64,000 bases of DNA from the NCBI GenBank assembly GCA_012845835.1, contig JABAKD010000026.1:9675699-9739698 (forward strand), given 5' to 3'. This document shows, piece by piece, positions 1 through 64,000 of the stretch. The DNA comes from Undaria pinnatifida (lineage: Eukaryota; Sar; Phaeophyceae; Laminariales; Alariaceae). Numbering within the stretch: the stretch's first letter is position 1; the number at the start of each line of letters is the position of its first letter. The notes under the pieces were generated by a model. It searched no databases. It worked only from the letters and a program-made list of their open reading frames with translations, and had not been told where the DNA came from. The translations under genes were made by a program, and so were the position numbers.

Positions 1-544
1 CTCAAGCACAGTATCAAAGCGTTGAACACTACTACCTCCAGCTCATGGAAAATCCTACCACGTACGGCACGCATACATACCGAAATTGTGCCGCCAACCA
101 ATTAATTTTTGAACAACGTCCAAGAGCGACTGGCATTGGCTGGTCAATCCTATCCATTACCACCAAGTTCAAACTCATGCAACGTACTATATAGCAACGA
201 GCACTATTCCACGTACGGTAAACACCATCTTCTGAACATTAACAGATCGTTTGCACGCACGTCAGTACAACGTGCACCCACCGCTACCACAATCTTCCCG
301 CTGAGTGCTACTCTTTCTTTGGAAAAATGAACTAGCTCATACCTGGTCCACACGTTTCCTCTACGAAGAGCAGTGGGGTTTCTGTATCATAGATACTGTA
401 TATGAGTACGCGTAACACCATTATAATAAGTTCAAACATATTTTTACGTGTGTTTGTTACCAGTGTCTCCCTTTTGGCCTTGCGACGCCCCCGGGAATTC
501 ACGTTACCCGCATCCCGAAGGGGAACCTTGTACATGAATATATA
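1..544. other. Unassigned sequence
   Basis: I see no recognisable gene, tandem array or repeat module here. Short open frames exist but have no motif and no support from a second copy in the window. Confidence 0.4.
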
Positions 545-1640
545 TTATAAAAAGCGAAAATACACTCCAGCTGTGAGATAGAAGATTTTGTCGAAACTCA
601 TCTTTGCAAGCTGTGTGTGATACTCCGATCGCGCGTATTACGGGTTGTGTGTCCTCATGAAGGATATAGGTCAGCGACTCCCCTTACAACCACAGTGTAG
701 CTATCAGGGTCAACAGGGTGATGTTATTCCGTCTGTGCGCGGAAACTATAAAACCCGTTTCTGAGGGGGACAAAATCTGACAGCTGTGCAGGGAAATGTA
801 TCCGTTTATCAAGTGAATCCTGTAAGTCGAATAACCGGTGAGGGGGGGTCGGAATTTTTAAGGACGTGGGAGCCTGGTTTTGATCAATAGCGAGCCGGGT
901 TGGAGTGGGGGGAAAGGGGGGGACTGGGGGTGCGGAAAAATTGTGCGTGGAAGCTATAAATCCTTTAAGCGATAATTCTGACGGTTTTGGAAAAAAAAAA
1001 GCAAAAAGAAAACAAGTGCACCAGTTTATCATAGGGGGGGGGGGGGTTGGGGCGGGGTTGGGGCGTGTGGGGCAGCTCAATCTGTGCGTGGGAACTCTAC
1101 ATTTTTGAGGCGATGAATGTGACGGTTTTGGAATGAATGCATCAGTTTATCATGTATATCGTTTTGAGGTAAGTCGTGCAATCAGTGAGTAGAGAGAGGG
1201 CGGAGTGTTCGAGGGGGTGGGGGTGGGATGGGTTGGGGGGGTTGGGGAGGTGGGGGGGGGGAGGGGAAGGGAAGGGCTTCAGGTGGCGGGTTTGTTGTAC
1301 GTGTGGTGCTAGGTCTAGGTGATGGTGCGGGTGGTGGGAAAGAGGGGGGCGTTCGGGGCGGGCGGGGGTGGGAAAGGAACAGCATGGATGGGTCTACAAA
1401 GATAATGATGAGGTGATATCCAGTGCGTGAAGTGTTTATTAATCTGGCGGATTTCGATATTAGGTGGGGCGTTTGAGCAAGGGACAACGAGAAGGTGAGG
1501 GGGGGGGGGAGATTTTTCATGAGGTTTAGGTCACAAATAATATTCAAATACACTCCGGCTGTGAGATCAAAGATATGTAGGGGCTTGTTATACGCGTGGT
1601 GCTAGGTGTAGGCGATATATATGATCATTCTTTTATTTTT
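545..1640 (+). repeat. Composite G-rich repeat, copy 1
   Basis: The left part (about 555-775) carries a module starting near CACTCCAGCTGTGAGAT that recurs at 9,680-9,890 and, inverted, at 28,076-28,282. The rest (about 840-1,530) is strongly G-biased on the plus strand, with many runs of 5-10 G. It includes a segment around GGTGGGGCGTTTGA that recurs at 10,340, 34,970, 35,140 and 35,405. The proline- or glycine-rich open frames here follow from base composition and are not credible genes. Confidence 0.7.
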
Positions 1641-1646
1641 GCATTC

Positions 1647-1840
1647 GGTCAGGAGTTTTTTTCGTCTCAGCCTCAGTATGGGATGATCGGAACTGGACGT
1701 TCTCCGTCAAATCGCCGTGTCCGAGCGCCGTCTTCGGGGGGCGGCTCCAACGCCCTTCGCCCTGCCATATCCGTGCTGCACCTCGACATAAACGCGGATG
1801 GACGCTGAGCGAGACAAGCGAGAAGTGTGCAAAATTTGTA
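1647..1840 (+). repeat. GGTCAGGAG hairpin repeat, copy 1
   Basis: This is one member of a family of about 190 bp that begins GGTCAGGAGTTTTTTTCGTC and ends near CGAGACAAGCGAGAAGT. Its centre can fold into a GC-rich hairpin with a TTCGGGG loop (arms of the type CCGCC and GGCGG). Other copies lie at 5,272, 10,605, 27,313, 29,833 and 35,475, with partial copies at 32,521 and 35,868. I cannot tell whether it is an independent mobile unit or part of a larger element. Confidence 0.75.
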
Positions 1841-2825
1841 GTTTAAACGGTACTCTCGAGTTATTTCCGGATCCTAATGTACATGGAGAGGTTGATAAAA
1901 AAAAACTTTGGCGTCGTATTTGTCCCAATACAAATAATACCTACTGTAAAAAAGAAACATATGGTATCGCGGTGGGTATCCTAGTAGTGCATTAAATTAT
2001 TGAATTTCGGCCGGTACTTACATGGATGTAGACGTGGCAAGCGCACGCATGATTAACACGAGGAGGTAGTGACACAATTACTGCGCCAGAAAAAGCAAAG
2101 AACCACACAGCAGCATTCTACCAGTGGCTACGTCCTGCGTCCTGCCTCGAGCGTGGTAGTTTGGGCACATCGACATAGATATTTAATACTTGTGCAAGTG
2201 AATCAGGTACGAGTAAAAGCACACACATTGACTGATGATCTATTGCATACACGCTTTTTGTCTGGCTTATAGCATGGACGGGAAAGTTGCACCAAAAAAC
2301 GGGAAATAAATAACTTTTCGACATGAAAAACAAGGGGGGGAATCGTTTCTGTTCATCATGTTGTTTAACGGCGCCAAGCAAAGGTCGTAGTCGTAGCAGT
2401 AAACGGTATCCACGTACGAAGCCAGTGGCAAGCATTCGACCTGGTATCGCCTCGGTGGGTGGTTCTGTTCCCCTCGAAGACTCTATGGAGAAGTATAGGC
2501 GGTGTGAAAGGGGTATTTTGTTGATGCTGTGGTGCCTCTGTCTCTCCGTTCGTTGTTGTTTTGGTCGTTTGTGCCGCGACCAACTGCGAAAAAACGGTCG
2601 TCGTGTTGGTACGTAACTGACAAGAAATTTAGTTTCACTTCCTACTTGACGTGCTCCTTGCTGCTGACTCCTGCTTGATCACTTCTAGAGAGTTCTACAG
2701 AGTCGGCCGCCCCGGTGGTCTATGCAGTGTTTATTTTTTTGTACACTACTACCGATGTTCCTTGAGTACATATTACCATCGTTTTGATATTCCTACGTAA
2801 TTTGCAGAACTAACTGCAAAAATAG
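1841..2825. other. Unassigned sequence
   Basis: Nothing here matches another part of the window clearly, and no open frame shows a recognisable domain. A short C-rich frame on the plus strand at 2,323-2,616 (97 codons) has several Cys pairs but no family pattern I recognise. Confidence 0.35.
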
Positions 2826-2827
2826 CA

Positions 2828-3060
2828 TCAACTAACTACTGCTGAGAACGCCTAGCAGCGTGGGTAGGTACAATTCGACGAGAATTGACGAGGGAAGAAA
2901 TGTTGAATTCTTCTCGCGAAACAAGTTAAGGCATGTACCGTACGTAGTGGGGAGGGGGCAGGAGGGCCCGCTTCGTGACCATTGATCTGAATTATGCTAC
3001 TACTGGGAGGGAGGGCGAGAGTAGTGCAAGTATGGGATGGGAAAAAAAAACAGACACAAA
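2828..3060 (+). repeat. Partial copy of module F
   Basis: This stretch matches 8,622-8,835 and 33,672-33,885. Shared landmarks are a segment near GGTACAATTCGACG, the motif GACGAGGGAAGAAA and GGAGGGCCCGCT, followed by an A-rich end. The flanks differ from those of the other two copies, so it is a dispersed third copy. Confidence 0.7.
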
Positions 3061-3089
3061 ATAGAGAAAAAAACTTTCCAGATAAGCTA

Positions 3090-3560
3090 CACTACAAGTA
3101 ATTACAGGGGTATTCCGATTCAAAATCACCCTGTGACAAGTCGGACCAGGCGCTCATTGATCTTATATGAGTTGTAGGCATTATATGGTTGTGTTGTATT
3201 CCGGTACATGGCGGTTTGACCGTTTTTACAATGTCTCGAATTGCTTTATCTTTGACGCTCTGGGTACCAACTGTATATATTCGTCCTGATGAGGTCGAGC
3301 GTTTTGCACGAACTGCGGTCGCACGGCAAATTTCAGCCCTACTCGAGTAGTACGCAAGAAAATTCACAAAAATGTCATGGGGGTTAGGTTTTACCCAATA
3401 AGCGAATGAAAAATTCATTTTTAGCAACTGTTGTCTCTGTCGCATTAGCGACAAAGACGTCGTTATAGTATTCCGTGATTATTCAACCATTCCGCGAGTC
3501 AAATACGCAGTGTTTCGGCCTCATTTCAGGCATTTTTTAACGGTTTTATGCTCGAGTTGC
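3090..3560 (+). repeat. Repeat module A, copy 1
   Basis: It aligns by eye with 25,090-25,560 and 29,420-29,790. Shared landmarks are GATCACCCTGTG near the left end, a GGACATGG-like segment and a run containing TACGCAAGAA. The copies are diverged but collinear. The 120-codon minus-strand frame inside this copy is not conserved in the others. Confidence 0.7.
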
Positions 3561-5090
3561 GCAAGTATTTTAGCTTTAAATATTTTTTCGTTTTATTTTG
3601 AACACCTCATTTTTGTTTGAAAATGTACTTATAACCGGGGGGGGGGCTGAATCATGGATATAAACCGCTCCATAATTCGTTCATTTATATTGCGTTTGTG
3701 ATGCTGTTTTTGCCGTTCAATGACAAGTGTTTTCCTCATCATCATTATGTGCGTGCTTGCTCGGCACGCCAACCTGATGTAGGCTTAAAATCGTTGTTTT
3801 GTGCGACCTATCATGCAAATAGCAGGTCGAATTGCTTTCGCATTACACATGTTTGCCGAATACGGAAGTATGCGCCAAAGCTCGAGTTGCTCGAAGCAAT
3901 TATGATCATATGATCTCAAGGCCTACCAGCCGATCACGGACAAGCCAATGGGGTTGGGGTTGACACGCCGTGCTTAGAGGTATCGATCCGGGAGACCATC
4001 GTTATAGTTTCCGCTAGGTTGTTCCTCCGTTGTTGGAGCTGTTTATGAATCAGGAATGGGGTTCTACCCCCCCCGTGCGCGACAGACCTGCCCCCCATTG
4101 CTTGGTTGGCCTCTCTCGTAGGCAGGGTGTGGGGCGGCGCCGTGGAGCTCGAACCAATCAGCGTTTTTAGCGGACGGAGTTGGGATTTCCATGCCGTGAG
4201 GGGCGGTGACGACCCGAGAGAACTCGATTCTATTCCCCGGTTTGTCTAACGTTTAGGGATATAGAATGGCCTCCGGACCGAGGATGGGATCCTATCGACC
4301 CCGGGTGGATCTGGCTGTAAAATGTACGACCCCCAGCCATTCAGGGGTGAGCCGGTAGGTGGGGTTGGGGATTGTTTCCGCACCGCGCGGGGAGGTATCA
4401 ATCCTGGTGATATCCGTGTTCGTTCCCGGGTTGTCGGAGACGTAATTTTTTTGAGTGTATGCGTTATGATCGTGGGATGGGACCCTATCGTCCCCGGATG
4501 ACGGTTAATTTCTGTATGATCCCCGGCCAATGAGCGACCAGCGATCAGAGAGAAAGGTCATGCCAGGAAATACATGTATTTTTTTCTCATTTTTTCGAAG
4601 GTTATGCCAAGAAATACATTTTTTTTTTTTTCGTCTATATCTGGAGCCTGCAAAATTAACTGCCAGAATTTTAGTGCAGTGCTATCGCGTATTACTAATA
4701 CTCCATCTACCAGATAGCATCATTTAGCAGCATTATAATAGCATTCGAGGAATTGAATGACGAAGGCAGCGACACCGTGTTTTACGCCTAGAATAACGGC
4801 AGCACAGACATACACGCGCACAGACAGTCGGCCTGCGAGCCTCGGATCTTGGTGCTATAATGCAAGGCGTAGCAGAAGCTGGCCCAGTGCGCGCCTCTCA
4901 GTGGCTACGTATAGAAAATCGCGCATACATGGCAGCCCCCTTGCTGGCCCTGGATGCTTGCTTGAGACAGAACTTGTAAAGACGCACTCGAAACGTCTCT
5001 TCATGGCCAAACTAGAGAGTCAGTTTGCGTGGACTCGGAATCGGATTCACGCAAATAGCGGCAGAAGTAAGTAGTCCACTGTTAGTCTAA
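3560..5090 (+). repeat. Repeat module B, copy 1
   Basis: This is a module of about 1.5 kb also found at 25,560-27,130 and 38,430-40,085, with fragments at 36,210-36,325 and 38,060-38,265. Landmarks are GAGCGTGCTTGGTCGGCAC, GAACCAATCAGCG, a series of repeated phrases around CCTATCGTCCCCGG, and AAGGCAGCGACACCGTGTT. The third part encodes an ankyrin-like fragment. The module is followed by a short segment that ends in a hairpin. Confidence 0.75.
4757..5074 (+). pseudogene. Ankyrin-like ORF remnant in module B, copy 1
   Basis: The ATG and first ten codons match the ORF at 26,704 (MTKAATPC against MAKAATPC). A frameshift then separates this start from the ankyrin-like stretch, which can be read in another frame at about 4,857-4,930 (VAEAGPVRASQWLR). 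The open frame as listed therefore diverges after its first third. The conserved start and conserved ankyrin-like core suggest that a small coding sequence once travelled with module B. There are too few repeat units to assign a function. Confidence 0.4.
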
Positions 5091-5218
5091 ATCGATCCCT
5101 TCGCATTACTTTTTGTATTTTACGCGCGTAGACTATGTGCTGTGGGGTAACGGTATTGAATCGAACAAGTCGAAGTGTTGCCCAGCCCTACGCGGAGCCG
5201 GCACCCATGCGGAGCTGT
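5090..5218 (+). repeat. Hairpin-ended module, copy 1 (half palindrome)
   Basis: It contains the shared segment GTCGAAGTGTTGCCCAGCC and then only the right arm of the terminal palindrome (GCCGGCACCC at 5,198-5,207), followed by ATGCGGAGC. The left arm has been lost. Better copies are at 9,535, 34,565, 38,268 and 40,088. Confidence 0.6.
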
Positions 5219-5261
5219 ACATATATATAATATTCATATATATCAAATCATTCCTTGGTGT

Positions 5262-5800
5262 CATGGACTTTGGTCAGGAGTTTTTTTGTCTCGGCCTAAG
5301 TATGCGATTCGCGGAACTGGAATTCTCGGTCGAATATAGCTTGGTTCGAGCGCCGCCTTCGGGGGGCGGCTCCAACGTCCCTCGCCCTGCCGTTTCCGTT
5401 CCGCACATCGACGTGAACGCGGACGGGTGCCGAGCGAGAAGAGCGAGTGTCGAGGAGGAATTTTGGAAAAATTGTTGAATCTTAATGGCTGCAACGCCTG
5501 AATGATTTACAAAATTGGCATCATTTATAAACGGTACGTGATAATGTTTGGAATTTTGCGGTGGCATACTCTCGAGCGTTAGTTTCTTTGCTGTACTTTT
5601 TTACTAGTTCGTTTGGTTTCTTGCTCGGCAATTTATTGCTTTTGTTTCTGCTCGTTTTGCCAGCTGGAAATTCAATTTTTATTGTGGGTTCATCTAAAAC
5701 GTGACACAACTTACCGACGATATCTAACAACTTCGTGACACAAATTACCGACGGCAAGACGTTTCGTGACAAAATAACTCCCAAACCATGAGACTTTCAC
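5262..5800 (+). repeat. Module C, copy 1 (with GGTCAGGAG hairpin repeat, copy 2)
   Basis: It begins with the hairpin repeat at 5,272-5,475. It continues through a segment with CTCGAGCGTTAGTTTCTTTG to a region of repeated TTCGTGACAC-like phrases. It is collinear with 29,815-30,395. The two copies are close enough to align without large gaps. Confidence 0.7.
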
Positions 5801-5813
5801 GTAACAGAATTTC

Positions 5814-7195
5814 AAGACAAAACCAAGCAGGTAGAAGAGCCATCTCCTCGGCCTTTGGCCCTGGCTTTAGCACGGCCGCTGACACTCCAGCCAGCCTCTG
5901 CTGTAGGCATGAACGAGTGCGGTTGATTTGCAGCGAACTATCCCGCTGTGCTCGCTTTTATGCGGCCATTGTCCATGCCATTTCATGTCACCTCCCTTCT
6001 GTTTTAAGCTCGTCGTCGTACGGTTGAGGTACGAGGAAACCCGTACGTACTCGGTGTGAACAGCAGTATGTACGACGAGAATGAACGCCAATTGACGACA
6101 TTGGCAAGCACACAACAGCAGGTGTAGCAGCAGTAGCCTAATGGCGAAACTTCTAGCACATAATGCAGCAACTGGTAGCAACCAAAGCTACAGCCGATAG
6201 CTCAAAGTGCAGTTCGAGTGCCGTTGGCAAGTTTAGTCGTTCACGCATCACTCTGTCCAATATATAACAGATCTCGAGACAAAACCAAGCAGGTAGAAGA
6301 GCCATCTCCTCGACCTTTGGCCCTGGCTTTAGCACGGCCGCTGACACTCCAGCCAGCCTCTGCTGTAGGCATGAACGAGTGCGGTTGATTCGCAGCGAAC
6401 TATCCCGCTGTGCTCGCTTCTATGTGGCCATTGTCCATGCCATTTCATGTCACCTTCTTTCTGTTTTGAGCTCGTCGTCGTACGGTTGAGGTATGAGGAA
6501 ACCCGTACGTACTCGGTGAGAACAGCAGAATGTACGACGAGAATGAACGCTTATTGACGACATTGGCAAGCACACAACAGCAGGTGTAGCAGCAGTAGCC
6601 TAATGGCGAAACTTCTAGCACATACTGCAGCAACTGATAGCAACCAGAACCACAGCAGATAGCTCAAATTGCAGTACGAGTGCCGTTGGCATGTTTTTTA
6701 GTCGTACACGCATCACTCTGTCCAATATATAACAGATCTCGAGACAAAACCAAGCAGGTAAAAGAGCCATCTCCTCGGCCTTTGGCCCTGGCTTTAGCAC
6801 GACCGCTGACACTCCAGCCAGCCTCTGCTGTAGGCATGAACGAGTGCGGTGGATTCGCAGCGAACTATCCCGCTGTGCTCGCTTCTATGTGGCCCTTGTC
6901 CATGCCATTTCATGTCACCTTCTTTCTGTTTTGAGCTCGTCGTCGTACGGTTGAGGTACGAGGAATCCCGTACGTACTCGGTGAGAACAGCAGTATATAC
7001 GACGAGCATGAACGCCAATAGACGACATTGGCAAGCACACAACAGCAGGTGTAGCAGCAGTAGCCGAAGGGCGAAACTTCTAGCACATACTGCAGCAACT
7101 AGTAGCAACCAGAACCACAGCAGATAGCTCAAAGTGCAGTACGAGTGCCGTTGGCAAGTTCAGTCGTACACGCATCACTCTGTCCAATATGTAAC
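5814..7195 (+). repeat. Three tandem copies of a 462-465 bp unit
   Basis: The units start at about 5,814, 6,276 and 6,741. Each begins GACAAAACCAAGCAGGTA and ends near CTGTCCAATATATAAC. The paralogous locus at 30,397-30,850 has a single unit, so the array either expanded here or contracted there. Open frames repeated in each unit (for example the minus-strand frames of about 62-65 codons) are conserved only because the DNA is duplicated. They show no known domain. Confidence 0.85.
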
Positions 7196-8428
7196 AACCG
7201 TTTATGTCCATATTGATGAAGAAAAAAAAATTACATTCCCTGTAAGAATGATACGTCGTACGAGCGGACGATCTGGTGTGCTGCTGCCGGGAGACCATCG
7301 AGCATACCGCACGTTTTACCCAAACAAGAACCAACAAGAGGCAGGGCAGGGGCCCCCAACACAGAGACACGTGAAAACCACGGCCAGCTGTCGATCGCGC
7401 AATTGGCCGGTAGTCCGTGCTTCGGTGGGTGTATCGGGAGTCGTTCGTAGTACTACAGCTGCAGACCGTCAAAAGACCACGTGACATATGACATCCCGTT
7501 CTGGTGGCAGCCTCGCCAGTATACCCCCCAATTTTTTTTTCTTTTTTTTTTCTTGGCCCCATGCACCCATTTCCTTTCCTTTCTCTTCTTTGTTCTTTGT
7601 TTTTTTTTTTCAATTGACTTGCGTCTGTTGTGCGTATGCCTAGTGATAGATACTACGTGATATATTTTCGTGGTAGTCTTTCTTGGGTGGCAAGCGGTAT
7701 AGTCGGTTATCCCAGGCGCGAGTAATGAGACGTATGCACCGGTATGGACCTGGTACATCGTATACTGACTCCCGATTTCACTTTTATATGTTTCTGGTGG
7801 AGGCATGAATTGTGTCAGCTGTGATTTATGCGTGTACCACCTTGCGTTGTTTGTGTTTTTCCTTAGGGTATTCCTCTGCTCCAGAGTGACTGGAACCAGT
7901 CCTGTGACCACGGACTGGATTGTGCGAGTTAATGTGAGAACAACTACAACAACTGAAATATTGCCTGTTTCTTGACCTTTCAGCTGCTTCCCGAAAATTT
8001 GTTTTTTCTGCCAGCACGATTTTGAACCTTTTCGCGATTTTTCTTTTTTTGTCTAGTAAGTTGAACTTCCTACCATTTGCCGCTAATTAGCCGCCTGTGC
8101 ATTAGTTGCAGAACGGTCCAGCTTTAGTTTTTCTTTGATTACCACCATTTGTTTTGTAGTTGACGAAGCTTCATCGGCTGAGATCTGGGCTTGGCTCATC
8201 AGCTCCACACCGCCCAGCACCCCATCGCAGCGCTATAGCTCACAGCAACGAAGCACCGTGCAGTGCCCTGCGGCTCAGCTCAGCAGCGCACCGCAGCGCA
8301 GCGCTAGCTCAGCACAGCGAAGCGCTATGCTTTGCCGTGCTCTGCCGTCGCGATCGTTCGTTGTTCATGATATCTAAAACTCCGCGTAGGCTGATATTCA
8401 GGTATTTGGCGCTTTATTTTATATCGCG
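7196..8428 (+). repeat. Module E, copy 1
   Basis: This is collinear with 30,851-32,288. It includes a segment with ACAGAGACACGTGA, a T-rich run, a region also found inverted at 29,010-29,390, and a GC-rich end with repeated CAGCGCA-like phrases. The site matching the MITE insertion in the other copy is uninterrupted here (TA at 7,835-7,836). Alignment with the right copy breaks after 8,428, where the right copy has about 1.17 kb of extra sequence. Confidence 0.75.
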
Positions 8429-8510
8429 TCAACCATCGTAATATCATACAATATGGGGGAGGGAATGTAATCTCTATGCAAAGATCCTGTTTTGTTTTAA
8501 TCAATTGTCA

Positions 8511-8640
8511 GCGGTGGCCTAGTGGTTTTACCCTCGAATACTGCCAACGTTTGATTGTCCTTGAGTTCGACACCCACCACGATGAAATTTGACTTTATTT
8601 GCAAAAATGCAATCAAGAAAAGAGATCAACTGCTGAGAGC
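8511..8640 (+). repeat. tRNA-related SINE-like sequence, copy 1
   Basis: An A-box-like TGGCCTAGTGG (8,515-8,525) and a B-box-like GAGTTCGACAC (8,563-8,573) are spaced as in a Pol III internal promoter, and an A-rich tail follows. The D-arm phrase resembles Glu/Asp-type tRNAs. The stems do not pair well enough for a working tRNA gene. The copy at 33,543 lies in the same flanking sequence, so this insertion predates the segmental duplication. Confidence 0.55.
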
Positions 8641-9535
8641 GCCTGCTAGGTACAATTCGACGCGAGTCGACGAGGGAAGAAAATGCTGGATTCTCCTCGC
8701 GGTAAAAATGAAGGCACGTGCCGAAGTGAGGAGGGAGGAGGAGGGCCCGCTATGTGACCCCGGATCTGAGTTACTACTGGGAGGGAGCGCGAGAATGGTG
8801 CGGGGATGATAAATGGGATGAAGAAAAAAAATGTTGCAAAGAAAGGCATATGATTATTTCTACCAGTAAATAATATGTCAGTCTCTAGGTAATACGCACG
8901 GCACCATCAGCAGTCGTCATGGTAGAGACACTCCGGATATTTTGTATTGAGGGGACGCGTCCGATTTCGACAACGTGAAAGCACCCACGAAGCAAAGATA
9001 GCAGACACACATATCCCGCCTTCTCGAGAAAAAACAGAGAAGAAGCGCTACGCCAACCTCTCGTACGAGCAAAGCCACCACCGCACCAATCGTAGACAAC
9101 GCCGACGCAATGAGAGATCGCCCTCCTCTTCTTCGTTTTCCTCCTCGCCCGCAACCACGCAGACCAATCAATGCGACAGCCTTCACGTAACAAACAAAAC
9201 GGTCTTCTTCCAAAACCTCGCCGGCTGACATGGCCCCATGTCAACGTTTGATGCAAACCGACTTTGCATCCTGTCGACCTCGAACCTCCATTGCCACGGG
9301 GACAGCAGTGCAGTCTCTTCATTAATGCCAAGGTCTCTTTCGTTTCGCCTAGAGGCGACGCAGGTTCTCAATAATACTCTTTTCGGTGTTTTTGTTTGAT
9401 AGACGCCAACTTTTACTTGATGGCGCATTCAACATAGTGTGTTTCGCCTATCTATCCTTGCCTTCTTTGTTGTACTCCGGAGTATAATATTTCGTGTTTT
9501 TTCTGTCAAATCATGACTTTCATAATCCCATGTTT
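8622..9535 (+). repeat. Module F, copy 1
   Basis: It is collinear with 33,672-34,560. It contains GACGAGGGAAGAAAATGC, GGAGGGCCCGCTATGTGAC and a stretch rich in Arg/Ser codons on either strand (about 8,940-9,230). The minus-strand frame of 148 codons at 8,885-9,331 corresponds only partly to a 128-codon frame in the other copy, with frame changes. I therefore treat it as non-coding repeat sequence or a very old gene relic. Confidence 0.65.
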
Positions 9536-9672
9536 GTATTAATCTCTTGGCATTACTTTAAAGTTCAATGCATGCCAAATCGGACAGCTACGCCTTAAGT
9601 TGTCGAAGTGCTGCCCTACCCGAAGCATGGGCACCGGCGGCGGATGCCGGCGCCCATGCGGAGCCCTTGTTT
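9535..9672 (+). repeat. Hairpin-ended module, copy 2
   Basis: It starts near AATCTCTTGGCATTACTTTA and contains TCGAAGTGCTGCCCTACCCG. It ends with an inverted repeat at 9,629-9,655 (GGGCACCGGC and GCCGGCGCCC, one mismatch), then ATGCGGAGCCCTTG. Similarity between copies stops just after CTTG. Confidence 0.75.
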
Positions 9673-10600
9673 AAATCAAAATACATTCCAGCTGTGAGAT
9701 GGAATATTTTGTCGAAACTCATCTTTGCAAGCTGTGTGTGATACTCCGATCGCGCGTATTACGGGTTGTGTGTCCTCATTAAAGAATATAGGTCGGCGAC
9801 TCCCCTTACAACCACAGTGTAGCTATCAGGGTCAACAAGGTGATGTTAGGCAGTCTGTGCGCGGAAACTATATAACCCGTTTCTGAGGGGGACAAAATCT
9901 GACCGCTGTGGAAGGAAAAGCATCAGTTTATCAAGTGAATCCTGTAGGTCGACTAACCGGTGAGGGGAGGGCGGAGTTTTTAAGGACGTGGGGGGCTGGT
10001 TTTAATCAAAAGGGGAGCGGGAGGGGGGGAGGGGGGGGAGAGGACGGGTGAGGCAGGTCAACTTGTGCGTGGAAACTATAAACCTTCCTTGTGGGGGAGG
10101 GGGGGGGGAATGTGCCGGGGGGGGCGGGGGGCAGGGGGGGTTATGTCGCATAGATGTAGGGGTTTGCTATACGCGTGGTGCTAGGTCTAAGCGATGGTGC
10201 GGGTGGTGGGCAAGGAGGGAGCGTTGGGGGCGGGGGTGGGTGGGAATCGCAGTAGCGGCATGGACGGCTCTAAAACGATAACGAGGCGATATCTAGGGCG
10301 TGGAAGTGTCTATTAACCGGGCGGATTTCGATATTAGGTGGGGCGTTTAAGCTAGAGAAAGCGAGGAAAAAAACAAAAAGGGGGGGACGGGGGGGGGAGG
10401 GTTTTCAAGAGGTTTAGGTCACATATAATGCTAAAATACACTCCAGCTATGAGATCAAGGATTTGGTCGACACTGATCTTCGCAACATTGTGTGTGATCC
10501 TCCAATCGCGTGTATTAATCATATATATATATGCAGGGGCTTGCTATACGCGCGGTGCTGGGTAAATATATGTATATGGTCATTGTTATTTTTTGGAGTC
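9672..10600 (+). repeat. Composite G-rich repeat, copy 2
   Basis: It has the same order as copy 1: the CACTCCAGCTGTGAGAT module at about 9,680-9,890, then a G-rich stretch with many G runs (about 9,960-10,400), then a partial second CACTCCAGCT segment near 10,438. It sits directly after a hairpin-ended module, as does copy 3 at 34,690. Confidence 0.7.
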
Positions 10601-10604
10601 GATC

Positions 10605-10795
10605 AGGAGTTTTTTTCGTCTCGGCCTCACTATGAGATCTGGGAACTGGAATTCTCGGTCTAATCGCTTCGTTCGAGCGCCGTCTTCAGGGGGCAGCTCA
10701 AACGCCCCTCGCGCTGCCGTATCCGTTCTGTACCTGGCCAATATCGGGCACGTGGTTTGGGTGAGACAAGCGGGAAGTGCGCAAAGTTTTGTAGT
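10605..10795 (+). repeat. GGTCAGGAG hairpin repeat, copy 3
   Basis: A nearly full member of the family, starting just before AGGAGTTTTTTTCGTCTCGG. The central hairpin is partly degraded (TTCAGGGGGC instead of TTCGGGGGGC). Confidence 0.7.
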
Positions 10796-10839
10796 TTGGG
10801 CAGTATACGCCCGACCTATTCTAGGATCTTGGTATATGC

Positions 10840-11669
10840 AGAGCTTGAACAAAAGAACATATGGGAAAACATTTATTTACAAGTTGGCGTCATTTCCAAA
10901 TTGGCTCATATTATGTTTCCACAGCACTTTTTTCATGGTCACACCTCGAAGCGTTTGACCTTATTTCGTACGACTGCTGTTTCGTTGCTTTTCGGTATCG
11001 GATTTCACGGATAAATACCTTTGTTCCAACGCTCGTTTTGTTCGAGGCGGGGCGTTCCCTACCCAACGACATCATTACGGTGTCCCTGCCGATTCTTCAT
11101 CCTGCGTCATGGACTGTCAGACAGAGTAAACCAAACAATCGCAACTAATCAAGGTATAAAGCAAGTGAAGTGCTAGCGTACCGGGTACGAAAACACGACA
11201 AAACAGGCCAGACCACAGAAATAGAAAATAAACACAACGAACAGAGTCGCTTTTAAAATCGCAGTACGAGAAACAATGTGTTGTCAGTCCTTTTCATCTC
11301 CGCTCCAAAAAGTGGTTCCGTGTATATTGGTCCACGATCCACGATCCATCTTTCAGGACCCCATAATAAATATCGCACACTAATTTCATGCATATTTATC
11401 CGCACAAACGAAACGTGGATGCACTTCGAAAGGTACGTGTGATTCTGAAAGTAGTAGTGTTTTAAACGCTTTGTTGTGTGGTTGCAAGAACTGCGCTGGC
11501 TACTGACTGTTGTTGTTGCTGGTCAATACATCGTATGCGCTAGCAATTCATTGATGACAGTATAAAAAAAAGCATAGGGATCTTCTTGAAAATGAACGTC
11601 ATCTCTTGTTCGCCAGGAATTCACCGATGATACAGAGTAATAGGGGTCTCCTTGACAATATGTGCTGTG
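10840..11669 (+). repeat. Module G, copy 1 (target of the LTR element)
   Basis: It is collinear with 27,560-28,590. Shared landmarks are GTTGGCGTCATTTCCAAATTG, TTTTTCATGGTCACACC and TATTGGTCCACGATCCACGA. The copy is cut off at 11,669 by the left LTR of element 1 and resumes at 24,934. The site matching the 207-bp insertion in the other copy is intact here (TATATTGG at 11,323-11,330). Confidence 0.8.
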
Positions 11670-11943
11670 TGTTAAGATACGGCCTCGAAAGGCCTGTAGT
11701 TATCCGAATTTGAGATCATTTGAATGGGTTTCGTATGATAAGGTTGGTGTTTTATATTCGGGAAAGTTAGGAAGTAGATCGTAGCCACCTGCGAGGCTCC
11801 GATCTCAGAAGCTATCCCGGGCTCTGGTGGAAACGAATAAAGCTACATCTCTACGAAGGAAACGAAAGTGAGTACTCTCCGAGGACCTGCTCAATTGGCA
11901 GACCTGCAGGGGGCACTCTGTGTCCCCCCCCTTTAATTTAGCA
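11670..11943 (+). repeat. Element 1 left LTR
   Basis: It aligns along its length with 24,664-24,933. By eye there are about a dozen substitutions and one small indel around 11,780-11,795, so identity is roughly 95%. It starts TGTTAAGATACGG. The last bases are TTAGCA where the right LTR has TTAACA. A TATA-like TTTATATT lies near 11,750. Confidence 0.92.
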
Positions 11944-11945
11944 TG

Positions 11946-11963
11946 TGGCGTCGACGAGCTTGA
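11946..11963 (+). other. Candidate primer-binding site
   Basis: TGGCGTCGACGAGC starts 2 nt after the left LTR. TGG is the expected complement of the CCA end of a tRNA, and the rest could pair with a tRNA 3' end reading CTCGTCGACGCCA. I cannot name the tRNA. Confidence 0.5.
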
Positions 11964-12140
11964 TATGCGTTTATTGTGGCAGCGTTCCTCCAATCTCTCC
12001 GATTTATTTTTCGTAGTGATTTTGCTTTTGCTTTCCATCGAGCCCACAACCCCTGTTCTTTCTCGGGTGGCTTCTCAATGGAGAGAGCAACCTTCCTCCT
12101 ACAACGGCGACCACAACAGCAGTAAAATGGCAGGGGCCCC

Positions 12141-12345
12141 TCCTGTTGGTCGCCGAGTACGTACCACACGGACGACACCTTCCAAGTACGTGCGGACGAC
12201 ACTGCTCTGCAGAGCACACTCCTCGTCTCGCATTTTGGTCCCTCCTGTTGGTTGCTGGGCACGCACCACACACACGACACCTTCCGAGTACGTGCGGACG
12301 ACACTGCTCTTCGGAGCACACTCCTCGTCCTGGCCTTTGGTCGCA
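12141..12345 (+). repeat. 102-bp tandem duplication in the element 1 leader
   Basis: Two copies start at 12,141 and 12,243 (TCCTGTTGGT). They share GACGACACCTTCC, ACGTGCGGACGACACTGCTC and GGAGCACACTCCTCGTC-like segments. The 201-codon plus-strand frame over this region is repetitive and matches nothing I know. Confidence 0.8.
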
Positions 12346-13479
12346 TCAGTTCACCGCCAGCTGGTCATAGACCACTCCGCAGTGGAACTGCCTGAGCCCC
12401 ACCCATCAAACTTGTTTGCTCCGCGCTCTGCCAGCATGTTGCACAGCACATCTCCGCGAGTTGTCGGCACAAGCCCCAAGATCGGCCATCGACTTGTACT
12501 TTGTTTTTACGCTTTGGGGCTCTGAGGCATATATGCACGACACGCCACGGACAAACATACTGAAATCAATCCTACGAATGACCTTCGACGGGGACTTCGC
12601 TTGCTGAGAGAGCCCATCGACCAGCATACACCTTTGCTGTCGGAGCCAGACCGCCCTTCGCGGGACCCCCTTGGACTACGGGCACCGTGCTCTAGGAGCT
12701 CATGTTGGGGCTCCTTCCTTGTGATCCTACCTGGGAAGGAACAGGCGGTGCTCGTGGAATTTTTGGGCTTTATCGTTTGGCGAATATTTCCAGTACACGC
12801 GTTATCGTACGGGCTTCAGTACTTACGTCGATCCGTCTTACGCGTCGGACAAACTGCTGCTCCCTTTCTGCCGAAAATAGTACAGCTACAAATATGACGC
12901 ACCTCGGACCCCTCTCCGATCTTTCTCGATCCACAGCGTTCCACTACTGTGCGCCACGTAGCTTCAACCACCATCATATTCGCAGAGGTACCCACTCCAG
13001 CGCAGCATAATGGGCTCGCTGTCAATGCATGCCATATACCGCCGGACTCTCTGCTGTAGAAGTCACTGTACACGCCTACTTTGCTCCTGCCCATCCACGA
13101 CATAGCTCGACCCCTCACTGCCCCAGCGTCCACAGTTAGAGCACCGCAGCTCTGACACCCTCCACTGCTGTGCGAGTGCTCCTTTCAAGTTCGATTCGAG
13201 AGGTTTGTTTTCGTCCTGCCCCCCCCGTGACTAGAACTTGAATCTAGAGAACGCTGAAACTATGTGCTGGCTTTTTTGGGCAAGGCTGTTGGCGTGTGCG
13301 ATGCCCTATATTTCACCATTCATGGGTACGCGGCGACTATAATACCACTTTCTTTGTAAGCACAGCTGCGACAGTGCGGCACTCTGCAGTGCTGTCAACG
13401 TAACTGTCCCTTTATCGGTGGGAGTGGGTACGGATTTTTTTTTCAGCTGTACGGGCGTTAGGCCGTCTTCCTGCCGGTG
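12346..13479. other. Element 1 leader, unassigned part
   Basis: This is non-repetitive leader sequence between the 102-bp duplication and the minisatellites. Short frames are present but show no domain. Confidence 0.4.
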
Positions 13480-13645
13480 CATGTGCTGCCCCTCCACAAT
13501 GCTGCTAGGATAAATGCTGCAAAATGTTTTACAGGGTTCCACAACGCTGCTAGGATAAATGCTGCAAAAACTTTTACAGGGTTCCACGATGCTGCTAGGA
13601 TAAATGCTGCAATTTGTTTTTGCAGCTGTCACGACGGGTACTGTC
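13480..13645 (+). repeat. Three copies of a minisatellite of about 54-60 bp
   Basis: Each unit contains GCTGCTAGGATAAATGCTGC followed by a TTTTACAGGGTTCCAC-like segment. Units begin near 13,500, 13,550 and 13,590. Confidence 0.8.
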
Positions 13646-14059
13646 AGTTGCAATGCGGTTTTCAGTTGGCGGAGATGCTGAGCAGTATACTACTGCAGGC
13701 GCAAACGCTGCCTTTCTGCTGCTGTTGGTACATGTGCTACCCTTCACGATAAATGCTAGGGTCTACGCTGGGATTTTTTTCTTCTTCTCTGCACATGTTC
13801 GGACAGCTACTGCCCGTTACAGAGCGCTTGAAACAAAGTTCGCGGAGATACTGCGCTTCACAGCTTTTAATAGTGCAGTGGAGATCAGCCCGTTTGATGC
13901 GGTACCTTTGGGGGCAAACAGCCTTTCTATTCGACTGTGGGCGTACACATCTTTTCTACAGCTGGTGTTGGGACTACACTACCCATCTTGGTGCGGTTGA
14001 AATTGCCGTTACCTGTTAACACAGCAGTAATACTGCAGCAATCAGCACTACTGTACGCG

Positions 14060-14460
14060 CGACCGTCCCCCTTTAGTGCGGTCGGGAGGAACTACCTTGT
14101 TCGGGGGGTTATGCTGCCCGTTTTTTATACGGTTGGTGCGCGAACCTTTACTGTCCTACCCCCCCCTACACTACTGTGGGGACAGATGCTGCCCGTTTTA
14201 TTTTATATACGGTTGGTGCGCGATCCTCTACAGTCCTACCCCCTCCTACACTACTGTTGGGGCGGATGCTGCCCGTTTTTTATATGGTGGTGCGCGATCT
14301 TTCAGCGTGCTACCCCCCCCCCCCCCTACACTGCCGTTGGTGCAGATGCTGCCCTTTTTTTACGGTTGGCTGCGCGATCCTTTACTGTTTTACCACCCCC
14401 CCCTAAACTACTGTTGGGGCAGATGCTGCCCGTTTTTTTTTATACGGTTGGGGGGGCGAA
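14060..14460 (+). repeat. Minisatellite array of about 75 bp units
   Basis: About six imperfect units share GATGCTGCCCGTTTTTTAT, ACGGTTGGTGCGCGA, and a C-run followed by TACACTACTGT. C-run length varies between units. The array grades into the next one, whose unit is related (GCTGCC, GTGCGAT, CTACCCCC and CTACACTG). Confidence 0.85.
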
Positions 14461-15010
14461 CCATTATTGTGCTTCCCCCTACACTGCACCTAGGGTAAAT
14501 GCTACCTGTTTTGGTGCGATGAGTGTCGGCGTGTTGGGCGACCCTTCACTGTGCTACCCCCCTACACTGTGCATGGGGTAAACGCTGCCTGTTTTGGTGC
14601 GATGAGTGTCGGCGTGTTGGGTGACCTTTCACTGTGCTACCCCCCTACACTACACCTAGCTTAAATGCTGTCAGGTTTGGTGCGACGAGTGTCGGCGTGT
14701 TGGGCGACCGTTCACTGTGCTTCCACCCCTACACTACACCTAGGTTGAATGCTGCCTGTTTTGGTGCGATGAGTGTCGGCGTGTTGGGCGACCCTTCACT
14801 GTGCTACCCCCTACGCTACATCTAGGTTAAATGCTGCCTGGTTTGGTACAATGAGCGTCGGCGTATTGGGCGAACCTTTATTGTGCTACCCCCTACACTG
14901 CACCTAGGTCAAATGCTGCCTGTTTTAGTGCGATGAGCGTGGGCTTCTTGTGCAACCCTTTACTGTGTGATGCCCCGTACACTGCACCCAGGTTAATTGC
15001 TGCCCGTTTT
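14460..15010 (+). repeat. Minisatellite array of about 84 bp units
   Basis: Six to seven imperfect units share TAAATGCTGCCTG, TTTTGGTGCGATGAGTGTCG, GCGTGTTGGGCGAC and CACTGTGCTACCCCC. More diverged units run on to about 15,130. Open frames through this array are periodic and reflect the repeat, not a gene. Confidence 0.9.
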
Positions 15011-15462
15011 TGTGCGATGGGCGTGGGCGGTTTGGGCGACGCTGATGACTGTTTAAGTGCGATGGCTGCAGACGTACCTATACTGTTTTGCACCCCCTGC
15101 ACTGCGTTTAGGGTCAGTGCTGCCCATTTTTGTCTGCTTTTACTGCGGTTCGTGCGGGCGTTACCCGTATACCCTACGGTCAGACTGGGCGCTGCTCTTA
15201 TGTTGCGGTTTTGGTGGATGGTACCCTTCTTATTGCTGTACTCCTTTTATGCGGCTAGCTGGCGTGGCTGCTACCATCACTGATGCTGAACGGAGTCGAG
15301 GCCCATGTCTTGCTGTTAGCTGAAACACAGATATACCGCTACTTACAGCAGAGACACCACAACCGATATCTTCTTCCATAGCTTCTTTACGCGTCGTTCC
15401 CACCCCGCCACCTTCCCCCACACCCCCTCCTTCCGCTGTCCTTGATACAGACAACACGCAAC

Positions 15463-17130
15463 ATGTCTACCAGTGAGGAAGCGGGCTACCCGGGGCAGGC
15501 TGACGTCTTCCACGCACCCCAACCTGGATGCCCACGAGACAGGGAGAGCTCGCTCGAGATTCCGCGACTCAAGACGGGAGGAACCACCGGTGGCGGGTTC
15601 CGGTGACGAGAGAGAAGGCGGAGCACCGTACCTCCACCCGTTCCCACCAACCGCGAGAATCGATTTGCTGGTTAGAGCTGAGAAGAAGACGGACCAACCC
15701 CCACCGGACTCGGGGGCGTCTCGACGACAGCTCTCGCCAGCCCCGGGAGAGCGCCACCAGCTGCCCCCCCAGCGCTCGACAGGGCACCACCGCCGCCACC
15801 TGGGCTCTCCGCGCTCGACAGAGCGCCACCCCCAGAGCTCCCGGGACCGGGGCGCCCATGCCGCCCCTTGGACTTGGCATACGCGGCGGCGCGGGCCCAG
15901 CGAGCGCTCGACGACGCCAACCAGACGATAGCACGTCGACGTCGATTTGACAAAGATATCGAGCAGGCGAAGACCGCTGCGCGGGAGGCGTCCCTGGTAG
16001 CCAAGAGGGCGCAACAAGCCCTCGCCCAATCAGTTGCGTCGGCTGCGGCGGGAGCTACCGTGGCCCCCTTGCCTTCCTCGCGCCCGCAGGGTGTCGCATC
16101 TCAGCGACCACGACCAGGGAACGACGCCTTCTTCAAGGGCATCGTCGCGTGCATGGCGTCTGCACCGAGGGTAGACTTCTCCTCAGCGTTGGCGACCTCG
16201 GTGGTGGAAACGGCCTGTGCCCTCTTCCCGTCAGAGAGGCCGGCGTCGCGGCTGACGTCCTCAGTGGAAGTGGCCTGGACTCGCGTGGATTGTATGCCCT
16301 ATGCTAGACAGACGAGAGCCGCCCCGACCCTTGCCCTCGTCAAGGCCCTGCTGATAGCCCACGACGAGGACCCCGACCCTGTCTTTTCGCCGAACCCTGG
16401 AGGGAGAGTTGGCAGAACGATACCGGGGGAAACGTCGCTACAGTCACGACCGCAAGGACCGCAACCGTGGGGGTGGCCGCAAAAATATTGGGGGTGGCAA
16501 CTACCACCAGCGCCGCGGGGGTGACAGCGCATCGGGTGCTGGTGTGCCTGAGGGCGCCGCCGAGGGGCCAACTTGGGTCCAATAACCGGGACAGTTGGCC
16601 GCAGCTCTGGCGGAGGCAACGGAGGGCGGAGGTATGGCGCCAGAGGACGTTCAGCGTGGGACGGTTCGTCAACCTCCTCCCGCTCGTCTTCGTCCTCGAG
16701 CACGGACCACAGCGAGGTGGGCGTGGTAGCAGGCAAAAGTGTCAAGAGCCATGGCAGGAGAAGCATCTGAGCCTGAGGCTTTCACCCTTCTGTTGCGTCT
16801 GCTGATCACGCACTTCGACGGGGTTGACACGGAGGAGGGCTACACGAAGTTACATACTTTTGGAATGTGTAATGGCATGCCTTTTTCTGTTTTCGGTCGG
16901 GAGTTTCGCGTACTTATGCCAACCGCTACGGGTAGTAAGCGTGTTTTGTCTCCGGGGACGGATGTGTTGTTGGAGGTGGTTCGGGTGGTGGCGAATGAGC
17001 AAGTTCCGGCTCTCCTGCCTGTGTTGTACCCTGGTTCAAAGGCAACGGACCGGCGGCTATACTCCTCGTTGGATGCTATTTGGCGGGCTGTTAGTGACAA
17101 ACAAGACACCTGCCGTCAACGGCGAAACAT
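15463..17130 (+). pseudogene. gag: Element 1 gag, capsid-like part (broken)
   Basis: The first plausible start is the ATG at 15,463 (MSTSEEAGYPGQ), but that frame stops after about 47 codons. The best continuous piece is the frame from 15,868. It has a long charged, Ala-rich helical stretch likely to form a coiled coil (about 15,870-16,070), then leaves the correct frame near 16,375. The continuing frame is Arg/Gly-rich (about 16,420-16,575: RYRGKRRYS, RNRGGGRK), which suits nucleic-acid binding. After a stop at about 16,582 a further part (16,739-17,105) holds a region I take as capsid-like, with YTKLHTFGMCNG and PFSVFGREFRVL. Gag forms the virus-like particle in which reverse transcription occurs. 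The assignment rests on position, composition and the zinc knuckle that follows. Confidence 0.65.
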
Positions 17131-17220
17131 TGTTTTGATCTTCCTGTTTCTACGACGGGAGCGCGGTCATCCGCCCCGTCGGGGCCCCGGCCCGCCAATC
17201 ATGGGCGCGGCCAGGGCCGA

Positions 17221-17930
17221 GTGCCGCCCCAGTCGCTTTCGTGGCAGAAGGTATCGAGCCATCATTCAACTGTCACGCCCATCGATGATTCATCTGACCC
17301 TTGGCTTGACCACACATGGAACTGCTGGTCACTACAAGAGCATCATTATGCAGAAGTTTGTGATGTTAAGGCCTCGTTTAAGACAGACGACCCTCATCTT
17401 TGGAGGGGCCTCCTTTCACCTCGCGCTAATGCCCTCCGAGAAAACCGGGGGCTTTGCCTCAACTGTCACGAAGACAACCATTCCATCAAGCATTGTAGGC
17501 ATCCTTTCATTAGTACGAGTGGCTGCTTGAACACTGCGCTTGGCCAATTTGGCGACGATGACGCTCACCGACGTTGACACACACGCATGGTCTGCTACGG
17601 CCGAGACGACAAATCTTCTCGCCCGAACGACCACATGAAAAATCGACGCCATCTTTCAGGACCAGGACCAGGTAAACTGTCACAACGATACCACATACAC
17701 GTCGGATCACCATGGTGGTATCCTGCGCTCGCCCGCCTCTTTTGCCCCCGCTCCTGCTCCTCGAATGCGTTTTGGGGCCGCCAACAACCCGGGCGAAAAT
17801 ACACTCGCGCGCCAACCTGGCACATTCCGTACCGGAAATCGATAGCTCGACGGCGGTACGGCACCGTCGACAACACTGTCGGGGGGTACCTATTTTGGTT
17901 TCAGAAGATGCTCGTGTTCTGTTGCTAGCC
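17221..17930 (+). pseudogene. gag: Element 1 gag, zinc-knuckle and C-terminal part
   Basis: The frame at 17,221-17,577 contains a textbook retroviral-type zinc knuckle, C-X2-C-X4-H-X4-C (CLNCHEDNHSIKHC, nt 17,455-17,496). It is preceded by a frame with many His and Trp residues. Nucleocapsid knuckles bind the element's RNA. The frame stops at 17,577 and carries on in phase to about 17,926 with basic residues. An overlapping frame gives a Pro/Ala-rich tail (about 17,715-17,850). The longer plus-strand frame that overlaps the knuckle (16,739-17,530) is out of phase there, so a frameshift lies between about 17,105 and 17,330. Confidence 0.75.
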
Positions 17931-18920
17931 TGTCCAGTAACGCAGCACAGATTGCCTCTGTCAAGAGCCCACGGGCTCCTACGCGTCTGCGGACGATTCT
18001 CACGGCGTAGTACCGGCGGCGGGAACTAGCGCCTTAAGCGTAGTTTCCTGCAGCCAGGTAATTTTTGTATTTTCTTTCTTTCTTTTTTCGACGGTGAGAA
18101 CGCGCGCTTTCAGCGACGTTCCCCTCGGTCATGGTCTGAGTTCGGCAACGGGAACCTCGCTTCCGGCGCCTTTTCCCTCAGCCGCGGCATAAACTCAGCA
18201 TTGGGGGTACGCGCTCCAAACGCCGCCCCCATCAACCATGGCACGGGAGCCTGCGCTTTGCGCGCTCCCCCCCCAGGCACGCGCCGCGCAACAATATAGC
18301 TGCGGCGACGGCGCGTTGCCTTTTTACGCGTGTGTGTTTATCCCCCCCTCTCCCTGACCAGGCGGTGGCGGTCTGTTTGAGGTGTGGGACGGTCGACCCT
18401 CGAAACACTTTATCTGACCACGAGGTGGCGGTCGATTTGAGGTTTGGGAACGCCAACACTAGAACACCGAGATCGTTTGCGAGGCTCGATCCGGTGTTTG
18501 CTCGCGATAATAGCGGGCGCTCTGTCCTGTTTTCCATCAAGGAGGAGTCGACAAGATTAGCTACCTCGTCTCCTTTCTCCAAGAGACATAACGGAGAAGA
18601 GCCTCCTCGGGTAAAAATATTATTTCCTTGCCCGAGCACCGCTCCCGAAGGCGCCCAGAGGGTTTACGAACCCTGCTTCGATTTTAACACGCTAACCCAC
18701 GTGGTTCAGGCTACGTCTGCCCCAGTGGCACAGGAAGAAGATCCGACACTGCGCGACGAGCCAGTGGTGACTCCACGGCCTCCAGCCTGATCAGCTGGAC
18801 GCTATTCCCGTAATTTTACGGAAGAATCGCGCCTCTCGTCAGGCAGAAACAGCTCAGAGCCCCAGCCCCTTCGGGCGCAGTTAGAGCAGTTTTCTTGCGA
18901 TTATAAGCCAAAAAGCAAAG
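17930..18920 (+). other. Element 1 gag-pol linker, unassigned
   Basis: A 152-codon open frame at 18,332-18,790 shows no domain I recognise. It includes a short internal duplication: two segments sharing GAC(C/A)-rich text and GGTGGCGGTC at about 18,361 and 18,424. No RT or protease motif was found here in any frame. Confidence 0.4.
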
Positions 18921-18924
18921 CGGC

Positions 18925-19450
18925 CACGCCGCGAGAAACCGTGGGTTCGGACTCGCGTCGTGCTCCCGAGGGCTGGTGTTCCTGAGGGGGACACTAAGGG
19001 CCCAACAAGCCGATGACTGGTGTTCCCAGACGGGGACATTGCGGACCCAAATGCCCAACGAGGCTACCGACGGGTTGGCACCGTCGGTGTTGGACTATTT
19101 TTCGGGTGCAATGAGGGCGGCTTCTTACGAGTTTCCGCCAGCGAGTGAGCAGGACCCGAGGCGAGAAACCCCAGGTTCGGACTCGCATGTTACTCCCGAG
19201 GCCTAGCGCTCCCACAAGGGAACATTGCAGGCCCAAATCGCCGAGGACTGGTGTTCCCAGAAGGGGACATTGCAGACCCACAAATGTCCAACGATTTTTC
19301 GGGCGCAGTAGAGCGTATTCTCGCGCTTTTCCGCCGACGAGCGAAGAGAGACCCGAGGCGAGATACCACGGGTTCGGATTCGCGTCGTGCTCCCGAGGCC
19401 TGGTATTCCTGGACGGGGACATTGCAGGTCCAAATTTCGACGCGACTTTT
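18925..19450 (+). repeat. Three imperfect tandem units (200-230 bp) before the NADAR domain
   Basis: Units start near 18,925, 19,153 and 19,352 with GGCGAGAAACC- or GGCGAGATACC-like text. They share GGTTCGGACTCGC, CTCCCGAGGCC and GACGGGGACATTGCAG. They probably encode a repetitive spacer in the polyprotein. Frames change between units. Confidence 0.75.
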
Positions 19451-19480
19451 GACCCTTCTCTCGAATACTCCACAGCCAAA

Positions 19481-19955
19481 GTGGTGTTATTCTGGCAGCC
19501 CCCATCCTAGTTTCCAACGTCGTCCCGTTCATCGTTTGCCGTGGACGACGTGCCATATTATTGCGAGGAGCAGTACATGATGGCCGAAAAGACCACGTTT
19601 TTGCAAGACCATCGAGCAGTGGGGCTCATCATGTCGTCGCCTAGTCCAAGCACACGCAAACGCATCGGTCGAGGCGTGGGCAACTTTGACTCCGCTGTTG
19701 GGAACAGGGAGAAGCAAAACGTCGTGTTATCTGGCACCTACGACAAATTCACGCAGAATCCAGCCAAAAAAAAAAAATGAACTTTTGACCTCTGACAACA
19801 AGCTTCTGGCTTAATTCAGTCCTCTGGACACAGTGTGGGGCATTGGTCTCCGGGCTGATGGTCCCAGGGCCAACACCCCATGCCAGGGAAGAGGAAAAAC
19901 TTGCTCGGTGAGGCACTTTCTGCCGTTCGCGAAGCTATTCGCGACAATGAGACCG
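19481..19955 (+). pseudogene. NADAR (YbiA-like) domain inside the element 1 polyprotein (broken)
   Basis: Read across three breaks, the plus strand gives a NADAR-type domain. Visible pieces, in order: VVLFWQPPS; after an in-frame TAG at 19,508, VDDVPYYCEEQYMMAEK and TTFLQDH; then KRIGRGVGNFDSAV; VVLSGTYDKFTQNPA; a poly-A frameshift near 19,767-19,778; then a stop at about 19,813; SPLDTVWGIGLRADGPRAN; a frameshift near 19,885; and KNLLGEALSAVREAIRDN. These match the family's conserved E-x-Y with a following K and F-x-D/H, the KF-x-QNP segment, W-G-x-G and N-x-LG. NADAR proteins act on NAD/ADP-ribose-related or riboflavin-intermediate N-glycosidic bonds, and some reverse guanine ADP-ribosylation. 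What it does in a retroelement is unknown. It is in the same orientation as gag and integrase and lies between them. Confidence 0.82.
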
Positions 19956-20235
19956 GGTCGGCGCACCCGGCCTCCCCTAGTCGGTTCCGCACCTGCACTG
20001 CGAATGCAAGAACAAAAAAATCTCGTCCGCGCCGCAACCGGGCCGTTAACAGCGGCCAGCGCTCGCAAAACTTCCCCTTCGGCGTTTCCGACCTATTTCT
20101 CGGGCGCGTTGGCCAATAAAATGAAGTGGAGTTTTGGAGATAGCTTCTAGCGTCGGCCCTGACCTTAAGCAGTCAGAACACGGCCCCTGTTTCATCAAGG
20201 GTACTGTGACGCTGGACGACGTTTCGTTCACTATG

Positions 20236-20560
20236 AAAAACGCGTATATCTGTCGAGCAACGCTCGACTCGGAGAGGCACTGGACTCCTATCTAGATTTG
20301 GGGACCGGCAGCATTGTTGGGGCTACTAAACACCTCCGAGGGTGCTGTGGAGAACAAATTTCCGCATATCCTCCGGCCGCAAGAAACAGGAGAGCACTGG
20401 CAAAGTGGGGACCCTCAATGCACGAGTACAGCGGTAGCTTGAGTTCGTCACCGCGTTCGATAAATGCACGAGTCCAGCGGTAGCTTGAGTTCATCACCGC
20501 GTTCGATTGCACACTCGAGTACCGCAAAGGCAGCGCCAACGGCATCGCCGATTTTTCTAG
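20236..20560 (+). pseudogene. Element 1 RNase H, distal half
   Basis: Recognisable pieces across frame changes are AYICRATLDSERHWTP (the usual position of the aromatic/ERNY-like segment), GSIVGATKHLRG, GKVGTLNARVQR and LEFITAFDCTLEYRKGSANG. The last is the classic end of Ty3/gypsy RNase H just before the linker to integrase. The catalytic D of the first half (the DAS segment) and the whole RT are not found upstream. A 46-bp tandem duplication (starts at 20,418 and 20,464) breaks the frame, and a TAG replaces the expected Trp just before LEFITAFD. Confidence 0.75.
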
Positions 20561-20724
20561 CCCGTTTTCCAGATCCTGTTACGGAGTACGACCGCAGTGG
20601 CTTGACAAACTTCAACCCCGTGGGGTTGCCAAGCCCCAACCCCGTTGGAGAAAGCGGTATCTACCACCTACGGACCGCGGGCTGCGCGATCCCTCTTCGT
20701 CGATCCCAGGGGCCGGTTTGGGTG

Positions 20725-20885
20725 GACTCGCGCCCTCGCCGAAAACACTGTCTTAGGTGAGTTCGTGCCCACACCGAAAGCACAGCTTTGGGTGGACTCG
20801 AACCCCTCGCCGAAAGCACCATCTTGGGTGGGCTCGTGCCCCGCATTGAACCTGTTGCCTTGGGTGGGCTCCCTCTCACCTCTAC
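20725..20885 (+). repeat. Short TTGGGTGGACTCG repeats in the pol linker
   Basis: Four to five units of about 37-55 bp contain TTGGGTGG(A/G)CTCG followed by CC-rich text and CGCCGAAA(G/A)CACC. They lie between RNase H and the integrase frame and probably code for a flexible linker. A similar motif array is seen at 58,815-59,260. Confidence 0.7.
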
Positions 20886-20926
20886 CGCGTTTCACGATTT
20901 TCGCACACACGAGCAACGTATAAGGT

Positions 20927-22804
20927 TTGTCGGCCTTTCTGCTTCCCCGGGGAGAATCGTCGCTCGTGCTCCTGCCTCCGTCGCCACTACCGAAATCTGT
21001 ACCGGCCGCGGGTCGATTTCACCTGCCGCCGACACCTTTTTCGCTTCGGTTTTGGCCATACCCATCGAGGGCGGCACCGGCTCCGCAGAAGCCCTGGCTG
21101 CAGCGAAGCCCATCGCACAGCCGATTTATCTCTTCCGGAGTTCTTTACAGGAGACGGCCCCCGCCGCGACCACCCGTTCGACTGTGTCCGTCTCCACCAT
21201 GCTTGGCACTCCAGCCCTTCCGTCGTCGACGACACGCCGACGAACAGCGACAACAACAGGTAATGCATCCCCGCTGTAGATTATGGATTCGAGCTCGGCG
21301 AAGCCCCTCGGCCATCTTCCAGACGAGGTACAACCCCGTCGCGAGTCCGACGGCCGCGGCTAACCCCGTCGACCACCGCGACCCCTGCTCTTGCCGACTC
21401 GCCGGTCCGCACGGTGCCACTACCGTCCGACTGCGACCACGCAGAGTCAGTGTGGGAACTTCTCTCTTACGGCTCATGCCTTCTCCTGGTGACACGCCGA
21501 CTGCATATACAGGGTCGGACACCCTCGGCAACGCTGATGAATTGCGGTTCACTGATTCTGTCGCGCGTTATTCACATGACGATTGGAAGCGAGAGCAGCA
21601 CGCTGAGCCGACGTGCCACGCCATGATGCGTTACGTTTCTACCGGCCGGCCATCGGTCCTGCCGCCCGACGTTTTGGCGTGCTACCTCTCGCACAAGCGT
21701 CCATCCCTCTCAGACCTCAACGAACTGGCGGGTAAGGGTCGACTACATACAACCGACGACGACATCGTTCTACTTGTCCGTAACCCGACACTGCCGCCAA
21801 CAAGGTCTGACAAACCCAACTCTGCGGGGCGAGTTGCTTGCCCGCTGAACGACGAGCCAGCTCGCATCTACGTTCCCCTGCTCATGCGCCCTTGGATCAT
21901 GCAAGCTTGTCACTTGACGGCCTCTTGTCACCTTGGCACCACGCGCACGTTGCGCATGCTGGAGCGCTTTTATTGGTGGATTGGCATGAGTGTGTGCACC
22001 CGGTGGTGGCTTCGCCACTGCTTGAAGTGCCAGGCGCGGAAAACCCCACGGCTGACTGTTGGCTGGCCCATCATCACAATGCCTCTGCCGGAAGGTCCAG
22101 GTATCGCGGTCAGTGTTGACTACTTCGGCCGCCTTCCGGTCACACCACGAGGCAACACCTACATCCTGGTGTTCACTGATCGCTTCAGTCGTCGGGCTGA
22201 CATGTTCCCCGTCACTGCCGCTGAGTTCACCGCGGAGGGTACAGCCAATATCCTGGTGAACCAATGCATCTCCTTGTGGGGGTGCCCGCGCACCATACCC
22301 TCGGACAACGGACAGCAGTTTTGTTCCAAGCTTTCACAAGCTGTATATCAGCTATTGGGTGTACACAAGCTTGCTACAAGCTGCTATCATCCCAACTGTA
22401 ACGGGGGCGTTGAGCGGGTAAATCACACTATGGCCCAAATGCTGGCTATGTTCGTCAACGAGCGACAAGACGATTGGGACTTGCATCTGCCCCACGTAGA
22501 ATTCGATTACAACAACTCTGTCAGCGCGGCGATGGGTTCGGCGCCCAACGAGGTCCACATGGGCAGACTCCCACGGCTCCCCCTGACGATTTTCGACGGC
22601 ACAGGTGTCGTGGGACACCAGAGTTTGACCCGTGACCACCTGGCCTATTGCGATTTGTCCACCTACCGGCAAAAGCGCGCGAACGACATTGTCCGCGCAC
22701 ACCACGCCCTCACCGTTTCCCGTGTTACCCGCACAAACTCCGCCCTCGCCGACGCGCTACGTCCAGCACCTAACTTCACTGTGGGTGGTTGGGCATGGGT
22801 ATAG
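20927..22804 (+). CDS. Ty3/gypsy integrase of element 1 (625-codon open frame)
   Basis: This is the longest open frame in the window. Residues 1-170 are a Pro/Ser/Arg-rich linker. A zinc-binding H-X5-H-X29-C-X2-C motif follows (H329, H335, C365, C368; pieces HLTASCH and CLKC). The catalytic core then has D398 (SVDYFG), D460 (PSDNGQQF) and E496 (GGVERVNHT). The D460-E496 spacing is 35, as in retroviral-type integrases. Integrase inserts the cDNA into the host genome. The listed start is only the first ATG of the open frame; in the live element this would be part of a gag-pol polyprotein. The frame ends at a TAG (22,802) right after GGWAWV, but the same phase stays meaningful to about 23,735, so the stop is a mutation. 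Confidence 0.93.
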   Translation: MSAFLLPRGESSLVLLPPSPLPKSVPAAGRFHLPPTPFSLRFWPYPSRAAPAPQKPWLQRSPSHSRFISSGVLYRRRPPPRPPVRLCPSPPCLALQPFRRRRHADEQRQQQVMHPRCRLWIRARRSPSAIFQTRYNPVASPTAAANPVDHRDPCSCRLAGPHGATTVRLRPRRVSVGTSLLRLMPSPGDTPTAYTGSDTLGNADELRFTDSVARYSHDDWKREQHAEPTCHAMMRYVSTGRPSVLPPDVLACYLSHKRPSLSDLNELAGKGRLHTTDDDIVLLVRNPTLPPTRSDKPNSAGRVACPLNDEPARIYVPLLMRPWIMQACHLTASCHLGTTRTLRMLERFYWWIGMSVCTRWWLRHCLKCQARKTPRLTVGWPIITMPLPEGPGIAVSVDYFGRLPVTPRGNTYILVFTDRFSRRADMFPVTAAEFTAEGTANILVNQCISLWGCPRTIPSDNGQQFCSKLSQAVYQLLGVHKLATSCYHPNCNGGVERVNHTMAQMLAMFVNERQDDWDLHLPHVEFDYNNSVSAAMGSAPNEVHMGRLPRLPLTIFDGTGVVGHQSLTRDHLAYCDLSTYRQKRANDIVRAHHALTVSRVTRTNSALADALRPAPNFTVGGWAWV

Positions 22805-23340
22805 AATTCTGCCTCTACCATCCGCCTGGGTTTGAAGGCGAACACCGACGCCAATGTTCTCAAGGCCAAACTCGCGCTTAACTGGACGGGCCCATACAAG
22901 GTTCTGGCCGTCGGCCCCTGCTCCGCCGCCGAGACCCCGGACGGCTCGCCGCTCGGGAGCAACCTCCATTATTTCGATCTCCCTTCCGACTTGCCTGGTT
23001 CAAACGCTCGTCAGCGTGTGGCCTTCGAGCGCTGCAAACCGTGTGCCAACCGCCACGACAGCGGAGACATGCCCAAACACCTACCGGCGGGGCTGACACA
23101 GTATGTCCTCATCAAATTTTCCAAGAAGTCCCCGCAGTACCACGTCACTCAAGACGAAGTTTCGACTCCCCTCCAACGGCTGGAGGTGGAGCAGATCACT
23201 GGTCACCAGTCGGTACGGGGGCGAGGTGGCGTCATCGCGGTGCTATACAAAGCGCATTAGGCGGGACTCTCCGAACCCTCCTGGGAGTGGGAAATGCACC
23301 TTTACCTCTCCCGCTCCAACATCTTGCGTTATTGGGCCGG
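22805..23340 (+). pseudogene. Element 1 integrase C-terminal region and chromodomain
   Basis: In phase with the integrase after one stop, the sequence holds the GPY/F-type segment (LNWTGPYKVLAVGPC, about 22,880-22,920). It then has a chromodomain at about 23,171-23,340: LEVEQITGHQ, GVIAVLYKAH, a stop at 23,258 where an aromatic residue is expected, PSWEWEM and ILRYWAG. This matches the chromodomain pattern of a beta-strand start, then W-E, then a closing helix. In chromoviruses this domain steers integration to modified histones. Confidence 0.75.
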
Positions 23341-23735
23341 AACCCCGGACCAGCACCGCCAAACCAACCGCCTCTACCGCCGAATGCGGATCGGGGCGGC
23401 ACAGCGCGAGCTCTGCCGTAACAACGGGGAACGTTTCCTAGCGCCGGGCTATGCCTGTGTTCCCCGCGCCGATTGGCTCCGTCGCTAACACGACACAGTA
23501 CTCCCTAAGGTAGCCCACTTTTATTACAAGGGAAAGGATGGGTTATGGTGGCTTGGAAAAAACAGCGCGAGCACTACAGAGGACAAGGTATATCTGGTCC
23601 GCTTTCTGGACGACCCGGGACCGATTAAACTTCCTCTTCCCCCGCGCGCTACACGACTTTATTAGGAGCCGTACGAGGTTCTTGGTGCTTGCAAGTTCAC
23701 ATCGCCAGTGTGTTTCCTCGGGGAATCCAACTTAA
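23341..23735 (+). pseudogene. Element 1 post-chromodomain module (YRR-GER-GY linker plus SH3/Tudor-like piece)
   Basis: The phase continues through NRLYRRMRIGAAQREL, NNGERFLAPGYACV, a TAA at 23,486, then KDGLWWLGKNSASTTED and VYLVRFLDDPGPIKLPL, with stops at about 23,663 and 23,733. The second part has the W-x-LG / FLDD-P look of a small SH3- or Tudor-like beta barrel. The same order of motifs is seen after the chromodomain of element 2 (48,115-48,405), so it is a conserved part of the lineage. Its function is unknown; chromatin reading is a reasonable inference. Confidence 0.6.
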
Positions 23736-24663
23736 CGTAGACGAATCTCGAGGGGCGGCCGTGGCCAGTTGACTTCCAAGCCACCACCGCTCCTCGGTAG
23801 TTCTTCATTTGTTTGAGTTATGAGTTTAGCGTCTTTGTCATGGGGCTGTTCGTAGTGTCATGCGGGTCTTTGTCGAGTTTTGGGGCGGCTCTTTCCATTT
23901 TTTTTTCTGTCCTACCGAACCCCCTGCTCAGTGCCGGGTCAGGGTTCGGGTAAAACGCCGCTAGCTGAGGCGCAGGGCTGTCGCCTTTTCGTCATTGTTC
24001 AATTCCGCCCTGCCGACGCCCTCTTCAGCCCAGAGCCGGGGGGCGACCAGGGTACCCTGTTCGCGCGTAACGTGGTACAGGGCTATGTACGGGTCTGTGT
24101 GTCATTTCTTTTATCTTTTATGTGTTGTATTTGTTCTACTTTGTTTTTTTCGTCTAAACACTTCCTCCCCTAGCGGGGCTATAGGTGTTGCCACCTTCCA
24201 TCCCAAGTATTTGTCGTTTTCTCGTCTAACCCCCTGCCTTGCCGATGGCCCGCGGGAGGTTTTTCGCATGACTTCTCCCTTGTGTTAGCACCTGTGTTCC
24301 CCCCTCATGTCGACGAGGGCTCGCCTCGCCATAGTACCTTTTCTGTGGTTGGTTTGCCGTAGAGCCTTTTCTGCCCCCCTCGCCACACCGGCGGCATGCG
24401 GCAGATTCTAGAGTCTTTTCTGCCCCCCCCGCCACACCGGCGACATGCGACAGGTTTTCGATGGGTGACTATTGCCTTGTTGTAGGGTCTGCGTTTCTTT
24501 TTACTGAGTTCCTTTGCGTGTTCCTAGCTCCATAGCCAGACGGTTAGAGGTGTGGGAGTGGGTTTTGAGGAGCCGAATCTTCGACTCATGGTCTAGTTCG
24601 TAGAACCGGAGTTTCCCCGAATCTCCCAAATTTTTGCATATGCGACTCATCAGGGTGGGCTAG
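23736..24663 (+). other. Element 1 3' untranslated region
   Basis: No domain is visible. A 49-bp tandem duplication (24,363 and 24,412) shares CTTTTCTGCCCCCC, GCCACACCGGCG and CATGCG. Just before the right LTR lies AGGGTGGGCTAG, a weak candidate polypurine tract. Confidence 0.5.
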
Positions 24664-24933
24664 TGTTAAGATACGGCCTCGAAAGGCCTGTAATTATCCG
24701 AATTTAAGATCATTTGGATGGGTTTCGTATGATAATGTTGGTGTTTTATATTCGGGAAAGTTAGGAAGTAGATCGGAAGCACGTGGCTCCGATCTCAGAA
24801 GCTATCCCGGGCTCTGGTGGAAACGAATATAGCTACATCTCTACGAAGGAAACGAAAGTGAGTACTCTCCGAGGACCTGCTCAATTGGCAGATCTGCAGG
24901 GGGCACTCTGTGTTCCCCACCTTTAATTTAACA
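24664..24933 (+). repeat. Element 1 right LTR
   Basis: It begins TGTTAAGATACGG and ends TTTAATTTAACA, giving perfect TGTTAA/TTAACA termini. The sequence immediately after it is the right half of the interrupted target (CGTGTGTGCGCCACAG). Confidence 0.92.
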
Positions 24934-25560
24934 CGTGTGTGCGCCACAGCGATCGACGATATAGCAGTATCATAAAAAATTAGGATCTTCTGCACAAATA
25001 TCTCGTGGTACCTATTACTACGCATACGCACGTCAGACGCAAGTCAATTGGAAAAAAGCAATAAAAAAAAGAAAAGACAGAGAAGAAAGAAAAGGGGTAT
25101 TATATTCCGATTCAAGATCACCCTGTGTCAAGTGGAAGCAGGCGCTGATTGCCCTTATCTGTTGCGGGCAATGTATATGGCTGTTAGTACCTGGTATGCC
25201 GGGACATGGCTCTTTGGCCGCTCTTTTAACGTGACGGTCTGGGCACCAACAGTTTTAACTTCATGGATTCATCCCGAGGTCAAACGATCTGTACGAATGG
25301 CCGTCCAATGGCATCGCCTGCCCTACGCGAGTAGTATGAAAAAAAATTCCGTGAAAATTTTAGCGAGCTAAGGTTTCTGATCCAATAACCGAATGAAATC
25401 GAGACTTTTAGCGATTTTGTTCGCTGCCGGATAAGCGACCAAGAGGTGATTATTCGGGCAGAAAATATTCTATGATTATTCGACCATTATGCCATTGAGT
25501 CAAATACGCACTGTTTTGGGTTATTATGCTCGAGTCGAGCCAGTCTTAGTTCCACATATT
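24934..25560 (+). repeat. Right flank of the target plus repeat module A, copy 2
   Basis: 24,934-25,000 continues the target sequence interrupted at 11,669 (matching 28,589-28,640). 25,000-25,085 matches 29,325-29,415. From about 25,090 module A follows, aligned with 3,090 and 29,420. Confidence 0.75.
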
Positions 25561-27130
25561 ATGATGTCGTTTTTATTTGAACACCCTGTTTTTGTTCGAA
25601 ATTAAGTGTGCTTGTAATAGGGGGGCCATGAATCCTGGATGCAAATGGCTTTAATTCATCCCTTTATGTTGCGTTTCGTGCTGTTGTTGTTGTTCAAGCA
25701 AGTGTTTCCGATCGTCATTTTGAGCGTGCTTGGTCGGCACGCCAACCTGAGGTAGGCTTAAAATCGGTATTTTGTGCGATCTATCATGCAAATAACTCAT
25801 TAAACTGCGCTCGCTTTGCGAATGTATGCCATATGCGAGAAGTGTGCGAGAAAAACCGATTCCGTAGAGAAAACTATGGCTTTATTGTGTCGAAGCCTAC
25901 CAGCCAGTCACGAGAAATAAACCAATGGAGCCGGGGTTGACACGTCGTGCGGCGAGGTATCGACCCGGGAGATCATCGTTATAGCTCCCGCGTTGTTGGA
26001 GCTGTAGAGATTCGGAGGATTTATGAAACGGGGACGGGGCCCTATTTCCCCCGTGTGTGACGGAACTGCCCCCCATCGGTTGGTGAGCCTCCATCATCCT
26101 CTTAGGGTGAGGGGCCGCTGTGGAGCTTGAACCAATCAGCGATTCTAGCCAATGGAACTGGGGTTTCCACACCGTGGGGGGCGATGTCGACCCGAGAGAA
26201 CTTGTTTTTTTCTCTTGTTTGTCTAATGTTTAGATACATGGAATAAGCCCTGGACCGGGGGTGGGACCCTATCGTCCCCGGGTGGAGCTGGCTCTATAAT
26301 ATACGGACCCCAGCGAACCAGATCATCCGGTCGATGGCATTGGGGATTTCCACACTGTGCGTGGAGGCATCAATTCTGGTGATATACCCGTGTTCGTTCT
26401 CGGGCTGTCGGAGTTGTATATATGTGAATGGATTATGATTCTGGGAATGAACCCTATCGTCCCCAGATGACGATTACTTTATGTACGATCTCCGGCGAAT
26501 GAGCGACCAGCAATCAGAATAAAAGGCCATACCAGGTATATTCGTTAATATTTTCGTCTAAAACTCCATCTAGCCTGCAATTTTAACTAACAAATTCTTA
26601 GTTCTTCAGTGCTATCGCGTACTCCTAATATTCCATCGACCGGACAAGAGCGGTCTACAGCAACAAGGTAGTATCATTATTACACTAGTATTCGAGGAAT
26701 TGAATGGCGAAGGCAGCGACACCGTGTTGCACGCCTAGAACACCGCCAGCAAGTCTCTTTACAATCACTATACACACACAGAATCACAGTCGGTCTGCGA
26801 GCCTCTGGTCTAGATATGATGGTATCATGCATGTAGCAGCAGAAGCTGGCTCAGTGCGCGCCTGTCAGTGGCTACGTAGAGAACATGCAGCAAACAGTTG
26901 GCCCTCTCTATGCTGGCCCTGGATGCTTAGTTGAGTCGAAACGTCAAGAAACGCGCTCGAGACGTATCTTCGTGGCCAGACTAGAGTGTCAGTCTGCGTG
27001 TGCTCGGGTTTATCTGGGATTCATCCAATCGTAATATATATGATGAAGCTCAGAATCGTATTCACGCAAGAAACGGAGAAACGGAGGAAACGACAGAAGT
27101 AAGTAGTCGACTGTTTGTCTGTCTTTATCA
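25560..27130 (+). repeat. Repeat module B, copy 2
   Basis: This is collinear with copies 1 and 3 and closest to copy 3 (38,430-40,085). The two share long stretches such as the segment around GAACCAATCAGCGATTCT and the ankyrin-like ORF. Confidence 0.8.
26704..26934 (+). CDS. Small ankyrin-like ORF in module B, copy 2
   Basis: This 76-codon frame starts ATGGCGAAGGC and ends in a stop without a frameshift. Residues 40-62 (IMHVAAEAGSVRACQWLRRE) resemble one ankyrin unit of the form seen in repeat-rich protist proteins (HVAAxxGxxxxCQWL). The part before it has no known motif. The same frame is open at 39,680-39,910 (with GTG instead of ATG) and is broken at 4,757. A single unit cannot form an ankyrin stack, so this is either an exon-like fragment captured by the repeat or a relic. 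Confidence 0.45.
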   Translation: MAKAATPCCTPRTPPASLFTITIHTQNHSRSASLWSRYDGIMHVAAEAGSVRACQWLRREHAANSWPSLCWPWMLS

Positions 27131-27278
27131 ATCTCTTGGCATTACTTTGCGTTCTACACGCGTAGGCTATGTGTTGTGTGGTAACGGTTTATACTCTCTA
27201 TCGAGTATTGAATCGAACAAGTCGAAGTGCTGCCCTGCCCTACCCGGAGCATGGCACCCATTCGGAGCCCTTGCATAT
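27130..27278 (+). repeat. Hairpin-ended module, copy 3 (palindrome lost)
   Basis: It contains AATCTCTTGGCATTACTTTG and TCGAAGTGCTGCCCTGCCC and ends CGGAGCCCTTG, but the central inverted repeat is deleted (GCATGGCACCCATTCGG remains). Confidence 0.65.
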
Positions 27279-27312
27279 ATATTTATCGATTTTTTTTCGT
27301 ACGGGACAGGGA

Positions 27313-27490
27313 TTTGGTCACGAGTTTTTGGGAGCAGTCTCGGTATTAGATTCTAGAAACTGGAATTCTCGCTTCGTTCGAGCGCCGTCTTCGGGGGGCG
27401 GCTCAAACGCCTCTCGCTCTTCTTCATCCGTTCCGCAACTGGCCGAGATCGGGTATGTGTGCAGATCGAGACAAGCGAGAAGTAAGCAAT
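27313..27490 (+). repeat. GGTCAGGAG hairpin repeat, copy 4 (5' diverged)
   Basis: The start is altered (GGTCACGAGTTTTTGGGAG). The central GCCGTCTTCGGGGGGCGGC hairpin and the CGAGACAAGCGAGAAGT end are kept. Confidence 0.7.
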
Positions 27491-27559
27491 TTTTTGTATT
27501 CTGGGCAGTATACGCCCGACCTATTCTAGGATCTTGGAAAATATGTAGAGTTTGAACGA

Positions 27560-28590
27560 AAAAAACACATGGGAAACCATTAATTCCAAGTTGGCGTCAT
27601 TTCCAAATTGACTTCCTGTTTCGTCCCGACAACACTTTTTTCATGGTCACACCGAGCTCGAAGCGTTTGGCCTATTGTCGTACGACTGCTGTGCCGTTAC
27701 TTTTCGATGTCGGATTTCGCGGATAAATACGTTTGTTCCAGCGTTCGTTGTCTTCGAGGGCGGCCGTTCCCTACCCAACGACATCATTACACCCAGTGTT
27801 CGTGCGGATCATTCACCCTAGAGAGGTACAACTTATTTTGCAGGCACAGACTGTCAGATAGAGTAAACCAAACATTCGCAATTGATTAAGCTTAAAAGCA
27901 AGTGAAATGCTAGCGTACCGGGTACGAGAACACAACAACACACGCCAGACCACAGAAATAGCAAATATACACACTGAACGGAGTCGCTTTGTAAAATCAC
28001 ATTTAAAATTACGAGAAACAATGTTTTGTCAGGCTTTTTCATCGCCGCCGCAAAGAGTCGTTTCGTATATATTGGGTTTTGCAGTTTCCGCGCACAGACT
28101 GACTAACATCACCCTGTTGACCCTGATAGCTACATTGTAGTTGTAATGGGAGTCACCGACCTAAATCCTTAATGAGGACACACAGCCCGTAATACGCACG
28201 ATCGGAGTATCACACACAGTATGCAAAGATGAGTTCGACAAAGTCTTCGATCTCACAGCGCGAGTGCATTTTCATGTTTTATTATATTGGTCCACGATCC
28301 ACGATCCATCTTTCAGGACCGCCCAATAAATATTCCACACTAATTCCATGTATATGTTACCCCACAAGCGAAACGTGGATGCACTTCTAAAGGTAGGTTT
28401 GTTTCTCATGGTAGTAGTTTTTTTTATCGCATTGATGTGTAGTTGCAAGAATTGTGCTGCCTACTGAATGTTGTGCGCCAGCAATTATTTAGTTTAGGGA
28501 TCTTCTTGAAAATAAATGTCATTTCGTGTTTGCCAGGGAATAACTGATGATACAAAGTAATAGGGATCTTCTGACCAATATGTGCTGTGT
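27560..28590 (+). repeat. Module G, copy 2 (uninterrupted target site)
   Basis: It aligns with 10,840-11,669 and carries a 207-bp insertion at 28,076-28,282. At about 28,585-28,605 it shows the LTR element's target uninterrupted (ATGTGCTGTGTGTGCGCC), which fixes the insertion point of element 1. Confidence 0.82.
28076..28282 (-). mobile_element. 207-bp insertion with 8-bp target duplication
   Basis: Module G copy 2 has extra sequence flanked by TATATTGG on both sides (28,068-28,075 and 28,283-28,290). The other copy has a single TATATTGG at 11,323-11,330. The insert is the inverted form of the sequence at 555-775 and 9,680-9,880. No terminal inverted repeats or A-tail are evident, so the class is unclear; a short nonautonomous element or solo terminal repeat is possible. 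Confidence 0.75.
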
Positions 28591-28599
28591 GTGCGCCAC

Positions 28600-29009
28600 A
28601 GCAATCGACGATAGAGCAGTATCATAAAAAAATGGGATCTTCTTCACCAGTACTTCATGTGCGCCAGTAATCGGCGATACAGCAGTAGGAGTGAAATAAT
28701 AGGTGTTACGGCGTGCTAGGCCTCCTACAACCACCGATGACCCTGGCATGTAGGCAGTGGGCAGCTCCTCTTCCCAGCCAACGAATCTTGGTGTATTCGT
28801 ACTTCTCGCGCAGTGCCTGATCACGCTCGGGTAGTTTGACCTGCGGTGTATAGCACCGCTGTCCTCCCTGCAGTACCGGTACTAGCATGTATGTATGTGT
28901 TTCTTGTGACGTGCGGTTCTCTTCGAGGTGCTCCTGTTATTTCAGGTTTGATACTAAACGACAACAGCTGTTCAGACAAGCTACACCAACTAGAAATTAC
29001 AGCAGCACC
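28600..29009. other. Unassigned sequence between modules
   Basis: The first part repeats GGGATCTTCTT phrases. A stretch at 28,640-29,010 is absent between the matching positions of the copy at 24,990. No coding signal is convincing. Confidence 0.4.
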
Positions 29010-29395
29010 GTGGAGCATTGTGGTTGTTCTCGCATTATTTAGTCGCAAAATCAAGAGTCTGTGGGCACGGAACAGGCTCCAGTCACATTCTGAAGTGGAC
29101 GAATACCCCGAGAAAAAACACAAACAAAACCAAAAGTGGTACACGCATATATTATAGCAGACGCAATTCATGCCTCTGCCAGGAAAATGTAAAAAATGAA
29201 ATCGAAATCGGGAGTCAGCCTACAATATGCCGGGTCCATACTGCTACATTCGTCGGACTACTCGCGCCTGAAAATACCGACTACACCGCTTGCTACCCAG
29301 AAAAAAAACTACCACGTATATATTACACGTGGTACCTATCACTACGAATACACACGTCAGACGCCAATCAAACGGAAAGAAACAAAAGAAGCGAA
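29010..29395 (-). repeat. Inverted copy of part of module E
   Basis: This reads as the reverse complement of 31,265-31,790 (without its MITE) and of 7,612-7,945. It forms an inverted repeat of about 380 bp with the 31.3 kb copy, separated by about 1.87 kb. The MITE site is empty here too (TA at 29,140-29,141 within AGTGGTACACGC). Confidence 0.75.
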
Positions 29396-29419
29396 ATACA
29401 AGGCAGAGAAGAAAGAAAA

Positions 29420-29790
29420 GGGGTTTTATATTACGATTCATGATCACCCTGTGTCGAGCCGAAGAAGGTGCTCATTGCTCTCATAGACCGTACATAGCTG
29501 TTAGTATGCCGGGACATGGCCATTTGACCGCTCTGCTTATGTCCCGAATGGCTTTATCTTGACTCTCTGGATACCAACTGCAAAGACTCATCCCAAGGTC
29601 GAGCGTTCAGTGTGAATTACGGTCGTACGGCAATTTTTAGCCTTACGCAAGAAGTATGCAAGAAAACCCGCGAAAATATTAGCGAGCTTAATTTAGGTTT
29701 TTGATCCAATAAGCCAATGAAATCGGTACTTTTAGCGGTTTTTTCCGGTGCCGGTTAAGCGACAAAGCGGTGATTATTTGGGCAGCGAAT
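29420..29790 (+). repeat. Repeat module A, copy 3
   Basis: It aligns with 3,110-3,480 and 25,110-25,480, starting near GATCACCCTGTGTCGAG. Confidence 0.7.
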
Positions 29791-29814
29791 AAAAAAATCT
29801 ATATAAAATCCTTC

Positions 29815-30395
29815 TTTGGTGTCAGGGGTTTGGTCAGGAGTTTTTTTTTGTCTCGGCCGAAGTATGCGATTCGCGGTACTGGAATTCTCGGTCGAATATT
29901 GCTTCGTTCGAGCGCCGCCTTCGGGGGGCGGTTTCAACGCCCCTCGCCCTGCCGCGTCCGTTTCGCACATCGACGTGAACGCGGACGGATGCAGAGCGAG
30001 ACAAGCGAGAAGTTGCAAAAATACCGCATGTCGAGGAGGAATTTTGAAAATTCTGGTTGAATCTTAATGTCTGCAACGCCTGGATAATTTACAAAATTGG
30101 CATCATTTCCAAACGGTACTTGATAATGTTTGGATTTTTGCGGTGGCATACTCTCGAGCGTTAGTTTCTTTGCTGTACATACAGTACTTTTTTTCTAGTT
30201 CGTTTGGTTCTTGCTCGGCCTTTATTGTTTTTGTTTCTACTCGTTTAGCCAGTTGGAAATTCAATTTTTTAGTGTGGGTTTACCTAAAACGTAACACAAA
30301 TTACGACGAAATCCAACTACTTCGTGACACAAATTTCCGACGGCAAGACGTTTCCTGACAAAATTATTCCCAAATCATGATATTTTCACGTAACA
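29815..30395 (+). repeat. Module C, copy 2 (with GGTCAGGAG hairpin repeat, copy 5)
   Basis: The hairpin repeat occupies 29,833-30,025, with the GCCGCCTTCGGGGGGCGG centre. The remainder is collinear with 5,475-5,800, including CTCGAGCGTTAGTTTCTTTG. Confidence 0.75.
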
Positions 30396-30396
30396 A

Positions 30397-30850
30397 AATC
30401 TCGGCACAACCAAGCAGGTAGAGCCGTCTCTTCGGCCTTTGGCCCTGGCTTTAGCACGGCCGCTGACACTCCAGGCAGCCTCTGCTGTAGGCATGAATAG
30501 TGCGGTTGATTCGCAGCGAACTATCCCGTTGTGCTCGTTTCTATGTGGCCATTGTCCATGCCATTTCGTGTCACCTTCCTTCTGTTTTGAGCTCGTCGTC
30601 GTACCGTTGAGGCACGAGGAAACGTACGTGCTGGGTGAGAACAGCAGTATGTACGACGCGCACGAACGCCAATTGACGACATTGGCAAACACACAACAGC
30701 AGGTGTAGCAGCAGTAGCCAAAGGGCGAACCTTCTAGCACATACTGCAGCAACTAGTAGCAACCAGAACCACAGCAGATAGCTCAAAGTGCAGTACAAGT
30801 GCCGTTGGCAACGTTAGGCGTACAGGCATCACTCTGTCCAATATATAACA
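30397..30850 (+). repeat. Single copy of the 463-bp unit
   Basis: It corresponds to one unit of the triple array at 5,814-7,195. It is flanked on both sides by the same modules, which makes it the reference state for judging the array's expansion. Confidence 0.85.
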
Positions 30851-32288
30851 ACAGCCGTTTCATCTATATACTGATGGAGAAAAAAATATTACTTTTCCTG
30901 TAAGAATAATACGTCGTACGAGCGGACGCTCTGGTGTGCTGCTGCCGTGAGACCATCGAGGCCACCGCATGTTTTACCTAAACAAGAGCCAACAAGAGGC
31001 AGGGCGCAGGGCACAGGGGCCCCCAACACAGAGACACGTCACAACCACGGCCAGCTGTCGATCGCGTAGATGGCCGGTAGTCCGTGCTTCGGTGGGTGTA
31101 TCGGAAGTCGTTCGTATTACTTTTGTAGACCGTCGAAAACCCCGTGACATCCGGTTCTGGTGGCAGACTCGCCAGTAAACCCCCCCAATTATTTTTTTCC
31201 ATTATTTTTCTTATCCCATTGCCCCCATTTCTTTTCCTTTCTCTTCTTATTTATTCTTTGTTTCTTTTTTCCAATTGACTTGCGTCTGCTGTGCGTATGC
31301 CTAGTGATAGATCTACGTGTAATATATACGTGGTAGTCTTTCTTGGGTGGCAAGCGGTATAGTCGGTTTTTCCAGGCGCGAGTAATGAAACGTATGCACC
31401 GGTATGGACCCGGCACATCGTAGACTGACTCCTGATTTCACTTTTATATGTTTCTGGTGGAGGCATGAATTGCGTCAGCTGTGATATATGCGTGTACAGT
31501 AGGTGGCCCTATATAGTGCGGGTCACATAGTGCGGGTGTCCGATATTGTGCGGGTGAAATCGTTTAGCACAATATAGACCCCTCTATAGTGGCCGGTTTT
31601 TATATGGTGCGGGTGCCCGGTATAGTGCGGGTGAATTTTCGTGACACATACCCGCGCTATATAGGGCCACTTACTGAACCACCTTGGGTTGTTTGTGTTT
31701 TTCCCTAGGGTATTCCTTAGCTCCAGAGCGACTGGAGCCTGTCATGTGACCATGGGCTTGACTATGCGAGTTAATGTGAGAACCACAACAACAGCAACTG
31801 AAATATGGCCTGTTTCTTGACCTTTAAGCTGCTTCCTGCAAATTTGGTTTTTCTGCCCACATGAGTTTGAACTTTTTCACTATTTTTTCTTCCTTTTTGT
31901 CTAGTAAGTTGAACTTCCTACCATTTGCCGCTAATTTGCCGCCTCTATGCATTAGTTGCGGAACGGTCCAGCTTTCGCTTTCCTTTGATTCTCACCATTT
32001 GTTTTGTACTTGACGAAGCTTCATCGGCTGGAATCTGGGCTTGGCTCATCAGCTCCACACCGCCCAGCACCCCATCGCAACGCTATAGCTCACAGCAACG
32101 AAGCACCGTGCAGTGCCCTACGATGCCCTGCGGCTCAGCTCAGCAGCGCGCCCCAGCGCAGCGCTAGCTCAGCAGAGAGAAGCGCTATGCTTTGCCGTGC
32201 TCTGCCGTCGCGGTCGTTCGTTATTCATGATATCTTAATCTCCGCGTACGCTGATATTTAGGTATTTGGCGCTTTATTTTATATCGCG
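30851..32288 (+). repeat. Module E, copy 2
   Basis: It is collinear with 7,196-8,428, apart from the 180-bp MITE at 31,497-31,676 and small indels. It includes the same CAGCGCA-rich end. Confidence 0.78.
31497..31676. mobile_element. 180-bp TA-flanked MITE (Tc1/mariner-type)
   Basis: The ends are inverted repeats of about 27 bp: CAGTAGGTGGCCCTATATAG on the left, and the reverse complement of the right end reads CAGTAAGTGGCCCTATATAG. TA precedes the left end (31,495-31,496) and AA, a one-base change from TA, follows the right end. Inside are five short copies of a phrase like AGTGCGGGT. Two paralogous loci lack the element and show one TA (7,835-7,836; inverted at 29,140-29,141). It has no coding capacity and would need a transposase in trans. 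Confidence 0.9.
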
Positions 32289-33462
32289 ATATTTGTGTGG
32301 GCACTTTGTGCTGTCTAAAACTGAACATCGCGTTGTTTACTATTTCCACACTCGAGTCATCAAGGGCCCAAGACTCGAGACGAGACGAAGCAATGTTATT
32401 TGCCCCGTCCCGTCCGAGACCCCGAGCAGCGTAGGGCACAAGCAGCCAGGGGTGTGAGACGTGGCATGCACGGCATGGACCAGGTAACGTTGCCTGCGAC
32501 AACTGCTCGCCACAGCAGTATGGACGAGCGGACGGACGCTGGGCGAGACAAGCGAGAAGTGCGTTTATTTTTGTATTTGGGCGGTATACGCCTGAGCTGT
32601 TCTTGGATCTTGGCATATGTAGAGCTTGAACGAATAAAAAGGGGACAACGTTTCCAAATTGGCATCATTTCCCAATTTGAATCTATTTTTTTCCCCGGCG
32701 TCGCTTTTTTCATGGCGGCCTCGAAGAGCTGTTGGCGTTCTCCTGAGTACTACTAACTGTAGTACGGGGAGAGGGGAAAGCTCCGGAGATCCCTCTTACG
32801 AAGTCGGTGAGAATTATTTAAAAAAACTCGCAAACGTATTTGGTTGGTATTATAGAATATCCCACTACTGAGTTACTGAGTTACGTGACAGTGGGTAGTG
32901 CTGTGTCGTGAGTTCGATTCTCACCGCTTCATATTTGTCGTTTTCGAGCGTGCGCGCTGACGACATTATGAATGGTTATTTTGGTAGTTTAAAATGAATG
33001 TCATGTAGCACTACCCACTGACTGAGTCAAGTGATTAAGTAGCTCAGTGGGCAGTGCTGTAGGATTTCTCGGTCAAGTCACTCTGTTCGAAGGGCGCTGC
33101 CCAACGCCTTCCATATCCGTCCCCTATCATATATAGCTGATCGTGAACGCGTACTACGTACGGGAGGTAAGACACACATCCGAGAAAAGCGGGGACGAAT
33201 TTGGATTTTGGATTTCTGGACAGTTTTTTTTCCGAGAACGGGTAAGCGCGTGGCGTACTAACCAATAACGCAGCAGCAATATATACTTGGTACGCTGTTT
33301 TCAAATTCTGAGCTTCAAGAGCAGCAGTAGTAGTAGTAGTTGCTGTTGTACTCACATTAACTCGCATAATCAGGTCCGTGGTCACAGGATACAGGTTCCA
33401 TCAGTAGATAATAATGTTGACTGACACCATAGGCAACACCTCTCTGGGTAGGTAACTCGGCG
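32289..33462. other. 1,174-bp segment present only in the right copy
   Basis: Module copies agree up to ATATCGCG (8,428 and 32,288) and again from TCAACCATCG (8,429 and 33,463). The extra segment begins ATATTTGTG and ends CTCGGCG, with a possible 3-bp duplication (GCG). It contains the tail of a GGTCAGGAG repeat (32,521-32,556) and tRNA-like phrases: TGAGTTCGATTCTCACC at about 32,908 and GTAGCTCAGTGGGCAG at about 33,038. It could be an insertion, or the left copy could carry a deletion. Confidence 0.65.
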
Positions 33463-34565
33463 TCAACCATCGAAATATCATACAGTATGGAGGAGGAAAT
33501 ATAATCTCTATGCAAAGATCCTGTTTTGTTTTAATCAATTATCAGCCCCGGTGGTCTAGTGGTTTTACCCTCGAATACTACTAACTTACGTTAAACGTTT
33601 GGTTGTCCTTGAGTTCGACACCCACTACGATGAGATTTTACTTTATTTGCAAAAATTCAAAAAAAAAAAAAATCAACTACTGACAGCGCCTAGCAGGGGT
33701 ACATTTCGACGCGAGTCGACGAGGGAAGAAAATGCTGGATCCTCCTCGCGGTAAAAATGAAGGCACGTGCCGAAGTGGGGAGGGAGGAGGAGGGCCCGCT
33801 ATGTGACCCCGGATCTGAGTTACTACTGAGAGGGAGCGCGGGAGTGGTGCGAGGATAATAAATGGGATAAAGAAAAAAAAATGTTGCAAAGGTATACTAT
33901 TGCTTCCAGTAAATAATATGTTAGTCTTTAGGAAATACGCACGGCATTATTAGTAGTCGTCATGGTGAAGGCACTCCGGATAGTATGTATTGAGGGGACG
34001 CGTCCGATTTCGACAACGTGAAAGGACCCACGAAGCAAAGACAGCAGACACACATATCCCGCCTTCCCGAGAAAAAACAGAGAAGAAGCGCTACGCCAAC
34101 CTCCCGTACGAGCACAGCCACCCCCGCACCTATCTTACTTAGACAACGCCGCCGCAACGAGAGATGGCCCTCCTCTTCTTCGTTTTCCTCCTCGCCCGCG
34201 ACCACGCAGACCAACCAATGCGACAGCCTCCACGTAACAAACAAAGCAATCTTCTTCCAAAACCTCGCCAACTGAAATGGCCCCATGTCGACGTTTGATG
34301 CAAACCTACGTTGCATCCTGTGTCGACTTCGAACCTCCATTGCCACGCGGACAGCAGTGCAGTCTCTTCATTAATGCCAAGGCCTCTTTCGTTTCGCCTA
34401 GGTGCGGCGAAGGTTTTCAGTACTCTTTTCGGTGTTTTTGTTTGATTGACGCCAACTTTTACTTGACGGCGCATTTAACAGTGTGTTCCGCCATCCGTGC
34501 ATTCTTTGTTGTATAATATTGCGTTTTTCTTCTGTCAAAGTATGACACAATCCCATGTTCGTATT
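33463..34565 (+). repeat. Module F, copy 2 (with SINE-like copy 2)
   Basis: This is collinear with 8,429-9,535. The SINE-like part has TGGTCTAGTGG (33,552-33,562) and GAGTTCGACAC (33,611-33,621) and ends in a run of A (33,660-33,671). It carries a short insertion between the boxes relative to copy 1. Confidence 0.7.
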
Positions 34566-34690
34566 AAACTCTTGGCATTACTTTAAAGTTCAATGCATGC
34601 CAAATCGGACAGCTGCACCTTAAGTTGTCGAAATGCTGCCCTGCCCTACCCGAAACATGGGCGCCGGCGAATGCCGGCGCCCATGAAAGT
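34565..34690 (+). repeat. Hairpin-ended module, copy 4 (perfect palindrome)
   Basis: The inverted repeat at 34,659-34,682 is perfect: GGGCGCCGGC, loop GAAT, GCCGGCGCCC. The downstream CGGAGC tail is missing and the composite repeat starts at once. Confidence 0.8.
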
Positions 34691-35460
34691 ACACTCCTGC
34701 TGTGAGATCGAAGATTACGTCGAAACTCATCTTTGCAAGCTGTGTGTGATCCTTCGATCACGCGTATCACGCATATATGTAGGGGCTTGCTATTAAACTC
34801 GTGGTGCTAGGTCTAGGCGTTCGTGCGGGTGGTGGGGAAGGAGGGGGCGTTGGGGGGGGTTGGGGGGGGGGGGTTATTAAAAGCTAGGTCATGGATGGCT
34901 AGAAAGATGATGACGTGATATCAATTGCGTAGAAGTATTTATTGCTGTGGCCGATTTCGATTGTAGGTGGGGCGTTTAAACAAAACAGCGGGGAAAAAAA
35001 AGAAAAAAAGGGGGGAGGGGGTGGGCGGCGGAAATGAATTGGAGCTACGGTGTGGACATCTGAATAGATAATGAGGTGATATCAGCTGGCTGGTAGTGTT
35101 TATTATTCTGGCAGATATTGATTTTAGGTGGGGCGTTTGAACATGAGGGATCGGGGCGGGGGGGCGGGCGGGACACTTCAATATGCGCGCGGAAACTATA
35201 AATTCTTAGAGGGGACAAATCTGCCGGTTGTAGGAAGAAGACAAGGTGGGGCGTTCGAACAAAAAAAGGGCGGGAAAAAAGTGGGGAGGGGGCGGGTGGG
35301 GGAAGCGGAAATGAATTGGAGCTACAGCATGGAAGGCTAGAAAGATAATGAGGTGATATCAGCTGGTTGGTAGTGTTTACTACTCTGGCAGATATTGATT
35401 TTAGGTGGGGCGTTTGAACATGAGGGATCGGGGGGGGGGTACATTATACGATCATTATTT
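34690..35460 (+). repeat. Composite G-rich repeat, copy 3, with internal tandem units
   Basis: After the CACTCC(T/A)GCTGTGAGAT segment comes a G-rich region that repeats a unit with GATGAGGTGATATC-like text, GTGTTTATTA and GGTGGGGCGTTTGAACA. Units lie near 34,910, 35,070 and 35,345. G runs reach nine or more. Confidence 0.7.
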
Positions 35461-35474
35461 TTGGCGGGGATTTG

Positions 35475-36000
35475 GTCAGGAGTTTTTATTCGTCTCGGCC
35501 TCAGTTTGCGATTCGTGAAACTGGAATTCTCGGTCAAACAGGTTCGTTCGCGCACCGTCCTCGGAGGGCGGCTCAAACGCTCCTTGCCCTGCCGTATCCG
35601 TTCCACACCTCGACGTGAACGCGGACGGATGCCGAGCGAGACAAGCGAGAAGTTGTAAAAATATCGCCTGTCGAGGAGGAATTCCTGAGAGTTTTGTCGT
35701 ATCTTCACGTCTGCATGCAGCGCCTGGATGATTTAAAAAATCAGCATCATTTCCAAGCGGTAGTTAGTTGCTATTATAATGTTTTGAAATTTGCGGTGGC
35801 ATACTCTCGAGCGTTTCTTTTGATTGACGTCTGCAGGGTTTGAACGAATGAAACATGTAAAAGTCTTCGGGGGGCGGCTCCAACCCGTAAAAGTCTTCGG
35901 GAGGCGGCCCCAACGCCCCTTGCCCTTCCCTATCCGTTGGGCACCTCGACGCAAACGCGGATGGATGCTGAGCGAGACAAGGGAGAAGTTGCAAAATATT
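35475..36000 (+). repeat. GGTCAGGAG hairpin repeat, copies 6 and 7
   Basis: Copy 6 (35,475-35,665) is nearly full. Copy 7 (about 35,868-36,000) is partial, and its hairpin segment is duplicated: GTAAAAGTCTTCGGG occurs at 35,858 and 35,888. Module C-like sequence joins them. Confidence 0.7.
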
Positions 36001-36332
36001 GTATTTTAATGAGGTAATCTTGCGATTTCATGTGTATTTTAACGTCTGCAGCGTCTGGACAATTACCAAAAATAGCATCATTTCCAAACGCTAGGTAGTT
36101 GTTAAAGTCTTGAATTTTGCTGTGATATTCTCTCGAGCGTTTTTGTTTCGCCGGACGTTTGCGGGGCTTGAGCGCGTGCTATAATACTAGTAGTAGATCG
36201 CTCATATTCGTCTTTTTATGTTATTGCGTTTGGTGCTGTTGAAGTGTTTCTCATTTTGAGCGTGCTTGGTCTGCACGTCAACCTGATATAAGCTCGAAAT
36301 CGTTATTTTGCGTGACCATAGGCTATGTTTTA

Positions 36333-37061
36333 AACAGTCGGGTTTGTCGGTCGAAAACGGCCAAACCGGGCTTTCTTGTACAGTCGAATTATGGCTTTTT
36401 TGACCCAACTTTGTTCGGCTGACTTTTCCAACTGGGCGATCCAGTCGACAGGATCTGTTAGTCGAAAAACCCAGTCAACAAAAATGTCACACGTTCATTT
36501 TGAACCCATCGCATCGCTCATCCCACCACAAAATACACACCCACACGTTCACACACCCATGTACCAGGTACCACACAGCAGTATCATACAACGACGCTGC
36601 CTTGGCTATCAATGCTGTTGCTTCTCTCCGCAAGTCAGCGTGGCGCACTCCTAGCTCCGCTCGCCAGGAGCGTGTATCACACGATAGCAGTTGCGCGCGT
36701 TATCGATGCCATCGTGCCAACAACGGCTACGTCTTCTGTAGCTTTGGCGGCTCTTGGCTGAGTGCAATGCCACGAACGTAGCTTTGGCGGTTTTCAACTA
36801 AGCCCAACGACACTAACCCGCTTGGATAAAGGTCCGTCGAGCGTGAAGCACGGGTTGCTCGCAAAGAACGCGCGAAGCGCAGAGCTGCCAACCGATTTTC
36901 GACTGCCATAAAGCAGTACTCCCTCACACCAACCACCTCTAGGAAGAGCATTGAAACTATAAAATCGACTCGACTGACGATAAGAAGAAGGACCAGAAGA
37001 ATCCACTAAAAACACAGTCCAGTCGAATAGGGCTGTTTTCGACTGGCGGAATCCGGCTGTG
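36333..37061 (+). mobile_element. 729-bp pogo-like DNA transposon derivative
   Basis: Both ends share an imperfect inverted repeat of about 30 bp. The left end reads ACAGTCGGGTTTGTCGGTCG and the reverse complement of the right end reads ACAGCCGGATTCCGCCAGTC; each is followed by AAAAC(G/A)GCC. TA flanks both sides (36,331-36,332 and 37,062-37,063). The plus strand has SYNDAALAINAVASLRKSAW, which resembles the start of a pipsqueak-type HTH of pogo transposases. Farther on is a basic run, REARVARKERAKRRAA, as in their C-termini. The DDE core is absent, so it is an internally deleted derivative. It interrupts a fragment of module B. Confidence 0.65.
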
Positions 37062-37140
37062 TAAGAAATGGACCTATTACGTAATTGACGTCTGCAAGGA
37101 GGAGCAGTGAAGAATTTGTATAACTTCGGGTGAATACGCG

Positions 37141-37512
37141 TGTTATAAGGCTTAGTTTGGGTAAGCTATTGGTTAACCTTTTGCAAGTGGTCAAACGGAT
37201 TAATACCCCACTAAATTCCTTAACAAATGACGTCGTCGACAGACCATGGGTTTTTGGGTCGTAGGTTCGATCCTCACCATCCACAATAATAAACTTTTCA
37301 GATTTTCCCCATGTCGAACTTGAAAAATACTATCCCTGGTACCCCAGAAAATGAGACGGCTTGGATATGGACGGAGGTCCGCCGTATATCTGGCCGACCT
37401 GCTATCCCGCTGTTTCAGGGGGGGAGAGTGTCATAAGGCTTAGCTGGGTAAGCTATTGGTTAACCCTTTGCAAGTGGTCAAACGGACTAATACCCCACTA
37501 ATAACCTTAACA
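37141..37512 (+). mobile_element. 372-bp TRIM-like LTR element
   Basis: Direct repeats at 37,141-37,225 and 37,429-37,512 start TGT(T/C)ATAAGGCTTAG and end CCTTAACA, so they have TG...CA termini. A strong polypurine tract, AGGGGGGGAGAG (37,417-37,428), abuts the second repeat, as expected for an LTR element. The internal part is about 203 bp with no ORF. It contains a B-box-like GGTTCGATCC (37,264-37,273). A candidate target duplication is short (CGCG before, CGCT after). It must rely on proteins of a full-length element. Confidence 0.82.
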
Positions 37513-38059
37513 CGCTCCTAAAAAAAAAATATCTGATAAAAACATTAATTGGGTACGCGCCAACAACAACGTGCAACAACGATGGACAACCTACGGAAAG
37601 AAAAAAACAAATAACGCGCGAGTGATGATGTGCTTTTTGTACACGTATAGACTATACTACGAATTTTGCGAAAGGTTCCCTACCGGCGGGAACGAAGGCG
37701 GGGATACAACTTCATTTAGGATGTAAAAATCTAGATGGGCACCCTTCATAAACAAAAGAAAAAATCCCTAGATAACGTGCATGATGCAAACGACCAGCCG
37801 AATTGCGACTGCGTGAACAATTGCGAGCTTAGCTAGTACGCTTTGACTCAATAGCCGAACGTCTTTTGCGCAACCTATTATATGCAAGTGGCTATAACGT
37901 GATGGGAAAAATAAAACAAGTGAAGTCTATTTCTGCTGCCGTAATAATACGATACCCAAACATGTTGCACCTATCGACTCGCTCTGGATTGACTGCTGTA
38001 TTATGCAATTGGTCCATGTACAACTTCTCTAATCACACGCAGCGGACATGGTCAGTGAA
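37513..38059. other. Unassigned sequence
   Basis: No repeat match or domain was noticed. A 74-codon plus-strand frame (37,866-38,090) runs into the module B tail and has no recognisable feature. Confidence 0.35.
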
Positions 38060-38415
38060 CTTGCTGACCCCGGGATGCTTGACTGAATAAAACTGTCTTA
38101 AAAAACGCACTCGACACGTTTCGTCGCCAGACTAAATGGTCATTCGGCGTGTGCTCGGATATATCCGATCGAAATCTGATGAATGAAGCTCGGAATCGGA
38201 TTCACTTAGAAAACGGTAGCTATGAATAGTAGGGTGTTGCTATGATTGTTGTCTATATACAACTCTTGGCATTACCTTACATACTGTACGCGCAGACTAT
38301 GATTGTGTGGTGACTTTTTTTACTATACCAAGTAAGTATTGAATCGAACAATTCGAAGTGCTGCCCTGCCCTACCCGAAGCATGGGTGCCATCCTACGCC
38401 GGCACCCATGCGGAG
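38060..38415 (+). repeat. Module B tail fragment and hairpin-ended module, copy 5
   Basis: 38,060-38,230 matches the end of module B (26,925-27,110). 38,268-38,415 is the hairpin-ended module, with arms GGGTGCC (38,384-38,390) and GGCACCC (38,401-38,407), then ATGCGGAGCTTTTG. A full module B copy starts right after it, so two module B units lie in tandem. Confidence 0.7.
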
Positions 38416-38429
38416 CTTTTGTAGTCCAT

Positions 38430-40085
38430 GATTATTCGACCATTATTATGCCAGTGAGTCAAATACGCACTGTATTGGCCTAGTTTCACGCTTTTTTCCA
38501 TGGTTGATGTTATTATTCTCGAGTCGAGCCAGTCTCAGTTCGACATATTTTGATGTTGTATTCTTTGGACACCCCGTTTTTGTTTGAAATTAAGCATGCA
38601 TATAACCGGGGGGGGGGGGGTGAATCCTGCATACGAATGGCTCTAACTCGTCCATTTACATCGCGTTTTGTGCTGCTGTCGCTGTTCAAGCAAGTAATTC
38701 CCATCGTCATTTTGAGCGTGCTTGGTCGGCACGCCAACCTGAGGTAGGCTCTAGATCGCTATTTTGTGCGACCTTTAACATGCCAAAACCTCGTTGAACT
38801 GCGTTCGTAATGCGATGTATGCCGTATGCGAGAGGTATGCGAGAAAACCCGAGTCGGTTGAGATGGTTGTGAGCCTATTGGGTCAAAGCCTACCAGCCAA
38901 TCACCAGAAATAAGCCAATGGAGTCAGGGTTGACACGCCGTGCGGGGAGGTATCGACCCGGGAGATCATCGCTATAGCTCCCGCGTTGTTGGAGCTGTAG
39001 AGATTCGGAGGATTTCTGAAACGGGGATGGGGCCCTATCTCCCCCGTGTGCGACCAGACTGCCCCCCATCGGTTGGTGGGCCTCTATCATCCTCCTAGGG
39101 TGAGGGGCTTGAACCAATCAGCGATTCTGGCCAATGGAACTGGGGTTTCCACACCGTGAAAGGCAGTGTCGACCCGAGAGAACTTGATTTTTTTCTCCCG
39201 TTCGTCTAATGTTTAAATACATGGATTGAGCCCTGGACCGGGGGTGGGACCCTATCGTCCCCCGGTGGAGCTAGCTCTCTATAATATACGAACCCCAGCG
39301 AATCAGAGATCGGCCGGTCGATGGCATTGGGGATTTCCACACTGTGCGGGGAGGTATCAATCCTGGTGATATATCGGTATTCGTTCCCGGGTTATCGGAA
39401 TTGTATTTATGTGATTGGTTTATGATTCTGGGAATGTACCCTATCGTCCCCCGATGACGTTTACATTTTGTACGATCCCCGGTCAATGAGCGACCTGCAA
39501 TCAGAATAAAAGGCCAAACCAGGTAATATACGTGAATATTTTCGTCTTAAACTCCATCTAGCCTGCAACTCTTAACTAACAAATTCTTAGTTCAGTGCTA
39601 TCGCGTACTACAAATATTCCATCGACCAGACGAGAGCGGTCTACAGCAACAAGGTATATATTAGCATTCGAGAAATTGAGTGACGAAGGCAGCGACACCG
39701 TGTTGCACGCCTAGAACACCGCCAGCAAGTCTCTTTACAATCGCTATAAACACGCAGAAACACAGTCGGTCTGCGAGCCCCGGATCTAGATCTGATGGTA
39801 TCATGCATGTAGCAGAAGAAGCCGGCTTAGTGCGCGTCTGTCAGTGGCTACGTAGAGAACATGCAGCAAACATTTGGCCCTCTCTATGCTGGCCCTCGAT
39901 GCTTGATTGAGTCGAAACGTCAAGAAACGCGCTCGAGACGTCTCTTCGTGGCCAGACTAGAGTGTCAGTCTGCGTGGGCTCGGATTATCCGATGGAAAAA
40001 TATATGATAAAGCTCAGAATCGGATTCACGCAAGAAATGGAAAAACGGAGGAAACGACAGAAGAAGTAAGTAGTCGACTGTTAGT
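38430..40085 (+). repeat. Repeat module B, copy 3
   Basis: Collinear with 25,560-27,130, with high similarity throughout. Confidence 0.8.
39680..39910 (+). pseudogene. Ankyrin-like ORF in module B, copy 3 (start lost)
   Basis: The frame is open over the same 76 codons as at 26,704, but the start codon is GTG (GAGTGACGAAGG). Differences from copy 2 are mostly single substitutions (HVAEEAGLVRVCQWLRRE), and the length is unchanged. Confidence 0.45.
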
Positions 40086-40087
40086 TA

Positions 40088-40250
40088 AATCAATCTCTTG
40101 GCATTACCTTACGTTCTACACGCGTAGGCTATGTGTTGTGTGGTAACGGTTTATATTCTTTATCGAGTATTGATTCGAACAAGTCGAAGTGCTGCCCTGC
40201 GCGACCCGGAGCATGGGTGCCGGCGAATGCCGGCACTCCTGCGGAGTTCT
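40088..40250 (+). repeat. Hairpin-ended module, copy 6
   Basis: Arms are GGGTGCCGGC (40,215-40,224) and GCCGGCACTC (40,229-40,238) around GAAT, then TGCGGAGTTCTTG. Unrelated sequence (element 2 side) follows from about 40,252. Confidence 0.75.
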
Positions 40251-40254
40251 TGTA

Positions 40255-41160
40255 AAATAGGTGAAAACCCCGGGTGAACTGATGTCCGTCGAGGAACACT
40301 GGGGTGTCTGGGGTAGCACCGCGGGATCCGAGACCTTGCGCAGTCCTGCTGCGAACCCGGCACAGTGGCCGTTGTCATCCGATACATGAGCCGTAAAGCG
40401 CGTAGAAGCGAGTGAGGAGGTGGACGTATGTGGCCTGACCTGCCGGCGGCATTACCACCGCGTTGCTTTGTTTTTCGCGCTCGGATACAGGCGAAGCTGG
40501 AATAATGAAGACCGGAAAAGGAGGGGTGGCCCTCCGACCCTCGTAGGATGAACGGAAAGAGTTCGGCGGGAATCGCGGTTCCCAACGTGGTTCCGGGCCA
40601 AGAGGCAGGATACGATTTGTCCATAATCGGTAAGAGTGGGAGTGTAGTAGGTAGTCCTATCTCCGGAGCGAGCGCAAGTAATGACCCAGCCGCCCAAATC
40701 CACCCAGCCAACATAATACCACCGTTTGCGCAAGCGCCGCCGCTTCTTGCAGTCGAGAAATGAGCGGGATAGGCCGTCCTGACTGTGCACAGACGCGGGA
40801 TAAGCTACCAAAGCAATCACCCGCTCGTAGCAACGAAAACGCGTTGAGCTTATTGGAGATCCCAACATGAGCCACTGTCTCACGCCAACGGGGTCATGAG
40901 CGGGCTGGCGTCAATTGATCCAATGGAGTCAGAGATATCCCCCACCGGTACCATGTTTAGAGCCCGGGGATGTTTTAATACAGAAGCGACATCTGGCCCA
41001 CCTAGAAAATATCGCGTATGTTTCACGCCGACAGTGGCAAACCATACAGTGAGCGGTAACGGTCACGGTAGTGGTGGCAACGCCGGGTGCGAGGTACAGC
41101 AATCACAAGTGAAAAACGCAAAATTGAGGCGAACAGTAGTATGGCACGAAAAATAAATTG
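40255..41160 (+). pseudogene. Possible gag remnant of element 2
   Basis: In the phase of 40,548-41,156, with several stops, there is a Pro/Ala-rich stretch (HPANIIPPFAQAPPLLAVEK). This is followed by MSGLASIDPMESEISPTG and a charged end with EVQQSQVKNAKLRR that could be the start of a coiled coil. It lies where gag should be, upstream of the protease, but I see no capsid or zinc-knuckle motif. A 184-codon minus-strand frame over the same DNA is probably its shadow. Confidence 0.3.
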
Positions 41161-41379
41161 GGGTTTCTGTCGAGGAGGCGGCGTTTTTAGGAGGAAGTTT
41201 TAATCTGCAGCCCAGGTCACAAGTAATTGAGATATGTTCTCGTATAGCGTAGCCGAAGACCGTCATAAGTCTATGACGACCAGATCGTTGCAGGCACCTA
41301 TATCAGTGGCAAGAGAGGAGCAGCGCCAGAAGCAAGCTGTAGTCAAAATGAGGAGACCTAAAACCCCTCAACAGCAGCA

Positions 41380-42600
41380 GTGTAGTATTAAGTTGGCACG
41401 GCAGCCGAAGATGATTTAATGCAAATAGCAGTGTAGTGCTTGCATGCAAATAGCGGTGTGGTGCTGGGATGCAAATGGCAGCCCAATCTCGAAGCCGCGT
41501 ACAGCAGTATTGCAATAGAAAAGGAAGGCAGACTTAGGTGGGGCGTAATCCAGAGAGGGAGATCTACAACCCCTCAACATCAGCAGCGTATTGTCATGTT
41601 GGCACGGCAGCCGAACAGTGCTTGGATGCAAATAGCAGTGTAGTGCTTGGATGCAATTAGCTGCGCAACCTTAGAACCATTTAGAGGTCTACTGCGGTAT
41701 TGCAATAGGCAGGAAGGCAGAGTTCCATGTGGTGTAGTGGAGAGAAAGAGACTTAAAACCCCTCAACACCAGTACAGTGTAGTGTTAGGTTGGCACGGCA
41801 GCCGAACAGTGCTTAGATGCAAATTGCAGCCCAATCTCAAAGCTGCGTACAGCAGTAATGCACTAGGAAGAAATACAGAGTCCTGTGGGGTTAGGTCGAG
41901 TAAAGAAGGAGACCTAAAACCCTACAACAACAGCAGCAGTGTAGTGATAGCTTTGCACGGAAGCAAAACAGAGTTCGGATGCAAACAGCAGTGTAGTGCT
42001 TGGATGCCAATAGCAGCGCAACTTCAATGCCGCGTACAGTTTTGCAATAGGAAGAAAGGCAGAGTTCTGCGGGGTGTAGTCGAGAGAAGGAGACGTAGAA
42101 CCACTCATCAGCAGCAGTGTATTGTTTAGTTGGCACGGCAGCCGAACAGTGCTTGGTTGCAAATAACGAATAACAGTGTAGTGTTTGGATGCAAATAGCA
42201 TCGCAAACCTCAAAACAACGTACAGCAGTATTGGAATAAGAAAGACGGCAGAGTTCTGTGGGATGTAGTCGAGAACAAGAGACCCACAATACCTCAACAG
42301 CACCAGTGGCAGTGTTAGGTTGGCACGGCAGCCGAACAGTGCTTGGATGCAAACAGCAGTGTGGGGGGGGGCGACGCGCCCCTATACGCCCCTCCCCCCC
42401 CGTGCCCTCGTCAGTGTGCCTCGCAAAGTGGCCCACCAGTGTTACGTTGGCACGGCAGCCGAACGGTGCTTGGATGCAAAACACTGTGTCGGGGGGGCCC
42501 CCCCACGCCCCCCCCACCCCGAGCCCTCGTCAGTGTGCGTTGGAAGGGTCCAAACAGTGTGCGTTGGAATTCTCCCCAACAGTGTGCGTTGGAATTATAA
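41380..42600 (+). repeat. Tandem array of 130-210 bp units upstream of the element 2 protease
   Basis: About seven units begin TTGGCACGGCAGCCGAA or a near variant (41,393, 41,600, 41,789, 41,953, 42,131, 42,319 and 42,447). They share GTGCTTGGATGCAAATAGCA, GCAATAGGAAG and GACCTAAAACCCC-like text. The last part adds three short GTGTGCGTTGGAA units (42,532-42,595). Confidence 0.85.
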
Positions 42601-42957
42601 GTAGTGGATGTTTTACAATATGTACCCGTAGACTAGATGCCGACCATATTTGCTTGAGATGAATTTGTTGATGTGTCCAACACGACCTCAAATACACTGA
42701 GCACTAAGAGTAGTAGTCATCTTCAGAGTGGAGATGTTTCGCACACGCCGGGTATGTTCGACAGCATACATGCACTCGAGCCCACGCACAACTAGCGAAA
42801 TAACATTCACCCCGCTGTACTTCCGCTGTGTCAGGTGGACATCGCGAACGGAGAGCGGGTGGAAAACCTGCCGCAGTTCACTCGAGCGGTCGGCCGGAGA
42901 GTAACATTTGACAGGCATCACCACACGGCTCGCACGCCAATTTTGGGGGAATCCAAA

Positions 42958-43470
42958 ACAATGCGCACGCATACTTGCACGCTACTACTGGACACCGGGA
43001 CCCCGTCCCCACTCATGCAAAGCAAGGTAGGGGAACGTGTGCTGTCGTGCGGGTCTGCGCTGCAGAATGGGTAGTCAAAGGCACCAGAAAGGAAACGGGG
43101 GGGGAGTTCATAGTGTCCCACTGATCACAGCTAGAAGGGTACGGTTAAACATGCAAATGAGGGGTGAAGAGGGAAGCGTCTCTGGAGAGGATCAGCGACT
43201 ATTTGTTTGGCGGTGCACGCGCACGTAGTACCACACGACGCCAAAACGCACGCGATATTACTAGGGCGTGACGGATGGGCGGTTTTCCTGATACGAAAGT
43301 ACGTTGACACCAACGAACGAAACGGTGATAATATTTACCGCGCGCGAAGAAGGGACTGCCGAAAATACTCAATGCGAGCTTGGGTTAACAATGCAGTGGG
43401 GCTGGTAGAATCAAACAGTAACACAGCTGTTGTCGCCGTTTTGCGGAAAGCGGAGCACAATACCTAACGC
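42958..43470 (+). pseudogene. Element 2 protease region
   Basis: LLLDTGTPSPLMQSKVGER (about 42,982-43,040) is a retroviral-type aspartic protease active-site motif, D-T-G at 42,991-42,999. A later segment, ILLGRDGWAVF (43,255-43,290), fits the hydrophobic G-R/N-D second motif of the family. A stop lies between them at 43,072 and the frame changes. The enzyme would cut the gag-pol polyprotein. Confidence 0.65.
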
Positions 43471-44279
43471 CGCGTCACAGGTTTAAGTCGGCATCGCTAA
43501 TACAGACGGCACGACAGAGGCGGGCGAGATGTGTTACTTGCTATCCAACAAAGGTTGGTTTCCTCGGGAAGCAGTCGGAGAGGTTGGAATCTTAGAAATT
43601 CCGTTCAGACATACGGGATATCAACCATATTTGATGCTTTCAGGCAAACCTCAGAACAGGGGGCGCGCCCCTTATAACAAGTGACCTAGCAAAAGCACAG
43701 TTTACTGCCACCCCTCCAGACACGGTTAGTGCGGTAAACGCCGTAAATACCGCCCCTGAAGAACCTTGCGAACCCCCTCAAAAGGTCTAGCAACCTTAGA
43801 CGAAAGCAACGCGCAGCGTTTATACGGCTGTGGAAGCTGGTGCCACCACACTTTTGCACGCAGTTCAATTCAATTTCGAGAGAGCATTAGATACGGAGAC
43901 CGATATTGACACTGTCGGAGACTTGCGGTGTAAAAAACGCGTGCTACAACAGAGGTGCACCACATTTTTTATGAAGCTCTTTAAGTTGGGAACCAAAGAT
44001 CTCTCCCAACAAAATACAGAGGCGAAAACAAGAAAAAATGTCACTGTATGAGAAATCCCATGGCCTGGGCACACATCGAGAATCGTGTAAAACAATTGCC
44101 TTTTTCCGACGATTGTGGGTTAGGAAGCGCCCCGTCATTCAAAAACAATTTAATAAGAAAGGTATTGCCTCCACCGTAGAAAGAGTCATTACCAGGATCG
44201 ATGTTCACATCACAGCGCAGACCTAGACCACGTCGCAGTGGATCTACTCCGTATTATCCCGAAGAGCGATGCATGACCC

Positions 44280-44960
44280 GTGAAGCAGCGACCATACCGC
44301 CACTCATCGGTAATAGCGGCAAAGGTGCAAACTGAAATCGACAAAGTACTTTTAGCAGGAATCCTACGACGGTCGTATACGCACTGGAGCTCCCTATTGG
44401 CCGTAGTCGCGAAGTCAGGCGGCCGAATCAGGATAACGTGTGACGACAAGTGGCCCAACGAACAATCGGTTATACTGGTCTCGCCGTGCCAACGAAAGAT
44501 TGTCTGCTAGCGGATCTCGGCGGGGCCCGTGTCTTTAGTCCGATGGATCTGATGGGCTTTTCTCGTGCTCGTCACACGAAGACTCCACCCCCTTAGCCGC
44601 GGTGTTCACCCATTCCGGGAACTGCGAATGGACAGTTATGCCGACGAGGTTTGCGCCTAGCCCAGGGTGGTGTCAGTCGATCATGCTCCGCGTGTGGGAG
44701 GGTTTGGAGCGGGTACGCCTTTTTATTGACGACACCGTCTGCCCTTACAAAAACGGTTGTGAGCATGTTAACGACCTACGGAAGCTTGTTGAACGACTCA
44801 CTACTTTCAACTTAAAACTAGCACCAAACGAGGCCTACTTCGCGGTCAAAATGGTAAAGGTTTTAGCACACCGATACAATGGAATATTCACTGAAAATGC
44901 CGATGCCTACTACTTATAATGTCAGTCAGCTGCGTTCACTGATAAGAGCAGTGAGTAATT
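44280..44960 (+). pseudogene. Element 2 reverse transcriptase remnant
   Basis: Pieces in order are RPYRHSSVIAAKVQTEIDKV, LLAGILRRSYTHWSSLLAVV, GRIRITCDDKWPNEQSVI, then after a break WTVMPTRFAPSPGWCQSIM, the catalytic-type motif RLFIDD (FIDD at 44,722-44,733), and TFNLKLAPNEAYFAVK. This follows the order of RT fingers and palm in Ty3/gypsy elements, with FIDD in place of YxDD. The motif carrying the first catalytic Asp is damaged (about 44,530-44,560, VFSPMDLMGF-like in another frame). Confidence 0.82.
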
Positions 44961-45150
44961 ATCAGAAGGGTTTGTCGGAAATGGCTGCGGTAATGATACC
45001 GCTGTATGCGCTACTGAAGAAAGGAGCCCGTTTGAGTTCATGGCGGAACATACCCAGATAGAACAGACCTTGTTAGAGCAGCTGTCGAGCCCCAAAAGCT
45101 TGGCCTTTTAAGACTTCCTGGCGGCACGTTCGGGGGACCGGCCGTAACAA

Positions 45151-45470
45151 TTGATCACGGACGCGTACGTGGATGGTTTGGGCGCAGTGGTCGAGCAGGA
45201 TCAGAGCGCTAGCACCACTCGCCCGATCTGTTTTCGGAGCCGGGCAGCGCTTCTCGGCAAAATAAGTTGGAGCGCTACAGACCTCGAGTGTGCAGGCATC
45301 GTATGCGCCGTGAAGAATATCCGACTACTGTTCTATGACATATCCTTGGTCACAGTTAGCGGCCACCATCCACAAAACAAATTTAGAGCCTTTCAGCTAA
45401 TGTTAACCGAGTACAACGGTGGTATGACGTTTTTAATGCACACACACAAGCTTGTGTGTACCGACCAGTG
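45151..45470 (+). pseudogene. Element 2 RNase H remnant
   Basis: LITDAYVDGLGAVVEQ is the start of Ty3/gypsy RNase H with the first catalytic Asp. SWSATDLECAGIVCAVK supplies the Glu-containing helix, and VSGHHPQNKF the segment where D-H is usual (here G-H). RNase H removes the RNA strand during cDNA synthesis. The C-terminal end is lost in frame changes after 45,470. Confidence 0.78.
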
Positions 45471-46469
45471 AGACCAAACGAAAACGCGAGTCTCATTTCT
45501 TTACAACCTTTACCGGCAACCAAAGACTCCAGCGACGCTAAACTACGGCTGATTGGCCCAGCTAACGCTGACGTTTGCTTTGTAGATGCCAGCGGAGAGC
45601 AGCATCGGCTTGGAAGACGCGCGGGAACAATATTTGGTGGGCGAGAACCACCGGCGGGCGACCATTTTGATGGAGTGTAGAGAATATCGACCGGAACCAC
45701 CAACCACGGACGAGCAAGCGAGGTTGTCATAGCAGCAGATGTAGAGCGGCCGAAAACGAGCAAAACCATACGAGAGAAACGGAGAGTCAGCGAGTGTATG
45801 CGATACGTGACGACAGCCCGCTAACGTATCCTGACGAGAGTTCCGTAGTGCGCAGCCAACCTGAACCCGGCCTTATGTTATATGCTTGTACAATGACCGG
45901 GGAAGGAATAGGCCTTTTATGCTCAAGGTCAGAACAGGACGTGGCCGTAATAAACTCAGACAAAGGAGATTGCAGCGCCAAGGAAGCGGCCGAGGCGGGC
46001 CAAACCAATGCTGCATCGGAACCACTCGAACTCCCAGAGGAGGAATTGAAGAGTGAAGCAGCGTGCGAAGTTGGAAAACAGTTGTGCCAGAAAACGGTCC
46101 ATGAATAGGCAGCGGCCCAGGGTAAGGCCGATGCGGCTAGGATAGTAATGGCCTGTCACGCAAACATCACACCAAGCAGCAGGGGACTGATTATATCCAA
46201 GAGTTGGTGTGCTGGGGATTGAGTTCGCAAGGGGAACTAATGATTTTTTTTAACTCCCAAAACTACCTGTCCGACGACCGTCGCGTGTTTCGGCCGATCG
46301 TCGGATCAGACTCACCGGGAAGTATGAGAGGTTGTGGGGGACGAGCCGGTGAAGATCTGTGTGCCGCTGCTGCTGAGGCCCTGGGTGATGGATTGCGCGC
46401 GCAAGGAGGCAGTACAATTGGGCAATACGGTGGCTCTGGGACTGTTACAGTGAATTTAGGTTTGGGTTG

Positions 46470-47200
46470 GCATGGCTGAGAGACTAAAATGGCGGTTAAG
46501 AAGATGCTATAGTGGCCAGGCTACAAAAATCACCAGACAAACCGTGCCTTGGCCTCTGGTATACCTTCCATTTCCAAGCAGCCCTGGGCAGGAGGTAGCG
46601 TTCGACTTTAAGTACCTTTGCCGACAACGGTTAAAGGTAACGCGTACGTGTTCCTGGTGGTAATTATACTTGGCAGACCCGTGGAGGTATACGCGATTAC
46701 GAAAGAAGAGAAACCTACGGAAGGTTGTGCTGCGCGCTTCGTGCACGATTATATTCCGAGGTGAGGGTGCCCACAAACTTTTTTTGTCTGACCGCGGAAC
46801 GGAATTCGTGCCAGTAGGGTGCTGGAGGGGGTTCAAAACGTTGGACTCAGTGAGAAATGTACGAGCACAAAGCATCCCCAAAACCAATATCATGGTAGGA
46901 AGGTTGAATATCACATTGTGCCGAACAGTGGCACATCTCATAGCAGATGACGAAAACATAATTGGGACAATATGATATTGCACGTCATTGCAGCCCACAA
47001 TAACAATGTGACCAGGGGTGCGGACTTGGTGCCCAAGGAAGTACACATCGGGCGGTATTCAAGGTTTCTGATGACGATATTAGAAGGTAGTGGCATGGAA
47101 GGCCATCAGAGCGAGGAGAGGGACCACCTGGACTATCTAGGTTTGATGCGAGATAGGCAGGACCTGGTGCGTGCATACAACTTGGTAAGGTAAAAGGACC
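46470..47200 (+). pseudogene. Element 2 integrase remnant
   Basis: WPLVYLPFPSSPGQEVAFDF gives the first catalytic Asp (46,614-46,616). LFLSDRGTEFV (about 46,781-46,812) gives the second. The third acidic position reads MVGRLN (46,892-46,909), Gly where Glu is conserved, so the active site is destroyed. NEVHIGR-like text (KEVHIGRYSRF) and EGHQSEERDHLDYLGLMRDR follow, as in the integrase tail. Confidence 0.78.
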
Positions 47201-47399
47201 GGCTCACAAACGCGAAGCATCAAGCTGCAAACTATGATATTGAGAAAATATTAACGACAAAACAAGGTTCAAAATAGGAGACTGGTTATGGTTGTATGAC
47301 GACCACAGTATTATCACGGGAGCAGGGAAACATGTAATGAACCTGGCTGAAGGCAGCTCTAAAGTGAAGGCGCTTGTACTGGCCAGTAAGCTAATTAAA

Positions 47400-48720
47400 T
47401 GTTGGGGAGGTCAATGAAAGGTGTTTTCCGTCGGCCCAGTTAAAATGGGCGATGGGCGCAAGGTTGGACCGAAGCTAATGTTATTAAATGTTGAAGCTGG
47501 TGAGCCCCGTCATCGCGGGATGAATGCGCGCGTGTATGTACACAGGTACAATAAATGCCTTAACCCCCACGGAGGAGAGATTGTGCCGAGATGTTCGCCA
47601 TATGTCATGAAAAACTACGTTTTCGACAAATGCTCGGAGATCCCACCCCCGTTCCACCTGATGACTGACGATGTGACCGCAGAACTAGACACGCACCGCG
47701 TGACGCCTCAAACTCGATATAAGCACGACCTAGGCTACGGTATGGGGGGTACTCCTATTTTCAATACCTTTCTTTCACCACTCGCACGAGTGACTCTGTA
47801 ACCCACAAAAAAAACGGTTTAGATCAAGAACTTCGCGCAGCATATCTTGCCGTTCATTTGCGGAATCATATCGCGACGTTTTACCACCGAGCGCTTGAGA
47901 TCGCAACGAAACAGGAGCGTCACTTGCGGGAGTGACACCGGGCCATTGGAGACAAAGGAGACAGAAGGGACCCCCTACTGTAGCCTGGGGTGCACCGACT
48001 GACGACATGGCTGGGAGGCGAAATCGCAGTTCAATACTATATGTACTGGGATGAGCAGAGCGCCCCACATTGAAGCACGCCCAAGATTTAACGAAGTACG
48101 GGAACGAGGTGACCAGCTACTGGACGGGAAAACCCGCGTACTTCAGAGGGTATAACACGAACTATCGTCGGTACAGGGTCCAAGTATCTAAGCGAGCTAT
48201 TGCTCATGAACATGGCGAGAGACATGCGCCTGAGGGATATTTGGTGGGCTGTGACGACTGAGAGAGACCGAGTCTGTATTCACCTGACATCGTCGATTCG
48301 CATATCCATTTCAACACGATCCACGGAGGATGGCAGCTGTCGCGAGAGGTGAGATTTGCGGAGGACGCGGAGAGTAAACGTTTACCGCATACCATACACA
48401 TCCTGGACTGGGGAAGCAATACAACGTCCATCTATTAAAGGAGACATTGACACTAGTCAGGGAGAAGCGAGGATTTTCGTGCTGGCACGTGCATCAGCGA
48501 ACGCAAAGTCTGAAGACCCACACACCATCGTTGGAGTAGAGGATTCGCGGGGGGGTTGGGAGGTTGCAGACGGAGGGACAAAGCCATGGTGCAGGGTACC
48601 TTCGGGGGAGGGGCAATGGGAGTCGGAACTAAGCAATCGGGGTACACAGAACGGGAAACTTTGTTCATCGAGAATTGTACTACATTGGGAGGGATACCTG
48701 TGTTGGTTTTCCTGGTTTAA
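47400..48720 (+). pseudogene. Element 2 integrase tail, chromodomain and post-chromodomain module
   Basis: FSVGPVKMGDGRKVGPKLM (about 47,420-47,480) corresponds to the GPY/F-type segment of element 1 (VLAVGPC...GSPLGS). DELDTHRVTP-like text precedes a damaged chromodomain whose closing helix reads LTKYGNEVTSYWTGKP (about 48,085-48,135). The conserved linker follows: YRRYRVQVSKRAIAHE, HGERHAPEGY (about 48,208-48,240). Then comes a module with VDSHIHFNTIHGGWQLSREV, AEDAESKRLPH and IHILDWG (to about 48,410). The rest has no recognisable domain. Confidence 0.65.
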
Positions 48721-50120
48721 ATGTCAGGGTTTCGAACGATAGTCCAGCAGGCCCCGCGAAAAGCAACCTCACACACGACAATTGTTCCGCCACACGCCTG
48801 CATGGCAACGGCGGACCAGGGATGGGCATTTAGCAGGATTCATTTTGTCAGGGGTCGCAGTACCGGCAGGAAACTCAGGGAAGGTTGGAGATAAAGGGAC
48901 AAGATAAGGCTCCAGGTTAATGTCGGGGGGCCGGTGGAGTTGAAATTGAGCCATCGGGTTACGCAGGAGGTGGCGACTTGCTGTACGAGAGTTTCAATGC
49001 ATTTAGCGGGAGTTTTGGGGGCGGTTGCTGCGATTACCGGGCTGGTTTGGTGACACGCAATCTTACGTATTTGAACTGTTCGACTGCACGCCCTTTATGT
49101 GGTGACGGCCAACCAAGGTAGGTTTGTGTGGTGAGATTGGGTTTCAGAATCATTGCGAAGTTCTAGACAAGGGGATGAGTCAGGCTTCAGTAAGCAAAGC
49201 ATGCCCACCGGGGCAACATGGAGACTGAATCTGGGCCGAAGCGGTCAGAGAAGCAAACGTGCGACGTAGGACTACTGGTGTACCACGAGACGCAGGGGTA
49301 ATGACGACTTCGCTGCGAAGCATAGAGTTATACGAGTGGACCCATGGATAGGCAATCATGGCGGTAATATGTAAGAACGGACTGCGGTTGTTCCTCGTAG
49401 TTGACTAAGGATTGAGATCGGACGTACGTACAGATTGTGGAGCTACTCGGGCCGCGTTAATTGAGTGCTTGGAAAGCATAGAGTAGTGCTCTCGATAGTG
49501 GGCAGCAGGTAGCTAGTCATGGCAATGATCGTACGGCAACTTAGTTGAGTAATCATCGAGAGCGTGTGGACATAGATGTTGGGGAGATGAACGCGCCCCA
49601 CCACTTCAGTGCTTTGTTTCCGATTTGATACCCACCAGGCTGAGGGACGTAAACACATTATCCACTTGTTTTATCTCATCGAACGGACCACTGCCTACGT
49701 CATTCTGAACCAACCAAACATCTGAAGGCATCCCCTCCCGTCTCAAGGATGAAGGAGATTACCAAGGTCTCTTATCATAAGGGTAGGTTTACGATATTCT
49801 GTACTGACTCGCAACGAAACGAATGTGTCGTCTGGTCATGATCTTAGCACACCAAAACTACCTGGCATTACTTACTACAGTACGAACGTGACAATGCTGA
49901 CGACGACGCCGGAACGCTAAAACTATAGAAAATGAGACGTTTTTTTTCCTACAGCTAGCTGCTGTAGGAGCATTTATTCTAGTACAGTTTCCATCCGGCA
50001 ACTCAATGTGGAAGGCCATCGCGCTAAAGGTTGTGTCCTGTGATATCATCGTGTTAGCTTATCACGAATGAATACACTAGCCATCGAACCCTTTGGAGCT
50101 TCCGAGGGAAAATTATATTT
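48721..50120. other. Unassigned sequence
   Basis: No gene, LTR or repeat match was found. A short perfect inverted repeat lies at 49,947-49,969 (TCCTACAGC, 5-nt spacer, GCTGTAGGA) next to a T run. It may be a chance hairpin. Confidence 0.35.
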
Positions 50121-50147
50121 GATTAAAAACTGGCAATTTTATCGCCT

Positions 50148-50390
50148 TTGACACGAATCATACGGGATGCTATTATGAATATGTTAGCTGCCGACGATTT
50201 CACTGTCGAATTGCATTGCAAGTACGGGTATGGATTGCACTGCTGCGGGATCAAGACTCGCACCACAATAAGAAGGCCTTTCTATACTTTGTTTTATCGC
50301 TGTAAATGGGGCCCAGAAGGGTGCTTGTTGCGGGTCCTAGCGCTGGACGCTGCAATCTCAGCACTAACGCAAGCAAAGGCTGATACCTAG
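50148..50390 (+). CDS. Small Cys-rich ORF, unknown
   Basis: This 80-codon frame contains ELHCKYGYGLHCCGIK and, after an Arg/Phe-rich stretch, YRCKWGPEGCLLRV. The last piece recalls the C-X5-C knuckle found in some zinc fingers linked to transposases (WRKY-GCM1/FLYWCH-like). The remaining ligands are not clear. It may be a short exon-like fragment or chance; no second copy exists in the window. Confidence 0.25.
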   Translation: MTRIIRDAIMNMLAADDFTVELHCKYGYGLHCCGIKTRTTIRRPFYTLFYRCKWGPEGCLLRVLALDAAISALTQAKADT

Positions 50391-52577
50391 CCTCTTAATA
50401 TCAAAGATTAGATTTGAACGGTTCATCGGGTGTCGAGTAATGCTGAGTTTACTCGATTTCAAGACCATGTGACGATCAAAAGGAGAGTCGAAGCGAAGGT
50501 ACTGCGTGGTCATGACATTCTAATAGGAAAAACGTTGCACCAATGATATGATACGTGAGTATAAACGCAACAGGGTTGACAGCTGACACTGGAACGGAAA
50601 ATTATATAAATGCGAGGGTAACATTTCTTAACATGAAATTCAAGAGGGCATTAGCAACTTTCTCTTCCATAGTATGAAACTCCTTTGACCACAAAATTTA
50701 TTTCATGCCACCAAAGCCAGGGTTGCTCTAACAGGAATCCTCCTGACACCAACCTCACTAATTTATTTGTTGCTTCATATCCGGGCAAGTAAGACCATCC
50801 CCTGCCGGAAGCTCTTGTCATGTTACTCGCAAAAGCAGCCACTATCCACAGAAAGGGAAAAACAAATAAGATGCCAACATCACTGCTATTTCGCGTTCCG
50901 ACGCACAGAAGAAGGCGCCAGTGTTAATGTCAACCGATCCTGCCATCGGGAGATGTTCCCATGCGATATGGTGCCGCTCGATTTATTTGTAGCTTTACGT
51001 GCGGTATCTGGTACCGGCATTCCATTATACAGAAATATCAGGGAGGCCAGTTTTTTTTTACCGACACCTAATGTCAAATTATTCAACTTCGAGCCTCCCG
51101 ACAGGAGGGGGGGTATTGTAATGGAGTGCCCTCCGTAGAAGGACATTTTATGGATTCGACGTGAAACCATGTCATCGGTGAGGTTAAACCACGTGACATT
51201 AGATGTCACACCGACGTCAAGGCCATGATAGATGGGCCATAATGTAGGTGACGATGATGGGACAAGAAGGACGCCCCACATCTCACTACCTACACTACCT
51301 GCTCCACCCTGCCCTACTATGTCTTGTCATGCTTTGTCTTATTTTAGAGTTCGATGTAGAGGAAATAATGCATAGTCTTTGAGTCTATCCCGCGAGCCAT
51401 GCTGAGAGACCAAACAAGGGCACCGGAACACATAAGGAGCACGCTTCCCCGCACCGACCAACCACGCATCCCCCACTCGGAGTATCACTACAAATGGCGT
51501 CGTCGGAGCAGTGAACGTGTCGACCTTGGGCTTGCGCGACCTCCTCCCCGGTGCTCTTCTCTCCCCAAGGCAAGCTCCCTTGGCCTTGCATATGTAGCTT
51601 TTCATTAAACTTTTTTCCGATTTTCTTCAGGCAGTTTTTGTTTGGCTTTGCCCTTTGCCTTTAACATACATCTTTTCTTCCTGTAACGAGCTTGGTTATC
51701 CCTTCGTCTCCTATCTGTTGAACCACAGGCTCCTCCGGGCCTCTGCTTTGTGACTGACACGTTGAGTCTGCAGCTACCACGGCTTTGCGGCAGCAGCTTT
51801 TCGATACGTTGCCTCCCCGTGTTCTCTTTTCGTGGGACACTACTATGACAATCAAACAAAGAAAGTGCTCCCATATATGGTTTTCAGTTCTATACTTGTG
51901 TTTACCTCTTTTCCCACTCCAAAAGCGTTGTTAGTCTAATTTCAAGTGGTTTCTGCCCATGTTGGGAGTCCTGTCCCTCAGAACACCCAGCCAGGTTAAT
52001 AACACCTTGTGGGAAATTTCGCGGTTGGAGCCAACCCTGTGAGCGATGTGCACTCGACTAATTCGAGTGGCCCGGTCCGTCGCACCACACCTTACTACTG
52101 TGCCATGTCGCCACAGAATAGGGGTACATGCAATAGTTTGCCATACCACACCCCCCCCGAGTACGAGTTGCGTGCTTCGGATGAATGCAATAAAATGCAA
52201 TAACACGCTTTTGTTCTCTCTCCTACTTTTGGTCATCCCGTCGCATTTCTGCTAATAATCTTTTGTTGACAGCAGTGCGTGACCATATTATTGGTACCCT
52301 CGTACAACATGAAAGCACGATCGTAGCCGTTTCACCCCGCCCTTTTTCTTTTTTTTGTAGCTGAACCATATGTTTGGGTTTGGTTTCTTTGCATATTTTT
52401 ACCAGGTGCCAGCACGCAGTGTGCTGTAACCTTTCCAGCATTGCCTCTGACCTATGAGACACTCCACCTTCATTCACGTGTTCGCGCAGAGTACGACTGA
52501 TCTACTCGTATAGGCCTGCCACCAGCGGTGCGCGACGCCTAGCTGTACTACTGTGTTGACTCGTTCAGCCAGAAGTA
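50391..52577. other. Unassigned sequence with weak minus-strand frames
   Basis: On the minus strand, frames at 50,886-51,281 (131 codons) and 50,651-50,842 (63 codons) are adjacent and could be parts of one old gene. Neither shows a known motif, and no splice signal is convincing. Other frames are short. Confidence 0.25.
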
Positions 52578-52750
52578 GTGCATGTCGCGACTATTATTAG
52601 CGTTAATCTTCTATCTGGCTTTGATGAAACTTTTGAATCATTTCGTCTTGCCTTACTGGAACTTTTGAAGAATCTCATGTGTGAGATGGACACCCGTAAG
52701 TACCGTACGACTATCAGGACTAAACCTACAGCAGTAGTTACGAAGCGTTC

Positions 52751-53092
52751 TTGTGTGTTGTGGTTGGTGTTGTCTCACATTGCTATAACCCACGCGCTCT
52801 CCTAGTTATCATACTACCTGGAATCTGTTTTGTTTTTTCCCTCGTGCACTATTTTTGCTTTATGTATCGTAGCTGCGTATCATATACTGTTATCAAATGT
52901 GGCATAATACTTGCCATTATCAGTGGTGTTTTTTTTTTGTTGGCGGTTTTTGTACTTTGTCAAGTAAGTATCGATGTGGCACGTACGTGGTGCGGACACC
53001 ATCAGAACGTTCTGCGATCCCCGGCACGGTTGTATGGGTCCCAAACAAAAAGCCCCCTGCGAAAACGGCGTGCCATGGTTGAAATAATATAG
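52751..53092 (+). CDS. Hypothetical small membrane protein ORF
   Basis: This 113-codon frame has two long hydrophobic stretches (ALLVIILPGICFVFSLVHYF and, later, CGIILAIISGVFFLLAVFVL) followed by a basic C-terminus. T-rich DNA readily gives such frames by chance. There is no homology I recognise and no conserved copy, so it may not be a gene. Confidence 0.2.
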   Translation: MCVVVGVVSHCYNPRALLVIILPGICFVFSLVHYFCFMYRSCVSYTVIKCGIILAIISGVFFLLAVFVLCQVSIDVARTWCGHHQNVLRSPARLYGSQTKSPLRKRRAMVEII

Positions 53093-53940
53093 GTGGCGGT
53101 GGCGTATTCGAATAAGCGTGCACAGCAGCAATTTCAGAGAAAAGAAACAGCTGGGTGCGTATTACAGGGGAATCATAGGGCAAAACACACGCTTTCCCAA
53201 AATCTTGGATCAGGTGCCTCTTTTTATTAAGCCGTTTTTTATGTGGTGGTAGGGAGCAGCTTCTTTGTTTTTTTTAGTGCCAACGTTACCATTAATATTG
53301 GTGTTCGCTGGCTGCTACACTACTATAACTGTGATGATATGCTGTGCGGCTCTTGTCATTTATGATTTTTCGCCTTTTTCTTTGGCTGGGCTTTTACGGT
53401 TTGACGGCCTTCGTCTCTGCGGTCAATTGCTTGATGATGATCTGGCGAGCAACCACGAAACACCGCCCCCGTATTTCTGCCAAATTGACGCTCGTTTGAC
53501 ATGCCTCTATTATGCGTGCATCGTTGTGTCTTTTCTTGTTCGAGGCGAAAAGTCAAAGTAGTACCGCTATACTGCACGTGTTGCCTTTCTTATGCTTGCA
53601 CTCATCTCGTTGTGCAATATACGATCAAAAATGGTCGTGCAACCATGATCGCCTTGTCACGAGCACCAACATGCGCCGCAAATGATGCTGACTTACGCAA
53701 TTGACAATGATTGCTTAGTTACGGTGCACTACGTTTAGGGGGGGATTTCAACCCTGGAATGCGCGAACGACATTACTACAGGTCAAGCATCCCACAACAT
53801 CATCTCGGTACTGTAATCCCTTTTTCATAAAATCCTTTCCCCGTGCACTGTTCTATTTGGGAAACCTCGGTGGGGGTGAAGACTCAACCTGCCACGAGCC
53901 TCAACTATACGCTCAATACCCCATTCGTGCGTGAGCTATT
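53093..53940. other. Unassigned sequence
   Basis: T-rich with short frames only; nothing recognisable. Confidence 0.3.
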
Positions 53941-53959
53941 ATCATGAGGCTTCCGGTTT

Positions 53960-56900
53960 TTGCTGTTACGCACCCTCGACCTGATGCAGCGTTGGAATGA
54001 CCCAAACTGCATTAGGATCGTGCTTGAGCAAAACTACTGTTTTGTAAAACCGCCCTCCGAGTGCGTCGCGCTCCGAGTGCCATCTCCCTCTTGTTCACGA
54101 GTGTATTACCCGTGGTACACGGAACCCCCCCCGGTAATTATAAAACAATGCGCCCCAGAAGTACACCGATACCTTAAGTCCCAATTTTTATCTCGGCGGG
54201 TACAAGAGGTACACGGGTTTTTTGTGTTGAAAGGTCTGATTTTGTTTTGTTTTCGAGTGGACAAATCGGTGGTTCTAACCATCTCCCGAGCACCGCGCTC
54301 CGCGGCCGGGAATATCTACAATTGTCCATCACCCTCCGATCTTCTTGGTGACGTTGGAAACTACTTGTACTGCATCCTATTTCTTTACCCCGGTGCGTGC
54401 GATACCAAGTCTCCTCATTTCCTATCCATTCCGGATCCTCGCGGCAAATCCCGCACCAACCAGGGTCCATCCCCTCAACCCTCACAATATACAGCGTGCT
54501 CCGCATTCTTCTTCTGCTGTGGCCATGGGTAGTAAAGTTACGGTGAAGGGCCTTATCATTCTGTTCGAAGAAATTTGAAATAATGACCGAAGAGCATTTT
54601 TGCGGCCGGGGTCGTTGACGGCACTTCCACCGCCGCCACTGGCCCCGACCTATTCAGTCAAACCGGACCCCCCGACGTTTGGTACGGCCACCTTACACAC
54701 CGAGACTACGAGGACGGATCCCTCTACGAGAGACGCCCACGTGATACGACTGCGAGTTTTGTTTAGCGCCTGATGCCAAGAGTTTTTTTGTTTCTTGTGG
54801 GGGATCGCAACAACGCCGAAGGTACAGCGACGACTACGACAGCGTGTGTCGCCGCAATGGCATCCATGAGGCCAGTGCCGCGATGGTTTCAACGTATTAT
54901 GCCACCGAGTCTTCAGTCCTTCGTGCGCCACCAGCTCGTGTACTCAGGTTTGACCACCCCTCCACCTCCCATTTAAGCCAAGATAACCGTCCCAACCGAC
55001 ACGTTGCTGCTCACATCCCAACGCCGGCTTCCAATGCCGCCCACCCCACGCGGCCGCATATATCACCACAACGGTTCAAAATCGCTCGCCCATCACCGCG
55101 CTTTACCCCCTGCGTCCAATGCCCCCTGCTTTTGTTTGCTGATATTCGATCGCAACCGCATCCGGCGGGCCCACGGTATTAACGGGGCGGCACGCCAAGA
55201 CTCCCCTGTCTACGATATTGTAATTTTTGGGGTTATTGGCTACGTCGTACCCACCCGAATACGACTCATGCCGGCATTTTTAGACGCTCCGTCTGCGGAA
55301 ATCTGCCTGGTCGGATTTTCTTCCATGGAATTCCGGCCCACGTCCACCGCTGATGCAGTTGTACAAACGACTATCGACTCAAACCAATCCCCCTGCCGGC
55401 GCCGCCGCCTTTCTACGCCACGACCTGATTTGTCTATTTCTTTGCAATTCAGACCCATTCCCGCCGCTACTACAGTTTCAAAACGACCACAGAGCCGCCC
55501 ACCAAACTTATTGCCGCATTTCCTTACACGCCCCAAGCCCCAGCACCCACCACCCGTGAATCCACGGCATCCATACGCCTCATGCACCCTCCGCAACCAG
55601 CCCCCAAGAACGCCGCACGCCCCCCCCCTACGTCACCCACCGCTCCGGTCAAGACCACAGTTTTTTTTCCGACTACCATCTACACCAACATTCTTCTCTG
55701 CTCACCACCTACGTCACCGGTAATGACCGCTGAAACAGCGTCAGCAAAGTCGCCCAACGACGCAGACGCCACCCTATCCGTAATGGCCGCGACGGCGGCG
55801 CGACCACCCGAATTGTGACGCCCTCGACGCCTGCGTCTGTCTCACAGACCCCAAAAAGTGGTGGCTCGCAACCACCACATTTTGCGATGCGGGACACAAC
55901 CCGCGACGAGCATCATTCTCAACCGCCGGGCCATCGAGTACCACTCCGGTGGCTTTCGGGCGTTTCTCCTAACGACTGCATCGTGCCAGCTACACTTTCC
56001 CACCATAGCAACACCGCTACGCCTCTGGTGCGCTCAACCCAGATATGGGCATGCCTCAGTATATGGTTTTTACTTTCGGTATTTGCGGAGACCTGCGGAC
56101 CGTAAACCCGGCGCTATCACCTGGCAAAAACCCGCGACAACCAATGCTGTTCGTTGTTAATGCCGTGGCACCTATGTTTGGGTAGGAAGCGTCATGATCG
56201 CCTTTCTTCCTGGGCAACTGCTGCGACAACGACGACAACATCGACAGCAACAGCGTGACCGGGCGATAACTATTCCGGCACAAAACCCTGGACGCTACAC
56301 GCTGATCAACCGATACAGCACTCTCAATGCCATGCCATCTAATTGCGGGACGAGGGTCCAGCTTCAACTTTGTAAGAACTAGCTTCACCCACGCCCCCGT
56401 CCCCCAACAATCTACCCCCCCCCGCCCAGCCCCATATATGTGATATTGCTTGTCCAAACCTGATCTCCTTGTTCTGGAGATAGTCTTGACGTGTGGGTGC
56501 GAGGAGCTCTTGACGTCGAGCCCAACCGGGAAGCTCCACTCGACGTCTTTCACCGAAGAGCAAGGCTACGTGCCGAAGACTACGGCTAACAACGGTTCCG
56601 GACTACAGCACGAAGCTTCTCATACCGATTCCGGGCCATCGCATCCTGAGCCCGCCTCGCCCATTCATCGGCGGCTCCACCCGCGCTCGTCCTCAGACGT
56701 ACGCGTTTTTCATGTGCCAGCGGTGGGCCCGCGAACGACGGGTTCCCATTCGCTGACACAATGTTGACAGCCCCACTGCTCCTGGGCCCAAGGGACCATC
56801 CACTCATGACGACGGAACGTTCGCAATCATAGTTGATCAGGATATGCCCTGAGCCCCCTGCCCCGTCTTCCTCGGAGACCTCGTGAATTGCGTGGACATG

Positions 56901-57000
56901 GACCACAGGTAAGGCATTTCCTTGCGAGCTATATCCTTCACCACTCGGAGACAGGACCCCCAGCGTATTTTCTCCCCGCTCTTTCAAACGCCACCCACGG
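53960..57000 (+). other. Pyrimidine-rich region with overlapping open frames, unknown
   Basis: Frames at 53,960-54,532 (190 codons), 55,004-55,723 (239 codons, ending in a Pro-rich tail) and three overlapping frames at 55,815-56,160 are open for longer than their neighbours. One unlabelled frame near 56,030-56,185 reads as an ordinary-looking peptide (NPDMGMPQYMVFTFGICGDL). No domain is recognised. The C-rich bias lengthens open frames, so these may be relics of a mobile element or chance. Confidence 0.3.
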
Positions 57001-58660
57001 AGACCCTGCCAGAGACTCGGTGTACAATACCGAGACTCCCTTTGCAATCACGTGGACCCAGCCGGCTTTCTTCTCTAGATCAGCCAGCTGCACCCTCGCC
57101 ATCGCCGCGCGACAGTCCTACAGACATCCGGGACTGACCACTGCTTAGCGGCTCACCGCAGCCAGCCTACACCGAACGAATTATTCTTCTGGGACATTCA
57201 ACCCTTAGCAGTTCCACCCTTTTGGATTCTTTTTCTACGGTTTTTTTTCCTCATCGTGTGGAGTAATTTCCGACATCGCCCGAGACCGACAGTTTGAGGG
57301 ACACCACGACCCCGCAGCTCACCCGGCTTCGACCAAGTATCGGAACCGTTCCTACGACAGCCATGGACATTGGTTCCGAGACCGACAAACGGCAGAGCTC
57401 CTCCTTTATTACCTACCTGGGACAATGGTTCCGAGGCCGGCAAACGCCGGAAAATATTTCCGTACCACCATCCAGCGACCCTCGACATCCACCACTGCCC
57501 TCCCAGTTCGTATATCTAGCTTCGGCCGCGGTACACCTGGCAATCCCATCCATAGGCAGAAACATCAACCACTTTATTCGGTTGACAGCCGCCTTTCCCC
57601 CCTAATCCGCCGCGTTGCAAAAGAGTCGTCCCCTTTCGGTCTTGGCATTTCTTACCGAACCCTCCTATTACCGGCCTCGTTCCGACCCTTTTTTCAACGC
57701 GACAGAACAACTCTGCCGCGCCCCCTCTTCAATGCGACCGGTTTCCACGGAGCACATTTTGTACCGCCCCCCTCCATTGTCGCCGCGGCGCACCTGCCGA
57801 ACCCCCAGAACCTTCTCCACCCCGACGTGTTACCTAAGAGCCGCCTTGCTCCGGTCTCCGCCGATCCCGCCGAAACCACGGCAGACCGCCTGCACGCTCC
57901 CGACCACACGCGATCCAACTGAACCAGTGTGCTCGGATCCCGTCTTTCACGCCGAAGGTGACCGTCTGGCGATGTTCCGTACGGACTCGAGGATAGCAGC
58001 CATGCCCTCCATCTGGTTTGGTTGACTTCCTTGACATCGTCACCGATCTATCGTCGACACCGCCGACCATCTAGAGATAGCAGCCGCCCTCCTCCTCATA
58101 GTCTTGTTAGTTCTCCTTTCGACCAACGTTGGAGCCCCTACCGCCCCTTTTTCACGGCTACTCTGGCCCGAACCATCCCGCCTATACCAGGCCAACAACT
58201 GTACCTCTCGGGCAGCGTTTCAGTTTCCCCCCAACATACCTACGTCAACGACGACTTTTCCGTCTTCCCCAACCACAACGAACTCACGGTTTATCATTTC
58301 CGACCCAGCTCTTTAGCTAACCGCCATTAACCAGATCCGAACCCTCAACGGCCCCTCAGCCTTCCTCGAGGACACAACCACGGACGACCTTCCCAACCAC
58401 GCTTCACCAGCGCTCGCGCGCCAGTGCTTTCGTCTACACCGCCTTTCTTGTATCCACCTTGGTTCGCCAAAACGACGTTCTACTATCAGTGGATTATATT
58501 TCTCTTGCCGTAGGTATCCTTCTTGTCCAGCCATCGACTGGTTCTGTTTCCGTTGGCAATGAACACCAAACAGTTCCCCTCCAACACAACGGTCGCGAAT
58601 TCCCACCCGTCCCGGACGACACGTCAGCGACACAACCGCCGTTTGACTTAACAACCCTGT
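57001..58660 (+). other. Pyrimidine-rich region, continued
   Basis: Overlapping frames at 57,294-57,605, 57,425-57,922 and 57,615-58,025 are Pro/Ser/Thr-rich and match nothing I know. The strand bias is the same as in the coding part of element 1. Confidence 0.25.
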
Positions 58661-59265
58661 AGGTCTACCACCTAAACCTGGGCAACCCCTACCCGTCCCT
58701 TGAGGCACGTTTGTGACGCCACTGTTGCCACCCCCCCTACCCTAACATTTTTATAGTTTGACCATCTGAACCTGCGGTTTTGTTTCTTTCCGGTTATGAC
58801 CGCTTCGAGCCGGGCATCATCTTGGATAGGCTCGTTCCCCCGTCCCTCCCAACCCACCGCCACATCCCGTCGCTCCCATCTTTTGAGTTGGAGTCAACTA
58901 TTTATTCAAGCATGAGCGTTTCGAACCGAGTATCGGTTTGGGTGGGCTCGCTCCCGCTCCTCTCTGACCCACCTCTACCATTCCACCGCTCCCCTTTTTC
59001 CGAGTGTGTTTTATTTTTTCTCGGGCTCTTGAACCTCCCGAGCCTGGTACGTATGGGACATTTTACGCCAACAACCGGGCTCTTTCACGGCCTCTTTGCT
59101 GCTCACGTCGAACGATGCAATCAGCCCATCCCGAGTATCGATTTTGGTGGGCTAGTCCCCCCCCCCTTTCGACCCACCATCACCATCCGCCCCCATCCAC
59201 CGGCGACGCGCAAATCATGCACCTCTCCTGTTAAGCATTGACTAGGATGGGCTCAAGCCCCCTCC
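58660..59265 (+). repeat. GGGTGGGCTCG-type motif array resembling the element 1 pol linker
   Basis: Segments with CATCTTGGATAGGCTCGTTC (58,819), GTTTGGGTGGGCTCGCTCC (58,934), TTTTGGTGGGCTAG (59,142) and GGATGGGCTCAAGCC (59,247) recur at irregular spacing. The same motif occurs at 20,725-20,885 of element 1. Just upstream, AACCCTGTAGGTCTACC resembles AACCCCGTGGGGTTGCC at 20,616. This suggests an older relative of element 1 here. Confidence 0.4.
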
Positions 59266-59689
59266 CTCCTGCCCGATGCACCACCATGTTTCGCTGGAAA
59301 TACTTCGGTGACTCACCGATGCGGGCCATATCAAAAACCCGTCGACCCCTTCTCCGCCCCAAAACCTCCATCGGGTCCATTTCGTCCCATGACATCGCCT
59401 CCGGTTCGCTAGCCAGCTTCGAGAAAGGCGCCGAGGACGCTGGCGCTCCTCCTAGATCGGCTTTCTGGCCGTCCTTCGTTTTCCCCAGCGCCTACCATTG
59501 GCGCATCCCCTTTTAGCCCTCCTCATCTCTCGTCGGACCATTATCTTTCCAGAGCCGTCATTGCTCCACAGCCGCCGCTTGAAACTGTGGACAACCCTTC
59601 CGACTACGTTTTTTCTCGCCAGTACCTGCGGCTACACTTCCAAGAACATCGAACCCCCCCACTGCCGGACGAACACCGCCACGAGAGCT

Positions 59690-60055
59690 TTGTCGTCACT
59701 TGAGCTTCGCGGCTAGAGCTCTATCTTGATCAGATATTCGTGGTCACCTGAACATCGCGACCAGAGCTCCACCTCCACCAGAGTCCCACCTTTCACCAGA
59801 ACGTCGTCGTCACCTGAGCTTCACGACTAGAGCTCCATCTTAACCAGAGCTTCGTCGTCACCTGAGCTTCGCGACTAGAGCTCCATCTTGACCAGATCTT
59901 CGTCGTCACCTGAGCTTCGCAACCAGAGCTGCACCTTCAACGGAGTCCCACCTTTCACCAGAGCTTCGTCGTCGCCCGAGCATCACGACCAGAGATCCAC
60001 CTTCGCCAGAGCTCCACCTTTTACCTGAGCTCCACCTTCGTCTTCGGCGACTACT
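59690..60055 (+). repeat. Tandem array of about 48-53 bp units
   Basis: Seven or so units share TCGTCACCTGAGCTTCGCGA, CCAGAGCTCCA(C/T)CTT and CACCAGAGCTTCG. Units begin near 59,692, 59,740, 59,811, 59,859, 59,907 and 59,975. The array has few open frames. Confidence 0.85.
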
Positions 60056-60192
60056 TCATTCGATGCCTTTCCATTTCGAGCCACTACCAACGACAAGGCA
60101 ATTTTTTTTCTGGCCACTACCACCGGCCCCGGCGTCGTCGCCACCATCTATTTTTCGACAATCTGGGAAATATTTCACCGACTTCTGCAGCC

Positions 60193-60810
60193 ATGCACCG
60201 ATGGGCCTGCCGCTTCAAACCGCTACCAGCGGCGAGGCGCCCTCTTCCTGGTCACTACCACCAACTCCGGCGTCATCGCACCGTCAGCGCCGACCAGTTG
60301 GGACATAATTCGCCGACTCCTGCAGTAACCACGCCGGTAGGTCTGCTGCTCCTTCAGTTCGCTACTAATTGCCCCGGCGTCACAGCTATCGTCGGCAACT
60401 TGGGGCCTTCTCTACCGCCTATTCCAGCAACGACGCCGTCATCCTCGCTGCGTAAAATGCTAACTCCAATACCACGAGCACCGCAGGTATCTCCACTGGC
60501 CCACGTTAAAGGACAACTACAGCGTCAACGCTTGCGCCTGCATGTACGCTGCGGAACACGCACATTCCACCGTCTCGTACGCTATCCGCCACCTTCTTCA
60601 ACCAACTACATTGAATTACTGCAGCCTCGTCTGCTTCCGTCACAGAGCTCCTATCGCATCGTTCGCGTACACCCCGCTCTCACTGATTCGTGCTCGGAGA
60701 TCTTCAGCGCGTTTTACTGGAGCATCATCCGTCTCCAGCGCTCCTACCACATCTTCTGCTTACACTACGACGCCACCGCCTCGCGGTCGGAGCGCTACAG
60801 CACACCTTAG
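60193..60810 (+). CDS. Hypothetical 205-codon ORF
   Basis: A Pro/Arg/Ser-rich first half is followed by a more ordinary second half (for example LQRQRLRLHVRCGTRTFHRL and SEIFSAFYWSIIRLQRSYHI). I recognise no domain. It lies just after the tandem array in pyrimidine-rich DNA and could be part of a decayed element. Confidence 0.25.
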   Translation: MHRWACRFKPLPAARRPLPGHYHQLRRHRTVSADQLGHNSPTPAVTTPVGLLLLQFATNCPGVTAIVGNLGPSLPPIPATTPSSSLRKMLTPIPRAPQVSPLAHVKGQLQRQRLRLHVRCGTRTFHRLVRYPPPSSTNYIELLQPRLLPSQSSYRIVRVHPALTDSCSEIFSAFYWSIIRLQRSYHIFCLHYDATASRSERYSTP

Positions 60811-61134
60811 TACGACCACCAGCTGCATTTAATCGGATTGTTCTTCAGGCACCATCCGGTTCCAGGATCATCGTACAGCGTGTTTACTGCACATCTTCGC
60901 GCAGAACCATCAACGGATCGGCGTGTCTACAACGCGACAGATATATGTAGCCAGGGTATTATCGCGTTGAGTCGCACTTACCCTTGTGTTTTGTTGTCCA
61001 TCCCCCTAACCATGTTTCTTGAGTTCCTTCTTGGGTTTCTTCATGGGGATTGTTTTGTGCGCAGTGACATCTTGATTTTCTTTTTTGGGTTTGATTCTGT
61101 TATCAAGTTAGGTTCAAGGTGACTCTTCTTTGCC

Positions 61135-61629
61135 TTGACTTTTCGGGTTGTTCCACTTATGAGGAGCACGCATGTTTGCGCGCTTGTGTCGGTGTGCTAC
61201 CCCGGCCTGCCAGCCACTGATCTAGCTCGCTCCATTTTCGTAACCAGAGCGAAAATTTGTCACGGTTTTCATGTTCCTGTTCCCTCCTGTTTAGTCTGCC
61301 CCATTTTCGTAACTTGGTCACAAACCTGCCGTGTTTTCGTTTCCTTCCGCCGGTTTGGCCTACCTTTGTTTTTCAGCCGGAGAAATCGCTGTGGATTTGT
61401 TTTGGTTGGCCGTTCCCTTGATTTCTGCACTAAGTACGAAATAGGTGCATATTTGGGCAATTGTATATGTCTCCAAACCCGCTGTGGTATGATCATCTTA
61501 GCTCGTCGCCAGTTTTTTTCACTACGTACATCATTGGTACTTGTTGCGGCATCATATTTGTTTTTTTACTGCTACCGCTATGGATTATATGACGTAGCCC
61601 TTCCTCAACTCTTTGCACTACGTACGTAA
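61135..61629 (+). other. T-rich open frame, doubtful
   Basis: The 164-codon frame is rich in Phe, Leu and Cys because the DNA is T-rich. Its last third lies in the tandem array that follows. No motif supports a gene. Confidence 0.2.
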
Positions 61630-61830
61630 TAGGTGCTTGTTGAGGCGTCATATTTGTTTTCTTACCGCTATGGCATATATGTCTTAGCCCTTCCCCAACT
61701 CTTCGTACTACGTACGTCGAAGGTGCTCATTGAGGCGTCGTACTTTTTTCTCTTACCACTGCGGTATATGTCCTCTGGCCCTTTCTCTGTTTTCCGCATT
61801 ACGCACGCCGTAGGTGCTTGTTGAGTAGTG
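61520..61830 (+). repeat. Tandem array of about 90 bp units
   Basis: Four units share CTACGTACGT, (A/G)GGTGCTTGTTGAGGCGTC, TTACCGCTATGG and TAGCCCTTCC(C/T)CAACTC. They start near 61,523, 61,618, 61,708 and 61,799. Confidence 0.85.
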
Positions 61831-64000
61831 TTGTCCACCTTGTTTGCGTCATATCGCTCTGCACAAGTCCCCTCTTCTCGGTTGAACATCCAAGTGCTTT
61901 CGCGTATGTTTTCCCCGATTTTTCGTCGGTTAGCGTCCAATAGGTATGGCTCTATAGTAGGCCACATTTTCAGAGTTTCACGACGTCAACGTTTTGTTGG
62001 TAATTTCGGGTCCGTCGTTTGTTCACGACCTCCCCCTCTGGGCTTCTTTAGAGTATCAACCCCTAAACGCATGGACCTTTCGCTTGATTCTCATTAACCT
62101 GAACTTCGCTTGAACGCTGTGCATGCGCCCCGCTATAATTTTTAGAGTTGTACGTCATTTGCCCCCCCCTCACTCCGGCTATGGTATAAACCTGCGACAT
62201 CTTAACAGTTTCGTCTGATTCCTTCTCAGCCGCGATATCGTCTGCACCATGTGCGTACTATTTCGCAAATTTTCTGGGTCCTCCGTTGTGTTAGGACCGC
62301 TCTCAAGGTATGAGTTGGAATGAAATATATTGTGTTAGCTTGATTTTTCCATCTAAATTTTTCTTCCCCCTGCACTATGTGCCGGATGGAAACGTATTCC
62401 CCCTCCCCTCTGCAGTGTGTGAATATTTGGACAGTACTTCCACCCGACTCTGGCGTTCGTGCATTTTCGGAACCTATACCTTCCGCTTTCGCGTCCTTGC
62501 AACGCGGGTATTGTTTGTCTTCTTGATATTTCTGGACAAGCTTGCTCCGTAGTGGTTATCGCGGTGCGCAGCAAATGACTGGCCGTAGTAGCCTTCTCTA
62601 CTTTCTTCTGGAAGGATTTGTTCGTGAACTCCTAGTGCGCGTATTGTATTTGAACCCTACTGTCTCGGTACAATTCTACCTGGTAGGTACCAGTATAGTC
62701 AGTGTAATTCTCGTGCCCCCCCCAAAGTACCCAATTACAGTCTGAGTATCCTTGAGGCTCCAACAACGATTTACCGTAGTAGTATGCCTTCTGTCTTTAT
62801 GGCCGCATTCAAAGTATGGCATTTGTTCGTATTTCATTGATCTTCATGGACGCCTTGATCTTGAACTTGTGCCCAAGTTGTTACACTTTTCCACAGTACC
62901 ACCAGTGTTCGCTCTTGTGGTTTGCTTCCGCCTTGTGCCGCCGATGTAGCCTGCCCACTTTTCGTGAATACCGACGAACGATGGCGTTTCCGAACCATGT
63001 CGAGGTTTTCCATCGTCTCGTTCCCACCTCGCCGTATGCCATTGGCGGCTACATAGATGCTTCCCGCGTAATTTCTCTCGGTTTTTGGCGAGGCATGGAC
63101 TGCTTTTAATATTGCTGTTGGACTTTCCTTGCGCCTTGGCATACTTCCCTTTTGTTGTGGTGTCTTCCTTACTTCTTCGCGAACTTCTTCCCCCAACGAA
63201 CTTCACTGCACTGTAGCCCTGGCCACTTAGTATTGCGGCATTACAGTTATTGCTGCCGCGTATGGTCTCACATAGTCGACCATTGGCATCACATTGAGCG
63301 CCTCTCTTTGGCCCTACGTTAGCGGTCCCGTGCTGACTCTCCAGCCCATGTGTCGGCTCGCTTTGGCGTCCATCTTGTTTGGTTGTACCTGCCCCCAAGA
63401 GCCCCTTGCTGTCGGGCTCCGTTCTGGCTTTGGAGCCAGCGGATCTATTTCTTTGAACCACTATTTCTTACCCTTTCTCTCGGCACCCCTGTCCCTACGG
63501 TCCCACGACACCGACCGCCGTCCTGGCTTTGCAGCTAACAGGTCTTGTTTATTTCCACCAGTTTGTCTTGTTTCTTTTCAGCATACCTGCCCATAGGGTT
63601 TAACGACACCGGCTTTAATCTTAGCTTTACAGTCCGTCCTGACTGCAGTTCACAGGCCTTCCCCTCTTGGCCCACGGTTTTATCTTGGCGTGCTGGCGTA
63701 CTTGTCGCATCGGTCTTACGTTTTAACCCCTGTTTGGCTTCGCAGCCCATTTAGGTTTTCCATGTTGACTCCCTTTCGTGTTGTGTTTTCATCAAAATTG
63801 TTTTCCTAAAGTAGCCTTTCAATGCCCCTTGCTATGGACCCTCCTATTTTTTGTCAGGCTGCAGTACGATGCTATGACACGATTTGCCTACTTCCTGTTT
63901 TTCCGTGCATTTTTCTCGGTTACCTTTTTAGGGTTGCTCCACGTTGGCGACCCCGTGTTCCCGACGTATAGTACCTAGCTGCGGCTTTATTCGTACTGTC
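61831..64000. other. Unassigned T-rich sequence
   Basis: There are only short frames and no known domain. A purine-rich 205-codon frame on the minus strand (62,844-63,461) is best explained by composition. Loose repeats of CTGGCTTTG(G/C)AGC-like text occur between 63,425 and 63,750. Confidence 0.3.

Follow-up and report, generated by a model that had tools for sequence, protein, structure and literature searches.

Evidence for a non-autonomous Ty3/gypsy retrotransposon copy carrying a broken YbiA-like NADAR domain in Undaria pinnatifida

Analysis of a stretch of 64,000 nucleotides of Undaria pinnatifida DNA (the window) revealed a pair of long terminal repeats (LTRs) on the forward strand, on which all parts of the element described below and its empty target site are also located. 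LTR comparison placed the 5' LTR (274 bp, TGTTAA...TAGCA) at 11670 to 11943 and the 3' LTR (270 bp, TGTTAA...TTAACA) at 24664 to 24933. The two LTRs differ by 13 mismatches over 270 aligned bases (K2P, 0.050). A TGG triplet positioned two bases past the end of the 5' LTR, to which no tRNA was matched, is the candidate start of a primer-binding site. The target duplication comprises 4 bp (TGTG/CGTG), three of which are identical, and its exact extent is slightly ambiguous because of the GT-rich target. A paralogous empty target site was found at 28582 to 28597, in an uninterrupted paralogue of the repeat that the element interrupts. The TG...CA-type LTR ends, the short target duplication, and the empty site identify the insertion as an LTR retrotransposon. 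Comparison of the window regions 542 to 11463 and 25004 to 40254 revealed many blocks with 74 to 90% similarity, often in the same order. Examples of block pairs are 5236 to 9763 with 29797 to 34771 and 25520 to 27254 with 38509 to 40216. These blocks are segmental repeats that host the retrotransposon insertion. A 465-bp unit is present in three tandem copies (94% matches) at 5802 to 7196, with one more copy at about 30391 to 30850.

Inside the element, minisatellite arrays with units of about 45, 80, and 83 bp occupy positions 13493 to 15040, between the 5' LTR and the gag-like region. The only gag landmark is a CCHC zinc-knuckle motif (CX2CX4HX4C) at 17455 to 17496, which was recognized by eye; profile searches of the ORFs and of the three forward frames revealed no Pfam match to gag or to a zinc knuckle in the element. 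Repeated linker units (18870 to 19435) are positioned upstream of a NADAR domain (19502 to 19942), which in turn lies upstream of an RNase H remnant and an integrase gene on the same strand. The RNase H remnant of pol, at approximately 20236 to 20352, was called through the colinear protein P0106, the window itself giving no direct Pfam match. The integrase ORF (20924 to 22804) contains an H2C2 zinc-binding region at about 21875 to 22045 and an rve core at about 22097 to 22390, and the Ty3 Gag-Pol polyprotein was the best of its nine PDB matches (E value, 6.8e-32). Across the three forward frames between the LTRs, protease and reverse transcriptase (RT) profiles gave no match at an E value of 1, a search that badly broken remnants could escape. 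The element was therefore classed as a non-autonomous derivative and not as a complete element. A chromodomain-like stretch near 23190 to 23360 was noticed by eye and had no match in Pfam or the PDB. Searching Rfam at gathering scores revealed no match within the window, and a search with bacterial settings revealed no tRNA genes in it. The original prediction had placed the NADAR domain well inside two LTRs, between gag and pol of a Ty3/gypsy retrotransposon. The precise LTR ends confirm the former; of the latter, the position upstream of a Ty3-like integrase holds, while protease and RT lack a profile match and gag is visible only as the CCHC motif found by eye.

Searching Pfam with hmmscan assigned the stop-free piece at 19511 to 19780 (forward strand) to the NADAR family (PF08719) with an E value of 6.3e-16 and 59.5 bits, compared to a curated cut-off of 35.1 bits. 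When stop codons were translated as X, one forward frame of the element interior matched NADAR with an E value of 2e-18 over profile positions 10 to 163 of 163, corresponding to 19502 to 19942 of the window. A second forward frame contributed a weak match to the middle of the domain (profile positions 105 to 146; E value, 0.041), so that both ends of the domain lie in one frame and the middle piece lies in another. This part of the window is a near-complete NADAR (YbiA-like) domain that is interrupted by in-frame stops and two opposite frame changes and is not encoded in a single open frame. With respect to the active-site Glu and Lys (E43 and K50 of the Phytophthora nicotianae NADAR), the window reads EQYMMAEK; at the position of E125, which is Glu and not Asp or His in the YbiA subfamily, it has a stop codon. 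The presence of a NADAR domain had been predicted from five peptides, with a profile search set in advance as the step that could refute it. The search returned a match above the cut-off, all five peptides were found in the right order across two forward frames, and the copy is broken as predicted.

Searching for relatives of the NADAR piece revealed 105 predicted proteins at an E value of 1e-3 or better, with query cover of 35 to 99% and identity of 60 to 88%. A search among longer proteins (about 440 to 1400 aa) gave two matches among 33 candidates, P0106 (579 aa) and P0107. None of 39 candidates of about 715 to 2275 aa contained NADAR, and no intact NADAR-Pol protein was seen among them. 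P0106 and the window align colinearly across 19577 to 21333, using three frames (77% over 65 aa, 52.5% over 240 aa, and 64% over 421 aa). As in the window, an RNase H-like stretch immediately follows its NADAR domain (RT_RNaseH; E value, 0.011, below the Pfam cut-off). P0107 is an apparently bacterial protein of 1261 aa in which PF10021, PF03747, PF08719 (NADAR), and PF01661 are present in one chain; going by their names, several of these domains presumably handle ADP-ribose.

Several relatives also share the sequences beside the domain. The tails of P0082, P0083, and P0093 match the window within 19937 to 20044, and the heads of P0027 and P0051 match it within 18994 to 19095 and 19412 to 19501; all five proteins belong to the second of the two clades described below. 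The head of P0011 matches the window linker, and linker units were found beside NADAR in P0011, P0027, P0051, and P0104. Because relatives match the flanks beside NADAR, the domain was inherited with its neighbors. These findings support inheritance of NADAR as a component of a retrotransposon lineage over its capture by chance. That a Ty3/gypsy lineage carries the domain had been proposed, with a lack of other copies named as the outcome that would refute it; the 105 related proteins and the flanks that several of them share agree with the proposal. In P0104, a linker resembling window positions 19280 to 19432 follows a NADAR start resembling 19577 to 19699, which suggests rearranged linker-NADAR units in some copies. 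The DNA of the relatives was searched for by one scan each of viral_contigs and genome_contigs, in which 26 and 176 stretches, respectively, matched the pattern and none was confirmed.

To compare residues, 107 rows consisting of 106 proteins and the window were divided by hand-chosen sequence markers into a clade of 71 rows that includes the window and a second clade of 36 rows. P0107 was left out of the counts, and P0106 was trimmed to its first 140 residues for the clade and residue counts. Both the grouping markers and the frame patterns used below were made by hand and picked after the sequences had been viewed. Residues are numbered as in the P. nicotianae NADAR (PMC11543638), the numbering being transferred through an alignment of P0083 with PDB entry 8bau at an offset of two. 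In the accessible text of PMC11543638, W89 is described as a pyrophosphate contact. Of the 69 rows of the window's clade that are readable at this position, 63 have Gly, 3 have Glu, 2 have Trp, and 1 has Arg; of the 36 rows of the second clade, 32 have Trp, 2 have Ser, 1 has Gly, and 1 has Leu. For the other residues compared, the readable rows that retain the residue in the window's clade and in the second clade, respectively, numbered 53 of 64 and 25 of 29 for K50, 67 of 70 and 36 of 36 for R79, 22 of 26 and 3 of 3 for E43, and 10 of 15 and 23 of 29 for E125. The second clade retains most of the active-site residues.

A tree was calculated from 88 of the 107 rows, namely those with no more than 8 gaps across 58 columns. 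It placed 27 rows (25 with Trp, 1 with Gly, and 1 in neither group) on one branch with support of 100/95, although its bootstrap was unsettled. The rest of the tree is largely without resolution, as expected from a burst, and 58 columns resolve little. The hand-made clade labels require two changes on this tree. In the window's clade, seven ADP-ribose-contact sites were less variable than 46 other sites (mean minority fraction, 0.080 versus 0.131; P = 0.0097); the corresponding values in the second clade were 0.048 versus 0.096 (P = 0.063). The lower variability in the window's clade could indicate some remaining constraint on the sequence; alternatively, it may result from inherited constraint or from hit selection. 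The ends of P0027, P0051, P0074, P0076, and P0086 look adapter-like, a pattern which we take to be translated sequencing adapters, and short-read assemblies are probably the source of some of the second-clade sequences.

Analysis of the reading frames revealed a recurrent change at a run of A residues. At this run, 33 of the 106 proteins leave their frame and enter the frame used by the window, with ends such as SPFEL (TFDL, a stop, and QQASG in the window), and 8 of the 106 shift into the third frame; P0012 was left unsorted. All proteins shifted at the A-run belong to the window's clade, in which a further 13 proteins cross the run in frame and 15 stop short of it or differ. The C-terminal end of the domain, located by pattern, is in frame with the protein in six cases and out of frame in nine, and it was found in frame by eye in P0082 and P0083. 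Near the A-run, separate frame changes were noticed by eye in a few second-clade proteins (P0061, P0073, and P0087). Runs of A are hotspots of slippage and mutation and a known source of sequencing error. For this reason, and because eight proteins shift into the third frame, the 33 changes need not represent one event; their common descent is likely.

We conclude, with fairly high confidence, that the element, 13.3 kb long, is a decayed and non-autonomous member of a Ty3/gypsy lineage in which a YbiA-like NADAR domain was acquired at the start of Pol. Since the Trp-to-Gly replacement, the frame change at the A-run, and the NADAR-RNase H junction are found in other copies as well, NADAR was probably already dead when the window copy was inserted. 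The suggestion that the domain looks recently functional was not upheld: W89 is replaced by Gly in 63 of 69 readable rows of the clade, the A-run change is present in 33 of 106 proteins, and P0106 likewise combines NADAR with RNase H and lacks protease and RT. According to the mechanism that we propose, autonomous relatives would produce an active NADAR as the first domain of Pol, and this domain would remove ADP-ribose from guanine, or cleave a related linkage, on the RNA, the cDNA, or a bound protein of the element. The derivative would have lost protease, RT, and a working NADAR and would have been copied in trans by the Pol of autonomous elements and spread, its NADAR sequence being a passenger. 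Autonomous elements could plausibly encode an active enzyme, since the second clade keeps most of the active-site residues and the domains in Ectocarpus elements are described as highly conserved. By analogy with characterized NADARs, hydrolysis of guanine-linked ADP-ribose is our best guess for its activity. This functional claim belongs to the relatives and not to the window copy. More speculatively, the NADAR of autonomous elements might de-ADP-ribosylate nucleic acid and so shield retrotransposon RNA or cDNA from a host defense based on guanine ADP-ribosylation, and the NADAR-dead, RT-less derivatives might parasitize both this protection and reverse transcription in trans; we regard this scenario as unlikely.

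Alternative explanations were weighed against the conclusion of a decayed derivative with a dead domain. The NADAR of the window's clade might still be used, with a Trp-less N-terminal piece as a non-hydrolyzing binder of ADP-ribose or nucleic acid and the A-run as a programmed frameshift. Such use would be consistent with the recurrence of the frame change at the same run (33 proteins into one frame and 8 into the other, of 106) and with the reduced variability of the contact sites. However, the shifted frames reach a stop within a few codons in most proteins, with the remaining domain in another frame, and 13 proteins of the clade cross the run in frame. The window copy also contains in-frame stops, and the element has no protease or RT match, which makes continued use improbable.

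An equally small probability is assigned to an explanation in which the second-clade relatives are mainly cellular genes, only the degraded clade is carried by retrotransposons, and intact NADAR domains are missing from the elements. The source contigs of 32 of the 36 second-clade proteins measure about 1.7 kb at most, no second-clade protein was seen together with an integrase, and there are five proteins in all with adapter-like ends, as a cellular origin would allow; against it, the ends of P0082, P0083, P0093, P0027, and P0051 match the flanks in the window. Least probable by far is a single capture of a host NADAR gene, whole or in part, by the window copy only. The presence of NADAR genes in many phages and plasmids would be consistent with such a capture, but the domain has 105 close relatives, several with the same upstream linker or downstream tail, and the accessible part of PMC12477816 describes a lineage with the domain at the same place. 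A one-off host gene insertion was rejected on account of the flanks common to independent copies.

The contrast between the clades is informative: one keeps most of the residues that hold ADP-ribose, and the other lost a key one yet spread. It offers a way to test what NADAR does in retrotransposition. Derivatives that move only alongside NADAR-competent relatives would suggest that the domain may act in trans, and movement in the absence of such relatives would mean that it is dispensable.

The accessible part of PMC12477816 describes one Gypsy lineage of Ectocarpus (e.g., Gypsy-12_Ec32) with NADAR at the N terminus of Pol and a chromodomain at the C terminus, after the integrase. The NADAR domains are described there as highly conserved, and the authors propose a role in processing of the RNA intermediate. 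By description, the only level at which they were compared, the Ectocarpus element and the window element are both Ty3/gypsy retrotransposons with a YbiA-family NADAR that is N-terminal in Pol and upstream of integrase. The window copy differs from the published element in that protease and RT are not detectable, NADAR is broken, and no chromodomain match was found. The NADAR-Gypsy architecture has thus already been published for Ectocarpus, and the element in the window is a true case of this known kind. RT-less, NADAR-dead derivatives are not mentioned in the accessible part of PMC12477816, and no title among the literature matches listed pointed to NADAR in retrotransposons beyond that study.

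The best PDB match of P0083 is the P. nicotianae NADAR (8bau; E value, 1.9e-11). We take 8bau to be this protein because the residue numbers in the accessible text of PMC11543638 fit its chain with an offset of two. P0083 retains the P. nicotianae residues K50, K75, G78, R79, V81, W89, E125, D130, and W133. Both clades mostly have F in place of Y84, S in place of D86, and K in place of R93; the window's clade, in addition, mostly has G in place of W89. According to the same source, and unlike the element-borne NADAR, the P. nicotianae protein is a stand-alone guanine-ADP-ribose hydrolase; the accessible parts of PMC11543638 and PMC11125620 report this hydrolysis as demonstrated for several NADARs. 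Escherichia coli YbiA (PDB entry 2b3w), a weak match of P0083 (E value, 0.016), belongs to the same superfamily but is a cellular, stand-alone protein and more distant than the P. nicotianae NADAR. The same domain is encoded by plasmids (36.7 to 50.9% identity among the ten listed of 67 matches) and phages (38.6 to 46.8% identity among the twenty listed of 130), in neither case in retrotransposons. In the phage records H1, H4, H5, H10, and H11, the NADAR proteins are annotated as GTP cyclohydrolase. A second retrotransposon setting is provided by the Tx1 elements of Crassostrea gigas, for which the accessible part of PMC12477816 describes a NADAR-like ORF1; these are LINEs and not LTR elements. 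To the NADAR-Gypsy architecture published for Ectocarpus, the present analysis adds the frame change at the A-run that recurs in 33 of 106 proteins, the lack of protease and RT matches together with the NADAR-RNase H junction that P0106 shares, and the contrast between a clade mostly with Trp and a clade mostly with Gly at the position of W89.
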